A stretch of DNA of 64,000 bases from Planctomycetota bacterium (GTDB taxonomy: Bacteria > Planctomycetota > UBA1135 > UBA2386). The stretch covers positions 42,105 through 106,104 of the forward strand of contig JAQCBR010000001.1 of assembly GCA_027621295.1 (NCBI GenBank). Reading direction: 5' to 3'. Under the pieces are notes generated by a model that was not told where the DNA came from, ran no database searches, and saw nothing but the letters and a program-made list of their open reading frames with translations. The first letter of the stretch is position 1. Each line of letters begins with the position of its first letter. The translations under genes and the position numbers were made by a program. This document shows positions 1-64,000 of this stretch, in pieces.

Positions 1-114
1 CGCACGGGCTCCCGCAGCAGAGGGGAATGGGCTATTTCGCGCCGCCGTCCCTGCGTAGAGTCGCCCGCCCGGCGCCCACACGGGGGGCACCGCTCGCAGT
101 ACCCCAGCACGAAC

Positions 115-774
115 ATGGCTCAGAAGAAGAAGCCGGCGAAGAAGCCGGGCACGAAGTCTCCGAAGAAGTCGGCCGCCCGGACCGCAGCCAGGAAGCCGGC
201 TGCGAAGAAGCCGGCTGCGAAGAAGTCCGCAGCCAAGAAGTCCGCGTCCAAGAAGGCCGGTGCGCGCCAGCAGGCCGCGAAGCGGAGCGCGGGTCGCGAC
301 GCCGACCCGGTCGCCCAGATCCAGCGCGTGATCGACGTGATGGTCGAGGCGGGAGCGGTCGAGGTCGAGCTCGAGGACGCGGGGCTCAAGCTGCGGGTCC
401 GGCTGAAGGGCGACATGCCCATGCCGATGATGTCCTACGCTGCGCCAGCTCCGGTGCTCGGGGCTGCTCCGGCAGCAGGGGCCGCAGCTGCTGCCGCGCC
501 GGCGGCTGCAGCGCCCGCTGCGGACGATCCGCGTCGGAAGGTCTTCCAGTCGCCGATGGTCGGCACCTTCTACCGCTCGTCGTCGCCGGACTCCGACCCG
601 TTCGTCGGCGTCGGTGACCGCGTCGGGCCGGACCAGACGATCTGCATCCTCGAGGCGATGAAGGTCATGAACGAGATCAAGGCCGAGATGAGCGGCGAGA
701 TCGTCGAGGTGCTCGTCGAGAACGGCGAGCCGGTCGAGTTCGGGCAACCCCTGTTCGTCATCAAGGCCGACTGA
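115..774 (+). CDS. accB: Acetyl-CoA carboxylase biotin carboxyl carrier protein with Lys/Ala-rich N-terminal extension
   Basis: Biotinylation motif [21 protein letters not shown], followed 1 nt later by accC; N-terminus [13 protein letters not shown] repeats. Confidence 0.95.
193..252 (+). repeat. Four 15-bp tandem units encoding [10 protein letters not shown] repeats inside accB
   Basis: aagccggctgcgaag x2 then aagtccgcagccaag, aagtccgcgtccaag, in frame. Confidence 0.9.
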
Positions 775-775
775 A

Positions 776-2122
776 GTGTTCCGACGCATCCTCATCGCCA
801 ACCGCGGGGAGATCGCCCTGCGGATCATGCGGGCCTGCAAGGAGCTCGGCATCGAGACCGTGGCCGTCTACTCCGAGGCGGACCGGGATCTGCTCCACCT
901 CCGGTACGCGGACGAGACGGTCTGCATCGGGCCAGCGCCCAGCGGGCAGAGCTACCTCAACATCCCTGCGCTGATCGCCGCCGCCGAGATCGCTGACGTC
1001 GAGGCGATCCACCCCGGCTACGGCTTCCTGTCGGAGAACGCGCACTTCGTCGAGGTCTGTCAGTCGTGCAACATCAAGTTCATCGGTCCGTCGCCCGAGA
1101 CCATCGCGGCGGTCGGTGACAAGGTCCGCGCGAAGGAGATCGCCCGCGAGGCGGGTGTCCAGGGCGTGCCCGGCAGCGACGGTCCGGTCGAGTCCGAGCA
1201 GGATGCGCTCGCGGTCGCGCGCCGGATCGGATTCCCGGTGCTGATCAAGGCGGCCGCGGGCGGCGGTGGACGCGGCATGCGCGTCGCGCACAACGACGTG
1301 AGTCTGGTCAACGGCTACCACTCGGCCCGCGCCGAGGCGGAGGGCGCGTTCAAGAATTCGACGGTCTACATCGAGAAGTACGTCGACCGTCCGCGCCACG
1401 TCGAGATCCAGATCATCGCCGACATGCACGGCAACGTCGTGCACCTCGGTGAGCGTGACTGCTCGATGCAGCGTCGCCACCAGAAGCTCGTCGAGGAGAG
1501 TCCGTGCCCGGTGCTCGACGAGGACACCCGGCGGCGCATGGGTGAGGCGGCTGTCCGGCTGGCGCGCGCGTCGGGCTACTACTCCGCGGGCACCGTCGAG
1601 TTCCTCCTCGACCGCGACGGCAACTTCTACTTCATCGAGGTGAACTCCCGGATCCAGGTCGAGCACCCGGTCACCGAGGAGGTCACCGGCGTGGACCTGA
1701 TCCGCGAGATGATCCGCGTCGCCGCCGGCGAGAAGCTGTCGTTCACGCAGGACGACATCCGACCGAAGGGGCACGCGATCGAGTTCCGGATCAACGCCGA
1801 GGACCCGGAGTCGAACTTCAAGCCGAGCCCGGGGCTGATCGAGACGCTGATCCCGCCGTCGGGTCCCGGCGTGCGTTGGGACAGCCATGCCTACCAGGGC
1901 TACCGCGTCCCGCCGCACTACGACTCGATGGTCGCCAAGCTCATCGTCCACCGGGCCACTCGTCAGGAGGCCCTGGCGACCGCGCGCCGAGCGCTCGAGG
2001 AGATGCAGATCGACGGGATCAAGACGACCCGGAGTCTGTTCCTCCGCGTGCTCGAGCACAGCGACTTCATCCACGGCAACATCGACACCGGGTTCATCGA
2101 CCGCTTCTTCGGGCAGCGATGA
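776..2122 (+). CDS. accC: Acetyl-CoA carboxylase biotin carboxylase subunit
   Basis: [49 protein letters not shown] start. Confidence 0.97.
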
Positions 2123-2171
2123 TGAACATGCGGCGTGCGATCCCCGCCCGGCACGCTGCGGAGGTGCCCGC

Positions 2172-2858
2172 GTGGCGGGTCGGCGCGACCTGAGGAGCCT
2201 CGCAGGTCGCGCGCTGCTCGTCGCGAACCTCCTCGCGGCGCTCTCGGCCGCAGTCTTCGTGGTGCTGATCCACGTGGCGCCCGGGCCGATGAGTCTGCCT
2301 GCCCACGCCGAGCCGGGGCCCTTCCGACTCGCGGTGCGCGGGGACGATGCGATCCTCCTGCTGCCGATCTGCGCGGTTGCGCTGCTCCTCGCGGACTTCC
2401 TCTGGGTGGTCTACGGCAGCCCTGGCGGTTCGCCCGTCACGCACGTCACCAGCGACACCGCAGCAGGTCCGGTCCGGGTCTCGCGGGATGCGCTCGAGGC
2501 GGGACTCCGGTCCGCGGGCGAGGCGGTGGCCGATGTCTCGCGCGTTCGCGTCGGGATCGAGGTCGCCGGCCCGCTCGGCAAGCGGGTGGTCGGCCGCGCG
2601 CAGTTCTTCGCCCCGGAAGGAGCGTCGATCCCGGACGTGAGCCAGCGGCTCCGCAAGGCGCTCCAGAAGCGGTTCGAGGAGATGGTGCGGCTGTCCGACG
2701 GCCACCGGCTGGAATGGGACGTCGAGTTCGGCGGCTTCCAGGGCAGGCGCAGCCGCAGGCCCGGTGAGGATCCGATGGCGTCGGAGGGTTCGGATGATCC
2801 GGAGGTGCCGTTCACCGGCCCGCGTTATCCGATCGATGAGGACGTCCGCGGCGGCTGA
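2172..2858 (+). CDS. Membrane protein, two N-terminal TM helices plus Asp23/AmaP-like domain
   Basis: GTG start within longer ORF; two hydrophobic segments; VRVGIEVAGPLGKRVVGRAQFFAPEGASIPDVSQRLRKALQKRFEEM. Confidence 0.6.
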   Translation: MAGRRDLRSLAGRALLVANLLAALSAAVFVVLIHVAPGPMSLPAHAEPGPFRLAVRGDDAILLLPICAVALLLADFLWVVYGSPGGSPVTHVTSDTAAGPVRVSRDALEAGLRSAGEAVADVSRVRVGIEVAGPLGKRVVGRAQFFAPEGASIPDVSQRLRKALQKRFEEMVRLSDGHRLEWDVEFGGFQGRRSRRPGEDPMASEGSDDPEVPFTGPRYPIDEDVRGG

Positions 2859-2942
2859 CGCCCCGCGCGGCGGGAGGCGCGGACACGTTCTGGCGGAATT
2901 CGCCAGTTCGATAGGTTGTCCTGCCGAAAGAGAGGGCGGAGC

Positions 2943-2984
2943 ATGGCGCGCCCTCGCCGCCCTCTCCGGACCAGGATCACCTGA
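2943..2984 (+). CDS. Possible 13-aa upstream ORF (MARPRRPLRTRIT)
   Basis: ATG after purine-rich gggcggagc; TGA overlaps ATG of next gene (TGATG). Confidence 0.35.
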   Translation: MARPRRPLRTRIT

Positions 2985-4054
2985 TGCAACTCCTGCAGGA
3001 TCGAGCGCTCCGAATGACCCTCTGCGCGGCCATGGGCCTCGCCGGGTTCGCGTCGTCCCAGGAGCGCAATCTCTACGACCCCTGGGCACCGCGTCAGCAG
3101 GCGCAGGAGCCCGTGCAGCAGCCGCCGCTCCTGCCGAACCCGCTCGATATCCTGCTGAAGGGCGAGGTGGTGCACCCGCGCTTCGCGGGCAACCCAGCGG
3201 AGCAGGGACTGGGCGGTCTGCCGTTCCTCACACCTCCGGGCTTCGGCGCGTATCCCGGCGGGCAGTTCGCCGTTCCGTTCCGCGACGCGCCGGTCGGCGT
3301 CGCGACCGCGCCGATGGTGGCGCGTTCGCCGAACGCCTGGCCGACCTGGCTCCCCGAGGAGTCGAGCGTCGGCGGTGAAGATGGATTCACGCCGGACGTC
3401 GCGATCATCGCCCAGACGAACGACTACGTGTGGGTCCTCGAGCCCGACGAGACCGCGTTCACTCCGCTCGCCTACTGGGACCGCTATCGGGTGGTTCCGA
3501 CGGGCACGGCGCTCGACGTCCGCGGCGGGGGACAGTTCTCGATCGCATTCCAGCGCGGCTCGGTCGTGCGCTCGCTAGGCGCGGCTCGCGCGGTGCTCGA
3601 GCGGCTCGACGAGGAGGTGACGGCGGTGGGCTTCGACCACTTGAGCCGCGTCATCGTCGTGGCCGGGGAGCGGCCCGTCCGCGTGCGGATCGGGCGTGCC
3701 GGCGCGGTCGAGGCGGTCTCGTGCCGGCTCTCGGTCGCGCGTGATGGGGGGCTCGTCCACGTCGTCAACCTCGGGCCAGGGCAGGCCCGGTTCGACCTCG
3801 GCGACCGCACGATCGACCTGGGCCGGGGGTTCCGTATCAGCGTGATTCCCGACCTGCCGCCGGAGGGACCGAGTCTGGAGCTCGGTCTGCGCGGCGATCT
3901 CCAGACCAGCCGGGACGGGCGCGTGCTGCGCGCGGTCGCCGGCGCAGCGGGTGGGTCGCTCGACTGGAGCGGCGCCCGATTCGAACTCCCGCGCGGATCC
4001 AACCTCGTGGTGGACCCGCTCGCTGGCAGCGCATTCCCCGAAGGACGTCCTTGA
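2984..4054 (+). CDS. Hypothetical secreted protein
   Basis: ORF with N-terminal hydrophobic segment; no recognised family. Confidence 0.6.
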
Positions 4055-4065
4055 ACGAGAGCGAC

Positions 4066-5040
<975 letters not shown>

Positions 5041-5146
5041 TCCTGGGTTCTGCCGCCCCGAAGTGGACTCGGCGGGGAGGCACGGCAAAGATGCGCGGTT
5101 CCCCGGGTGACGGATGTCCCGGGGATTCCGCATCGTCCAGAGTCCC

Positions 5147-6118
5147 ATGCAGACCGTCCTGGTCACCGGCGGCGCCGGTTTCATCGGCAGCCATGTTGCG
5201 CTCCGGCTCCTCGCCGAGGGGCGTTGTGTCCGCATCCTCGACAACTTCGATCCGTTCTACGCCGAATCGATCAAGCGGCGGAACGTCGAGCAGGCGAAGG
5301 CCGTGGGTGGGTCTGCGTTCGAGCTCGTCGAGGGAGACTTCCGCGATCCCTCGACCTGTGCGCAGGCCCTCGAAGGAGTCGATGCGGTGCTCCACCTGGG
5401 TGCTCTCGCCGGCGTGCGCCCGTCGATCGAGCAGCCGATCCGCTACATGGACGTGAACGTGACCGGCACGCAGACGTTGCTCTCGGCGGTCGCCGCGCGG
5501 AGCACGTCGATGCCGGTGGTCTTCGCGAGTTCTTCGTCAGTCTACGGCGGCAACACCAAGGTCCCCTACGCGGAGACCGATCCGGTCGACCATCCGGTCT
5601 CGCCCTACGCGGCGTCCAAGAAGGCGGGGGAAGTCGTCTGCTCGACGCACCACCACCTGTACGGCAACCCGGTCACCTGCCTCCGGTTCTTCACCGTCTA
5701 CGGCCCCGGCCAGCGGCCGGAGATGGCGATCCACAAGTTCGCGCGGCTCCTGGTCTCCGGCGAGCCGATCCCGATGTTCGGCGACGGATCGACGCGGCGG
5801 GACTACACCTTCGTCGACGACATCGTCGATGGAGTGGTGACGGCGCTCGACCGCGCCTCGGGCTACCGCATCTACAACATCGGAGGTTCCCGGACGACCG
5901 AACTCGGCACGCTGATCGCGACGATGGAGGAGGTCTTCGGCAAGAAGGCCGTCATCGAACGGCTGCCCGAGCAGCCGGGTGACGTGAAGCAGACCTGGGC
6001 TGACGCCTCGCTCCTCCAACGCGACCTGGGCTTCGTGCCCCGCATCGACATCCGGGAAGGACTGACCCGTTTCGCAGCCTGGTACCTCGCGGAGAGGGCC
6101 GCAGGAAGACTCGCATGA
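5147..6118 (+). CDS. NAD-dependent epimerase/dehydratase (GalE/UDP-glucuronate epimerase-like)
   Basis: [46 protein letters not shown]; alternative ATG 5114. Confidence 0.9.
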   Translation: MQTVLVTGGAGFIGSHVALRLLAEGRCVRILDNFDPFYAESIKRRNVEQAKAVGGSAFELVEGDFRDPSTCAQALEGVDAVLHLGALAGVRPSIEQPIRYMDVNVTGTQTLLSAVAARSTSMPVVFASSSSVYGGNTKVPYAETDPVDHPVSPYAASKKAGEVVCSTHHHLYGNPVTCLRFFTVYGPGQRPEMAIHKFARLLVSGEPIPMFGDGSTRRDYTFVDDIVDGVVTALDRASGYRIYNIGGSRTTELGTLIATMEEVFGKKAVIERLPEQPGDVKQTWADASLLQRDLGFVPRIDIREGLTRFAAWYLAERAAGRLA

Positions 6119-7089
6119 CCGCAGCAGATCAGAAGCGCTATCTCGTCACCGGTGGTGCCGGTTTCATCGGCTCCCACATGACCGAGCACATGCTCGGGCT
6201 GGGCAGGTCGGTGACCGTCCTCGACAACTTCGCGACCGGCAAGCGGGAGAACCTCGACCAAGCGCTGGCCGCGGTCGGCGGCGACGCCGCGTCGAGGCTC
6301 GAGGTCGTCGAGGGCTGCATCACGAACCCGGACGACGTCGCGCGCGCGTGTGAGGGCGTCTCGGGCATCGTCCACCTGGCCGCCCTCCCGTCGGTGGTGC
6401 GGAGCGTCGAGGCGCCTGTCGAGTCACACCACCACAACGTGACCGGCGCGGTCCACGTGCTCGACGCGGCGCGCCAGCGTGGCCTGAAGGTCGTCTACGC
6501 CGGCTCGTCGTCGGCCTACGGCGACCAGGACACGGACTTCAAGCACGAGGACCTGCGCGAGGACCCGCTGTCGCCGTACGCGGCCAGCAAGCTCGCGTGC
6601 GAGCTGTACTGCCGGTCGTTCGCCCGCGTCTACGGGCTGCCGATCGTCGTCACGCGCTTCTTCAACGTGTTCGGCCCGCGCCAGGTGCCGGACAGCCCGT
6701 ACTCGGGCGTGGTCGCCGCGTTCTGCTTCGCGCTGCTGCAGGGCCGCGCGCCGCGGATCGACGGGGACGGTTCGCAGTCCCGCGACTTCACCTACGTGAA
6801 GGACGTGGCGAGGGGCGTGACGATGGCGCTCGAGGCCGAGACCAGCGGCTGCCAGACCGTGAACCTCGCCTGTGCGGGCAACCACTCGGTGCTCAGCCTG
6901 TTCGAGATCCTGCGCAGCCAGGCAGGGGTCGACGTCGAGCCGGTCCACGGCCCGTCCCGCACCGGCGACGTGATGCACTCGCGGGCTGCCATCGATCGAA
7001 TCCGCGACCTGATCGGCTTCGAGCCGGAGTACACGTTCGAGGAGGGGCTCGCGCGGACGTTCGACTGGTACCGCGTGACCTATGCCTGA
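6115..7089 (+). CDS. NAD-dependent epimerase/dehydratase
   Basis: [43 protein letters not shown] overlap with upstream gene. Confidence 0.9.
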   Translation: MTAADQKRYLVTGGAGFIGSHMTEHMLGLGRSVTVLDNFATGKRENLDQALAAVGGDAASRLEVVEGCITNPDDVARACEGVSGIVHLAALPSVVRSVEAPVESHHHNVTGAVHVLDAARQRGLKVVYAGSSSAYGDQDTDFKHEDLREDPLSPYAASKLACELYCRSFARVYGLPIVVTRFFNVFGPRQVPDSPYSGVVAAFCFALLQGRAPRIDGDGSQSRDFTYVKDVARGVTMALEAETSGCQTVNLACAGNHSVLSLFEILRSQAGVDVEPVHGPSRTGDVMHSRAAIDRIRDLIGFEPEYTFEEGLARTFDWYRVTYA

Positions 7090-7132
7090 GCAGCTCCCTC
7101 GAGCGCACTCATCCCCGCAAGGGCAGTCTCCC

Positions 7133-7870
7133 ATGAAAGGCGTCATCCTCGCTGGTGGACTCGGCAGTCGGCTCTACCCGCTGACCAAGATCACCAACAA
7201 GCATCTGCTGCCGGTCTACGACCGGCCGATGATCCACTATCCGATCCAGTGCCTGATCAACGCGGGGATCACCGACATCCTCGTGGTCACCGGCGGCAAC
7301 TCCGCGGGAGACTTCCTGCAGCTGCTCGGCAACGGTTCGGATTTCGGACTGAAGGGGATCAACTACACGTATCAGCAGGGTGAGGGCGGGATCGCAGATG
7401 CGCTGTCGCTGGCCGAGCACTTCGCGGAGGGTGAGCCGATCGCGGTCGTGCTCGGCGACAACCTGATCGAGGGCAACATCCGCCAGGCGGTCGAGGACTT
7501 CCGGGCGCAGGGCGGCGGCGCGAAGATCCTGCTCAAGGAGGTCCACGACCCCGAGCGCTTCGGCGTCGCGTCCTTGGACGAGGCAGGGCGGGTGCTCCGC
7601 ATCGTCGAGAAGCCGCAGCAGCCGGAGACGAACCTCGCGGTGATCGGTATCTACCTGTACGACGCGCGGGTGTTCGACTTCATCGGTCGGCTCGAGCCCT
7701 CGGCCCGCGGCGAGCTGGAGATCACCGACGTCAACAACTTCTACATCGACGACGGCTCGATGACCGCAGAGGTCCTGAACGGCTGGTGGACCGATGCCGG
7801 CACGTTCGAGTCGCTGCTCCGCGCCAGCAACATGGTTGCGCAGGGCGGCGCGAACCGCATGGACCTCTGA
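7133..7870 (+). CDS. rmlA: Glucose-1-phosphate thymidylyltransferase
   Basis: MKGVILAGGLGSRLYPLTKITNKHLLPVYDRPMIHYPIQ. Confidence 0.92.
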   Translation: MKGVILAGGLGSRLYPLTKITNKHLLPVYDRPMIHYPIQCLINAGITDILVVTGGNSAGDFLQLLGNGSDFGLKGINYTYQQGEGGIADALSLAEHFAEGEPIAVVLGDNLIEGNIRQAVEDFRAQGGGAKILLKEVHDPERFGVASLDEAGRVLRIVEKPQQPETNLAVIGIYLYDARVFDFIGRLEPSARGELEITDVNNFYIDDGSMTAEVLNGWWTDAGTFESLLRASNMVAQGGANRMDL

Positions 7871-7882
7871 ATCGCGGGTCCT

Positions 7883-8761
7883 ATGACGATCGTCCTGGTG
7901 ACGGGTGCGGGCGGTCAGCTCGGGCGCGCCGTGGTCGATGCGGCGGCACTGCGTGGCTTCGCGGTCGTCGGCCTCGATCGCGCGGCGATGCCGGTCGAGA
8001 ATGCGGACCTCGTGCGGGAGCAGGTCGCTCGTCACCGCCCTGACTGCGTGGTGCACTGTGCGGCCTGGACCGATGTGGACGGCTGCGAAGCCGACCCGAC
8101 CCGCGCGGACCGCGTGAACGGTCACGCGACCGCCTACGTGGCGGAAGCGTGTCGAGCGGTGGACGCGCGGCTCCTCGCGGTGAGCACCGACTACGTGTTC
8201 GCCGGGCTGGCGCCCAAGGGGGCCGACGGTCACTCCAGGGCGTTCGTTACTGATGACTGTGTCGACCCGGAGTCCTCCTACGGGCGCAGCAAGCTGCTTG
8301 GGGAACAGGCCGTGCTCCGCGCCCCGCTCGACCTCGGCTTCTGCGTCGTCCGCACCAGCTGGGTCTTCGGGCCGGGTGGGCGGAACTTCCCGGGCGCGAT
8401 CCTCGCGCGTGCGCGGAGCGGTCAGCCGCTTCGCGTCGTCGACGACCAGATCGGCTGCCCGACATACGCGGTGGACCTCGCCGAGGCTCTGCTCGACCTC
8501 GCGGTCTCGGACCGGGCGTCCGGTGTCTACCATGCCGCGAACGAAGGCGTCGTGTCCTGGCACGGCTTCGCGGTCGAACTCCTGCGGCAGGCCGGGCTCG
8601 ACGTGGAGGTCGGCACGATGACGACCGCCGAACTCGGCCGCCCCGCTCCTCGGCCAGCGTGGTCGGCCCTCGACTGCTCGAAACTCACCGCGCTGCGCGG
8701 CCGTCCGCTGCCTCCCTGGCAGGACGCCGTCGCGCGCTACCTCTCGAAGGAATCGAAGTGA
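7883..8761 (+). CDS. rmlD: dTDP-4-dehydrorhamnose reductase
   Basis: TGAGGQLGRAV, AAWTDVDGCE, STDYVFAG, RTSWVFGPGGRNF. Confidence 0.92.
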   Translation: MTIVLVTGAGGQLGRAVVDAAALRGFAVVGLDRAAMPVENADLVREQVARHRPDCVVHCAAWTDVDGCEADPTRADRVNGHATAYVAEACRAVDARLLAVSTDYVFAGLAPKGADGHSRAFVTDDCVDPESSYGRSKLLGEQAVLRAPLDLGFCVVRTSWVFGPGGRNFPGAILARARSGQPLRVVDDQIGCPTYAVDLAEALLDLAVSDRASGVYHAANEGVVSWHGFAVELLRQAGLDVEVGTMTTAELGRPAPRPAWSALDCSKLTALRGRPLPPWQDAVARYLSKESK

Positions 8762-9777
8762 CCAAGATCCTCGTCACCGGCGGCGCCGGGTTCATCGGCT
8801 CGAACTTCGTGCGGCTCCTGCTCGAGCGGGGCGGCACCGAGGTGGTGAACCTCGATGCGCTCACCTACGCCGGCAACCTCGAGAACCTGTCCGAGATCGA
8901 GGGCGAGCCGGGCTACACCTTCGTCCGCGGGGACATCCGCGACGTCGGGGCGATGGATGCGGTGTTCGCCGCGCACCGACCGGAGGTCGTCGTCCACTTC
9001 GCGGCCGAGAGCCACGTCGACCGTTCGGTGCTCGATGCGACCGAATTCGTGCAGACCAACGTCGTCGGCACGCAGGTCTTGCTCGACGTCAGCCGTCGCC
9101 ACGGCGTCGGTCGCTTCGTCCACGTCAGCACCGACGAGGTGTACGGGAGTCTGGGACCGACCGGCCGTTTCACCGAGGACTCGCCGCTCCAGCCGAACTC
9201 CCCGTATTCGGCGAGCAAGACCGCGAGTGACCTCCTCGTGCGCGCCGCCTACCACACGCACGGCCAGGACGTCGTCACGACCCGCTGCTCGAACAACTAC
9301 GGCCCGTACCAGTTCCCGGAGAAGCTGATCCCGCTGATGATCGCGAACGCGCTCGAGGGGAAGGAGCTGCCGGTGTACGGGGACGGCAAGAACGTCCGCG
9401 ACTGGATCCACGTCCGCGACCACTGCGAGGCGGTGGCCGAGGTCATGGCCCGGGGCCGGTCCGGCGAGGTCTACAACATCGGCGGGGACTCGGAGCGCGA
9501 GAACCTCCACGTCGTCCGCGAGATCCTCAGGCTCGCCGGCCGCGGCGAGGAGCTGATCCGCTACGTGAAGGACCGCCCCGGCCACGACCGGCGCTACGCG
9601 ATCGATCCGACCCGGATGCGCGACGAGCTGGGCTGGCGTCCGAAGGAGACGTTCGAGTCCGGGCTGGAGGCCACGTTCGGATGGTACGTCGCGCAGCGCG
9701 AGTGGTGGGAGCGGGTCCGCTCCGGCGCCTACCGGGACTACTACGAGCGCCAGTACGGCGGGCGCGCGGACGCCTGA
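8758..9777 (+). CDS. rmlB: dTDP-glucose 4,6-dehydratase
   Basis: [59 protein letters not shown] start overlapping rmlD stop. Confidence 0.95.
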   Translation: MTKILVTGGAGFIGSNFVRLLLERGGTEVVNLDALTYAGNLENLSEIEGEPGYTFVRGDIRDVGAMDAVFAAHRPEVVVHFAAESHVDRSVLDATEFVQTNVVGTQVLLDVSRRHGVGRFVHVSTDEVYGSLGPTGRFTEDSPLQPNSPYSASKTASDLLVRAAYHTHGQDVVTTRCSNNYGPYQFPEKLIPLMIANALEGKELPVYGDGKNVRDWIHVRDHCEAVAEVMARGRSGEVYNIGGDSERENLHVVREILRLAGRGEELIRYVKDRPGHDRRYAIDPTRMRDELGWRPKETFESGLEATFGWYVAQREWWERVRSGAYRDYYERQYGGRADA

Positions 9778-9780
9778 GGT

Positions 9781-9813
9781 CGGCGGCGCTCCGGCGGCGC
9801 TCCGGCGGCGCTC
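9781..9813 (+). repeat. Three perfect 11-bp tandem copies of cggcggcgctc
   Basis: Direct reading of sequence just after rmlB stop. Confidence 0.9.
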
Positions 9814-9971
9814 CGACGGGTCGCCGTCGAGCCGGAGGCGGGGTTCGCCTAGGCCTCGGGCGTCCCGATCCGATCCCAGCGGATCAGTGGATCGCGAAGC
9901 GCCTGCACCGCCCGAAGTTCCGTTCCAGTGCTGGGGCGGGCGGCGCCGATGATCGCAGGGAGGCCCGGTCT

Positions 9972-9999
9972 TTGCGGTTGACCGGACCCTACCTAGGAT
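9972..9999 (+). promoter_or_regulatory. Candidate promoter TTGCGG-16-TAGGAT, 8 nt before ATG of export lipoprotein
   Basis: Direct reading; fits recurrent TANNNT/start-codon spacing in this window. Confidence 0.5.
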
Positions 10000-10007
10000 C
10001 ACGACGC

Positions 10008-10874
10008 ATGGGCAGCGCAGCACGACAGACCGGGAATCCAGAGCCAGCGCGGACACAAGGCCTGTTCCGCTGGCTCGCACTTGCGGCGCTGGCGCCACTG
10101 CTGATCGGCTGCACCACGGTCGAGGACCAGCGCATCCGCCAGTACCTGCACGAGAAGGGCTTCGGCACGCGCGCCGAGGGTGTTGCGAGCGCCGAGAACT
10201 ATGTGATGGGCGGGGACCAGGTCCAGTTCATCATCGACCCGAACGTCTACCTGCAGCCCGGTTTCGAGCAGCTCTACATCCTGTCCGCGCCGCAGCCGGT
10301 GCAGATCGACGGGACGATCTTCGTGCCCTACGTCGGGCCGGTCTTCGTGCTCGGTCTCAAGGAGCAGGAGCTCGCGTCCCTGGTCGCGCTCCAGCTCGAA
10401 GCGATCCGCTCGCACCCGGTCCAGCTCCAGGCGCGGATCGTCAGCACGGGCAAGGGCTTCTACATGTTCGGCGAGGTCGACCGCTCGGCGCGGTTCATCC
10501 CGATGACGAACGGGGACCTGACGCTGCTCGACGTGATGGCACGGGCGCCGGTCACCGACCTCGCGAACATGGGGCGCATCAAGGTGATCAAGCCGGACGC
10601 GCAGAATCCGCTGGCGATGGTCGTCAACGTCCGCGAGATCGTCGAGACGGGCTACACGACGTTCAACCTGCGGATCGAGAACCAGGACATCATCTACGTC
10701 CCCCCGACCTTCTTCGGACACATCAGCCGCTTCCTCGAGAAGCTGCTCCAGCCGATCGCCGCCGTGAGCCAGGTCGCCTTCGGCGCCAGCTTCGCGCGGT
10801 CGAGCATCGACTATCTGCTCTACGACGAGGCGGACTCCCTGCTGTTCCGTGGCCGCGGACAAAGGCGGTTCTGA
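10008..10874 (+). CDS. Polysaccharide biosynthesis/export (Wza-like) lipoprotein
   Basis: Lipobox LLIGCTTV; polysaccharide-export/SLBB-type sequence; upstream of chain-length protein. Confidence 0.85.
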   Translation: MGSAARQTGNPEPARTQGLFRWLALAALAPLLIGCTTVEDQRIRQYLHEKGFGTRAEGVASAENYVMGGDQVQFIIDPNVYLQPGFEQLYILSAPQPVQIDGTIFVPYVGPVFVLGLKEQELASLVALQLEAIRSHPVQLQARIVSTGKGFYMFGEVDRSARFIPMTNGDLTLLDVMARAPVTDLANMGRIKVIKPDAQNPLAMVVNVREIVETGYTTFNLRIENQDIIYVPPTFFGHISRFLEKLLQPIAAVSQVAFGASFARSSIDYLLYDEADSLLFRGRGQRRF

Positions 10875-10878
10875 AGCC

Positions 10879-12510
10879 GTGACCCAGCTGGATCTCCCGC
10901 CCATCTCGTTCGCCCGCTACCTCGACCTCGTCCGTCGACGGAAGTGGCAGGTCATCCCGATGAGTGCCCTGGGGCTGCTCATCGGCGGCGTCGTGGCGTT
11001 CTTCATCCCTCGGCTCTACGTCGCCGAGACGCAGCTCGTCTACACCGGGCTCGTCCTCGACGCGGACTCGAAGACCGGCTCGGACCCGCTCTACCAGATG
11101 GTGCTCGGCGCCAAGCTGTCGATGATGGCCGCGGTCCCGAAGACTGCCGAAGCGCTCGAGTGGGTCGGGGAGAAGGAAGACGATCCGGGACGGCAGGCGA
11201 TCCTCGAGCAGCTCCGTGCGCGTACGACCGTCGATGCCTGGCGCGTCGACAAGGAGCGGAGTGACTACGCGGTCCGCGTGACCTACCGCGACCAGGACGG
11301 CGTGCGGGCGAAGGAGTTCGCCAACAAGCTCCGCGAGACCTGGACCCGCGACCTGATGCAGCGGTTCAACGAGATCGCGGCGGAGGAGCTGCGTCTCGCC
11401 GCCGAAGGCGTCACGCAGACCTCCCGCGCGCTCGACCAACAGATCACCGAGATCAACAACTTCCGCCGCGAGAACGACATCGAGCGGGGCGAAGAAGAGA
11501 TGGGCCAGTCGGGCACCGAGAGCCTGCTGAAGACGGACATCCGCTTCGAGGAGGGTGAGATCACCCGGATCGAAGCGGACCTCGCGGCCCTGGACTCCGA
11601 AGTCGGCTTCCTCGAGCAGGAGATCACCGAGGGCTTCGTGCCGATGAAGATCCGGAAGTCCACGCCGCTGAGCGAGGACCCGCAGCTCGCCGAACGAGCC
11701 AGGAAGCTTCTCGAGTCCGAGATGCGGGCCAAGATGGCGCGCGATGGCTGGAGGCCGGGAACCTACTGGTACCAGCACCACCAGGCGGTGATGGAAGCGG
11801 CCCAGCGTCAGCTCCGCGCACTCGCCCCGACCAGCACCGAGGGTGGCGCGAAGATCGACCTCGTCGACAATCCGGAATACGTGCAGCGACTCCGTGAGAT
11901 CGCGCAGAAGAAGGCCCGGATGGAGTCGCTCCGCAGCCAGGTGGACGTCCACCGGCGCGCGGCGACGCAGCTCCGCTCCCGCCTCAAGACGCTGCCGACC
12001 ATCTGGAACGACTACGAGAGCAAGCTCGCGGCCAAGGCCGAGATCGAAGAGAGGCTCCGCCTCGCGAACGAGCGTGCGAGCTCGCTGCGGGCGCGCTACG
12101 ACCGGGCCCGGACGATCGATCCTTTCACGCAGATCAGCCCGGCGCTGGTGCCGCCGACGCCGACCGACCCGAACGTCACCGTGGTCGCCCTGGTCGGCAG
12201 TCTCCTGGGGCTCGGCCTCGCGATCGGCCTCGTGCTGCTGCTCGACGTGGTGCGGTCGAGCTTCAAGACCGTGGACGACGTCGGCTACGCGCTGAAGCTG
12301 CCGGTCCTCGGCGTGATGGCCCACCTCGAGACCGAGGAAGCGCGGATCGAGATCCTGCGCCACCGTCGGGTCGTGACGGCGGTGATCGCCACCTTCCTGA
12401 TCCTGCTGCTGTCGGTCCTCACCGTCTACTTCGTCGCGCCGCTGCGTCTGCCGACGCCGGTCCTGCAGATCCTGGACGCGATCCTCGGGGGGATCGAGCC
12501 GGTTCGTTGA
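10879..12510 (+). CDS. Chain-length determinant (Wzz-like) protein without C-terminal kinase
   Basis: SFARYLDLVRRRKWQVIPMSALGLLIGG N-terminal TM, coiled-coil, PTPTDPNVTVVALVGSLLGLGLAIGLVLLLD second TM. Confidence 0.85.
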   Translation: MTQLDLPPISFARYLDLVRRRKWQVIPMSALGLLIGGVVAFFIPRLYVAETQLVYTGLVLDADSKTGSDPLYQMVLGAKLSMMAAVPKTAEALEWVGEKEDDPGRQAILEQLRARTTVDAWRVDKERSDYAVRVTYRDQDGVRAKEFANKLRETWTRDLMQRFNEIAAEELRLAAEGVTQTSRALDQQITEINNFRRENDIERGEEEMGQSGTESLLKTDIRFEEGEITRIEADLAALDSEVGFLEQEITEGFVPMKIRKSTPLSEDPQLAERARKLLESEMRAKMARDGWRPGTYWYQHHQAVMEAAQRQLRALAPTSTEGGAKIDLVDNPEYVQRLREIAQKKARMESLRSQVDVHRRAATQLRSRLKTLPTIWNDYESKLAAKAEIEERLRLANERASSLRARYDRARTIDPFTQISPALVPPTPTDPNVTVVALVGSLLGLGLAIGLVLLLDVVRSSFKTVDDVGYALKLPVLGVMAHLETEEARIEILRHRRVVTAVIATFLILLLSVLTVYFVAPLRLPTPVLQILDAILGGIEPVR

Positions 12511-12521
12511 GGAGGGCTTCC

Positions 12522-12605
12522 GTGGCGCTGATCGAACGTTTCGACGCCACGCGGCCGCGGACGCGCGGGCCGGTGTCCGCTTCGCGGGGGGTGCTCCGTG
12601 CGTGA
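12522..12605 (+). CDS. Possible 27-aa micro-ORF coupled to downstream ligase gene
   Basis: GTG preceded by GGAGGG; stop TGA overlaps start of 12598 gene. Confidence 0.3.
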   Translation: MALIERFDATRPRTRGPVSASRGVLRA

Positions 12606-13992
12606 CCTCATCGTCTTCCTGACGCTGATGGGCATGCTGCCGGTCTGCTTCCGCCGGCCCTACTTCGGCGTGCTCGTGTTCTCGTGGCTCGCCTACATGC
12701 GGCCCCAGGACCTCTGTTGGGGCTTCGCACGGACGATCCGGTTCAGTCTCTTCGTCGGTCTGACGATGTTCGCGGGCTACTTCGCGCAGGAGGCCGGGCG
12801 TCGTCCGTTCTTCCGGCGCGACCTGCGGACCTGGTGCATGGTCGTGATGCTGTTGCTGACGATCATCAGCACGGCGCCGGCGGAGATCGTCGACGAATAC
12901 GTGCTCTCGGGACTGTTCGAATTCACCGTCATCATCGCCGTTGCGCTGTTCACCAGTGCGCAGGTCGATACGCGGAAGCGTCTCCGGATGATGCTCTGGG
13001 TGATCGCGCTCGGCCTCGGGTTCTACGGGGCGAAGGGCGGTGTGTTCGGCCTGATGGGCGGGAGCTCCATCCACCAGGGTCCCGGCGGGATGATGAAGGA
13101 CAACAACGACTTCGCGCTGGCCATGGTGATGGCGCTGCCGATGTTGTTCTACCTGGGCCTCAGCGAGCGGAACCTGCTGCTGAAGAAGTTCGCCTGGATG
13201 GTCGGCGCGTTGACCATCATCACGGTGATCCTGACCCACTCTCGCGGCGGCTTCCTGTCGATGGTGGTCGCGAGCCTGGCGATCGCCTACCGGTCGAAGG
13301 CGCTGCTCAAGACCATGGCCGCAGGCCTGGTGGCTGTGGTCCTGTTCCTGAACTTCGCGCCCGCCAGCGTGCTCGACCGATACGCGACGATCAGCGAGGC
13401 GGCAGAGGGCAACGAGGACGCGTCGGTCGGCGCTCGCTTCCGGGCGTGGCAGATCGGGATGCGGATGGTCGAGCACAGTCCGATCCTCGGCGTCGGCCAC
13501 AAGAACTTCCGGCACCACTACCAACGCCACGCCGAGGTGCTCTTTCCCGGCGCAGACCTGTTCAACCACGTCGCCCACAACTCCTACGTGCAGATCTGGG
13601 CGGAGAACGGCACCCCGACGATCCTGGTGTTCCTCACGCTGCTCGGCTCGACGATCCTGCTGATGGGGCGCGTGCGAAAGCAGGCCGAGAACCGACCGGA
13701 CCTCGCATGGGCCCGGCCGTACGCCAACCTCGTCGAAGCCTCGCTCGCCGGCTTCACGGTGGGCGCCTTCTTCCTGAACCGAGGGCACTTCGACCTGTCG
13801 TACCACCTCGTCGGAGTGGCCGTCGGCCTCTCCTACATCGTGAGCACCGAGGCGGCCACCGACCAGGTGACGAACGAGGCTGCCCACGCCGCCGAGGAAG
13901 GCGGATTCCGCGTCCGGCGCGAGCCGAAGCTCCAGTGGCGTCCAGCGACGCTCGGTCCGAGCCAGCTGCCGCGCTGGGGAAGGAGCACCTGA
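12598..13992 (+). CDS. O-antigen ligase/polymerase family, exosortase-A-associated O-glycosylation-ligase-like
   Basis: MRDLIVFLTLMGMLPVCFRRPYFGVLVFSWLAYMRPQDL; multi-TM; GVGHKNFRHHY...AHNSYVQIWAENG. Confidence 0.85.
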   Translation: MRDLIVFLTLMGMLPVCFRRPYFGVLVFSWLAYMRPQDLCWGFARTIRFSLFVGLTMFAGYFAQEAGRRPFFRRDLRTWCMVVMLLLTIISTAPAEIVDEYVLSGLFEFTVIIAVALFTSAQVDTRKRLRMMLWVIALGLGFYGAKGGVFGLMGGSSIHQGPGGMMKDNNDFALAMVMALPMLFYLGLSERNLLLKKFAWMVGALTIITVILTHSRGGFLSMVVASLAIAYRSKALLKTMAAGLVAVVLFLNFAPASVLDRYATISEAAEGNEDASVGARFRAWQIGMRMVEHSPILGVGHKNFRHHYQRHAEVLFPGADLFNHVAHNSYVQIWAENGTPTILVFLTLLGSTILLMGRVRKQAENRPDLAWARPYANLVEASLAGFTVGAFFLNRGHFDLSYHLVGVAVGLSYIVSTEAATDQVTNEAAHAAEEGGFRVRREPKLQWRPATLGPSQLPRWGRST

Positions 13993-14017
13993 CCGGCGTC
14001 TCCGCGCCGATCCTACC

Positions 14018-15868
14018 ATGTGCGGTATTGCCGGGCTGTTCGCCCATCGAGCCGATCGTCCCGTCGATCCCGACCTCCTGCGCCGGATGGCGGATGTGAT
14101 CATCCACCGCGGCCCGGACGGTTCCGGTGTCCACGTCGGCCGTGGCTACGGCCTCGCGCACCGTCGACTGTCGATCGTCGATCTCGCCGACGGAGCGCAG
14201 CCGATGGCGGCGGACGACGTGTGGGTGACCTTCAACGGGGAGATCTACAACTTCCCCGAGCTGCGCGCCGAGCTCGAGGGGCTCGGCTACCGGTTCCGAA
14301 CCCGCTGCGACACCGAGGTCTTGCTGCACGGGTGGCGGGCGTTCGGTGAGGACCTCCCGCGTCGGCTCCGAGGCATGTTCGCGTTCGCGCTCGTCGACGA
14401 ACGCACGCGGACGCTGTTCGCGGCCAGGGACCGACTCGGAAAGAAGCCGTTCCACTACGCCGAGCTCGGCGAGGAGGTCGTCTTCGGATCCGAGCTGAAG
14501 AGCCTGCTGCAGCACCCGGGAGTCTCGCGCGACCTGGACCGGGAGGCGATCGGTCAGTTCCTGTGTCTGCGGTACGTCCCGGACCCGAGGACCGTGTTCC
14601 GCGGCATCCGCAAGCTGCCGCCCGGCTGTGCGCTCCTCGTCAAGGACGGGCGTGTCACCGAGCGACGCTACTGGCAGCTCTCCTTCGCCGAACCGCGCGT
14701 CCGGAGCGTCGCCGATTGGTCCGAGGCGGTCCTCGCCAAGTTCGACGAGGCGGTGCGCATCCGGCTGATGGGTGACGTTCCCCTGGGAGCGTTCCTCTCG
14801 GGAGGCGTCGACAGCTTCGCGGTCGTCGACAGCATGGCGCGGGCGCACGGCGGTTCGGTGGTCGCCTGCACGATGGGATTCGAGGACCCGGCGGTCGACG
14901 AGCGTCCCTACGCGAGGCTCGCAGCCCGTCAGTGCGGCGCGCTTCTCCACGAGGGCGTCGTCACCTCGTCGGACCTGCTCGACCAGTCGTGGTTCGACGA
15001 GATCTTCGACGAGCCGTTCGCCGACAGCTCAGCGATCCCGACCTACCACGTCAGTCGGCTCGCGCGGCAGCACGTGACGGTCGCGCTGTCGGGTGACGGG
15101 GGTGACGAGGCGTTCGCGGGCTACCGAAGGTACAAGTACGACCGCGTCGAGAACCGGGTGCGGGGGCTCCTGCCGCGCGCGGTCTGGGCCGGGCTCGGGC
15201 TCGCGTATCCGAAGCTCGACTGGCTGCCCCGAGCCGTCCGCTTCAAGCGGACGTTCCAGAACCTCGCGCTTTCACCAGCCGAGGCGTACGCACGTTCGGT
15301 CAGCTCGGTCCTCCCCGAAGAGGTAGAGGCCCTGCTCACGCCGGAGTGGAGGGGGTCGCTGGGTGATCCCCTCGCGCCGGTTCGTTCGGCGTACGAAGCC
15401 GCGGACGGCCCGGACGCGCTGGCGCGTGCAGCGGCAGCGGACTACGCGACGTGGCTCCCTGGCGACATCCTCGTCAAGGTCGATCGTGCGTCGATGGCGG
15501 TGTCGCTCGAGGTGCGGGCGCCACTCCTGGACCACGAGCTCGTGGAGCTCGCAGCGTCGATGCCGTCCGCGATGAAGCTCGCGAACGGGGAGACCAAGGC
15601 GTTCCTGCGCAGCGCGCTGACCGAGCGTCTCGGTGAGGAGTCCCTCGCGAGGAAGAAGCAAGGGTTCCACGTGCCGCTGCGCAGCTGGATGGCAGGCTCC
15701 GTCGGCGATGCGCTCGAGTCGAGCATCGGCTCGGGCAGGACGGCCGACATCGTGGACCCTTCCGCGGTGCGCCGACTCCTGGCCGAGCACCGGAACGGCA
15801 CGCGGGACCACGGCGAGCTCCTGTGGGCCGTTTCCGTGCTCCAGAGATTCCTGGCGAGGTGGACGTGA
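14018..15868 (+). CDS. Asparagine synthase (glutamine-hydrolysing) family, exosortase-A-system amidotransferase-like
   Basis: MCGIAGLFAHRADRPVDPDLLRRMADVIIHRGPDG; SGGVDSFAVV; SGDGGDEAFAGYRRY. Confidence 0.92.
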   Translation: MCGIAGLFAHRADRPVDPDLLRRMADVIIHRGPDGSGVHVGRGYGLAHRRLSIVDLADGAQPMAADDVWVTFNGEIYNFPELRAELEGLGYRFRTRCDTEVLLHGWRAFGEDLPRRLRGMFAFALVDERTRTLFAARDRLGKKPFHYAELGEEVVFGSELKSLLQHPGVSRDLDREAIGQFLCLRYVPDPRTVFRGIRKLPPGCALLVKDGRVTERRYWQLSFAEPRVRSVADWSEAVLAKFDEAVRIRLMGDVPLGAFLSGGVDSFAVVDSMARAHGGSVVACTMGFEDPAVDERPYARLAARQCGALLHEGVVTSSDLLDQSWFDEIFDEPFADSSAIPTYHVSRLARQHVTVALSGDGGDEAFAGYRRYKYDRVENRVRGLLPRAVWAGLGLAYPKLDWLPRAVRFKRTFQNLALSPAEAYARSVSSVLPEEVEALLTPEWRGSLGDPLAPVRSAYEAADGPDALARAAAADYATWLPGDILVKVDRASMAVSLEVRAPLLDHELVELAASMPSAMKLANGETKAFLRSALTERLGEESLARKKQGFHVPLRSWMAGSVGDALESSIGSGRTADIVDPSAVRRLLAEHRNGTRDHGELLWAVSVLQRFLARWT

Positions 15869-17043
15869 CGGTGGGACCGCACATCGTCACCTTCACGAAC
15901 CTGTATCCCTCGGCTGCGCGCCCGACGCACGGGACCTTCGTCGCGGAACGCGTCCGCCGCCTTCGGGATGCGCTCGGCGCCAGCCTCGAGGTCATCTGTC
16001 CGATCCCGTCGCTGCCTCGACTCTGGCCGCGACGACTCGCCGAGCGGATCTTCGACAAGCTCCCGGAGCACGAAGTCTGGGAAGGGGTGCCCGTGCGGCA
16101 CGTGCGCTACCGGCACTGGCCCGGGATGTCGGAGACTGCGCAGGCCGAGCGGATCTACCGCGCATGCCGCGCGCCGGTCGCCGCCGCCGTCGAAGGGCGT
16201 TCGGCGATCCTGGACGCCCACTACGTGTATCCGGACGGCGTGGCCGCACTCCGGATCGCCGCCGAGGTCGGAGTGCCCTGCTTCGTCACCGCGCGCGGTT
16301 CGGATCTGAACGTGCTCGCGCAGCGGCCGGCGATCGCCCGGCAGATCCGGGAGTGCGCGGGCACGGCGGCAGGGTTGTTCGCGGTCAGCGATCCGCTCTG
16401 CCGCGTCTTCGCCGAGGTCGCGGGCATTCCCGAGAGCGCGGTCGTCCTCGCCCGCAACGGGGTGGACTTCGACCTGTTCCGGATCGGCGACGAGGATGCG
16501 GCGCGTGACGCGCTCGGACTGCCTCGTGGTGTCCCGCTCGTGGTCGGAGTCGGTCGGCTGGTGCCCGGGAAGGGCTTCCACACGATGGCGCGCGCGCTTC
16601 GTCTCCTGCCGGCAGAAGTCCAGTTCGCGGTCGCGGGTTCCGGCCCCGAAGCAGCCCGCCTGCGCGCGCTGGCGCCCGAGGGCAGACTGCACCTGCTCGG
16701 CGCGCGGAGCCGGGAAGACGTGGTCAGACTCCTCCAGGCCGCCGACCTGCTGGTCCTGCCGTCCGAACGGGAAGGTTGGCCCAACGTCGTCACAGAAGCC
16801 CTCGCGTGCGGAACCCCTGTCCTCGCGACGCCGGTGGGTGGGATTCCCGACATCCTGACCGCGCCCCACGTGGGCGCGCTGGTGAGAACGGGGGATCACC
16901 GAGCGCTCGCCCGTGAGGTGGAGCGTTTCCTCCGCTCTCCCTCGAATCCGGACGCCGTGCGCGCATTCGCTCAGCGTTTTGGCTGGGAAGCGCCGATCGA
17001 TGTCCTGAGGGCCCGATTCGCCGCCGTCGGGTCCGCGCACTGA
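15865..17043 (+). CDS. Glycosyltransferase family 4
   Basis: LVVGVGRLVPGKGFHTMARAL, LPSEREGWPNVVTEALACGTPVLATPVGG; GTG overlaps upstream stop. Confidence 0.9.
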   Translation: MTVGPHIVTFTNLYPSAARPTHGTFVAERVRRLRDALGASLEVICPIPSLPRLWPRRLAERIFDKLPEHEVWEGVPVRHVRYRHWPGMSETAQAERIYRACRAPVAAAVEGRSAILDAHYVYPDGVAALRIAAEVGVPCFVTARGSDLNVLAQRPAIARQIRECAGTAAGLFAVSDPLCRVFAEVAGIPESAVVLARNGVDFDLFRIGDEDAARDALGLPRGVPLVVGVGRLVPGKGFHTMARALRLLPAEVQFAVAGSGPEAARLRALAPEGRLHLLGARSREDVVRLLQAADLLVLPSEREGWPNVVTEALACGTPVLATPVGGIPDILTAPHVGALVRTGDHRALAREVERFLRSPSNPDAVRAFAQRFGWEAPIDVLRARFAAVGSAH

Positions 17044-17053
17044 GCGGTCCAAG

Positions 17054-18265
17054 ATGAGTCTCCGCATCCTCTACCACCACCGCATCCGCTCGGACGACGG
17101 CCAGGCCGTGCACGTCCGCGAGCTGATCGGTGCGCTGCGCGCCGAGGGGCACGAGGTGCTCGAGTGTGCTCTCGTGCCCAAGGCGGTCGAGGGCGGGAGC
17201 GGTCGTGCTCCAGGTGACCGAGAGGCGCAGGTCGCCGAGGACTCGGGCCGCTTCTGGCAGCGCCTCAGCCTGCCGCGGGCTGCGGTCGAGGCGATGGAGA
17301 TCGCCTACGGATATCAGGGTGCACGGCGCATCGTCGCGGCAGCGCGGGAGTTCCGACCGCACTTCATCTACGAACGTCACGCGCTGCACTGCGACGCCGG
17401 GCTCCGGGCCGCGAAGGCCCTCGGAATTCCGCTGATGCTCGAGGTGAACTCGCCGCTCTGTGACGAGATGCAGAGGCTCGGGCTGCTGCGATACCCGCGC
17501 CGGGCGCGCCGGACGGAGGCACGCGTGCTGGGTGGGGCGGACGTGGTGTTCGCGGTCACCGACGTGCTCCGCGGACTGCTGGTCGAGGCCGGTGCGCCGC
17601 GGGAACGCACCAAGGTGGTGCCCAACGGCGGTGTTCCCGACCGCTACGGCGAGGATGCCCGCCGGGCTTCGGAGTCGTTCCGCGCGCGCCTGGGTCTGGG
17701 CCCTCGCGCGTTCGTGCTCGGCTTCGTCGGCTACATGCGTGACTGGCACCGGCTCGACCTGGCGGTCGAAGTCCTGGCGGCCCCAGGATTCGAGGACGTG
17801 AGTCTCGTCCTCGCTGGCGATGGGCCCGCGCGCGCCGCCGTGGGGGAGACGGCCCTACGGCTCGGGGTCTCGGACCGTGTACACGCGCTCGGCGCTGTGG
17901 CACCGGACGACTTGCCGGGACACGTGATGGCCTTCGACGCCGCGCTGATCCCGGCGATCAACGGCTACGCATCGCCGCTCAAGCTCTTCGATTCGCTGGC
18001 GGCCGGCGTGGCCACGCTCGCGCCGCGGCAGCCGAACCTGGAGGAGACCATCGACGACGGCGTCGATGGCGTGCTCTTCGATGTCGGCAACGGAGACGCG
18101 CTGCGCGAAGCCCTGAGGCCGCTCGTCGCGGACCGGGCCAAGTGCCGGGCGATCGGAGCGGCTGGTCGCGAGCGTCTGCTCCGCGAGGACTGGACCTGGC
18201 GCGGCAACGCCCGCCGGGTCGTGGCCGCGTTCGAGGAGCTCCAGGCTCGAGGTGGCGCTGCATGA
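17054..18265 (+). CDS. Glycosyltransferase family 4
   Basis: MSLRILYHHRIRSDDGQAVHVRELIGAL, FVGYMRDWHRLDLAVEVLA, SPLKLFDSLAAGVATLA. Confidence 0.88.
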   Translation: MSLRILYHHRIRSDDGQAVHVRELIGALRAEGHEVLECALVPKAVEGGSGRAPGDREAQVAEDSGRFWQRLSLPRAAVEAMEIAYGYQGARRIVAAAREFRPHFIYERHALHCDAGLRAAKALGIPLMLEVNSPLCDEMQRLGLLRYPRRARRTEARVLGGADVVFAVTDVLRGLLVEAGAPRERTKVVPNGGVPDRYGEDARRASESFRARLGLGPRAFVLGFVGYMRDWHRLDLAVEVLAAPGFEDVSLVLAGDGPARAAVGETALRLGVSDRVHALGAVAPDDLPGHVMAFDAALIPAINGYASPLKLFDSLAAGVATLAPRQPNLEETIDDGVDGVLFDVGNGDALREALRPLVADRAKCRAIGAAGRERLLREDWTWRGNARRVVAAFEELQARGGAA

Positions 18266-19110
18266 ATCTCCTCCGGTCGACTCCGATGTGGATGCTCGGT
18301 CTGCCGCTCGCGGTGGCTTACCTGGGCAGCCTCGTCTGGGTCTGGGACATGTGGTTCTTCCGCGAGGCGTACTACTCGCACGGCCCGCTGGTCGTCCTCG
18401 CGGTGATGTGGCTGGTGCACGACCGCCGTCGCGAGTGGCAGCGCGCGGCCTCGTCGGTGGACCCACGAGGCTGGTGGTTGCTGGGCCCCGCGCTGGCGAT
18501 GCACGCCATCGGCGGCGCGCTGACCATCGATTCGCTGTCCGCGGCGTCCCTGGTGCCTGCGATCGCCGGCCTCGTGTGGCTCGGTCAGGGGCGGGCGCGG
18601 CTCGGTGCGCTGCTGTCCATCCTCGGCCTCCTGCTGTTCGCGATTCCGACGCCGCTCGTCATCCAGAGTCGGATGGCGTTCGAGCTCAAGGAGTGGGCGG
18701 TCGAAGGCGGGCTCCTCCTCGCGCAACTCCTCGGAGTCGGCGCGGAGCGCGTCGGCAGCGAGGTGCGCATCCCTGGCCAGAGCGGTTCCCTGATCGTTGC
18801 GGACGCGTGCAGCGGTCTCCGGTCGTTGGTCGCGCTGATCACCCTCGGCTACGGGATCGCGTTCTTCATGGGGCCGCAGCGGGGCATCCGCCGGTGGGCG
18901 ATCCTGGCCGCCGCCGCGCCGGTCGCCGTGGCGACCAATGCGGTGCGGATCGGAGCGATCTGCGTGCTGGCGTCCGGCTACGGAACGGAGTTCGCGAGCA
19001 CGACGGGGCACGACTGGATCTCTGGAGCGGTATGGCTCGTGGATCTCGGTCTCCTGCTCGGTCTCGACGCCGCGCTGTCGCGTCGGCGCACCGTGGAGGC
19101 GTCACGATGA
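18262..19110 (+). CDS. xrtA: Exosortase (XrtA-like)
   Basis: Multi-TM; Cys in ADACSGLRSL, Arg in ATNAVRI, His in GHDWISG; EpsI follows; ATGA overlaps both sides. Confidence 0.9.
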   Translation: MNLLRSTPMWMLGLPLAVAYLGSLVWVWDMWFFREAYYSHGPLVVLAVMWLVHDRRREWQRAASSVDPRGWWLLGPALAMHAIGGALTIDSLSAASLVPAIAGLVWLGQGRARLGALLSILGLLLFAIPTPLVIQSRMAFELKEWAVEGGLLLAQLLGVGAERVGSEVRIPGQSGSLIVADACSGLRSLVALITLGYGIAFFMGPQRGIRRWAILAAAAPVAVATNAVRIGAICVLASGYGTEFASTTGHDWISGAVWLVDLGLLLGLDAALSRRRTVEASR

Positions 19111-19736
19111 AGGGGCTCCGCCGCCATCTCGTCGTGCTCTGGTGTCTCGCGCCCGTCCTGCTCGTGCTGACGACGTGGCGACCCGAGGGCGGAGACCGTG
19201 GGCGCGCTGCCAGGATTCCGGATGACCTCGCCGGTTTCCGCTCGTCCGTCGAGTATCCGCTGTCTCCCTCCGTGCTCGACATGCTCGGCACGCCGGACGC
19301 CGCCTGGCGGCGATACGACCGGGACGACGAGCAGGTCTTCGTGATCGGTGTCTTCCACGACGAGAACTGGAAGAGCGTCCATCCGCCCGAGACGTGCCTG
19401 CGCGGCTCCAACATGGAGGTCGTGCTCGAGGAGACGGTGGGCGCAGGTGCCGACGCAGCGGGCCAGGAGTACGGTCTGCTGCTGATGCACGCGCTGGACC
19501 GGGACCAGGACTACCTGAGCCTGTACGTCTTCCTCGCCGACGCCGAGTTCGCGACGCCCGGCTACTGGTCGTTCTTCGCGCACCACGCGCCGCGGGCGCT
19601 GCTGCGGCAGAGCGTTTCCGGGTGTCTGCTGCGGGTCGAGACGTGGGTCGACGGAGATGGGGTCGACGCCGCCACGGCGCGGTGCCGTGAGGTGCTCGGA
19701 GCCCTGGTCGCTGCTGCCCGGAAGGAGCTCCGCTGA
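19107..19736 (+). CDS. EpsI-like (exosortase C-terminal/associated) protein
   Basis: SVEYPLSPSVLDMLGTPDAAWRRY, VFHDENWKSVHPPETCLRG; N-terminal TM. Confidence 0.85.
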   Translation: MKGLRRHLVVLWCLAPVLLVLTTWRPEGGDRGRAARIPDDLAGFRSSVEYPLSPSVLDMLGTPDAAWRRYDRDDEQVFVIGVFHDENWKSVHPPETCLRGSNMEVVLEETVGAGADAAGQEYGLLLMHALDRDQDYLSLYVFLADAEFATPGYWSFFAHHAPRALLRQSVSGCLLRVETWVDGDGVDAATARCREVLGALVAAARKELR

Positions 19737-19738
19737 CC

Positions 19739-20641
19739 GTGGCGAACGGGGATCACACCTGGGCGCATGCGCTTTCCGTCGACGTCGAGGACTACTTCCA
19801 GGTGCTCAACCTGGCGAAGCACGTCGATCGACGCGACTGGGACCGTCTGGAACTTCGCTGCGGCGAGAGCACGCGCCGCTTGCTGCGTCTCTTCGAGACC
19901 CGCGGCGCGCGGGCGACGTTCTTCTTCCTGGGATGGATCGCCGAGCGGCTCCCGGACCTCGTCCGTGAAGTCGCCGCGGCGGGCCACGAGATCGGCTCGC
20001 ACGGCTACGACCACAAGGTGCTGTCGGCTCTGGGGGAGGATGGCTTCCGCGACGACCTCCAGCGCACGGCCTCGATCCTCGAGGACATCGTCGGGGTGCG
20101 GCCGACTTCCTTCCGTGCGTGCACGTGGTCGGTGCACGCCGGGACGATGTGGGCTCCTCGCATGCTGCGGGAGTTGGGCTACGACCTGGACAGCTCGATC
20201 CAGCCCGTGTCTCACCCCGACTACGGGGTTCCGGGTGCTCCGAAGGTGCCCTACCGGATCCACGTCCCCGGCGGGGACGCGCTCGCCGAGTTCCCGCCGC
20301 TGACGGTGCGCATTGCCGGTCGGACGATTCCGGTGGGCGGAGGTGGCTACCTGCGCCTGTTCCCGACCTGGATGTTCGCCCGCGGTCTCCGCCAGATGGA
20401 GGCCCGCGGCTGGCCGGGTTGCATCTACCTCCATCCGTGGGAGGTCGATCCCGAACAGCCCCGGTACCCCGTCGGCGGGCTGAGGGGATTCCGCCACTAC
20501 GTGAACCTGCACCGGACCGAGGCGAAGCTGGATCGGTTGCTCCGGCAGTTCCGCTTCGTGGGGCTGACCGAGGCGCTGGCCCAGCCGGGTGTGCGGAGCC
20601 GCATCTCGGCGCAGGACCCGATCGACGTCGGCGCCGTCTGA
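19739..20641 (+). CDS. Polysaccharide deacetylase, XrtA/PEP-CTERM-locus type
   Basis: HALSVDVEDYFQV, GARATFFFLGWIAERLPDLVREVAAAGHEIGSHGYDHK, FRACTWSVHAGTMWAPRML. Confidence 0.9.
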   Translation: MANGDHTWAHALSVDVEDYFQVLNLAKHVDRRDWDRLELRCGESTRRLLRLFETRGARATFFFLGWIAERLPDLVREVAAAGHEIGSHGYDHKVLSALGEDGFRDDLQRTASILEDIVGVRPTSFRACTWSVHAGTMWAPRMLRELGYDLDSSIQPVSHPDYGVPGAPKVPYRIHVPGGDALAEFPPLTVRIAGRTIPVGGGGYLRLFPTWMFARGLRQMEARGWPGCIYLHPWEVDPEQPRYPVGGLRGFRHYVNLHRTEAKLDRLLRQFRFVGLTEALAQPGVRSRISAQDPIDVGAV

Positions 20642-20697
20642 GCCCGCGAGGACTCGATCCGCGGACGGTCCTGCGCGCGATGGTTTCGGCCGAGGCG

Positions 20698-23600
20698 TCA
20701 GCGCGACAGCTGGCGTGCGAAGTGCTCGGCCGAGACGGTCAGGGGGCTCTCGGGATATTGGGACGCGCAGGCTTCCATCAGCGCGCGCGCTTCTTCGTGA
20801 CGCCCGAGCGGCATCAGCGCGAGTCCCCGGTAGTACAGGTGGGCTCCGTCCGGGCGGGTCGCGGCCTGTTCGAGCAGTTCGACGGCCTTCTCGTAGGCGG
20901 CCCGGCGGAGTGCGATCAGCCCGCGCGTCAGCAAGGCGTCCGGAGTCTCGAGCTGTGCTGGGTCGAGGATCTGGTCCTCGACGACCCTCAGGTCGTCCTC
21001 GTGGACGACGCCTTCCCGCGCGGAGAGCTCCACGCAGTCGAGGATGGAAGGGTGGGTGGGGACGTAGTGGTGAATCCACCGGAGGCCGTCGATGGCCTCG
21101 TCCGGCTCACCCTCCTGCGCGATCCAGCGTGCGCGCTGGATCCAGATGGCGATCAGGCTCGGGTCGACGCGGAGTCGCTCGGTCGCCAGGTCGATGGCGG
21201 CCCGGCGGCCCCGGAGTTCGGCGAACCGCTGGAGGGTCGCGAGCAGCATCGAGGTCTCGCCGGGGACGCCTTCGCGCACCGCGCGGAGATGGGTCTCGAG
21301 CAGACTCGCGAGGCTCCGGACGCGGTCGGGGTCGCGGCGATCACCGAGCGGACCGCGCGTCGCAAGGTCGCGGTCGAACAGGAAGTGGGCCGAAACTCCG
21401 ATCGAGCCGTCGAGCGCCATGAAGCGGCGTGCCCTGGACTCGGCGTCCCGCGCCACGGTCGTGGCTCCGGCGTCCGCGGCCGCGAGGCGAGCGTTCGCCA
21501 TCGCGAACGCGAGGGTCGCGAACCGGCGCCGCTGGTCGGACGTCACGTGGGGTTCGACCGCGTCGCAGAGCTGGAGCGCGAGATCCGGGCGGCCAACCGC
21601 GCCGAGGACGGCGATCTGGTCCAGGCTGGTCTCGCCGCCAGCGGGCGACGTGAGCCAGAGCGCGGCCAGTTCCTGCACCGAGCTCGACTCCTCACGGAGG
21701 CGGGCCACCAGCTGCGTCGCACGCTGGCGCGTCGCGTAGGCGACCATGCGAGGCGTCGCGAGTCCGGACTGGAGCAGCGCCGGTTGGGTCAGGCGGGCGA
21801 CGACAGGCGAGTCGGCGTAGCGGAATCCCGTCGGCCCTTCGAGTGCGTCGAGCGCCTCCTCGTAGGCCGGGACGAGCAGCGGTTCGTCGGCGAGCACCGC
21901 ATCGAGCGTCGTCAGCGCCTCGTCGATCCGACCCGCGCGCATCAGCACGCGTGCCAGCAGGATCCGCGCGACGGCGTTCTGGTCGGTGTTCTCGGCCAGC
22001 GACTGCGCCCGACGGATCGCACGCTCCTCGAAACCCTCGGCGTCCAGGAACGCAAGGCAGTCGAGGAGTTCGCTCGGCGCTGCATCCGCGAGGCTGCGGA
22101 ACGGAGCGGGGAGCTTGTCGCTCGGCGCCACCACGGCGGCGAGGGCGAGACCTCCCGCGTCAGCTGGGCGTTCGGCCAGGCGGCGGCGCACCCAGGCAGC
22201 TGCAACACCCTGGCGCCCGAAGCGCGCGAGGAGCGCCGCAGACGTCAGGTCGTTGCCCTCCTGCTCCCAGAAGCTCTCGCTCGCCTCGGTGAAGCGCTCC
22301 CGTTCCAGCTGGAGCAGGGTGATCAGACGACCGGCGACCTGGGAGGACGGGAAAGTCAGGGCGGCGAGGAAGTGGTGCTCGGCGTCGTCGAGGTCGCCGA
22401 GTTCCAGCGCGATCCGGCCGGCGAGCAGGTAGTGCTCTCCCGCACGGAGCTGCGCGTTGTCCTCGTCCTGCAGCAGGGGAGCGAGGAGTTCCTGTGCGTA
22501 GGCGGGCTGGCCCCTCTCGTAGAGCTCGCCCGCGAGCATCGCGAGCCGCGTCGGGTCCTCGCGGTGAAGCCGTGCCGCGCGTGACACGATCTCGCGCACC
22601 TCGGCCGCGTCGGCGACCGTGGTCGCCGTCAGCACGACGTAGCGGTCGAACGCGTCGCTGAAGCCCGCGTCTCCGCTCCGCGCCGCGAGCTCGTTCGCGC
22701 GGAGCAGCGTCTGGCGCGCGCCGCTGAGGTCGCCGCTGTCTTCCTGGATGCGCGCGACCGCGAGCAGTGCGGCCGGGTCGTCGCGGTATCGCCTCTCGAT
22801 GGTGCGTGCGAGGTGACCGGCGAGCGTCGTATCGCCCCGGACCAGCGCGTTCTCGAGGAGAGCGCGCGTCGTGGTCGCATCTTCCTGGCCGGCGAGCAGC
22901 AGGTCGTAGACGAGGTCGTCCGAGTCCTGTCCGAGCTGGCGCCTCGCCTCACGGAGATCGAGGAGCGCGTCGAGGTTGCCGGGGTGATAGGTGAGGATCG
23001 CTTCGGCCGCGCGGCGTGCGCCGTCGGGATCTCCGAGGGCGAGGGCTGCCTGGACCTGGAGCTGACGTGGCCAGCGCGCCCAGTTGAAGCGGTCGGCGGC
23101 CCGGCGCGCGCATGCGGCGGCGATCTTCGGGTGTCCGGCGCGGAGCGCCTCCTCGGCGATCGGCAGCAGCAGGACGTCCGGGACGTCGAGCGGCACTTCG
23201 ATTCCGAGCTCGAGACAGCGTCCGACCTGCGTCGCAGGGCCGCGGCCGGCCTTGTCCAACTGTCCGGCGACCGACCGCGCCTCGAGCTTCAGGTACTCCT
23301 CGTCGTGGTCCGCGACGCGTCGCGCGCTGCGGAGTTCGAGGAGAGCGCCCTCGGGGTCGTCCTGCTCGATGCGGAAACGCGTCTGCTCCAGCGACGGGCG
23401 GGGGTCCTGGGGGTCGAGCCTGGCGAGCGTCTGGTACGCGTACTGGAAGAAGTCGACGCCGAAGTTCCGCTCGGTGGCGATCCGCAGACGGATGTTCATC
23501 ACCTCGATGCGGCGTTGGACCACTTCGGGGCTCTGGGGGAGGTCGGCGAGCGCCTCGTTGTAGGCGGCGAGGTCCCGCATCGCGTCGTAGTCGCGATCCT

Positions 23601-24738
23601 CCTGCTCGGCCAGCGTCGCGCGGCACCACAGCAGGTCGGGCATCAGAGAGACGCGGCCGTCGGCTTCGATCTCCTCCGCCTCTGCGACGCGCTGCCTCAG
23701 GGTCTCGGTCTCTCCGAGTGCTGCGAGCGAACGGGCCTCGGCGAGGAGCAGGCGGGCGAGCGTCTGGTCGAGACGGCCGGCGTCGAGGCTTTCGCGCCAC
23801 GTGCCCGGGGGCAGGAAGCGCTCGCGGACTTCGGTGGCGGCCCGGTGTCGACCGTGCTGGAGGTGGACCTCCGCGAGGTGGGCGGCAGCCAGGGTCACGT
23901 AGACGTGCTCGAACCTCTCCAGGTAGATCTCGGCCAGCCACTGCAGGTCGTCGAACCTCCCTGCCTGGCGCAGCGCGTAGGCGACGCCCGTGTACGCGCC
24001 GACCGGCGAACCGTCGTTCTCCAGCGCGCGCGAGAAGTAGTCGATCGCCTGGGAGACCATCGAGCGGATCTCCTGGAGTTCGGTCTCGAGGCGTCCGCTC
24101 GCAGCGATCTCGGGGCGGACCGTGCGCAGGAGTTCGCTGAAGCGCTCGATCGCGAGGTTCGCGACCGGATCGCGGGAGCTGCGGTAGACCCAGCTGCGGA
24201 TCGACGTGAACGCCTGTTCGGCGCTGATGGGGTCGAACTGGGCCCCGACCTCCACCAGGATTTCGCGGAGTCGGGACTGGTAGATGGCCTGGGACGCTTC
24301 GCCGGCGAGCTCGAGCATCGCCGAGTCGGTGGCGTGCGTGTCGAGGAACGACTGTGCGAGCGTGAGCGCCGGCTCGGGAGCCCCGCTGACGATCGTCCAG
24401 CGGACCTCGTCGCGGACGAGATCCAGGTCTTCCGGGAGACGCTCGCGAAGCCTCTGGATGTCGCGGATCGCGGGAGGGTAGTTGCCGACCGCCAGGAACG
24501 AGTCGATGCGCAGACGCAGCATCTCGATCTGGAGTTCGCGCGGGCTGTCCGCTCCGAGACTCCTCTCCGCGATGTCGAGCAGGCGGATCGCCGCGAGGTG
24601 GTTGCCGCGCGATGCCTCCTCACGCGCGGCGGCGACTTGGGACTCGGGGCCGGACAGTCCCAGCAGCGCGTAGCCGAGCGTCGCGGCGAGGACCAGCAGG
24701 ACGAGCCCGAGGAAGACGGTCAGTGTGCGGCGAAACAT
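20698..24738 (-). CDS. Very large (1346 aa) membrane-anchored tetratricopeptide-repeat protein
   Basis: N-terminal TM MFRRTLTVFLGLVLLVLAATLGYALL; repeated TPR-like helices throughout. Confidence 0.85.
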   Translation of the reverse strand: MFRRTLTVFLGLVLLVLAATLGYALLGLSGPESQVAAAREEASRGNHLAAIRLLDIAERSLGADSPRELQIEMLRLRIDSFLAVGNYPPAIRDIQRLRERLPEDLDLVRDEVRWTIVSGAPEPALTLAQSFLDTHATDSAMLELAGEASQAIYQSRLREILVEVGAQFDPISAEQAFTSIRSWVYRSSRDPVANLAIERFSELLRTVRPEIAASGRLETELQEIRSMVSQAIDYFSRALENDGSPVGAYTGVAYALRQAGRFDDLQWLAEIYLERFEHVYVTLAAAHLAEVHLQHGRHRAATEVRERFLPPGTWRESLDAGRLDQTLARLLLAEARSLAALGETETLRQRVAEAEEIEADGRVSLMPDLLWCRATLAEQEDRDYDAMRDLAAYNEALADLPQSPEVVQRRIEVMNIRLRIATERNFGVDFFQYAYQTLARLDPQDPRPSLEQTRFRIEQDDPEGALLELRSARRVADHDEEYLKLEARSVAGQLDKAGRGPATQVGRCLELGIEVPLDVPDVLLLPIAEEALRAGHPKIAAACARRAADRFNWARWPRQLQVQAALALGDPDGARRAAEAILTYHPGNLDALLDLREARRQLGQDSDDLVYDLLLAGQEDATTTRALLENALVRGDTTLAGHLARTIERRYRDDPAALLAVARIQEDSGDLSGARQTLLRANELAARSGDAGFSDAFDRYVVLTATTVADAAEVREIVSRAARLHREDPTRLAMLAGELYERGQPAYAQELLAPLLQDEDNAQLRAGEHYLLAGRIALELGDLDDAEHHFLAALTFPSSQVAGRLITLLQLERERFTEASESFWEQEGNDLTSAALLARFGRQGVAAAWVRRRLAERPADAGGLALAAVVAPSDKLPAPFRSLADAAPSELLDCLAFLDAEGFEERAIRRAQSLAENTDQNAVARILLARVLMRAGRIDEALTTLDAVLADEPLLVPAYEEALDALEGPTGFRYADSPVVARLTQPALLQSGLATPRMVAYATRQRATQLVARLREESSSVQELAALWLTSPAGGETSLDQIAVLGAVGRPDLALQLCDAVEPHVTSDQRRRFATLAFAMANARLAAADAGATTVARDAESRARRFMALDGSIGVSAHFLFDRDLATRGPLGDRRDPDRVRSLASLLETHLRAVREGVPGETSMLLATLQRFAELRGRRAAIDLATERLRVDPSLIAIWIQRARWIAQEGEPDEAIDGLRWIHHYVPTHPSILDCVELSAREGVVHEDDLRVVEDQILDPAQLETPDALLTRGLIALRRAAYEKAVELLEQAATRPDGAHLYYRGLALMPLGRHEEARALMEACASQYPESPLTVSAEHFARQLSR

Positions 24739-24804
24739 CGACGGCGTGGGATTCTAGTCTCGGGGGCGTCGCGACCGCTCGGGCGGCGTCGGTGTATCGG
24801 TGGA

Positions 24805-26181
24805 TCAGGAGATGCCCAGGCGGCGCATCTTGTTGAACAGCGTGCTCCGGTTGATGCCGAGGCTCTCTGCGGTGCGCTGCCGATTCCCCTCGAAGTGATC
24901 GAGGGCGCGTTGGATCAACATCCGCTCAGGGCCCTCGAGGGCCTGCTTGAGCGGCAGCAGGTGCGCGTCGCCGCCGAGCATCGACATCGGCGTCGGGTCG
25001 TCGGAGTGGTGGACGGGACCATCGAGGTCCGGCGGCAGGTCCGAGACTCCGATCTCGTCGTGTTCGCAGAGCACGACGGCACGCTCGATCACGTTCTCGA
25101 GTTGGCGGACGTTGCCGGGCCATCGGGCCCGCTCGAGGGCGATCATCGCGTCGGGACGGAAGCCGCGGACATCGCGGCGGGTCTCCGCGACGAACCGACG
25201 CAGGAAGTGCTCCGCGAGGAGCCCGACGTCGCCGGGACGAGCCCGGAGCGGCGGGACCTCGACCGAGATCACGTGGATGCGGTAGTAGAGATCCTCCCGG
25301 AAGCGTCCCTCGCGGACCTCGGTGGCGAGGTCGAGGTTCGTCGCCAGCACGACCCGGACGTCGACGGGGATCGTTCGCGACTCGCCGACCCTCTCGACCA
25401 CGCGGTCCTGGAGCACGCGGAGCAGCTTGACCTGGAGGCTCGGGGACGAAGTGCCGATCTCGTCCAGGAAGATCGTTCCGCCGTGCGCCTCCTCGAACTT
25501 GCCGGGTCGGTCGCGGACCGCACCCGTGAACGCGCCGCGCACGTGCCCGAACAGCTCCGACTCGAGCAGGTTCTCCGGCATCGCGCCGCAGTTCACCTCG
25601 ATGAACGGTCCGTCCGCGCGGTCCGACGAGCGGTGGAGCGCGCGGGCGAGCAGCGTCTTGCCGGTGCCCGATTCGCCGGTGATCAGCAACGTCGAGCGGG
25701 TGCCCGCGACCGCGCCGATCGTCTTGAAGATCCTCTGCATGCGCGGATCGGAGGACACGAAGTTGTCGAGCTTGAGCCGGTCGTCGAGCGCGTGCCGGAG
25801 CGTTCGGTTCTCGCGGACCAGGCGACCGTTCTCGAGGGAGCGGCGCACGGCGACGCCCACCTGCTCCTGGGTGAAGGGCTTCGGCAGGAAGTCCGCGGCA
25901 CCGTCGCGGAGCGCGACCACTGCGTCCTCGACGCTGCCGAACGCGGCCACGAGGACGACCGCGGTGTCGCTCCCTCGCTGCCTGAGATGCGCCAGCAGCT
26001 CAGCAGGCGCGAGGCCGGGCAGGTGCGCGTCGGCCACGACCAGGTCGAAGGTCTGGGCCTCCAGCGCGTCCAGCGCCTCGTGCGCGCCGGGAACGGCTCG
26101 GACCGCCGTCTCCCTGAGCCGGCAGTCCTCGAGCATTTCGGCGGTCTCTGGATCCGGATCGATGACAAGGATCGACGGCAT
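24805..26181 (-). CDS. Sigma-54-dependent response regulator (REC-AAA+-Fis), PrsR-like
   Basis: MPSILVIDPDPETAEML, VVADAHLPG, GESGTGKTLLARALHR, GAFTGA, GTIFLDEIG, C-terminal HTH GINRSTLFNKMRRLG. Confidence 0.92.
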   Translation of the reverse strand: MPSILVIDPDPETAEMLEDCRLRETAVRAVPGAHEALDALEAQTFDLVVADAHLPGLAPAELLAHLRQRGSDTAVVLVAAFGSVEDAVVALRDGAADFLPKPFTQEQVGVAVRRSLENGRLVRENRTLRHALDDRLKLDNFVSSDPRMQRIFKTIGAVAGTRSTLLITGESGTGKTLLARALHRSSDRADGPFIEVNCGAMPENLLESELFGHVRGAFTGAVRDRPGKFEEAHGGTIFLDEIGTSSPSLQVKLLRVLQDRVVERVGESRTIPVDVRVVLATNLDLATEVREGRFREDLYYRIHVISVEVPPLRARPGDVGLLAEHFLRRFVAETRRDVRGFRPDAMIALERARWPGNVRQLENVIERAVVLCEHDEIGVSDLPPDLDGPVHHSDDPTPMSMLGGDAHLLPLKQALEGPERMLIQRALDHFEGNRQRTAESLGINRSTLFNKMRRLGIS

Positions 26182-26195
26182 GCGCACTCCTCCGC

Positions 26196-26211
26196 GTCCA
26201 GAAAACTGGAC
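26196..26211. promoter_or_regulatory. Dyad gtccag-aaaa-ctggac 14 bp upstream of regulator start
   Basis: Perfect 6-bp arms, 4-nt centre, direct reading. Confidence 0.4.
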
Positions 26212-26278
26212 CCTCGTCGATATCGGGCGACGGCGCGGCCCAGGTTGAGGAGTTCGGGGCGGACCCCTGGAGGAGCCG

Positions 26279-27322
26279 TCAGTCGGCGGCCCGCGGCAGC
26301 AGCAGATCGAGGAGCACCGTGCCGTCCGGCCGCCTGCGAGCCGTCGCCGCGCCGCCGTGGGCGTGCACGACCGTCTGCGCGAGGAACAGGCTGAGACCGT
26401 GCGGAGTTCCTCGCAGCACGCGCTGCAGGCTGTACGGATCGAACGCCTTCGGCAGCTGCCAGTCGCCGAGTCTGAGTCCTCGCGCCTCGATCCGGATCCT
26501 CGCGCCGTCACCCGGCGTGGCCAACAGGATCGACACCTCCTCGGCGACGGCGGAGAGCGCTGCTCCGACCGCGCAGAACGCGTGGACAGCGGCTCGGAGA
26601 AGGCTCGGATCTCCCTCCACGAACACGTGGTCGAGGTCCGGGGGTGCGAAGATCCGCGCCGCCGGATCGCCGTCCGGCGCCTCGAAGTCCTTCAGCAGCG
26701 GGATCAGATCGACCAGGGTCCCCGGCTCGCGGAGATGCCGGGCGCGCCCGATCGTGCGGATGCGGTCCATCGTCGCGCTGATCCGATCGAGTCCCCGGCG
26801 CGCCGCCGACAGCTGCTCGAGTGCTTCGGGGTCCCGCTCCGGGTCCAGCATCGCCTCGAGGAGCTGGAGGTGGCCGACGGTGAACAGCAGCGGGTTGTTG
26901 ATCTCGTCCGAGATCCCCTTCGACAGGTCGAGGAAGGCCTCGGGGTCGGGGCGACCGTCGCCGGCGTCGGCATGCCCGAGCGCGGCGGCGACCGTGCGGC
27001 GGTCGAAGGGTCGGGTCAGCACCTGGGCCCGGAGACGCTCCGCGAGCGCGGAGAGCTCGAACTCGCGCTCGTTGGGGCCGAGCAGCACGAGTCGGAGGCC
27101 CGGGAGGGCGAGACGCAGCACGCGGAGCGCGCCCACCTCCTCGGGATCGTCGAGCGAGCCGTCGTGGAACAGCGTCTCCGGCGGGTCGTCGAGCGTCTGC
27201 TCGAGCGCGTCGAACAGGCTTCCCGCGACCTCGACGACCGGTCGCTCGGGTCGTGCCTCGAGCAGGCGTGCCAGATCACCCGCTGGGTCGCGGATGACGA
27301 CGATCCTGGCACGTTCGGTCAT
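26279..27322 (-). CDS. Degenerate histidine-kinase-like protein with receiver-like N-terminus
   Basis: DLSKGISDEINNPLLFTVGHLQLLEAML resembles HisKA H-box with H->D; G-box-like GLSLFLAQTVVHAHGG; N-terminal REC-like fold with LTRPFD. Confidence 0.75.
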   Translation of the reverse strand: MTERARIVVIRDPAGDLARLLEARPERPVVEVAGSLFDALEQTLDDPPETLFHDGSLDDPEEVGALRVLRLALPGLRLVLLGPNEREFELSALAERLRAQVLTRPFDRRTVAAALGHADAGDGRPDPEAFLDLSKGISDEINNPLLFTVGHLQLLEAMLDPERDPEALEQLSAARRGLDRISATMDRIRTIGRARHLREPGTLVDLIPLLKDFEAPDGDPAARIFAPPDLDHVFVEGDPSLLRAAVHAFCAVGAALSAVAEEVSILLATPGDGARIRIEARGLRLGDWQLPKAFDPYSLQRVLRGTPHGLSLFLAQTVVHAHGGAATARRRPDGTVLLDLLLPRAAD

Positions 27323-27432
27323 GGGGCGGAGGTTGTCGGAGTGGATACGGTGAGATCGTATGGGGAGCGGCGCGTGATCGGAACCGGTTCCCTGGCAAGG
27401 GCGGGCGGGTGTGTTGCCGATAGGTCCGGAGT

Positions 27433-27741
27433 ATGGACGCGCAGGGCGAGGACCAGTCAGGCGTCGAGGCGGTCGGATCGACCGCGCTCGTGCTGCTCGA
27501 TCGTGAACGCGGGGCGCGGAGGGAGCCGGCCCCGGCGCTGGCGCTGACGCGCCGGGAATGGAAGCTCCTCGCGCCTTCGACCGATCTGGGCGGCCTCCCG
27601 GTGGTGACGTGGCGCACGGTCGCGACCGAGCTCGCGCCGATCCGTCGCATCCACCGACGCCAAGCTCCGCGTGCCCTCCGCAGGCGCGTCTGGTTCGGGC
27701 TGGCCGCGTTCTGCCTGTTCATGCTCGGAATCACCCCGTGA
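27433..27741 (+). CDS. Small hypothetical protein with C-terminal TM segment
   Basis: 102-aa ORF; TAGGTC element 6 nt before ATG; RRRVWFGLAAFCLFMLGITP. Confidence 0.5.
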   Translation: MDAQGEDQSGVEAVGSTALVLLDRERGARREPAPALALTRREWKLLAPSTDLGGLPVVTWRTVATELAPIRRIHRRQAPRALRRRVWFGLAAFCLFMLGITP

Positions 27742-27835
27742 TGCTCGGCGCGAGGCGGCATCGGTGTCCCGGTCGACCGTATCACTCGACCCGGTCGACC
27801 GTCCCGGCCATGCTGCGCTCCCCGAACGACCGCCG

Positions 27836-28846
27836 ATGACCCGGTTCCACGCACCCCGACACAGCCGCACCCAGACTGCCGCGACCGCGCCGCGGGTCAG
27901 CGTCGTCGTGCCGCTGTTCAACGAGGTGCAGAACCTGCTGCGGCTCCACGAATCGCTGTCCTACGCGCTCGGCTCGGCGGCAGCGCGGTTGGGGAGCTAC
28001 GAGATCCTGTTCGTCGACGACGGCAGCGACGACGGAACGCGGGACCTGCTGCGGCGTCTCGCCGCCGACGACCCGCACGTGCGCGCCGTGCTGTTCCGCA
28101 AGAACTGCGGGCAGACCGCAGCGATGTCGGCCGGGTTCGAGATGGCGCAGGGTGAGATCGTTGTCTCGATGGATGGCGACCTGCAGAACGACCCGAGCGA
28201 CATCCCGCGGCTCGTCGAGCGGCTCGAGGACGGGTTCGACATCGTCTGCGGCTGGCGCCGGCACCGGCAGGACAGCTTCGCGACGCGACTCCTGCCGTCG
28301 ATGATCGCCAACCAGCTGATCCGCTGGGCGACCGGGGTGCCGATCCATGACACCGGCTGCTCGCTCAAGGCGTACCGCGCCTGGGTGGTGCGCAACCTGC
28401 ACCTGTACTCGGACATGCACCGGTTCATCGCCGCGCTCGGCGCGGGCCTCGGCGCGCGCATCACCGAGCTGCCGGTGCGTCACCACCCGCGAATCTACGG
28501 CCAGTCGAAGTACGGGCTGGGCCGGATCTTCCGGGTCGTCATCGACCTCGTCGTCATCAAGATGCTGATCCAGTTCGCGGCCCATCCGATCCGATGGTTC
28601 GGGATGTTGGCCGCGCCGCTGTTCCTGATCTTCGTGGCTCTGCTCGGGGTCGGCTTCCTGAAGTTCGAAGAGGGCAGACTCGGTCTGCTCTGGAACTACA
28701 ACAACTTCTACGTCGCGGGAGCCGCGGTGGCTGCGCTGTTCGGATTCAACGTCTTCCTGCTCGGCTTCCTCGCGGAGCTCCAGCTCAAGGCCTCGCGCTT
28801 CTTCCGGCGACGCATCGCGATCACCGCGACGGAGGCGGCGCGCTGA
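27836..28846 (+). CDS. Glycosyltransferase family 2 (dolichol-phosphate-mannose-synthase/ArnC-like) with C-terminal TMs
   Basis: VSVVVPLFNEVQNLLRLHESL, ILFVDDGSDDGT, VVSMDGDLQNDPSDIP, HDTGCSLKAYR. Confidence 0.93.
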   Translation: MTRFHAPRHSRTQTAATAPRVSVVVPLFNEVQNLLRLHESLSYALGSAAARLGSYEILFVDDGSDDGTRDLLRRLAADDPHVRAVLFRKNCGQTAAMSAGFEMAQGEIVVSMDGDLQNDPSDIPRLVERLEDGFDIVCGWRRHRQDSFATRLLPSMIANQLIRWATGVPIHDTGCSLKAYRAWVVRNLHLYSDMHRFIAALGAGLGARITELPVRHHPRIYGQSKYGLGRIFRVVIDLVVIKMLIQFAAHPIRWFGMLAAPLFLIFVALLGVGFLKFEEGRLGLLWNYNNFYVAGAAVAALFGFNVFLLGFLAELQLKASRFFRRRIAITATEAAR

Positions 28847-30915
28847 TGGTGGGCCACACCGATGCCGACTTCGTGTCGGTCGTCATCCCGGTCAACAACC
28901 CGTCGGTCGACGTCGGTCGCCTCGTGCAGGGCTACAGCGAGCCGCTGCGCTCGGCTGGCTATCCGTTCGAGCTGATCTTCGTGCTCGACGGCGTCCACGG
29001 CCGGATCGTCGAGGATCTCGCCGAACTCTCCTCCGAACACCCGGTCAAGACGGTCCGGCTGCAGGGCGACGGGCTCGGTGAGTCGATCGCGCTCTCGGCG
29101 GGTGTCGCGCGCGCACGCGGCGCGTTCATCCTGAACGTGCCGCAGTACCTGCAGGTCGAGCCCGACGATCTCGTCAAGATCGTCCAGGCGCTCGAGTCGG
29201 GCGCGGACTTCGTCGCGACGTGGCGCCACCCGCGCGTCGATCCCTGGCTGAACCGCGTCCAGTCGACCGTGTTCAACTGGGTGCTGCGCGCGGTGATGGG
29301 AATCCGCTTCCACGACCTGAACTCGGGCGTGCGCGGCATGCGCCGCCAGGTGCTCGAGGAGGTCAGCGTCTACGGCGAGATGTTCCGGTTCCTGCCGGTC
29401 CTCGCGCTGCGGCAGGGCTTCAACGTCGTCGAGGTGAAGGTCCGGCACCGCGAGGAGCAGGGGACGCTGCCCTTCTACGGGATCGGCGTCTACGTGCGCC
29501 GCGTCCTCGACATCCTCGCGATCAGCTTCCTGACGCGGTTCACGCAGAAGCCGCTCCGGTTCTTCGGGATCCTCGGGATCATCGCGATCCTGATCGGGAT
29601 CGCGGTCAGCCTGAACCCGCTCTACGAGCGCGTGATCCAGGACGTGAGCATCGCGGACCGTCCGATCTTCGTGCTGGGCGTGATCCTCGTCGCGTTCGGC
29701 GTGCAGCTGATCGGTTTCGGGCTGGTCGGTGAGATCATCATCTTCACCCAGGCGAGCCAGATGCGGGACTACCGCGTCGACGAGGTCGTGCAGGTCGAGG
29801 GACCGCAGCCGAGTGACGGTGCCGTCGCCGATGCCGTCGATGCAGCGCTCGGCAGGGCCGAGCCGCGCGAGGATTCTCCGGCGCTCCGCGTGCGCGAGCT
29901 GCTGCCCGGTGAAGACGCGCGTTGGGACGCGTTCGTGCACGGTCACGAGCACGGGTCGTTCTTCCATCTGTCCGGATGGAGACGAGCTGTGGAGGAGACC
30001 TTCCACCACGAGGCGCACTACCTCGTTTGCGAACAAGGGCGTGCGTGGCGCGGCGTGCTGCCGGTCTTCCACATCAGGAGCCCGTTCCTCGGCAAGCAGA
30101 TGATCTCGGTACCCTACGGGGTCTACGGGGGCGTGCTCGCGGGCGACGAGGACGTGCAGCAGGCGCTGATCGATGCCGCGTGCCAGCAGGGGCGTCGCCT
30201 CGCGGCCGGATACCTGGAGCTTCGTCACCTGGCACCGCGACCCGGCGACCGGGTGCGTTTCGATCTCTACGTGACCTTCCGGAAGGAGCTCCCCGCAACC
30301 GTCGACGAGGTGCTGCCGTCGATCCCGAAGAAGGCGCGTGCGGAGGTGCGCCGAGCGCGCGATCGCTTCTCGATGACCTTCGAGGAGCTGGACGACGTCT
30401 CGGTGTTCTTCGAGCTGTTCTCCGAAGAGAAGCGACGGCTGGGCACACCGTCCCTGCCACAGTCTTGGTTCGAGAACCTGCGCGAGGAGTTCGGCAAGGC
30501 GGTGGTCCTGCACGTGGTCCGCGACGCGGATCGCCGGCCGATGTGCGCGGTGATGAGCTTTCTCTACAAGGACGCGGTCTACGCCTACTACTCCGGCTCC
30601 AGCAACGAGGCGCGCGGCAAGGGCGTCGCGGACTTCGTCTACTGCAAGATCATGGAGTGGGCGATCGAGCGGGGCTTCCGCGTGTTCGACTTCGGGCGCA
30701 GCCGTCGCGACACCGGAGCCGCGAAGTTCAAGCAGAACATGGGCTTCGAGCCCGAGCCGCTGCACTACGACTTCACGCTGCTGCGTGCCGACGCCAAGCT
30801 GCCGGAGTTCCATCCGAGCAACCCGAAGCTGCAGGGGCCGCGGCGCATGTGGTCGAAGTTGCCGAAGGGTGTCGCAAACCGCGTCGGTGCCCGGCTGTCG
30901 CGATACCTGCCGTGA
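28846..30915 (+). CDS. GT2-like domain (no DxD) + TMs fused to FemAB/GNAT-type domain (PEP-CTERM/XrtA FemAB-like)
   Basis: N-term VSVVIPVNNPSVDVGRLVQGY aligned to neighbouring GT2; C-term SFFHLSGWRRAVEETFHHEAHYLVCEQG..YAYYSGSSNEARGKGVADFVYCKIMEWAIERGFRVFDFGRSRRDTGAAKFKQNMGFEPEPLHYDF. Confidence 0.85.
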   Translation: MVGHTDADFVSVVIPVNNPSVDVGRLVQGYSEPLRSAGYPFELIFVLDGVHGRIVEDLAELSSEHPVKTVRLQGDGLGESIALSAGVARARGAFILNVPQYLQVEPDDLVKIVQALESGADFVATWRHPRVDPWLNRVQSTVFNWVLRAVMGIRFHDLNSGVRGMRRQVLEEVSVYGEMFRFLPVLALRQGFNVVEVKVRHREEQGTLPFYGIGVYVRRVLDILAISFLTRFTQKPLRFFGILGIIAILIGIAVSLNPLYERVIQDVSIADRPIFVLGVILVAFGVQLIGFGLVGEIIIFTQASQMRDYRVDEVVQVEGPQPSDGAVADAVDAALGRAEPREDSPALRVRELLPGEDARWDAFVHGHEHGSFFHLSGWRRAVEETFHHEAHYLVCEQGRAWRGVLPVFHIRSPFLGKQMISVPYGVYGGVLAGDEDVQQALIDAACQQGRRLAAGYLELRHLAPRPGDRVRFDLYVTFRKELPATVDEVLPSIPKKARAEVRRARDRFSMTFEELDDVSVFFELFSEEKRRLGTPSLPQSWFENLREEFGKAVVLHVVRDADRRPMCAVMSFLYKDAVYAYYSGSSNEARGKGVADFVYCKIMEWAIERGFRVFDFGRSRRDTGAAKFKQNMGFEPEPLHYDFTLLRADAKLPEFHPSNPKLQGPRRMWSKLPKGVANRVGARLSRYLP

Positions 30916-31011
30916 GGACGGTCCGCTGGGCGGCGCCCGAGCGCGGCCCGGCGAGCGTCCGTCGCATCTTTCCCAGCCGTCCGCGCCGCGCGGACGTCGA
31001 GTCTCCGGAGC

Positions 31012-32709
31012 TCACCCGCCTTGCCGCGGATCGGGTCTCGGCTCGAGCCGCGGGATCTGGTCGTCCGGAATCGTGGCTTCGACCCTCATCGCGGACAGGT
31101 CGACGACGAGTCCGCCGCAGCGGACCTTCGACCAGATCTTGGCGCCCGTGATCACGTCGTCGGTCGAGCAGGGTGACTTCGTGCCGAGCGCCGTCCAATC
31201 GGCTGCATCCACATCTCGATGCCAGGTCGTCAGGCTGTCCCCGACGCGGGTCAGCTTCAGGAAGCCGGCGCGGCCCGGGATCGGGTGGCGTCCGGTCAGC
31301 TCGCCCTCGAGTCCCGCGGCCGCGGAGATCTCGCCGATGCGATCGGCCGTCGACATCAGCTGCGCGTAGTAGCGAGCGGTGGAGGGCTCGTTCTGGACGA
31401 ACAGCCCGAGGCACGCGGAGTCCGGGCCCGGCTCCCAGGTCCGGACGTCGTAGCGGACCTCGATCGTGAAGTCGCCGCGGAGTCTCGTCGGGAGGTAGAA
31501 GCCCGACGACGTGATCGGACCCAGTTGGCCCGCCGCGAACGCGATCCGCATCGCTGGCTCTCCGTCGACCGGCTCGATGTCCACCTCGGCGAGCTTGGGG
31601 TGTCGGTAGCGGGCGATGCCGCGATCCGCGAGGCGGGGGTCGTTGTCCGGGAACACGAACGGGATCCCGCCGCTCAGGTAGGAGTTGTGCTCGATCAGGA
31701 GCGTGCGGATCCGCGCGATCGCATCCGCGAGGGCAGCGTCGATGCGGGCTTCCTCTGCGTCGGCCGCTCCGGCGGAGAAGGCCGGGTAGGCGTCCGCGCT
31801 GACGCCCAGCGCCTTCAGTTCCAGCAGGAAGTGGTGAGCGATCAGCGGCGCCTCGGCGTTCTCCTGCCCATCGAAACGGAGGCTCGGGAGTGCCTCCGGG
31901 CCGACGAGCCGCGCGCGGATGTCGTGCTCGCGGCACGTGTCCTCGAAGCACCTCGACAGAGCGGCGCCGCGGGCCGCGAGCTCCGTCGCGACGGGAGCGG
32001 AGCGGATCTCGGCGACCGTCGCCAGCGCGAGCTCGAGTGCCACGGGCGACGGACTCGGGTCGTCGACGCGGTTCGTTTCCGGGGCGTCTCCCGTCTGCGC
32101 GAGCGCGGCGAAGCTGGCTCCTGCCGCCAGCGACTCGCCGACGAGGATCGCGTCCGGGCTGGGCTGGAGGCCGGACGCGCACAGCGCGTCGGCGAGTCGT
32201 CCCGCGGTCCGTGTCTCGTCGGCGACGAGGATCGCGCCAGCTTCCCGAGCGGCTCCCGCGATCCGCGCCCAGTCGTCCGGCGACAGTCGCGGCTCGACGA
32301 CGACGCATGCGGGCGCGTCGGCGCCGCAGGCGGCGATCGCATCCTCGAGAGGTCGGGCAGGGCCGTACTCCGCTGCCGCCCAGCTCGGCGAGCACACGAC
32401 CGTCGCATCCCGGCCGGTCGTGGCGCGCGCGGATGCGATCACCGCGGACAGCGCGGCGGCCGAGTCCTTCCAGAGCGTCCAGCGGAGCGAAGGGCCGCCG
32501 AACGCCCGAAGCTCTGCGAGCAGGCGAGGTGCGGGTTCGTCGCGGTCGCCGGCGAGCCGGGCTTCCAGGCGGTCGCGGCGCCCTGGATGTTCGTGCGCGA
32601 GGAGCGGGGTATCGCCGGAGAGGCCGTGCGACGACGGACCGATCGCGGGAGGATCGACGTCGTGGTGGCGGGCCAGCAGAACGAGCAGCTCGTCGAGTGC
32701 GCGCGGCAT
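31012..32709 (-). CDS. Class-III aminotransferase-like (GSAM-fold) domain lacking PLP lysine, fused to C-terminal LamG/DUF1349-like beta-sandwich
   Basis: WKDSAAALSAVIASARATTGRD, ILVADETRTAGRL, DAILVGESLAAGASFAAL (E at lysine position); C-term FTIEVRYDVRTWEPGPDSACLGLFVQNE. Confidence 0.65.
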   Translation of the reverse strand: MPRALDELLVLLARHHDVDPPAIGPSSHGLSGDTPLLAHEHPGRRDRLEARLAGDRDEPAPRLLAELRAFGGPSLRWTLWKDSAAALSAVIASARATTGRDATVVCSPSWAAAEYGPARPLEDAIAACGADAPACVVVEPRLSPDDWARIAGAAREAGAILVADETRTAGRLADALCASGLQPSPDAILVGESLAAGASFAALAQTGDAPETNRVDDPSPSPVALELALATVAEIRSAPVATELAARGAALSRCFEDTCREHDIRARLVGPEALPSLRFDGQENAEAPLIAHHFLLELKALGVSADAYPAFSAGAADAEEARIDAALADAIARIRTLLIEHNSYLSGGIPFVFPDNDPRLADRGIARYRHPKLAEVDIEPVDGEPAMRIAFAAGQLGPITSSGFYLPTRLRGDFTIEVRYDVRTWEPGPDSACLGLFVQNEPSTARYYAQLMSTADRIGEISAAAGLEGELTGRHPIPGRAGFLKLTRVGDSLTTWHRDVDAADWTALGTKSPCSTDDVITGAKIWSKVRCGGLVVDLSAMRVEATIPDDQIPRLEPRPDPRQGG

Positions 32710-32819
32710 GGAGTGAGACTACCCCCGTGTCCGCGCACGCGGAACGTCGCGGCGGGGAGGCGGCGGTTTCTTCGGGGACCCGTCTCGCGCTCGGCCAGGA
32801 GGCTCCTATCCTCCGCGGC

Positions 32820-33044
32820 ATGACGCATCCGCGAGATGGCTCTGCGCGCGTGACTCGTGGCCTGATCGGTTTCTACATCGCCTGCACGGTGTTCGGGATC
32901 GCGATCACCGTCACCGCGGTCGCGTGGATCGTGTTCCCGACCATGCCCGGCTCGGACGGGATCGGCTGGCTCGGCCTCGTCGTGTGCGCGCTGACCGCCG
33001 CCGCGACGTGGCACTACCTGGGCGTCATGCGCCGGGAGCGCTAG
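32820..33044 (+). CDS. Small membrane protein (two TM segments)
   Basis: 74 aa; TATCCT 7 nt before ATG; hydrophobic segments. Confidence 0.65.
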   Translation: MTHPRDGSARVTRGLIGFYIACTVFGIAITVTAVAWIVFPTMPGSDGIGWLGLVVCALTAAATWHYLGVMRRER

Positions 33045-33600
33045 CCAGGATCGCGTCTGCGGCCGCGCGGAGGTCGGCGACCTCGAGGTCGGGTTCGACC
33101 CCTGCGGCGAGGAGCGCCTCACGCTGCGCATCGATCGGCTTGCCGGAGCGGACCAGCACGGTTCGGACCGGAAGGTCGTGACCTGCGAGCACGTCGCGCG
33201 CGCTGTCGCCGACGAGCCAGGACCGATGGAGGTCGAGGTCGAGCAGCTCGGCCGCGCGGCGGACGAGACCGTCGCCCGGCTTCCGGCACGTGCAAGCGCG
33301 GACGTAGCCGGCGACGACCCCGGTGTCGGGGTGGTGCGGACAGTGGAGCCACGCGTCGACCGAGCCGCCGAGCAGGTCGTCGAGCCGATCGTGCACGCGT
33401 GCCAGCGTGGCCTCGTCCAGGTAGCCACGTGCGATGCCCGATTGGTTGGTGACGACCACGATGCGGAAGCCCTGGCGTCGCAGTGCGTGGACGGCCTCGC
33501 GTGCACCGGGGAGGAGCTCGATCTCGTCCGGATGCCGGACGAAGTCACGCTCGACGTTCACGGTGCCGTCCCGGTCCAGGAAGACCGCGGGTCGGCTCAA
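33025..33600 (-). CDS. gmhB: D-glycero-beta-D-manno-heptose 1,7-bisphosphate 7-phosphatase (HAD)
   Basis: VFLDRDGTVN, VVVTNQSGIARG, CPHHPDTG...CTCRKPGDGL, LVGDSARDVLAG; TTG start overlapping upstream stop. Confidence 0.85.
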   Translation of the reverse strand: MSRPAVFLDRDGTVNVERDFVRHPDEIELLPGAREAVHALRRQGFRIVVVTNQSGIARGYLDEATLARVHDRLDDLLGGSVDAWLHCPHHPDTGVVAGYVRACTCRKPGDGLVRRAAELLDLDLHRSWLVGDSARDVLAGHDLPVRTVLVRSGKPIDAQREALLAAGVEPDLEVADLRAAADAILASAPGA

Positions 33601-34034
33601 CGGTCCGGAGCCGAAGGTTCGGTCTTCGGCGACTCCCCTTCGGGGTAGAGAGTCACGTGGAACTCGTGCGGGACGTAGCGCCACTTCACCGCGAACGGCG
33701 TCAGGAAGTCGCCGAGCGTCCAGAACAGGGGTAACGGCCAGATCCGGAAGTCGGTGCCGTCCTGCCACTTCGACGTGTACGCGTGCGTGTGGTGGATGAC
33801 CTCGCGGTCCTCGGGGTCGAACCCGACCTTCTGGAGCGTGACGACGTGGTCGTCGCCGAGGAAGCCGTCGAGCTCGACCATGCTCGGGGTGGTCAGCCCG
33901 GTGTCCTCACCGTCGACCAGGATCAGCGCGCCGGCGGGCGTCGAGGTCACCAGCACCCGGGAGTCCCCCTCGGCGTAGGTGCACGACGGGATCGTCAGGA
34001 GTCCCAGCAGGAAGGCTGCAGCCGCGCGTCGCAT
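33597..34034 (-). CDS. PEGA-domain lipoprotein
   Basis: MRRAAAAFLLGLLTIPSC lipobox; VLVTSTPAGALILVDGEDTGLTTPSMV. Confidence 0.8.
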   Translation of the reverse strand: MRRAAAAFLLGLLTIPSCTYAEGDSRVLVTSTPAGALILVDGEDTGLTTPSMVELDGFLGDDHVVTLQKVGFDPEDREVIHHTHAYTSKWQDGTDFRIWPLPLFWTLGDFLTPFAVKWRYVPHEFHVTLYPEGESPKTEPSAPDR

Positions 34035-34227
34035 CGGTCCTGATGCTATCGGCAGTTTCGCCGGACAGGACAAGCAGACCTGGGGCCGGGCCCCTGGAAT
34101 CCGTTCCGTCCGGCGGGTCGGCCCTGATTCCCGGGCATTGCCTGCGGGCGAAGAGGTTCCTACGATCCCGGCGGATCAGCACGACGGCACCTGGTCCGTG
34201 CCGCCGTGGATACTTCTGGGAGGCTCC

Positions 34228-35412
34228 ATGTCGATCGTTCTGTCGCCGCGTCCAGCGGCGCTCGTGCTCGCGGCCGCGTTCGCGGCGATCCCCGTCTCGG
34301 TTCGTGCGCAGGAGGCCGGCGAAGCGTCCGGAACCGGCCCTGGCCCGCAGGAACCGGTCGTCGTCGAAGCGGCTGCCCCGAAGGCGCCGGAGGCCTACGG
34401 CCGGGTCGAGCGGGCCGACACCGAGCTCCGCTGCTTCCCGACGTCCTACTCGCCGACCTACGACGAGAAGCTCGGCGAGGGCGACGTGGTGGTGCCGACC
34501 GGCGAGGAGCGGAACGGCTACCGGGCGGTCCGGCTGCCCCTCGGTGTCCGCGGCTTCGTCCACGGCCGCTTCGCGAAGCTCGGCGAAGACGGAATGGTGC
34601 GGACCGAAGGAGCCCGCGTCGCGTTCCGCTACCGGCCGACTTCCGCGGAAGCGCCGGTTCGGCTCGTCGACGAGGGCACGGCCTTCGTCCTCGTCGGCAT
34701 CGAAGGTGACTGGTTCGAAGTGCGTTTCCCGGAGCAGCACGCCTGGGTCGCCTCCGACGCAGTGGTCGTGTTCCCGGCCGCCGAAGCCGTGCCGACGCTG
34801 ATCGCCGCGTGGGACGGGGCCGTCTCGCGGCAGAAGTCGGAAGCCGAGGCTGCGCTCGCCGCGCGCCAGGCAGAGCAGGCCGAGGCCGCTCGTCTCGAAG
34901 CCCTGGATGCCGAGGTCCGAGCGCTGTCTGCCCGTTTCCGCAGCGAGTATGCGAAGCCCGAGGCGGACCAGGACGTGGCGCCGGTCCGCGACGCCTGCGT
35001 CGCGCTGATCGGCCAGGCGCCCGAAGGATCGAAGGTTCGCACCGACGCCGAGCGGCTCCTCGCCGAGGTCGAACGGCAGGCCCAGGCGATCGCGATGCTC
35101 CAGATCGTCGAAGCAGAGCCGCCGAAGCCCGAGGCGGATCCGCTGCCGCCCCGCGTCGAGGTCGATCCTCTCGGTGAGTTCGTCACCGGCTGGGTCCGCG
35201 TGCGCGGCGGGGTGTTCACGCCTCGCGTGGCGCAGCTCGAGAAGGGTGGCCAGGTGCTGCTCGAGATCGAGTGCACCACCGGCCGCTACGACCTCTCGCT
35301 CTTCGACGGGATGGAGGTCGGCGTCCGTGGCCCGGCGAACCGTCCTGCCTCGGACAGCCTGCGTCGACTCGACGTCCAGCGCCTCGAGGTGCTGTCGTTG
35401 CCTCGACGGTGA
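34228..35412 (+). CDS. Secreted SH3-like-domain protein
   Basis: Signal peptide; repeated bacterial-SH3-like segments (RVERADTELRCFPTSYSP; VRLVDEGTAFVLVGIEGDWFEVRFPEQHAWV). Confidence 0.65.
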   Translation: MSIVLSPRPAALVLAAAFAAIPVSVRAQEAGEASGTGPGPQEPVVVEAAAPKAPEAYGRVERADTELRCFPTSYSPTYDEKLGEGDVVVPTGEERNGYRAVRLPLGVRGFVHGRFAKLGEDGMVRTEGARVAFRYRPTSAEAPVRLVDEGTAFVLVGIEGDWFEVRFPEQHAWVASDAVVVFPAAEAVPTLIAAWDGAVSRQKSEAEAALAARQAEQAEAARLEALDAEVRALSARFRSEYAKPEADQDVAPVRDACVALIGQAPEGSKVRTDAERLLAEVERQAQAIAMLQIVEAEPPKPEADPLPPRVEVDPLGEFVTGWVRVRGGVFTPRVAQLEKGGQVLLEIECTTGRYDLSLFDGMEVGVRGPANRPASDSLRRLDVQRLEVLSLPRR

Positions 35413-35421
35413 TGCGGAGCG

Positions 35422-35444
35422 TGCCCGGACGACGGCTCCGGGCA
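35422..35444 (+). terminator. Hairpin tgcccgga-cgacggc-tccgggca after SH3-like gene
   Basis: 8-bp perfect arms 10 nt after stop; no T tract. Confidence 0.4.
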
Positions 35445-35516
35445 TGCCACGGAAGTCCAGGTCCCGGGTCTCCCCGGACGTCCTGATCCTGGACTCCCTG
35501 GGGTCGCTGGCAGCGC

Positions 35517-37214
35517 ATGTTGGGCGGCTCGCGTAGCCTGCTCGCGGGCGGCGCCGACGGGCGCTCGGAACGGCAGGTAGGTTTTCCCGACGGTCTGGTT
35601 GGGGTTGTCCTCGGGCTGCTCCGTCCAAGCTGCTCCGGGAGAACCGCCATCGACGCCTTTCGCACGACCCTGACCCTGTTCTGCGCGGCCCTGTGCGCCG
35701 CGTCCGGGGTCCTGTCTGCACAGGCACCGGCGCCCGGTCCTGACGCCCGGGTCGTAGGTGCCGACGATGCGGCGGCGCTCGTGGCCAAGGCTGAGGACCA
35801 GCTCCGCCGCGAAGATCCGCTCGGCGCGCGTGCATCGTTCCAGGCGCTCCGCGGCATCGAGCCAGACGGCATCGCTGCCTGGGTGGGGCTCGGCCGGGTC
35901 GAGCTGCTGCTCGGTCGCCCGTCCGTGGCTCTCGGCTACGCCGATCGGGCGCTCGATCTGGACGAGGACGACGATGCCGCGGCAGCGCTCCGGGTCCGCG
36001 CTCTGATCCGGGCCCGGCGCTTCGAGGATGCGCTGTCCTTCTCGACGCGCTCGGTCGCCCGCCCGGGGCACGGGGTCGAAGTGCTCGCGGCCCACGCATC
36101 GGCGCTGTTCCGGACCCAGCAGAACGACGAGGCGAGGCGGTGCTACGAACGCGTGGTCGCGCTCGATCCGCTGCATGCCGAAGCCCATCTCCGGCTCGGC
36201 TCGGGTCTGCTGCCGCCTTCGGCTGCCGCGGTATCGCCCGCGCTGTCGCGCGCGATCCGGACCTTGCGGGCCGGAAAGCTGGTGCATGCGCGCGACGGTT
36301 TCGTCGACGTCCTGCGGGCGGAGCCCGGCCACCCGATCGCGCACCGCCTGCTCGGTGAGACCCTCTATCGCCTCCGCGCCGAGGGTTGTCTCGCCTCGAC
36401 CCACGGGGCTTTCCACGACGTGCGCCGTCTCGGGCGCGGGCGCGACCCGGACTCCGACGTGGTGGCCGCGTTCGTTCCGGGATTCGAGGCGCTGCCGGAC
36501 GAGCGCCGTGAGGCGGTCCTCCGCGCGCTCGGTCTGTTCGGATCACGGCTCCCGACGCTGGTCCGCAAGGGGGGGAGCCACGAACTCCTCGCGGAGGACG
36601 TTCGCACCACGGACAGTCCGGCCCGGGCTTCGCTGCGCGGTCGTCGGACGTTCGACGGTCGCGTCTGGGACGATGTCCGGGGGATCGGCGGTCTGCGCGC
36701 CGCGACCGGCATCGAGGCCCTCGATGAGGCTGCGGCCTTCGGGTTCGACACGCTGGTCCACGAGGTCGCGCACCAGGTGCACCTCCACGGATTCGAGCGA
36801 CGATCGGTCGGCGTGCGGATCCGTGCTGCCTTCGATACGGCGACCGAGGAAGGGCGCTGCCTCGACTACTACGCCGCGTCGAACTACGCGGAATACTTCG
36901 GGCAGGGGGTGGAGGCGTTCCACAGTCTCGTCAAGCGTCCGTCGACCGAAGCGACCCACGGGCATACGCGTTTCGAACTGCTCCGGACCGATCCCGCACT
37001 CCACGACCTCATAGCAGAGCTCGTCGACTTCGATCCGCTCGGTCGAGGGGTGCCAGGGCGTGGTCGCCTCCTGGAGGCCTGCGTCGAGGCCGCACTCGCC
37101 GTTGGACGCGTCGAGGATGCGCTGACTGCGATCGGGATGATGGACGCCGGTGCCGCTCGCGACGCACTGCGGGTCCGGACCGAGAGCCTCGCGCGCGCGC
37201 TCGAGATCGACTGA
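35517..37214 (+). CDS. TPR protein with C-terminal anthrax-lethal-factor-like zincin domain (start uncertain)
   Basis: TPR-like repeats; LVHEVAHQVHLH HExxH and YYAASNYAEYFGQGVEAFHS. Confidence 0.75.
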   Translation: MLGGSRSLLAGGADGRSERQVGFPDGLVGVVLGLLRPSCSGRTAIDAFRTTLTLFCAALCAASGVLSAQAPAPGPDARVVGADDAAALVAKAEDQLRREDPLGARASFQALRGIEPDGIAAWVGLGRVELLLGRPSVALGYADRALDLDEDDDAAAALRVRALIRARRFEDALSFSTRSVARPGHGVEVLAAHASALFRTQQNDEARRCYERVVALDPLHAEAHLRLGSGLLPPSAAAVSPALSRAIRTLRAGKLVHARDGFVDVLRAEPGHPIAHRLLGETLYRLRAEGCLASTHGAFHDVRRLGRGRDPDSDVVAAFVPGFEALPDERREAVLRALGLFGSRLPTLVRKGGSHELLAEDVRTTDSPARASLRGRRTFDGRVWDDVRGIGGLRAATGIEALDEAAAFGFDTLVHEVAHQVHLHGFERRSVGVRIRAAFDTATEEGRCLDYYAASNYAEYFGQGVEAFHSLVKRPSTEATHGHTRFELLRTDPALHDLIAELVDFDPLGRGVPGRGRLLEACVEAALAVGRVEDALTAIGMMDAGAARDALRVRTESLARALEID

Positions 37215-37277
37215 GGCAGAGCGGTCCCGCGGGGTCGCGCTGTCCCCACATGGCGCCGATTCCTAGCATGGCCGGCG

Positions 37278-39362
37278 ATGTCGCTGCTCCATCCGTCGCG
37301 CTCTGCGTGTGGCCTCGCGTCGGCCGCCGTCCTGCTCCTCGCATCCGGGGCCGCGGCCCAGGGGCGTCGCCTGACCCCCGAGATGCTCTGGGACCTGGGT
37401 CGGGTCGCCGATCCCCAGGTCTCGCCCGACGGCCGCTTCGTGCTCTACCACCTGCGGAGCTACGACCTCGCTGCCAACCGAGGCAGCACGGTGATCCGTC
37501 GCCTGGAACGCAGTTCTGGCGAGGACGTGACGATCCCGTTCGGTCGATCCGCGTCCGGGGCGCGCTGGTCGCCGGACGGCTCGCGGCTCGCGTTCCTCGC
37601 CTCGTCGGTGGACGGCGAGCACGTGGGCACGACCCAGGTCTTCGTCTCGGACGCGGACGGCAGTGACGCGAAGCGTGTGACCGACCACGCCGGCGGCGTC
37701 TCGAACCTCGCCTGGTCTCCGGACGGCCAGCAGTTCTCGTTCACTGCGACGGTCCGGCTCGCCCCGACGCTCGTCGACCAGCACCCTGACCTGCCTCTCG
37801 CCGAGGCGCGGGTCTACGACGACCTGATGGTGCGGCACTGGGACACGTGGAAGGACGGCACCTACAGCCATCTCTTCGTGGTCCCGTCCGACGGTTCTTC
37901 GCCAGCGCGGGACCTGATGGCGGGCATGCGGGTCGACACGCCGCTGATGCCGTTCGGCGGCGGCGAGCAGATCGCGTGGTCACCCGACTCGACCGGTCTC
38001 GTGTACACCGCCAAGGTCTCCGACGCGCCCGAGTTCTCGACCAACAGCGACCTGTTCTGGGCACCGCTCGACGGCGGCACGCACCGCAACCTGACCCGCG
38101 GCTTCGGCGGCTACGACGTGGAGCCACGCTTCTCCCCGAGCGGCCAGTGGCTCGCCTGGGCGAGCATGGAGCGGAACGGCTACGAGTCGGACCAGAACCG
38201 GCTGTTCGTCCGCGCGTGGCCTCCCGGCGCCGACCCGGTCCGTGTCGATCGCTGGGACGGCACGGTCGGCAGCTTCTCGTGGCTTCCCGATTCGAGCGGA
38301 TTCCTGGTCGAAGCCGACTGGCGTGGGACGCACCAGGTCTTCCGGCTGCCCCTGGAGGGTGACGGAGTTCCGGCTGCCGTCACGAGCGGACGCTGGCACT
38401 TCGCGAGCGCGGTGCCGCTGCCGGACGGCTCGGGGTTCGTCGCTCTCCGGCAGCAGTCCGAGCGTCCGCACGAACTCGTCGAAGTCCCGCTCTCCGGCGA
38501 ACCCGTCGAGGGTGAGCTGCGCACCGATGTGAACGGTGCGGTCTATGCAGACCTCGATCTGCCGTCGGTCGAGGAGAGATGGTTCGATGCGACCGACGGC
38601 GAGAAGGTGCACGCCTGGGTGATCAAGCCGCCGGGCTTCGATCCGCAGAAGCGCTACCCGATGCTGCTCTACTGCCAGGGAGGGCCCCAGTCCCAGGTCG
38701 GGCAGTGGTTCAGCTACCGCTGGAACTTCCACCTGATGGCAGCGCGTGGCTACGTGGTCCTCGCGGTCAACCGTCGCGGGTTGCCGGGCTTCGGCACGGC
38801 CTGGAACGAGGCGATCAGCCGTGACTGGGGCGGACAGGCGATGCAGGACCTGCTCGCGGCGACCGACGCGATGATCGCGGAACCGTGGATCGATCCGCGA
38901 CGCGTCGGTGCGGTCGGCGCGAGCTACGGCGGCTACACCGTCTACTGGCTGATGGGCCACGATCAGCCCGATCGCTTCGCCGCGATGGTCGCACACTGCG
39001 GCGTCTTCAACCTCGAATCGATGTACCTGTCGACCGAGGAACTGTTCTTCGCGAACTGGGACCTGGGTGGGCCCTACTGGGGAGACGATCGGACACGCGC
39101 GGACTACGAGCGCTTCTCGCCGCACCGGTTCGTGCAGGACTGGGACACGCCGCTCCTGGTGATCCACGGGCAGCAGGACTTCCGGGTGCCTCTGGAGCAG
39201 GGGCTCCAGGCGTTCACCGGTGCCCAGGTCCGGGGCGTGCCCTCGCGCTTCGTCTACTTCCCCGGCGAGAGTCACTGGGTGCTCTCTCCGCAGAACGGTG
39301 TGCTCTGGCAGCGGCTCTTCTTCGACTGGCTCGACCGCCACCTGGCGCCGAAGAAACGCTGA
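37278..39362 (+). CDS. S9 family peptidase (prolyl oligopeptidase/acylaminoacyl peptidase)
   Basis: Beta-propeller TolB-like repeats; GASYGGYTVYWLMGH; GQQDFRVPLEQ; FPGESHWV. Confidence 0.95.
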   Translation: MSLLHPSRSACGLASAAVLLLASGAAAQGRRLTPEMLWDLGRVADPQVSPDGRFVLYHLRSYDLAANRGSTVIRRLERSSGEDVTIPFGRSASGARWSPDGSRLAFLASSVDGEHVGTTQVFVSDADGSDAKRVTDHAGGVSNLAWSPDGQQFSFTATVRLAPTLVDQHPDLPLAEARVYDDLMVRHWDTWKDGTYSHLFVVPSDGSSPARDLMAGMRVDTPLMPFGGGEQIAWSPDSTGLVYTAKVSDAPEFSTNSDLFWAPLDGGTHRNLTRGFGGYDVEPRFSPSGQWLAWASMERNGYESDQNRLFVRAWPPGADPVRVDRWDGTVGSFSWLPDSSGFLVEADWRGTHQVFRLPLEGDGVPAAVTSGRWHFASAVPLPDGSGFVALRQQSERPHELVEVPLSGEPVEGELRTDVNGAVYADLDLPSVEERWFDATDGEKVHAWVIKPPGFDPQKRYPMLLYCQGGPQSQVGQWFSYRWNFHLMAARGYVVLAVNRRGLPGFGTAWNEAISRDWGGQAMQDLLAATDAMIAEPWIDPRRVGAVGASYGGYTVYWLMGHDQPDRFAAMVAHCGVFNLESMYLSTEELFFANWDLGGPYWGDDRTRADYERFSPHRFVQDWDTPLLVIHGQQDFRVPLEQGLQAFTGAQVRGVPSRFVYFPGESHWVLSPQNGVLWQRLFFDWLDRHLAPKKR

Positions 39363-39433
39363 AATTCGCCCTGACCCCACCGATTCGCCCGCGCGACGTG
39401 CCTTCCTGGGCGTTCCTCCGAGAACACACACCG

Positions 39434-41086
39434 ATGCTCCGCAAGACCCTGATCGTCGTCCTGGCTGCCTCCGCAGTCGCCTTCGCCGCGGGCCACGAAG
39501 ACCTCGCCGCCGAGACCCAGGGGCCAGGACGCGGAATGGGGATGATGGGGCGGTCTGCGGCCTCCTCGGATCACTTCACCGATTCGAACGCGTGTGCTCT
39601 CTGTCACTCGGCAGCGACCACGGCCACGGCGCTGTGGAGTCCCACCGGCGACGACGTGTCGCCGCACGGCACCTGGAAGGCCACGATGATGGCCAACTCG
39701 TTCCGCGACCCCTACTGGCGGGCCCAGGTCAGCAAGGAGGTCGCTGCAGCTTCGACCGACGAGAAGAAAGCCGAGATCCAGGCGCTGTGCGTGACCTGCC
39801 ACGGACCGGCGGTGCACCACGAGGCGCGCCTCGCCGGCAAGGAGTCACCGGGTGTGTTCGCGAGCTACGGCAACGGGATGGCGGAGGACGGCGTGACCTG
39901 CACCGTCTGCCATCAGGCCCAGGGTGAAACGTTCGGAGAGCCGGCGAGCTTCAGCGGCAACCTCGACATCCGCCCCGGCCGCAAGATCTTCGGGCCGTAC
40001 GAGAACCCGTCGGCGCGGCCGATGCTCATGCACACGGGGTTCGAGGCGACGCACGGCCCGCACATCCGCGATGCGGGGCTCTGCGGTTCCTGCCACACGC
40101 TCTACACGCACCACGTCCCGGGCGGCGCGCCGTTCGCCGAGCAGACTCCGTACTTGGAATGGCAGAACAGTGCGTTCGCGGACGGAGGATCTGAAGGCGC
40201 GCGCACCTGCCAGGAGTGCCACATGCCCGAAGTGGGGGAGATGCGCATCGCGCGCAATCCGGCCGGCTTCGACTTCAACATCCCGGTGCGCGACGACTAC
40301 AGAGCCCATACGTTCGTCGGCGGCAACGCGTTCATGCTCGATCTGCTGCGTCGCAACAGCGACGAACTCGGCGTCAAGGCTGACGCAGACGCGCTGCGGC
40401 GGAACGCGCGGGCGACTCGCCGGCAGCTCGCGCACGAGACCGTCGCGCTGTCGGTCGTGGACGCCGAGCGCGGCGAGGGCGTCGTGTCGTTCGACGTCCG
40501 CGTCGAGAACAAGACCGGTCACAAGTTCCCGACCGGCTACCCGGCGAGGCGCGCCTGGCTGCGCGTCCAGGTGAGGGCGGGTCGCAGCGTGATCTTCGAT
40601 TCGGGTGCCTTCGACGAGAACGGGCGGCTCGAGGGTGTCCAGGACGAGCGCGGCCAGCCTCACCACGTCGTCATCGACGACGCGTCCCAGGTGCAGGTCT
40701 ACGAGGCGGTCGCAGGAGACGAAGACGGGGCTCCGACCACCTACCTGACGCGGATGGCGTCGCGGCTGAAGGACAACCGAATCCTGCCCAGGGGCTACCG
40801 GGCCGATGGGCCCTACGCCGCCGACACCGCGCCAGCTGGCGTGGGCGACGATCCGGACTTCACCGGCGGTGAGGATCGGACGTGCTACCGTGTCGCGCTC
40901 CCGGACGGCGTGAGCGGCAGCGGGGTCGTCGTGGTCGCTTGGATGCACTACCAGTCGGTGCCACCGGCCTGGGTCGACCCGCTGCGAGACGTCCAGACCG
41001 AGGAGGCCGAGCGCTTCGTGCGGATGTACGACGCAGCGGACAAGGCGCCGGAGACCGTTGGCGTGACCGTGCACGTCTTCGAGTGA
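39434..41086 (+). CDS. Secreted multiheme (five CxxCH) cytochrome c family protein
   Basis: CALCH, CVTCH, CTVCH, CGSCH, CQECH; signal peptide. Confidence 0.93.
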   Translation: MLRKTLIVVLAASAVAFAAGHEDLAAETQGPGRGMGMMGRSAASSDHFTDSNACALCHSAATTATALWSPTGDDVSPHGTWKATMMANSFRDPYWRAQVSKEVAAASTDEKKAEIQALCVTCHGPAVHHEARLAGKESPGVFASYGNGMAEDGVTCTVCHQAQGETFGEPASFSGNLDIRPGRKIFGPYENPSARPMLMHTGFEATHGPHIRDAGLCGSCHTLYTHHVPGGAPFAEQTPYLEWQNSAFADGGSEGARTCQECHMPEVGEMRIARNPAGFDFNIPVRDDYRAHTFVGGNAFMLDLLRRNSDELGVKADADALRRNARATRRQLAHETVALSVVDAERGEGVVSFDVRVENKTGHKFPTGYPARRAWLRVQVRAGRSVIFDSGAFDENGRLEGVQDERGQPHHVVIDDASQVQVYEAVAGDEDGAPTTYLTRMASRLKDNRILPRGYRADGPYAADTAPAGVGDDPDFTGGEDRTCYRVALPDGVSGSGVVVVAWMHYQSVPPAWVDPLRDVQTEEAERFVRMYDAADKAPETVGVTVHVFE

Positions 41087-41502
41087 AGGTGCTCCAAGCA
41101 CATCGGAGCAACATGGCAGCAGCCAAGGGGTTGGTCGGTCGGGTCGGAGGGATCGACGGCGTGCGCCGGATCCTCCGGCGCTTCTACGCGCGTCTCGCGG
41201 CCGATCCGATGGTGGGGTTCTTCTTCGCGGGGCGAGATCTGGGTTCGATCGTCGAGGGGCAGCTCGGATTCATGCTCTGGGCATTCGGCGAGGTGCCGCA
41301 GCTTCGCGTTCGGCATCCGCGGGATGCGCACCAGGGGCTGCCCCCGATCCTGCGCGGCCACTTCGACCGACGTCTCGTGATCCTGGAGGAGACGCTCCGG
41401 GATGCCGGACTCGTCGAGGAAGACGTGCGCGCCTGGCTGAAGGTCGAGTCGGCTCTCCGCCGTCAGGTCCAGGCGCGCAACGAGTCCCGGCCGGGGAGCT
41501 GA
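41083..41502 (+). CDS. Truncated hemoglobin family protein
   Basis: GGIDGVRRILRRFYARLAADPMVGFFFAGRDL, DAHQGLPPILRGHFDRRLVIL; GTGA overlap with cytochrome stop. Confidence 0.8.
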   Translation: MKVLQAHRSNMAAAKGLVGRVGGIDGVRRILRRFYARLAADPMVGFFFAGRDLGSIVEGQLGFMLWAFGEVPQLRVRHPRDAHQGLPPILRGHFDRRLVILEETLRDAGLVEEDVRAWLKVESALRRQVQARNESRPGS

Positions 41503-41533
41503 GCCGGACCGTCCACCCTCGCGCCCGTCGAGC

Positions 41534-42952
41534 CTAGCTCCGGGCCGTCGGGCTCGAGCCGAGCCAGGCGACGGCCGATGCGGCAACGAACGGGAGGACC
41601 CGCTCGTGGACGCCGCCCTTCCAGGCCGGGTCGAGGTATGCGACCACGCTGTAGCCCGCACCCAACGCCATCGCTGCCGTCGTCGCCGTCGCGTGGACCG
41701 GTCCGCGCCACAGCGTGACGAGGAGGAGCGGGCCGAACGCGGCTCCGAGCGCGCTCCAGGCGAACAGGACGCTGCCGAAGATCGTGTCGTCCGCCGTCAG
41801 CGCGAGGCCCACCGCGAGCGCCGACACGAGGAGCACGACGACGCGCGAGCGGAGCAGGGTCCCGGCGGGGTCGGGGCCCTTCCATCCCAGGTCGTGGCTC
41901 ACCGCGGAAGCGGCGACCAGGAGCTGGCTGTCGGCGGTCGACATGATCGCGGACAGCACCGCAGCCACCATCACGCCGGAAACCACGGCCGGGAACAGCT
42001 GGTCTGCGAGCGCGAAGAACGCCTGTTCGGAGTCGGGCATCGCGGTCTCGTGGAGGACGCGTCCGCACAGGCCCAGGACGATCATCCCGGCGTAGACGGC
42101 GACGGCCCAGCTCATCGCGTAGATGCGGGCGCGGCGGAGTTCCGCGTCGCCCCGAACCGCCATGAAGCGATTCACCACGTGTGGCTGCCCCGGATAGCCG
42201 AGACCGATGCCGAACAGAGCGAGGACCGCGAGCGCTCCGGTGCCCAGGTCGGCTCCTCCGAGCAGGTCCGCGTATCCGTCCGACGGGACGGCCCCGACGC
42301 CGGCGGCGAGGCCCGAGGGGCCACCGACCGCGATGAGTGCCGCGACCGGCAGGGCGACCGCAGTCGCGGCCATCCACAGTCCCTGGAGCGTGTCGGTGAG
42401 GCTGACCGCCCAGAACCCGCCGAGAACGGTGTAGACGACGACGATCAGGCTGCCGACCAGGATCGAGGTCAGGGAATCGAGGCCGAAGGTGGTCTGGAAG
42501 CTCTTGCCCGCGCCCTGGAACTGGGATGCGACGTAGGTCGTCAGACAGAAGATCAGGATGACGGAGGCGACGACCCTGGGCGTCCGGAAGGCGGCGCCTC
42601 GACCAGGACCAGCCAGGAGCTCCGTGACGGTGCACGCAGCGGTCTCGGCCGATCGTCGGCGGAGACGGGGGGCGACCAGGAACCAGTTGATCGCGAAGCC
42701 GCCGACGCAGGCCGGGAACAGCCAGAGGGCCGAGAGTCCACGCTGGTACGCGTAGCCCGACACGCCCAGCAGTGTCCAGACGGAGGACGAACTGGCCGAG
42801 GCCGAGATCGCGGTGACCAGCGGGCCCAGCCTCCGTCCTCCGAGGAGGAAGTCGGACTCGTCGCGGGTGCGGCGCTCGGCGACGAAGCCGATCGCGAGCA
42901 GGACGACCTTGTAGGCGACCAGCGTGACGAGGATCACCGACGTGCGTTCCAC
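41534..42952 (-). CDS. Sodium:solute symporter family (PutP-like)
   Basis: DFLLGGRRLGPLVTAISASASSSSVWTLLG; many TMs; proposed GTG start 6 nt after TATCCT (longer ORF to 42988). Confidence 0.9.
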   Translation of the reverse strand: MERTSVILVTLVAYKVVLLAIGFVAERRTRDESDFLLGGRRLGPLVTAISASASSSSVWTLLGVSGYAYQRGLSALWLFPACVGGFAINWFLVAPRLRRRSAETAACTVTELLAGPGRGAAFRTPRVVASVILIFCLTTYVASQFQGAGKSFQTTFGLDSLTSILVGSLIVVVYTVLGGFWAVSLTDTLQGLWMAATAVALPVAALIAVGGPSGLAAGVGAVPSDGYADLLGGADLGTGALAVLALFGIGLGYPGQPHVVNRFMAVRGDAELRRARIYAMSWAVAVYAGMIVLGLCGRVLHETAMPDSEQAFFALADQLFPAVVSGVMVAAVLSAIMSTADSQLLVAASAVSHDLGWKGPDPAGTLLRSRVVVLLVSALAVGLALTADDTIFGSVLFAWSALGAAFGPLLLVTLWRGPVHATATTAAMALGAGYSVVAYLDPAWKGGVHERVLPFVAASAVAWLGSSPTARS

Positions 42953-43014
42953 GTCGGGAGGATAGCCGCGGGGAGCCCCATCATTCATCGGCGACCGTCG
43001 GATGCTCTTCTGCC

Positions 43015-46094
<3,080 letters not shown>

Positions 46095-46096
46095 CG

Positions 46097-46127
46097 GGCT
46101 CGCCCGGTGGTCGCGCCGGGCCGAGCC
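46097..46127. terminator. Hairpin ggctcgcccgg...ccgggccgagcc between convergent guaA and ABC permease
   Basis: 11-bp stem with one bulged C, 8-nt loop, 3 nt after guaA stop. Confidence 0.55.
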
Positions 46128-46148
46128 GACGAGCCACGCGAGGCCGGT

Positions 46149-47753
46149 TCAGTCCGACCGGCGTGCGGGGTCGACCGCGGCGTCGGACGTGACCGGCGCG
46201 CGGATCCAGCGCAGGATCTCCCGGACCCTGGGCGGCTTGCCCGTCATCAGGATGCCGACGCGGAACACCTTGGCCGCTGCCCAGAACGCGATCACCAGCG
46301 ACACCAGGATCAGCGCCGACGACGCGAAGTACTCCCAGGCCGGAGGCGGTCCGCCCGCGCGGTTCATCATCAGGAACGGCGTGTAGAGCGGGATGTAGGT
46401 CAGGATGCGCGCGACCGTGCCGTTCGGGTCCTGCACGACGAAGAGCATCGCGAACAGCGGCACGATCAGCAGGATGAACACCGGCTGCATCAGGTTCTGC
46501 GCCTCCTTCAGCGAGTTGCAGACCGAGCCGAGCGCGACCAGGATCGCCGCGTAGAGCAGGTAGCCGGCCAGGAAGTAGCCGACGAACGACGTGAGGTAGA
46601 CCGGATCACCGATGATCCCGGCGAGGTCGAGCTGGCCGAGCTTCCCGGAGTCCGGAACCAGCTGGGCGCCGATGAGCGCGGTCGCCACCCAGGCACCGAC
46701 GATGGTGAGGCCGGTGGCGGCGATGCCGAGCACCTTGCCGGCCATCAGCTGGAGTGGCGACACCGAGGAGAGCAGCACCTCGATCAGGCGGTTGCTCTTC
46801 TCCTCGACGGTGTTCGTCAGCAGCATCTGGGCCGCGGTGAAGACGGCGATCCACAGCAGGTAGACGAAGGCGACGGGCGCGAAGCCGGCCGCTTTCTCCT
46901 TCGTGTCCACCGTCTCGGTCTCGCCGGTCGACGAAACGCGCTGCTCCCGGAACGGGAACGAGGCCAGGAGCAGGTCCGCATCGGCCTGCGTCACGCCGGG
47001 CATGGCCTCGATCCGACGTGCCCGCACCACCGACGTGGCGTGGCGCTCGAACCAGGATCGGAGGTCGCCGTCGGTCAGGTTGTTCGAGACGTACTCGCCC
47101 GCCCCGTCGGCCAGCGGATCGCCGGGCAGGATGAAGTAGGCGAACAGCTTCTCGTCCGCGATCGCGCGGTTCAGCGAAGCCCGCACCTCGTCGATCGGCT
47201 GCTCCTCCGATACGCCGAGCGCGTCGAGATCGATCCGTCGGTAGCGCGCCAGCGCGATGCTCGACGCGAGGTTCTGGAGGACCTTCGCGCGTTCGGGGTC
47301 GCGCTGCACCTCGAGGGCCCAGCGGAGGACGGCGCCCTGCACGCTGGGCGGCAGGCGCGGGCGGTCGCCGTCTTCGCCGCCGAGTGCGGCCGGATCGAAG
47401 TCCGGTGCCGCCTCGCGGATGCGCGCCATCAGGTCGCGGATCGGATGGTCCTCGGGCAGGCCTTCGAGCCACGCCTTCACATCGGGAGCCTCTCCTCCGC
47501 CCTCGCCGGCCCCGCGGAGCATCGAGCCGAGGTCGGTCTGGGCGGCCCTGGTCTCGATGGAGCGCGACAGCCAGTCATTCTCCGAGAGGTCGACGACCGC
47601 GTAGGTCCGCACGTCCTTCGACTTCTCGAGGAACCGTCCGATCGCGATCGACGCGGCCAGGATCAGCGGCAGCGAAAGGATGCCGATCCAGAACGTCTTG
47701 GTGCGCAGGTTCTCGACGAACTCGCGCTGGGCGACGATCAGTGTCTTGCTCAT
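46149..47753 (-). CDS. ABC-2 type (NatB-like) ABC transporter permease
   Basis: MSKTLIVAQREFVENLRTKTFWIGILSLPLIL; EEKSNRLIEVLLSSVSPLQLMAGKVLG. Confidence 0.93.
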   Translation of the reverse strand: MSKTLIVAQREFVENLRTKTFWIGILSLPLILAASIAIGRFLEKSKDVRTYAVVDLSENDWLSRSIETRAAQTDLGSMLRGAGEGGGEAPDVKAWLEGLPEDHPIRDLMARIREAAPDFDPAALGGEDGDRPRLPPSVQGAVLRWALEVQRDPERAKVLQNLASSIALARYRRIDLDALGVSEEQPIDEVRASLNRAIADEKLFAYFILPGDPLADGAGEYVSNNLTDGDLRSWFERHATSVVRARRIEAMPGVTQADADLLLASFPFREQRVSSTGETETVDTKEKAAGFAPVAFVYLLWIAVFTAAQMLLTNTVEEKSNRLIEVLLSSVSPLQLMAGKVLGIAATGLTIVGAWVATALIGAQLVPDSGKLGQLDLAGIIGDPVYLTSFVGYFLAGYLLYAAILVALGSVCNSLKEAQNLMQPVFILLIVPLFAMLFVVQDPNGTVARILTYIPLYTPFLMMNRAGGPPPAWEYFASSALILVSLVIAFWAAAKVFRVGILMTGKPPRVREILRWIRAPVTSDAAVDPARRSD

Positions 47754-48688
47754 CGGGGTGTCTCCTCGAGGACCTCGCCGCTCAGTTCGCGGACCTTGCG
47801 GACGAAGATCTCGTGCAGCGAGACCTCCCGGAGATCGAAAGTACGGACCGTGACCCGGCCGACGAGGCGCGCGAGGATCGCCTGCGGGTCCACGCCCTCC
47901 GCAGGATGGATCTCGGCCTCCTTGCCCGCGTCGTTGATGCGAGTCGCCAGTCCTTCGCGGGTGAGTTCTCCGAACACTTCCGTCGCGGACCCGTCGTAGG
48001 CGAGGTGGATCCCTCCGCCAGCGCTCTGCTTGATCTGTTGGATCGGCCCGTCGAAGACCTTCTTCGAGCGGTGGATCATGAACACGAAGTCGCAGATCTC
48101 CTCGGCCTGCTTCATCACGTGCGTCGAGAAGATCACCGTCCGGCCCTCGCGCTTCATGTCGAGGATCGTCGAGCGCATGAGCTCCATGTTCACCGGATCG
48201 AGTCCGGAGAACGGCTCGTCGAGGATGACCAGCTCGGGGTTGTGGATGATCGTCCCGAGCAGCTGGACCTTCTGGCCCATGCCCTTCGACAGGGCCTGGC
48301 ACTTCACCTGGAGCCAGTCACCGAGGCCGTAGCGGACGAGCAGGTCGCGGGCGCGCTCGTTCGCCTCGCGGGTGGACATCCCCTTCAGCTTCCCGAAGTA
48401 GGCGACGATCTCCTGGACCCGCATCGACTTGTAGAGGCCCTTCTCCTCGGGGAGGTAGCCGAGGCGGTCCTTGACGACCTCTGGCCTGTCGTGCCCGAGC
48501 ACCCGGATCTGTCCGGCATCCGGATAGAAGATGCTCATCAGCATCCGGATCGTCGTCGTCTTGCCGGCGCCGTTCGGGCCGATGAATCCGTAGATCGATC
48601 CCGCCGGGATGCGGAGAGACAGGTCGTGGACCGCCGTGTGGTCACCGAATCGCTTGGTGACGTGGTCGAGTGTGGCCGCGTACGTCAT
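47750..48688 (-). CDS. ABC transporter ATP-binding protein (NatA-like)
   Basis: GFIGPNGAGKTTTIRMLMS, ALSKGMGQKVQLLGTIIHNPELVILDEPFSGLDPVN. Confidence 0.96.
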   Translation of the reverse strand: MTYAATLDHVTKRFGDHTAVHDLSLRIPAGSIYGFIGPNGAGKTTTIRMLMSIFYPDAGQIRVLGHDRPEVVKDRLGYLPEEKGLYKSMRVQEIVAYFGKLKGMSTREANERARDLLVRYGLGDWLQVKCQALSKGMGQKVQLLGTIIHNPELVILDEPFSGLDPVNMELMRSTILDMKREGRTVIFSTHVMKQAEEICDFVFMIHRSKKVFDGPIQQIKQSAGGGIHLAYDGSATEVFGELTREGLATRINDAGKEAEIHPAEGVDPQAILARLVGRVTVRTFDLREVSLHEIFVRKVRELSGEVLEETPR

Positions 48689-48939
48689 GGTGTTGGGGCG
48701 TCGGGTGGACGCAGCGGGCGGGAGAATGTCGCCCAGCCGCAGGGCGTGCCACCCAGAAGCCAGTCTCCGCGGGACGGCTCGTCGGCCGGGAGCATGCGGT
48801 CGCGTCGGGGTTTGCGGACGGGGCCGGGATTCCAGGGCGGCTCCGTGACACCGGTGCGGGGGCTGCTCTACACTTCGGGAACCGCGGGCAGCGCGGGCGT
48901 ATTCCGCGCGCTCCGACCTCCCGACCTGTTCCACAGCCC

Positions 48940-49524
48940 ATGGATTCTGCAGAGCTGGCGGTCATCGGACTGACCTGCAACCTGGTCGGCGTGTTCTTCC
49001 TCGCCAACTCGATCATCTTCCGCCGCACGCGGAGGGTCACCGAGGAGTTCTTCGGCGTGGGTGCGGGGAGCTTGGCCTCCGTCCGCGACTACTCGCTGAA
49101 CAAGATCCAGGTCGTCATCGGGTTCCTGTTCCTGAACACCGGGTTCCTGCTCCAGGGCTTCTCGGTGCTCGACGCGCTCCGCGAGCGTGTGACGACCGTG
49201 CTGGTCTGCCTCGGCATCGTGGCGTTCGCCGGGGTCGTCTACCTGGTCGGCGCGACCTACTCGCGCCGCACGTTCCGGAAGTACCTGCGTGACTTCTTCC
49301 ATCGGAACCCCTGGGACTTCCAGCAGAACATGGGGCTGACGCAGGAGATCGGCGTCTACCTCGGAATCCGGCACACCCCGGACATGACCGTCGAGGACTA
49401 CGTGCGGGCGGTGCGCCGCGCGCTGGAGCTCCCGGCCGAGACCGAGCGTCCTTCGCGGGTGACATCCCTCGGTGACCGCGGGCGCAGGCTCCGCGACGAC
49501 ATCCAGGCGCTGCCTGGCCGGTGA
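48940..49524 (+). CDS. Hypothetical membrane protein
   Basis: Three hydrophobic segments, no family recognised. Confidence 0.65.
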   Translation: MDSAELAVIGLTCNLVGVFFLANSIIFRRTRRVTEEFFGVGAGSLASVRDYSLNKIQVVIGFLFLNTGFLLQGFSVLDALRERVTTVLVCLGIVAFAGVVYLVGATYSRRTFRKYLRDFFHRNPWDFQQNMGLTQEIGVYLGIRHTPDMTVEDYVRAVRRALELPAETERPSRVTSLGDRGRRLRDDIQALPGR

Positions 49525-49581
49525 CTTGGTTCGGCGCGCACGGGCGCGCATCGTTCTCGGCCCCCACGCCCACAGGGGGAT

Positions 49582-50316
49582 GTGGAACGGAGAACACGCG
49601 TCGCGCTGCGGCGATTCGGGCGGGAGCTGTGCCGTGCGGTCCTCGACGGGCTCGTCGAGCCGACATGTGCCGGGTGTGGCGCTCCCGCGCGAGGGCTGTG
49701 CGGGAGCTGCCGGGCCGGGCTCGTCCGCTTCGAACTCGGCGGGTGCCGGCGGTGCGGAGCGCCACTGGCGCCCGGGTCCTCGCGCTGCCTCGCCGATCAC
49801 CGCCCGCTCCGGGGGCTGGCGTTCCGCCGTGCTGCCCTCGCCTACGCGGGGACGGGCGGGGCGCTCGTGCGGCGCTTCAAGTTCGGCGATGACGGAGCGG
49901 CGGGACTCCTGCTGATCCGCGAGATCACTCGCCTCGGACGCGCGCAGCTGATCGGTTGGCCGCGACGGACGCTGGTCGTTCCGATTCCCGTTCACGCGCG
50001 GAAGCGCCGGGCCCGTGGCTTCGACCAGGCGGCGCGACTCGCGGACGGCCTGGCGGACGAACTGGCGTGGACCTGCGGCCGCGGTGTCATCGTCCGGGTC
50101 CGCGATACGAGGCCCCAGGGCGATCCCCGGACCACGTCACGAGAGGCGAACGTCGCCGGGGCGTTCCGCGTGGCCCGACGGCGCGTGGTGGTCGGGAGCC
50201 ACGTGGTCCTCGTCGACGACGTGACCACGTCCGGCGCGACGGCCCGCGAGTGTGCGCGGGTCCTGCGGGATGCGGGAGCGAGAAGGGTCGGCGTCCTGAC
50301 CGCGGCTTCAGGCTGA
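49582..50316 (+). CDS. ComF family phosphoribosyltransferase-like protein
   Basis: CAGCGAPARGLCGSCRAGL...CRRCGAPL, YAGTGGALVRRFKFGDD, VVLVDDVTTSGATARECARVL. Confidence 0.93.
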   Translation: MERRTRVALRRFGRELCRAVLDGLVEPTCAGCGAPARGLCGSCRAGLVRFELGGCRRCGAPLAPGSSRCLADHRPLRGLAFRRAALAYAGTGGALVRRFKFGDDGAAGLLLIREITRLGRAQLIGWPRRTLVVPIPVHARKRRARGFDQAARLADGLADELAWTCGRGVIVRVRDTRPQGDPRTTSREANVAGAFRVARRRVVVGSHVVLVDDVTTSGATARECARVLRDAGARRVGVLTAASG

Positions 50317-50356
50317 CAGGTGCGCCGGCGGGCTCGTCCGGATAGGACATCCGGCC

Positions 50357-51118
50357 ATGAGTCCGGTTGCCGCACAGGTGGAAGCCGCGGCCCGTCGTCT
50401 ACGGGGAGTCCTGGTCGAGACGCCGCTGATCGGCGGCGTCATCCTGCCCGGCTTCGACGTGACGCCGGGCCTGCGCGTGCAGGTCGAGGTCGTCCAGCAT
50501 GGCGGCTCCCTGTGGTTCCGCGGGACGATGCACGCGCTGTCGCGTGCGTTCGGGTCGCCCCGAGAGGTCGTCGCGACGGGCTCGCCCGCGGCGCTCGCTG
50601 CCGCGTGTCTCGCGGCGCATCTGCAGCGGACTCCGGTGACGGCGATCGTCGAGGGGCCTCGTCGTGTCGAAGCCGAGACCCGCCTGCTGGCGTTCGGTGC
50701 GAACGCGGTCGAGTGGCGTGCCGACGCCGCTGCCGTTCGGGATCGAGCCGAGGAACTGCGGCGCGAGAGAGGTGCGTTGGTTCTGCCGGGACCCGGCGAC
50801 CCCGACTTCGATCTCGGCGTGGCGACGCTCGGTCTCGAGCTCGCGAACAACCTGGGTGCGGACGCGGATCTGGTCGTGGTCGGACCGGCGGCGCTCGCGC
50901 CTGCTGTCGGTGTCGGCCTCGCGGCTGGCGGGAGAGAGATCCCCGTCGAGGGCGTGGACGCCGTCGATCCCTCGGAGCTCGACTCGGTCGGCCGTGCCGA
51001 TCTCGCCGAGTCGGTGGCCTCCGGGCTTCGGATCGTGCCGGGGCCGGCGTCACTCGCGGCGCTGGTCCGGGGTCTCACCGCACGTGCGGTGGCCCCGTGC
51101 GTGGTGCTCGGCGACTAG
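50357..51118 (+). CDS. Fold-type-II PLP enzyme-like (threonine dehydratase-like) protein lacking the PLP lysine
   Basis: VLVETPLIGG...GGSLWFRGTMHALSRAF (W at lysine of GSFKxRGA), ATGSPAALAAACLAAHL, AETRLLAFGANAVEWRAD. Confidence 0.7.
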   Translation: MSPVAAQVEAAARRLRGVLVETPLIGGVILPGFDVTPGLRVQVEVVQHGGSLWFRGTMHALSRAFGSPREVVATGSPAALAAACLAAHLQRTPVTAIVEGPRRVEAETRLLAFGANAVEWRADAAAVRDRAEELRRERGALVLPGPGDPDFDLGVATLGLELANNLGADADLVVVGPAALAPAVGVGLAAGGREIPVEGVDAVDPSELDSVGRADLAESVASGLRIVPGPASLAALVRGLTARAVAPCVVLGD

Positions 51119-51146
51119 GCGGTCCCAGCCTGCCGCCGAGGCGCCG

Positions 51147-51728
51147 TCAGCAGCGGAGCGCGAGTTCGAACTCCTGGATCTGCGCGACCGCGTCCCGGAC
51201 GTGGCGCGCATAGCGGTGTGGCTCGACGTAGAACGTGCCGTCCCTGCCGCCATCGCCCGTCGCGACCAGGATCGTGCCGACGCCGGCGCGCTGTCCGGCC
51301 AGGATGTCCGTGGTCCGGTGGCCGATCTTCCAGCAGCGGGCGAGGTTCAGGTCGAACTCCTGCTGCGCGATCTTGAACAGACCCGGCGCGGGTTTCCGGA
51401 ACACCGACTCCTTGCGGAAACGCGCCTTGCCCTTCGGGTGGTAGGGGCAGCTGTAGATCTTCCGGATCGTCACCCCGAGCAGCTCGCACTCGGCGAGGAA
51501 CCGCTCGCAGAACTTCTTGAAGTCCCTCTCGCGCATCCGGCCCATCGCGATGTCCTCGCGAGCCGTGGCGATGAAGATCGAGAAGATCCTCGGGTCGACG
51601 TGGGTCAGTGCATCCTTGGCCCCGGGGAGCCACGGCACCTCGCCGTTGTCATCGAGTTGGGCGCGCTCGACGAGAACGCCGTCGAGTTCGAAGAACACTG
51701 CCTGCTTGTCGGGAATCCGCATCGTCAC
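51147..51728 (-). CDS. HAD-family GmhB/HisB-N-like protein with substituted catalytic residues
   Basis: AVFFELDGVLVERAQ, PWLPGAKDAL, YSCPYHPKGKARFRKESVFRKPAPGLF, WKIGHRTTDILAGQRAGV. Confidence 0.8.
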   Translation of the reverse strand: MTMRIPDKQAVFFELDGVLVERAQLDDNGEVPWLPGAKDALTHVDPRIFSIFIATAREDIAMGRMRERDFKKFCERFLAECELLGVTIRKIYSCPYHPKGKARFRKESVFRKPAPGLFKIAQQEFDLNLARCWKIGHRTTDILAGQRAGVGTILVATGDGGRDGTFYVEPHRYARHVRDAVAQIQEFELALRC

Positions 51729-51836
51729 GTCCTTGGTTTTGACGTGCCGGTGTCATCGGGCGTTCGTGCCGATCCCTTGACGACTTGGCAGAGAATTCCC
51801 GGAGATCCGGCCTCCTCGGATACGTCTGGCGTCCGG

Positions 51837-52637
51837 TCAGCGCTCGAGGAAGCCGGTGACCGCTTCGAACACCGAGGCGTCCTCGAGCAGCAGGGAGTGG
51901 CCGGCTCGGGCGAACGATCGGAACGTTCCCCGGGGCAGCACCTTGGCCGTCTGCTCGACGTCCTCGACGTCGGTCAGGGTGTCCTCGGCCCCGGCGAGGC
52001 AGAGGGTGGGTGCTCCGACCGCGCGCGCCCAGGGCACGCCGTCGAAGTCCTGGAGAGCTCGGGCCTGCGCGACCATCAGTGCCCGGCGGGCGTCATCCGG
52101 ACGCGTCGCGCGGGCGATGTCATCGACGACCGCGGGCCGTTCTTCGATGAACGTTCGGCCGAACAGGAACGGGACCACCGCGTCGGCGAACCGGTCCGCC
52201 GGAAGGCCGCCCGCCACCGCCTCGAAGAACCGGTAGACGCGTTTCGCCCGCTCGTGGACGACCGCGGCGGACGCGAGCAGGACGACCCGGCGCACGCGTT
52301 CCGGGTGGCGTGCGGCGGCCACGAGCGCGACCTTGCCGCCGAGCGACGTGCCGATCAGATCGAGAGACTCGATGCCAGCTGCGTCGGCCACGGCGAAGAC
52401 GTCGTCCGCAGCGTCCTCGAAGCGGAACGCTCCCTCGAGTGGGGAAGACGGGGTCACGCCGACGGGGTCGTAGGTGAGCGCGTGGACGCCTCCGCGCGCG
52501 AAGCGTCGGGGCAGCGTGCCGAACAGGCGCGAGCCGCTGCCGAGCCCCGGCAGCAGTGCCACGGCACGTCCCTCGCCGATCGATTGGTAGTGGAGCGTTC
52601 GCGCCCCTCGCGTCGCGATTCCCGGGCTCGGGATCAT
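51837..52637 (-). CDS. Alpha/beta hydrolase
   Basis: GTSLGGKVALVAAARHPERVRRVVLL; AGHSLLLEDA. Confidence 0.93.
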   Translation of the reverse strand: MIPSPGIATRGARTLHYQSIGEGRAVALLPGLGSGSRLFGTLPRRFARGGVHALTYDPVGVTPSSPLEGAFRFEDAADDVFAVADAAGIESLDLIGTSLGGKVALVAAARHPERVRRVVLLASAAVVHERAKRVYRFFEAVAGGLPADRFADAVVPFLFGRTFIEERPAVVDDIARATRPDDARRALMVAQARALQDFDGVPWARAVGAPTLCLAGAEDTLTDVEDVEQTAKVLPRGTFRSFARAGHSLLLEDASVFEAVTGFLER

Positions 52638-53641
52638 CGCCGCTCCTCCGTGGGCTCAGGGAAGTAGGCCGCCTCGATGCGGGGCAGTGCGGTCAACACG
52701 ACCTCGCCGACGATCTGCAGGCTCTCCGGGGCGATGTGCTCGAGCTTGTCCTCGGGCGTGTGCCACTGGGGGTTGTCGTAGATGTCGATCAGGTCGATCG
52801 CGGGGATGCCGAGCTCCAGGAAGGCCATGTGGTCGTCACTGACCTTCAGTCGGTTCCGGAAGAACACCGCGCTGTGGCCGCGGGAGGCAGCACTCTCGGC
52901 GATGATCCGATGGAGCCCTCGGTCGGACATCGACTCGTCGTCGATCGACAGGTCCCTCGCGCCCACCATGTCGAGCAGGACCATCGCGCGGATCGGTGGC
53001 TCGCCTTCGTCAGCCTGTAGGGCCGCTCGGTATCGGCGGGCGTAGCGCCGCGACCCGAACAGGGCGCGCGTCAGGTCCCAGGTGAACGGCACGCTCTCCT
53101 CACCGTCGAAGAACACTACGTCGACGCTGGCGAGGGGCGGGTGTTCGACCCAGTGTCGCGCGAGAGCGAGCAGGAGCCCGACTCCGCTCGCCGAGTCGTT
53201 GGCACCGACGAACGCGAAGTTGTGCGCCGGATCGTCGTGGCCCTCGGTGATCTTCGTGTCGTGGTGTGCGCCGAGCACGATCCGGTCGGGGATGGCCCCA
53301 GGGATCCGGGCGGAGACGTTCTCGAACGTCAGTCCCTCACTCTCCTCGCTCCAGCGATCGCGGACGACCTCGAGGCCGAGTGCAGCGAGCTCGGCGGCGA
53401 TGTAGTCGACAGCACGGTTCCAGCCGTCGGTTCCCGCGTGGCGGGCGCCGAAGCCGACGAGCGTCTCCACGTGGGAGAACGCACGGCTCCCGAGGTCCTT
53501 CGGCAATGGGGCCGTCGGCAGCGCCGAATCGACGTGCGCTGGGGTGGAGGGCGGTGGTTCCGGGCTGCACGCTCCGCACGCGGCGGCCACCAGCGCGAGG
53601 CCTGCTCCGAGGCCGGTGCGGGCGACGTGACGGCGGCGCAT
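52634..53641 (-). CDS. M28 family peptidase/glutaminyl-peptide-cyclotransferase-like protein
   Basis: GAHHDTKI, VGANDSASGVGLLLALAR, VVFFDGEES, SDDHMAFLELGIPAIDLID, WHTPEDKLEHI. Confidence 0.88.
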   Translation of the reverse strand: MRRRHVARTGLGAGLALVAAACGACSPEPPPSTPAHVDSALPTAPLPKDLGSRAFSHVETLVGFGARHAGTDGWNRAVDYIAAELAALGLEVVRDRWSEESEGLTFENVSARIPGAIPDRIVLGAHHDTKITEGHDDPAHNFAFVGANDSASGVGLLLALARHWVEHPPLASVDVVFFDGEESVPFTWDLTRALFGSRRYARRYRAALQADEGEPPIRAMVLLDMVGARDLSIDDESMSDRGLHRIIAESAASRGHSAVFFRNRLKVSDDHMAFLELGIPAIDLIDIYDNPQWHTPEDKLEHIAPESLQIVGEVVLTALPRIEAAYFPEPTEERR

Positions 53642-54618
53642 CAGCGGTAGAACTCGGCCTCGATGCGGGGCAGGGCCCGGAACACCAGGTTGCCGACGAA
53701 GTCGAGTGAGTCCTTCGAGACCTTGTCGAGCGTGTCGTCCGCGGTGTGCCACCAGGGCGTGTAGCGCTTGCCGTCCTCGGGCGTGTTCGGCCCGTGCTGG
53801 ACCGGTGCGCGGTACTGGAAGTCGATCAGGTCGATCACGCGGACGGACTTGCGCTTGAACGGGATGTGGTCGTCCTTCATCGGCGACTCGTAGCGGTAGA
53901 GGACGCCGCTCTTGCCCATCTCGCTCGCCGTGTCCTTGAAGATCTCCAGGAGCTTCGGGTTCGACTCGAGGTCACGGTCGATCTTCAGGTTGACGTCGCC
54001 GAGGAGGTCGAGGAGGACGAACGCGCGGAGTCTCTTCGATAGACCCTCGGGGAACAGCGCCGTGTCGGCGTGCATGGTCTCGACCCAGTGCGTCGAGCCC
54101 ATCAGCGCCTTCTCGTCGTTCCACTCCCATTCCAGCGACTCTTCGCCGTCGAACCAGAGCAGCCACACGTTGGGTGCGATCGGCTTCTGCGTGTGGATCG
54201 CGCGAGCGAGCTCGATCAGCACCCCGCAGGACGCGGCTGCGTCGAGGGCGCCCACGAACTCGAAGTCCTGCTCGCCGGGGTGGGTGATCTTGGAGTCGTA
54301 GTGTGCGCCGATCGCGAGGATCGGGCCGGTCGGGTCGGAGCCCGGGATCTCGACCCAGAGGTTCTCGAACCGTTCGCCGAACTTCTCGAACGGCTGGCGC
54401 TTCAGCTGCAGCGATGGGTCGATCGCCGCGAGCTGGGCTTCGATGTAGGCGGCGGCCTTCTTCAGGTTCTCGGATCCCGGTGGGCGCGGGCCGAGACTGC
54501 AGATCTGGGCGGTGTGGTCGTAGGCGCGAGCACCGCTGACGGGACCGTGGCTCGCGCCGCAGCCCGAGAGCACCGCCAGGCAGCCTGTGAGGAGGATTGG
54601 AACCAGGATGCGAGCCAT
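53641..54618 (-). CDS. M28 family peptidase/glutaminyl-peptide-cyclotransferase-like lipoprotein
   Basis: Lipobox VLSGC; GAHYDSKI, GALDAAASCGVLIELARAI, WFDGEESLEWEWNDEKALMGSTHW, DDHIPFKRKSVRVIDLIDF, WWHTADDTLDKV. Confidence 0.88.
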   Translation of the reverse strand: MARILVPILLTGCLAVLSGCGASHGPVSGARAYDHTAQICSLGPRPPGSENLKKAAAYIEAQLAAIDPSLQLKRQPFEKFGERFENLWVEIPGSDPTGPILAIGAHYDSKITHPGEQDFEFVGALDAAASCGVLIELARAIHTQKPIAPNVWLLWFDGEESLEWEWNDEKALMGSTHWVETMHADTALFPEGLSKRLRAFVLLDLLGDVNLKIDRDLESNPKLLEIFKDTASEMGKSGVLYRYESPMKDDHIPFKRKSVRVIDLIDFQYRAPVQHGPNTPEDGKRYTPWWHTADDTLDKVSKDSLDFVGNLVFRALPRIEAEFYR

Positions 54619-54747
54619 CTGGGGGGAGGGTAGGCGCTCGCTCGACCGGAGGAAAGCGGGCGAAGCGCAACGGCCGCGACGGCCGTTGCGCGAGCGCTCC
54701 GCGCTTTACCGCAGCGGTCTCCGGCCCGAGGATCGGGGCTCCGGCCG

Positions 54748-55449
54748 ATGATTCCGCTCTACGACGACCTCGGGCGACGTGGCTTCACGCCGATCGTGTT
54801 TGGGCTCGCCGCCTTCTGGCTCGCGGTGCTGGCCGCCGTGCACCTGCTGCCGAGCCCGATCTGGGGAGATGTGGCGGATCTGCTGACGGTCGGTGGGCCT
54901 GCCTTCCGGACGGGCAGTGATGCGCTGCTGGACGGGCATGGCGACGGGGCGGCCAAGGCACTGTTCGCGGTCGTGGCACCCGGCCTCTTCCACGGGCTCT
55001 GTGTGGGGGGGCTCGTGCCGACGCTGTGTGGATGCGCGGCCGCGATCGCGTTCGGGGGGAGGATCGAGTCGGAATTGGGCAGCGGTCGCTTCGCGCTCCT
55101 GCTCTTCGCGGCTTCGATCGCGGCTTCGATCGGGTCCAGCCTCGGGGACGACTCGGGGCTTGCGGGACCGGGGCCGATGCTCGTCGGGCTCGCCACTGCA
55201 TTCCTGGTGGCTCATCCGCGGGCGCGTATCGTCGTGCTCGTGCCCGTCGTCGTCGTTCCGGTGCGCGCGACGCTCCCCGCGAACTTCCTCGCGGTCGTGC
55301 TGCTGGCCCTGCAGTTCGGGCCGGTCGCGCGCTTCCTCCAGCCCTTCGCAGTCGCGATCCCAGGGCCGCGCGCGTTCCTCGCGGCAGGTCTCGTCGGCGT
55401 TCTCGCCGGCCTCCGGATGCGCTGGCGCAGCGCGGAGGGGCGCCGATGA
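54748..55449 (+). CDS. Rhomboid-like membrane protein lacking catalytic Ser/His
   Basis: MIPLYDDL, FHG..FGGRIESELGSGRFALLLFAAS; GPGPMLVGLATAFLVAHPRAR in place of GxSG segment. Confidence 0.7.
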   Translation: MIPLYDDLGRRGFTPIVFGLAAFWLAVLAAVHLLPSPIWGDVADLLTVGGPAFRTGSDALLDGHGDGAAKALFAVVAPGLFHGLCVGGLVPTLCGCAAAIAFGGRIESELGSGRFALLLFAASIAASIGSSLGDDSGLAGPGPMLVGLATAFLVAHPRARIVVLVPVVVVPVRATLPANFLAVVLLALQFGPVARFLQPFAVAIPGPRAFLAAGLVGVLAGLRMRWRSAEGRR

Positions 55450-56300
55450 GCGGCGCCACTGCACCGGTCTCGGTCCACGACCGGGTGTTCGGGTTCTACC
55501 TCGTGACCTCCACGGCGGCGGCCTGGTTCGGTGGCTGGCCCGATGGACCCGGACGCGGGGACCCGGTCCTCTTCACCGGGATCCAGGCGGTGTTCCTGCT
55601 GCTGTGGGCCGCCGTGCGGCGCGCGCCGATCGGCACCCCGCGCGGGAACGCCGTGCGGGCGGCCTTCAGCATCGTCGCGATCCCATCGGTGTTCACTGCG
55701 CTCGCGCTGGTCCTGCCAGGCGTGCATCCGGAGCCGTTCGAGTTCACCTGGATCGCGTTCGATCGCTGGCTGTGCGGGGCGGACCCGACCGTTGCGATGC
55801 AGGCGCTGTACTGGGGGCCGTTCATCGATCTCCTCCAGCTCGCCTACGCAGCGTTCTATCTGGTGCCGGTCGTGGCCGTGGTCCTCGCGGGACGAGCCGC
55901 CGGTCGCTCGGGCTTCGCGGACGGCCTCGACCTGGTCGTCTCGGGGTTCCTGTTCAGCTACCTCGGCTATCTGATCTGGCCGACGATCGGGCCCGAGACC
56001 TATCTGCCGCACGACCTGCCGATCGAGGGGCCGCTGTGCGCGGCGAGCGTCCACGCGGCGATCGTCGAAGCCGAGATCCACCGGTGGAACTGCTTCCCGA
56101 GCGGTCACACGATGCTCGGCGTCGTGTCACTCGCGGTGGTCGTCAAGCACGCGCCGCGGCAGGCGATGGCCTTCGCGGTGCCGGTCGGGCTCCTGGTCGC
56201 CGCGACGCTGGTGCTCCGCTACCACTACGTGGCGGACGTCCTCGCAGGTCTGCTCGGCGTGCCTCTGACGGTGCTGCTCGTCCGCCGGATCAGGGGCTGA
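55446..56300 (+). CDS. PAP2 superfamily phosphatase
   Basis: NCFPSGHTMLGVVSLAVV, LVLRYHYVADVLAGLL; ATGA overlap. Confidence 0.88.
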   Translation: MSGATAPVSVHDRVFGFYLVTSTAAAWFGGWPDGPGRGDPVLFTGIQAVFLLLWAAVRRAPIGTPRGNAVRAAFSIVAIPSVFTALALVLPGVHPEPFEFTWIAFDRWLCGADPTVAMQALYWGPFIDLLQLAYAAFYLVPVVAVVLAGRAAGRSGFADGLDLVVSGFLFSYLGYLIWPTIGPETYLPHDLPIEGPLCAASVHAAIVEAEIHRWNCFPSGHTMLGVVSLAVVVKHAPRQAMAFAVPVGLLVAATLVLRYHYVADVLAGLLGVPLTVLLVRRIRG

Positions 56301-57501
56301 CGGCGGCGGTGAGCCGCCGTGCGGTCGCGGCGCTCAGCCGTTCGGCTGCCGCCCGTGCGCGCGCGCGGAACTTCGCGCGCTGCGCGAAGGACGCCTTCAC
56401 GTCGGGGCGCCCCATGTTCGACACCGCGCAGTTCGCGCAGGTGGCGCGGAGTTCGTGGTGGAAGAGCTGGCGTCGCAGCTCGGTGAACTGCGGGCCGGTC
56501 CAGATCTCCTCGAACGTCTGCGTCTTGAAGTCCCCGAAGATCGTGTGCTCCCACCACGAACCGCAGGGGAACACGGTGCCCTCCGGGTTGACGTGGATGT
56601 AGTACCACGGGAAGTAGCACGGGCGGTTGTGGCGCTTGCCCTGCTTCGCCTTCAGCAGGAACTCGCGGTTCTTGTGGTCGAGGTACTCGTCCACCGAGAC
56701 CTGGGACTGTTCGCCCGGCATCAGCGCGTTGCCACCGCCTTCGTCGGACTCCGGAACGTCTGCATCGACGATGTCGGCGTTGGACTCGGGAAGGTCGATC
56801 GGGCGGACGATCTGCATGCCGACCGAGTCCGCGTAGGCCTGCACCTCGCGCATGATGTCGTTGCAGAGCTTCGGCTCGTTGAGCAGCGACTCCTTCTCCA
56901 TGTCCATGCCGCCGATCACGGCCATGTGCACGAAGTTCATGTAGCGGACGCCCTTCTCGTGCATCAGCCTCACGAGCGTCGGGATCGTGTGGATGCTGCT
57001 CTTCATCAGCACGGAGGTCGCGCTGATCTCCGGGCGGTCGACGCCGTGCGCTCGCTTGCGCTCGTTGATCAGATCGAAGCGGCTGATCACGCGGTCCCAC
57101 TTGGCCGGCGTGCGGATGCGTTCGAACACTTCCTTCTCGCCAGCGTCGATCGAGATCGTGATCAGCGGCATCTCGACCTCGATCACCTTGTCGATGATCT
57201 TCTCGGTCAACGACATCCCGTTGGTCGAGAAGTGGAAGTTCGGCACGCCGTGCTCCTTGCAGAGCTCGAGAGCGCGGGGCAGCTCCGGCGCCATCAGTGG
57301 CTCGGCGCTCGACGAGAGCACGACGTCGTGTGCCCGCGGGAACAGGTCGTCCGCGACCTTCTCCAGGAGCTCCCGCCCCATGGTCGTCTTGTTCTCGACG
57401 AACTCCGGGTGCGCGAAGTGGCACATGATGCACTTCAGCTGACAGCGCCCGACCATGTCGAGCTTCACGCGCAGGAAGCGCTCTTCGCGGACCTTGGGCA
57501 T
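56290..57501 (-). CDS. Radical SAM protein with SPASM-like C-terminus
   Basis: CQLKCIMC; GTVFPCGSW and CANC C-terminal cysteines. Confidence 0.93.
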   Translation of the reverse strand: MPKVREERFLRVKLDMVGRCQLKCIMCHFAHPEFVENKTTMGRELLEKVADDLFPRAHDVVLSSSAEPLMAPELPRALELCKEHGVPNFHFSTNGMSLTEKIIDKVIEVEMPLITISIDAGEKEVFERIRTPAKWDRVISRFDLINERKRAHGVDRPEISATSVLMKSSIHTIPTLVRLMHEKGVRYMNFVHMAVIGGMDMEKESLLNEPKLCNDIMREVQAYADSVGMQIVRPIDLPESNADIVDADVPESDEGGGNALMPGEQSQVSVDEYLDHKNREFLLKAKQGKRHNRPCYFPWYYIHVNPEGTVFPCGSWWEHTIFGDFKTQTFEEIWTGPQFTELRRQLFHHELRATCANCAVSNMGRPDVKASFAQRAKFRARARAAAERLSAATARRLTAAVSP

Positions 57502-57555
57502 GTTCGTGTGGGCGTCGGTCGTGGTGGGCGGTGGCCCCGTCCAACCTGATCGGCG

Positions 57556-59598
57556 TCAGGCCAGCTGGTAGTGTAGCCCGTCCTCGGACTGCACCAGGGG
57601 GTCGGCGTCCAGCAGGCCCTGCAGGCAGGACGAGAACTCGGCGAGTTCCGGCCGTTCCGCGACGATCTGCTGGAACGTGAGTCCCGCCACGCGGCTCCTC
57701 AGGATGTCCCGGGAGAGTCGCTGGAGGAACGGGCCGAGCTGCAGGTCGACCTCCGCGACGACGGTGTCGGACAGGATCTCGAACTCGCCGTGCCGCCGGA
57801 GGACATCGAGGAGCAGGTGGTCCGTGAGGAACGTCCCGCCGAGGTCGGCGGACGCGATCGAGCCCTGGATGCGGGCGAGATGGGCGTAGCCGCCGGACTC
57901 CTCGACGCAGTTCCGGACCTCGTGGAGCAGGAGCCGGAGTCTCTCGCCGGTGAGCGGGTAGTTCTCGGCGAGGTCGATCCGGTCGCGTGACGGCGACACG
58001 AAGAGTCGGTTGGTGCGCAACAGCCGGGAGACGAGCGGACGCTGTGCGGGAGGGCAGTTCTGGAGGAAACGGGCGAAGGGGACCTCGCCCATCGCGCGGC
58101 GCAGGTCCTCGACGAGCGCCGACGTGCGGGCCGAGGGGCCGCTGCGACGCAGCACGAACTCCCCCCGGCCGAGCGCGCGGAGACTGGGCACGTCGGCGAG
58201 CATCGCGGCGAGCAGGTGCGCGCATCGCTCGGAGATCTCGCCGTGCCGTACCCGCTCACCGAGCTGGATCCTGCCGCCCGCTCGCCGGAGTTCGTCCACG
58301 AGCCGTTCGACCTCGGGCCGGAGTAGCTCGAGTTCGTCGACGTGCCGGTTGCGCAGGGACCAGGTCCTCGGCGCAACCTCGAGAAAGGTCGGACGCCGGC
58401 GCAGAGCGTCACGGATCCGCTGCGCCGCGCCGCGACCGAACCGATCGCGGTAGCGGAACAGCAGGTCGTCCACCGGCAGCGGACGGTCCGCGTCTTCGAG
58501 GAGCGCCTCGAGACGGTCACTCAGCGACGTGTTGCGGAGGGTCACGACCTCACCGACATGCTGGTCGAGGGCGAGTGCATACCCGAGCACGCGACGGAGC
58601 ACGTGTTGGACCATGCTCGGCGAGCAGGCGTGGACCGCCTGGCGCGCGGCGGACACGAGGTCCGCCACCAGGATCGGCGGCCGAACGGCGCGGCGGAGTT
58701 CCCGCTGGGTGGTGCGGACGACCAGCCGGAAGTCGTCCGTGGTCAAACAGCACAGCCGGTCGGCTTCGAAGCACCACCGTTCCGCGCGCGCGAACGCGAG
58801 CCAGCGCAGCGGGAGGGTCGGGTCCGTGCAAGACTGGCTCGCGGTGTGGAGTCCGGTGCCGACGACGAGCTCGTCGATGCCGACCACGCCGTCACGGACG
58901 ATGAGCGCGGACTCCGCGTCGCGGCCGAGCTTGTCGAGCACGGCGCCGCAGTTCGACCGAAGTGAGGCGCGCAGCCGCTCCTCGCGCATCCGCACCTCGT
59001 CGAGAGGCAGGTGGAGTGCGGATGCAGCGGCCGTCGAGCTGGTCGGCCGGTGTCCGACCCCGAGCAGGCGATCGAACAGCGCGGCATCAGCCGGATCGAG
59101 GCCCGTGCGGAAGCGTCGGAGTTCGGCGAGGAACGTCGTGGGGGCCGGGTTCTCGCCCGGTCCCGCGAGTCGTCGGGCCAGCGCGACACGGACGGCCTCC
59201 CGATGGGGTCGCAGCGTCGTGCGGGTCTCGCATGCGTCGAGCTCCCGAAGACTCCGGACCTGCCGATCCTCCAGCGCGTGGAGCACTGCGCGGGGCAGGT
59301 CCAGGCTGTCGAAGGGCAGGTCGAGCAGGCTGTCGGGGAGCCAGGAGCTGATCGGGTCCGTCTCGGCTGCGGGCAGCAGAGCCTGGTGTCGCGCCGCGTC
59401 GACCAGGCGAGCCAGCTTGCGCTCGCCGATCCCCGGTAGCGCGAGGAGCTCCGCGGTCGGTCGTCGGAGCAGATCGCCGACGTCGTGGACGCCTGCTCCA
59501 GCCAGCGCCTCGAGCGTGCGGGGCGCGTCGACGAGACCTGTCCAGAGCGAATCGAGCCGCCGAGAAAGGTCCAGTCCTCCCAGTTCGGTGTCGGTCAT
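57556..59598 (-). CDS. Large protein with RpoA-CTD-like HhH repeats and sigma-region-4/HARE-like HTH segments
   Basis: LEALAGAGVHDVGDLLRRPTAELLALPGIGERKLARLVDAA; DLPRAVLHALEDRQVRSLRELDACE; LHLPLDEVRMREERLRASL; LPVDDLLFRYRDRFG..RRPTFLEVAPRTWSLR. Confidence 0.65.
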   Translation of the reverse strand: MTDTELGGLDLSRRLDSLWTGLVDAPRTLEALAGAGVHDVGDLLRRPTAELLALPGIGERKLARLVDAARHQALLPAAETDPISSWLPDSLLDLPFDSLDLPRAVLHALEDRQVRSLRELDACETRTTLRPHREAVRVALARRLAGPGENPAPTTFLAELRRFRTGLDPADAALFDRLLGVGHRPTSSTAAASALHLPLDEVRMREERLRASLRSNCGAVLDKLGRDAESALIVRDGVVGIDELVVGTGLHTASQSCTDPTLPLRWLAFARAERWCFEADRLCCLTTDDFRLVVRTTQRELRRAVRPPILVADLVSAARQAVHACSPSMVQHVLRRVLGYALALDQHVGEVVTLRNTSLSDRLEALLEDADRPLPVDDLLFRYRDRFGRGAAQRIRDALRRRPTFLEVAPRTWSLRNRHVDELELLRPEVERLVDELRRAGGRIQLGERVRHGEISERCAHLLAAMLADVPSLRALGRGEFVLRRSGPSARTSALVEDLRRAMGEVPFARFLQNCPPAQRPLVSRLLRTNRLFVSPSRDRIDLAENYPLTGERLRLLLHEVRNCVEESGGYAHLARIQGSIASADLGGTFLTDHLLLDVLRRHGEFEILSDTVVAEVDLQLGPFLQRLSRDILRSRVAGLTFQQIVAERPELAEFSSCLQGLLDADPLVQSEDGLHYQLA

Positions 59599-60614
59599 CG
59601 CGCGGGCCCCGGCATCGCGAGCGCTGGGTTGATCGAACGGAATCGCGGTGCGTGTCGCTGGGGGAGACCCGAAACCGGCAGGTCGGCTGGCCGGACCCCG
59701 ATCCGCAGGAGGTCTCCCGGGCGATAGCCGCGGAGGGAGAGAGCCGTCGCAGCCCGGGTGCGGGCCGAGTGATCGATGTCGCCCACCGCGATCGCGGCCA
59801 GGATCGGGGCGCCCGCGTGCGGCTCGATCCGTTCGGCGATCGCCACCGTCCTGCCACCGCGGTGCGGATGGCTCGGCACGCAGGCGGCGACCTCCTCGGC
59901 AGGGAATCGCTCGAGCGCGGCGAGCACGCACGCGTCGAGCCAGGGCGTGGTCGCCGTGACGAAGTGGCGGACGAGGACGTTCGCCGAGCCCTCTGGCCGG
60001 CAGCGTGCCGTCGTCTGCACGAGAGCTGTCAGCGGAGCGGTCTCGTCCTCGAGTCCTCGGGTCAACGCGTCGAGGACGGCGGTGCGTCCGGTCGACGGGA
60101 GTCGCTCCACGTCCGGGCGTCGCGCGAGATCGAGGGCTGCGTCGGTCCGGACGCGTGGATCCTGGGCCTCGAGGGACGCGGCGAAGTGTCGGGTCCAGTC
60201 TTCGGCCGGGGATTCGATCAGCAGCTGCAGGTGTCGGACCAGCTCGGGCGTCGCCAGCGGCAGCGCTCGGCTGCCGGACGAGGCGAGGCGCGGCGCCGTC
60301 GGCGTCCGCTGGTCGAGGAAGGCCACGTAGGCAGCGCCGGGGATCAGCCCGGCGAGGGCGCGTCCGCATGCGCGTCCGTCCGGTTCGGTGAGCGTGAACG
60401 CCTCGGAGTTCGTCGAGCCCGCGAGCGTGCGCAGCGTTGCGAAGCGTGCGGCGCGCCTCTCGCCCACGTGGGTGGAGCCGAGGTATCGCGCGTGGACCAC
60501 TGCGTCCGCGCGCTGGAGCAGCGCGCCGAGCGTCGTCGCCGCGTCCTGTGCGCCGATGGGGCCGATCGCGAGGGCCAGGGCTGCGCCCGCATGGAGGCTG
60601 CGTGGGATCTTCAT
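59595..60614 (-). CDS. Hypothetical secreted protein
   Basis: Signal peptide MKIPRSLHAGAALALAIGPIGAQ; HEAT-like helices; ATGA overlaps both neighbours. Confidence 0.65.
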   Translation of the reverse strand: MKIPRSLHAGAALALAIGPIGAQDAATTLGALLQRADAVVHARYLGSTHVGERRAARFATLRTLAGSTNSEAFTLTEPDGRACGRALAGLIPGAAYVAFLDQRTPTAPRLASSGSRALPLATPELVRHLQLLIESPAEDWTRHFAASLEAQDPRVRTDAALDLARRPDVERLPSTGRTAVLDALTRGLEDETAPLTALVQTTARCRPEGSANVLVRHFVTATTPWLDACVLAALERFPAEEVAACVPSHPHRGGRTVAIAERIEPHAGAPILAAIAVGDIDHSARTRAATALSLRGYRPGDLLRIGVRPADLPVSGLPQRHAPRFRSINPALAMPGPAR

Positions 60615-63600
60615 CGGAGCATCACCGCCTGGCGGAGGTAGGCGTCGTTCAGCGGGCGGAAGCGGAACGCGAGCGCGGTCAAAGCGTCGAAGCCGAGGGC
60701 TGCGGCCATCACGTCCCGGTTGCTCGCCGCGACGTTGTGCAGCGACGCGTCGCCGTGGAGCCCGGCCGCATCCGCGCCGGTCGCCGTGAGTCCGACGGAG
60801 TGTCCGATCTCGTGGGCGAGGATCGTGCCGACCGCGGTCGCCCACGCGTCGGCGGCCGCGAACACCGCGTGGTAGCGCGCGCTCGCCGCAGCGCTCCCGG
60901 TCGCAGGATCGAAGCCTGGAGCGAGCGCTTCGGCGTCGCGCGGGTGGAGTCCGGCCGGTGTCCCGCCGAGGTCGGGCGCGAGACCCAGGAACAGCTGCGC
61001 GTAGGACGTGACGAACGACGGGTAGACGTCGCGATGCACGCGTGTCTCGAACAGCCAGAGCTCGGCGGGGAAGACCCCGAGGCCCGGGTCGAGCGAGGTG
61101 TTCCGCTCGTTGGGGGTCGCGTTGCGGTAGTCGAACCATGCGCGACCGAGGACACCGGTGGACGCGTCGCCCGCGCGACGGCCTGCGGCGCCCTCCGGAT
61201 CGAAGCCGCCGCAGGCGATCTGCATGTGGGCGACGCCGATAGGCTCGCGAGCGGACAGTCGGATGGGAACGGGTTCCTGGTCGATCGGCGCGCCGTTCCG
61301 GTCGCGACCGAAGAGCTCGCGCGCCCGAGCGAGCACGCCGTCGATCATGATCGCCCGCAGGCGGTCGTTCTGGCCGAGCGGGTCGCCGTGTGCGAGCAGC
61401 CCGAGGCGGTGGAGGTCATCCTCGAAGTCAGGGCGACCGTTGCCGTCACGGTCGAGCCCGGTGCGGACCCAGACCACCTGCGTCGTCTCGAAGGGCAGCG
61501 TCTCGGCCGTCCGCTCGGCCGCGTCGAAGCGGAGCTCGGCGGTGCTCGATCGGTTGCCGCTCAGATCAGCGGCGATCGCGCGAACCGTGATCGCGCCGAG
61601 CGGGAGCGGCGAGGCGATCGGAATGCGCAACGTCAGGCCCAGCGGAGTGGCCTGCGCGAGCGCCGCGATCTCGCTCGCCAGGACCCGACCGCCGGCTCCG
61701 AGGATCTCCAGCGTGCAGGCGGAGGGATCGAATCCCGGGTCGCCCTGTGCCGGGTCGGCGACGGTCACCGCGAAGCCAGCCCGCGCGAAGACACGATTCT
61801 CGGCGTGATTGCCGGTCACACCCGCGAGCTGGATCTGCGCGGACGGAGGATCGACATCGACGCGGTAGCCGGTCCGGAACGCATGGGAGCGTTCGTCGGG
61901 CCATCCGAGTCCTCCCAGGGTGCGGAGGCCGTCGAGCCCGGTGTGGACGACGACGCGGTGCTCGGAGCCCGCCGCCCAGGGTGCGGTCGCGGTGAATCGG
62001 ATCGCGGTCGGGAGCGCGCCCTGGATCCATCGGCCTTCGACCTCGCTGCCGTCGGGGCGGAGGACCGAGACGGCTCCAGGTCGGGCGGGCGGGGCGATCG
62101 GTTCGTCGCAGACGAGGACGAGCGACGCGTCGAGAGCGACGCCGACGGCTCCGTCGCGGGGGAACGACCAGAGCCCCGGTGGAGCGGAGATCAGGTTCGT
62201 CCGGAACTCCACGTGGATCGGCGCGGCGACGGGATTGCCGTTCCGGTCGCGCAGACCCTCCAGCGACGCTGGGATCGAGAACGTGTAGCGTGCGTCCGGG
62301 TCGAGCGACTCGGTCGGCCGCAGCACGAGTTCGGTTCCACCCCGCTCGAGCGTCGGCGTCTCGAGCGCGACCAGGCATCCCTCGTCGTCGCGGACGGACG
62401 AGGCTGCTACGGCGATGGACAGTTCGTCGATCGCCTCGTCGAAGCGAACCCGCAGTGCTTCCCAGCGGGCGAAGGTGCTGCTCCCGTCGTCCGGGTGGAC
62501 GGCGAGCGGTCGTGGCGCGTCACGGTCCGCTCCCACGACGAAGGCGAGCGTCGGCATCCCGTCTCCCAGGTTGCCGCTCGCGTCCATCGCGTGGACTCCA
62601 TCCCCGATCGGACGGATCTCGACCTGGGTCCCTGTAGCGATGTCGCTGGTCGGCAGGAAGTGGATCGTGCGCGCGTCGCGCGACGCGAACGCCTTGTAGG
62701 GCAGCGGATGCCCGGTCACTGCGTCGACGGCGACGAACTGCGTGTCGGGGTCCGGTCCCGCGAGGGACTCGTCGAAGACGGCGCGCGCGGGCGCGCGAGG
62801 TCCGGGCGTCACCGTCGGGTCGTCCGGCCACACGGCCACGAGGCGTGGACCGGTGGCGTCCGCCCCGGTCCGGACGGTCGTCGACCAGGGTGTTTCCATC
62901 CGGTTGCCCGAGCGGTCGCGGATGCTGCGGACGGACACGATGATGTCGGTGGTGCCCGCGACGTCGCGGTGGGGCGTGCAGCGGACGCGGTCCCCGTCGA
63001 CCTCGAGGTCCACGGCGATCGCCTGGCCGTTCGTCTCGCTGAGTCGGACCGTGCTGTCGAACACGGTCTCGGGCGCGAGCTCCTCGTCGAAGCGGAGGAC
63101 GATCCCCGCTGCGGGGCCGAGCGTGCGGCCGGGATCGAGGAAGTCCCACGACGCCACGACAGGAGGGGTGGAGTCCTCCGTTCGGAAACCGATCGAAGCG
63201 ATGCGGTCCAGCACACGGCCGTCCTGGTCCGCAGTGAGCGGAGACAGCGCGAGCACGTAGTCGGTCGCAGGTTCGAGTGGGTGGGTGGGTTCGAACCGTG
63301 CCTCCCTGCGGTCGGGGCCGAGTCCCGTTCGCAGCGGCACCTCGGACCCGTCACCGCTACGGATCAGGCGGGTGTCCTCGAGGGACAGGGTCTCGGCGGC
63401 GAGCTCGGTGTCGAAGACGACGCGGAGCGTCGGGGACAGGCCGACCTGCACCGCGCGGTCGACAGGTTCGGTCTCGGTGATGCCGAGGACGTGGCTACCC
63501 CAGGACGCCGGGCTCCCGGAGGCGCCCCCGCCGGTGTTGCCGCCGCCAGCGCCCTGGCCGGCCGCGGGAGAACCGGAGCCACCGCCCGTGCAGCCCGCGG

Positions 63601-63667
63601 ACAGCGCGAGCAGCGCGATCGCTCCGAACCGCCCGAGCGGGCGGTGCCTCCCTGACCGTCGACCCAT
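60611..63667 (-). CDS. Lipoprotein with multiple Big_5/SbsA-Ig-like domains and C-terminal zinc-peptidase-like HEIGH motif
   Basis: LLALSAGCTGGG lipobox; repeated PV..A.....L.V.FDE.L...T segments; GTILAHEIGHSVGL. Confidence 0.8.
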   Translation of the reverse strand: MGRRSGRHRPLGRFGAIALLALSAGCTGGGSGSPAAGQGAGGGNTGGGASGSPASWGSHVLGITETEPVDRAVQVGLSPTLRVVFDTELAAETLSLEDTRLIRSGDGSEVPLRTGLGPDRREARFEPTHPLEPATDYVLALSPLTADQDGRVLDRIASIGFRTEDSTPPVVASWDFLDPGRTLGPAAGIVLRFDEELAPETVFDSTVRLSETNGQAIAVDLEVDGDRVRCTPHRDVAGTTDIIVSVRSIRDRSGNRMETPWSTTVRTGADATGPRLVAVWPDDPTVTPGPRAPARAVFDESLAGPDPDTQFVAVDAVTGHPLPYKAFASRDARTIHFLPTSDIATGTQVEIRPIGDGVHAMDASGNLGDGMPTLAFVVGADRDAPRPLAVHPDDGSSTFARWEALRVRFDEAIDELSIAVAASSVRDDEGCLVALETPTLERGGTELVLRPTESLDPDARYTFSIPASLEGLRDRNGNPVAAPIHVEFRTNLISAPPGLWSFPRDGAVGVALDASLVLVCDEPIAPPARPGAVSVLRPDGSEVEGRWIQGALPTAIRFTATAPWAAGSEHRVVVHTGLDGLRTLGGLGWPDERSHAFRTGYRVDVDPPSAQIQLAGVTGNHAENRVFARAGFAVTVADPAQGDPGFDPSACTLEILGAGGRVLASEIAALAQATPLGLTLRIPIASPLPLGAITVRAIAADLSGNRSSTAELRFDAAERTAETLPFETTQVVWVRTGLDRDGNGRPDFEDDLHRLGLLAHGDPLGQNDRLRAIMIDGVLARARELFGRDRNGAPIDQEPVPIRLSAREPIGVAHMQIACGGFDPEGAAGRRAGDASTGVLGRAWFDYRNATPNERNTSLDPGLGVFPAELWLFETRVHRDVYPSFVTSYAQLFLGLAPDLGGTPAGLHPRDAEALAPGFDPATGSAAASARYHAVFAAADAWATAVGTILAHEIGHSVGLTATGADAAGLHGDASLHNVAASNRDVMAAALGFDALTALAFRFRPLNDAYLRQAVMLR

Positions 63668-63741
63668 GAACCCCCGGCCGGACGCGAAGCATCCCGGCAG
63701 GAGGTCGGATCGGCGGCTTCGGGCGGCCCGATTGAGGGGCG

Positions 63742-63790
63742 CCCGCGCGCGCGTCTCAGGCGCGCGGGAACCGGCGTTGGCACCGCCGGT
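63742..63790 (-). terminator. Two adjacent GC-rich hairpins downstream of nrdJ
   Basis: cccgcgcgc/gcgcgcggg 9-bp arms and accggcg/cgccggt 7-bp arms. Confidence 0.5.
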
Positions 63791-63872
63791 TGGGGGGGAT
63801 CAGCGCGGTGTTCGTCTGCGCTGGGCGACCAGCGTCGATCCCGACGCTGGCGCGATCACGGCAGCCCGCGGC

Positions 63873-64000
63873 TCAGCTGCAGCCGCTCGTCGAGCCGCAG
63901 CTCACGCACTTCAGGCAGGTGCCGTTCCGGACCAGGGTGAACTGGCCGCAGGAGTGGCAGGGGTCACCCTCGTAGCCCTTGATGCGGGCCTCGCGGACCT
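63873..64000 (-). CDS. nrdJ: C-terminal end of vitamin B12-dependent ribonucleotide reductase (partial, continues beyond window)
   Basis: Reverse strand reads VREARIKGYEGDPCHSCGQFTLVRNGTCLKCVSCGSTSGCS*, typical Cys-rich tail. Confidence 0.85.
   Translation of the reverse strand, partial: VREARIKGYEGDPCHSCGQFTLVRNGTCLKCVSCGSTSGCS

Follow-up and report, generated by a model that had tools for sequence, protein, structure and literature searches.

The gene at positions 28846–30915 of the forward strand of the window (the whole 64,000-nucleotide stretch of planctomycete DNA that was analysed, from a 4.6 Mb metagenome-type genome in 279 contigs) encodes, as modelled, a pseudo-glycosyltransferase of the polyisoprenyl-phosphate glycosyltransferase (ArnC/GtrB/DPM1) fold to which an XrtA-type FemAB transferase is joined by a flexible tether. 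The arrangement is built from known families; the combination itself is new. It suggests that a dead sugar-transferase acts as a scaffold bringing FemAB to lipid-linked sugars. With a probability of roughly 0.45, the degenerate GT2 half, which lacks the metal-binding DxD (hereafter GTN), would be a subunit paired with the intact GT2 encoded directly upstream (ACT), anchoring FemAB at the membrane site of lipid-linked sugar synthesis.

Architecture of the Fused Gene

The fused gene is one unbroken frame of 689 aa, whose ATG at 28846 is overlapped by the stop codon of the upstream GT2 (TGATG) and whose own stop codon ends at 30915; coordinates below are on the forward strand unless stated otherwise. 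The degenerate GT-A domain and its juxtamembrane region occupy residues 1–212 (28846–29481), with a PF00535 match at residues 11–172 and a match to the ArnC model at residues 8–317 (105 bits). Homology to the ArnC/GtrB families is full-length over residues 8–317, both membrane helices included (ArnC 164 bits, GtrB 110 bits). The first of these helices, predicted at residues 236–265 (29551–29640), is aligned with the ArnC/GtrB membrane region, and the second, predicted with an amphipathic extension at residues 273–306 (29662–29763), ends in the family signature GFGLVGEIIIFTQ. A variable, poorly conserved linker (residues 302–341, 29749–29868; pLDDT below 50) leads to the FemAB double-GNAT domain (29878–30912), in which residues 358–689 match TIGR03019 (pepcterm_femAB) over model positions 1–330 of 330, at 332 bits against a cutoff of 260.35. 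The two helices and the C-terminal FemAB domain had both been read from the letters in the initial annotation, and profile and structure searches agree with it on each.

The AlphaFold2 model (mean pLDDT 84.8, pTM 0.56) consists of a GT-A fold, two long helices, the linker and a FemAB fold, and thus retains, in prediction, the GT-A fold and two C-terminal membrane helices of active polyisoprenyl-phosphate glycosyltransferases; given the low pTM and the low-confidence linker, the model does not give the relative placement of the two halves. For the N-terminal half, Foldseek searches against the PDB returned ArnC and GtrB; the matches of the C-terminal half were FemX, FemA and the aminoacyl-tRNA-dependent synthases Sba18/Sbb17. 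Acetyltransf_6, the top-ranked Pfam family for the C-terminal half, was set aside, as TIGR03019 and the FemX/Sbb17 fold fit better.

To our knowledge, the role of the FemAB protein in exosortase/exopolysaccharide loci is not established. In the fused protein, F628-K629 is invariant in alignments, and Lys629 (30730–30732) is aligned with the Lys of Sbb17; it is the proposed equivalent of FemX Lys305, by motif and not by full alignment. FemX Lys305 is a proposed catalytic residue, and DhpH-C needs Lys329 (reviewed in PMC12945691). From the FK motif and the FemX/Sbb17 fold, the favoured chemistry is transfer of an amino acid from aminoacyl-tRNA rather than acetyl or acyl transfer, to judge by sequence and model.

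Loss of the Active Site

ACT (27836–28846) is an intact ArnC/GtrB-like polyisoprenyl-phosphate GT2 with the motifs DDGSDD, DGD and RxxGxSKY. The two substitutions on which the initial annotation based the loss of the DxD, FVDDGSDDGT to FVLDGVHGRI and VVSMDGDLQNDP to FILNVPQYLQVEP, are exact: LDGVHG (residues 47–52, 28984–29001) replaces DDGSxD, and P-Q-Y (residues 99–101, 29140–29148) replaces the DxD, which in GtrB is D94/D96 (PMC4728340). The comparison was extended to 96 distinct GTN sequences, 54 of them from separate genes, and to 96 distinct ACT sequences (94 readable at the DxD), all from Planctomycetota. Asp stands at both DxD positions in 94/94 readable ACT sequences and in nine of nine other planctomycete GT2s of the same superfamily, and in none of the 96 GTN sequences, which have P, T, W, A or G at the first position and Tyr at the second in every case (Tyr101 in the fused protein); two Asp of DDGSxD are mostly lost as well. 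The sequences make it very unlikely that GTN works as a conventional metal-dependent transferase.

The acceptor site is only partly retained. GtrB residues R122, R125, R200 and K132 are proposed to bind the acceptor phosphate (PMC4728340), and profile alignments with that structure place an R122 equivalent in 96/96 GTN sequences and an R125 equivalent in 95/96. The K132 equivalent is lost (Asn in 91/96), the R200 equivalent varies (E, K, R, Q and others), and nearly all GTN have also lost the S-K-Y loop Lys, so that from the set found in active enzymes (R122, R200 and the loop Lys) only the R122 equivalent is kept. The acceptor-site loop PRxxGxSKY is replaced by EEQGTLPF (residues 203–210, 29452–29475), with Glu204 in 95/96 orthologs. 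A clean Arg-to-Glu reversal at R200 is not claimed, as the gapped alignment puts the R200 equivalent at the variable position 203 and not at Glu204. A conserved Asp157 is also kept in at least 95/96 GTN; in the profile alignment, GtrB's own D157 is not aligned with it.

GTN has 57 columns that are at least 95% conserved, and 21 of these differ from the ACT consensus, which makes it a constrained family of its own. The conservation spans the whole GT-A domain, not the helices alone, and dN/dS lies between 0.03 and 0.34 in the five close GTN pairs for which it was computable; by this measure GTN is under purifying selection and is not debris. No ortholog with an intact DxD was found among the 96 GTN: separate-gene orthologs, which with a DxD would have spoken against a dead GT2 family, exist and lack it throughout, and the phylum's top-scoring sequences with an intact DxD belong to separate GT2s, for which the ACT profile gives the higher score. 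A decay of the GT2 that came with the fusion is ruled out, because GTN from unfused genes show these losses too, and in the tree the unfused state falls outside the fused clade. On the sequences compared, active-site loss is ancestral and complete, and GTN is an old family.

Conserved Linkage of ACT, GTN and FemAB

Across 201 related genomes and the 80 best public loci, GTN and FemAB are either fused or two adjacent genes, and the order ACT-GTN-FemAB is conserved. Nearly all named records in these public loci are Planctomycetota, including the complete genomes Pla163, Pla86 and Poly30; metagenome-assembled genomes labelled Singulisphaera and Candidatus Kuenenia are also among them. An ACT-type GT2 accompanies GTN in 79 of the 80 loci, and FemAB in 77 (41 fused, 36 separate); of the three without FemAB, L126 has none in 6 kb, and the other two stop 0.5 kb or less from GTN. 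Single-ORF fusions at 46–73% identity recur in many independent genomes and make up the 41 fused public loci, and no frameshift or assembly join was found; the fusion is genuine, as first annotated.

In a phylum sample of 296 planctomycete genomes, where GTN was called at a profile score above ~297 bits (next matches at most 272), TIGR03019 is present in 73 and GTN in 46. All 46 GTN genomes have TIGR03019, and in 43 it lies within 2.4 kb of GTN on the same strand (Fisher p ~3e-35, relatedness ignored); in one further genome (G378), GTN is cut by a contig end. Together with the fused clade, these counts bear out the earlier view that the GT2 and FemAB belong together. FemAB chemistry does not generally depend on GTN, since TIGR03019 occurs without it in ~26 of the 73 genomes. 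In two genomes, G280 (L143) and G040 (L145), GTN and FemAB are on different contigs, and G040 has two TIGR03019 matches.

Where GTN and FemAB are 1.5–2.4 kb apart, the gap holds an inserted gene with a PMT_2 or PMT match, which is clear in four loci (L052, L054, L146, L049) and weak in two (L150, L149). PMT-type GT-C enzymes are of the kind that use polyprenyl-phosphate sugars, and their position between GTN and FemAB suggests that such a user belongs to the module. No PMT-type gene was recognised in the window; 14 PMT_2 matches lie elsewhere in the genome.

A conserved neighbourhood does not prove contact. Partial Mantel correlations between the distances of the three proteins are about equal (GTN-ACT 0.39, GTN-FemAB 0.51, ACT-FemAB 0.51), so that the mirror-tree approach singles out no one partner.

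Origin of the Fusion

A 136-sequence tree sets GTN apart from ACT and the other active GT2s, and places the 42 fused sequences in one group (SH-aLRT 96) inside the separate ones. As the fused group is nested among separate genes, the simplest history is a single fusion event that joined two genes already standing side by side.

Outside Planctomycetota, the breadth of the survey is three alphaproteobacterial plasmid loci, in Indioceanicola profundi, Leisingera sp. NJS201 and Rhodobacteraceae bacterium S2214, in which a DxD-less GT2 directly follows an active GT2 and shares with GTN the C-terminal signature GLVGEII[IV]F. The tandem pairs lie at 4766–6873 (L155), 3896–5948 (L158) and 6962–8936 (L160); two have a Wza-type export gene on one side and a tyrosine autokinase gene on the other, and one precedes a flippase-like gene. 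A search of L155 and L158 gave no FemAB match, and the annotations of the L158, L160 and L162 stretches list none. A 63-sequence tree places the alphaproteobacterial DxD-less GT2s on the side of GTN (one change); each member of the alphaproteobacterial pair, ACT and GTN, adjoins its counterpart from one planctomycete, G280, several of these branches being modestly supported. As these DxD-less GT2s have an active GT2 at their side but no FemAB in the stretches covered, pairing with the active GT2 may predate the link to FemAB.

The Surrounding Exosortase Locus

The fused gene lies in an exosortase/exopolysaccharide locus. Upstream in the window are an exosortase-A-associated O-glycosylation ligase (12598–13992, TIGR03097), an XrtA-type amidotransferase (14018–15868; 703 bits with TIGR03108, below the cutoff of 816.9, and above cutoff with the asparagine synthase model TIGR01536), the exosortase itself (18142–19110; TIGR02602, 134 bits, cutoff 105.6) and an XrtA system polysaccharide deacetylase (19739–20641, TIGR03006), followed on the reverse strand by a PrsT-like TPR protein (20698–24738, below the TIGR02917 cutoff) and a PrsR-like sigma-54 response regulator (24805–26511, below the TIGR02915 cutoff). 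An open reading frame at 18252–19733 was rejected as one gene; in its place stand the exosortase and an EpsI-type gene in another frame.

Three other frames deserve mention. Beside the fused gene, a 565-aa frame on the reverse strand (31012–32709) has no Pfam or NCBIfam match; by eye it resembles a class-III PLP aminotransferase with its Schiff-base Lys replaced (GESLAAG), followed by a beta-sandwich-like tail, and is possibly another pseudoenzyme. A 733-aa frame at 38885–41086, with weak cytochrome c7 and MtrC/MtrF-like matches, could encode a multihaem cytochrome or could be spurious. A 1018-aa protein on the reverse strand (60611–63667), with three Big_5 Ig-like domain matches, is a candidate surface protein.

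Proposed Function and Alternatives

How might a dead GT2 serve a FemAB transferase? GtrB is a tetramer in which each protomer gives two helices to a membrane bundle (PMC4728340). Because the homologues are tetramers and ACT is the most constant neighbour of GTN, GTN would form mixed oligomers with ACT through the membrane-helix bundle. It would thereby hold FemAB at the cytoplasmic face of the membrane, where ACT would synthesize the undecaprenyl-phosphate-sugar, and before export FemAB would load the lipid-linked sugar or glycan with an amino acid, whose donor would probably be aminoacyl-tRNA. The modified sugar would then find its use outside; its probable user in some lineages would be the PMT-type GT-C of the same cluster. 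We infer the oligomer, the donor and the substrate of this module. Taken as a whole, and put forward tentatively as possible rather than probable, the module would be a two-subunit polyisoprenyl-phosphate glycosyltransferase with a conserved pseudoenzyme as one subunit. The task of this subunit would be to recruit an aminoacyl-tRNA-dependent transferase, and lipid-linked surface-polymer sugars would be aminoacylated at the membrane in the course of their synthesis.

The initial annotation proposed that GTN may be a binding platform presenting a lipid-linked glycan to FemAB, a model taken here as independent of ACT. Part of this stands, as the metal site is lost and FemAB is linked and, in the window, fused. 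The R122 and R125 equivalents and Asp157, kept in at least 95/96 GTN, and the many invariant polar residues point the same way; the model needs only that the pocket bind a ligand, and this retained Arg pair and these polar residues are enough to keep it in play. The part that would make GTN a typical acceptor binder fares less well, since the K132 and R200 equivalents and the S-K-Y Lys are gone and the acceptor loop has a fixed Glu. Moreover, with DxD-less relatives standing beside an active GT2 without FemAB, a pairing of GTN with the active GT2 is at least equally plausible. On balance an independent platform is rather unlikely. The 21 GTN-specific conserved positions may exceed what a scaffold needs, and could indicate a ligand.

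That GTN is still an active, metal-independent glycosyltransferase with altered chemistry appears distinctly improbable. Loss of the DxD does not always mean inactivity, as bacterial GT6 enzymes swap the metal for protein contacts (PMC3961637), and GTN does have a conserved-residue set of its own; however, a bulky Tyr at the second DxD position in 96/96, the loss, for the most part, of two DDGSxD Asp, the loss of acceptor-site residues, and an intact paralog directly beside it all speak against catalysis. The prospects of a mere membrane anchor or stability partner for FemAB are slimmer again: the two predicted membrane helices and the flexible 40-residue linker before FemAB would suit such a role, but conservation runs across the whole GT-A domain, and GTN-like genes occur without an adjacent FemAB. 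A frameshift, assembly join or decaying pseudogene, for which no support was found, can practically be dismissed, given continuous open frames in many independent genomes, purifying selection, and DxD loss also in unfused genes, including those of Pla163, Pla86 and Poly30.

Comparison with Known Systems

The literature searched on FemAB with exosortase and on pseudo-glycosyltransferases of the GTN type held no direct precedent. A conserved active/inactive pair of polyisoprenyl-phosphate glycosyltransferases in two phyla would be a new arrangement for this enzyme family, with no description found in that literature, and a pseudo-glycosyltransferase recruited in this way would clearly be of interest, provided that its oligomer and substrate were demonstrated. 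With ArnC, GtrB and DPM1, GTN shares full-length homology, the predicted fold, the R122/R125 equivalents and Asp157; it differs from them in having no DxD, a degenerate DDGSxD and no S-K-Y acceptor loop, in the loss of the R200 and K132 equivalents, and in its fusion to FemAB. Plant IRX9/IRX14 (PMC4132061), examples of non-catalytic GT partners, share with GTN the idea that a polymer pathway may need a GT-fold protein that has no transfer activity itself; in contrast to GTN, they belong to another family, are eukaryotic and have no fused transferase.

The ArnC-ArnD-ArnT pathway combines an undecaprenyl-phosphate-sugar synthase with a PMT-type GT-C, as do the clusters of several GTN lineages. 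Unlike in that pathway, no PMT-type gene is recognised in the window. FemX/FemA and the streptothricin-type synthases Sba18/Sbb17 have in common with the C-terminal half the double-GNAT fold and the FK motif with its proposed catalytic Lys, a likeness drawn from sequence and predicted fold at a structure-alignment identity of 12–19%. With the XrtA/PEP-CTERM FemAB of TIGR03019 there is a full-length match above cutoff and a shared exosortase/exopolysaccharide setting; that FemAB is usually a stand-alone gene, whereas here it is fused to, and preceded by, a dead GT2, a fusion that ties the XrtA-type FemAB to the lipid-linked-sugar step.
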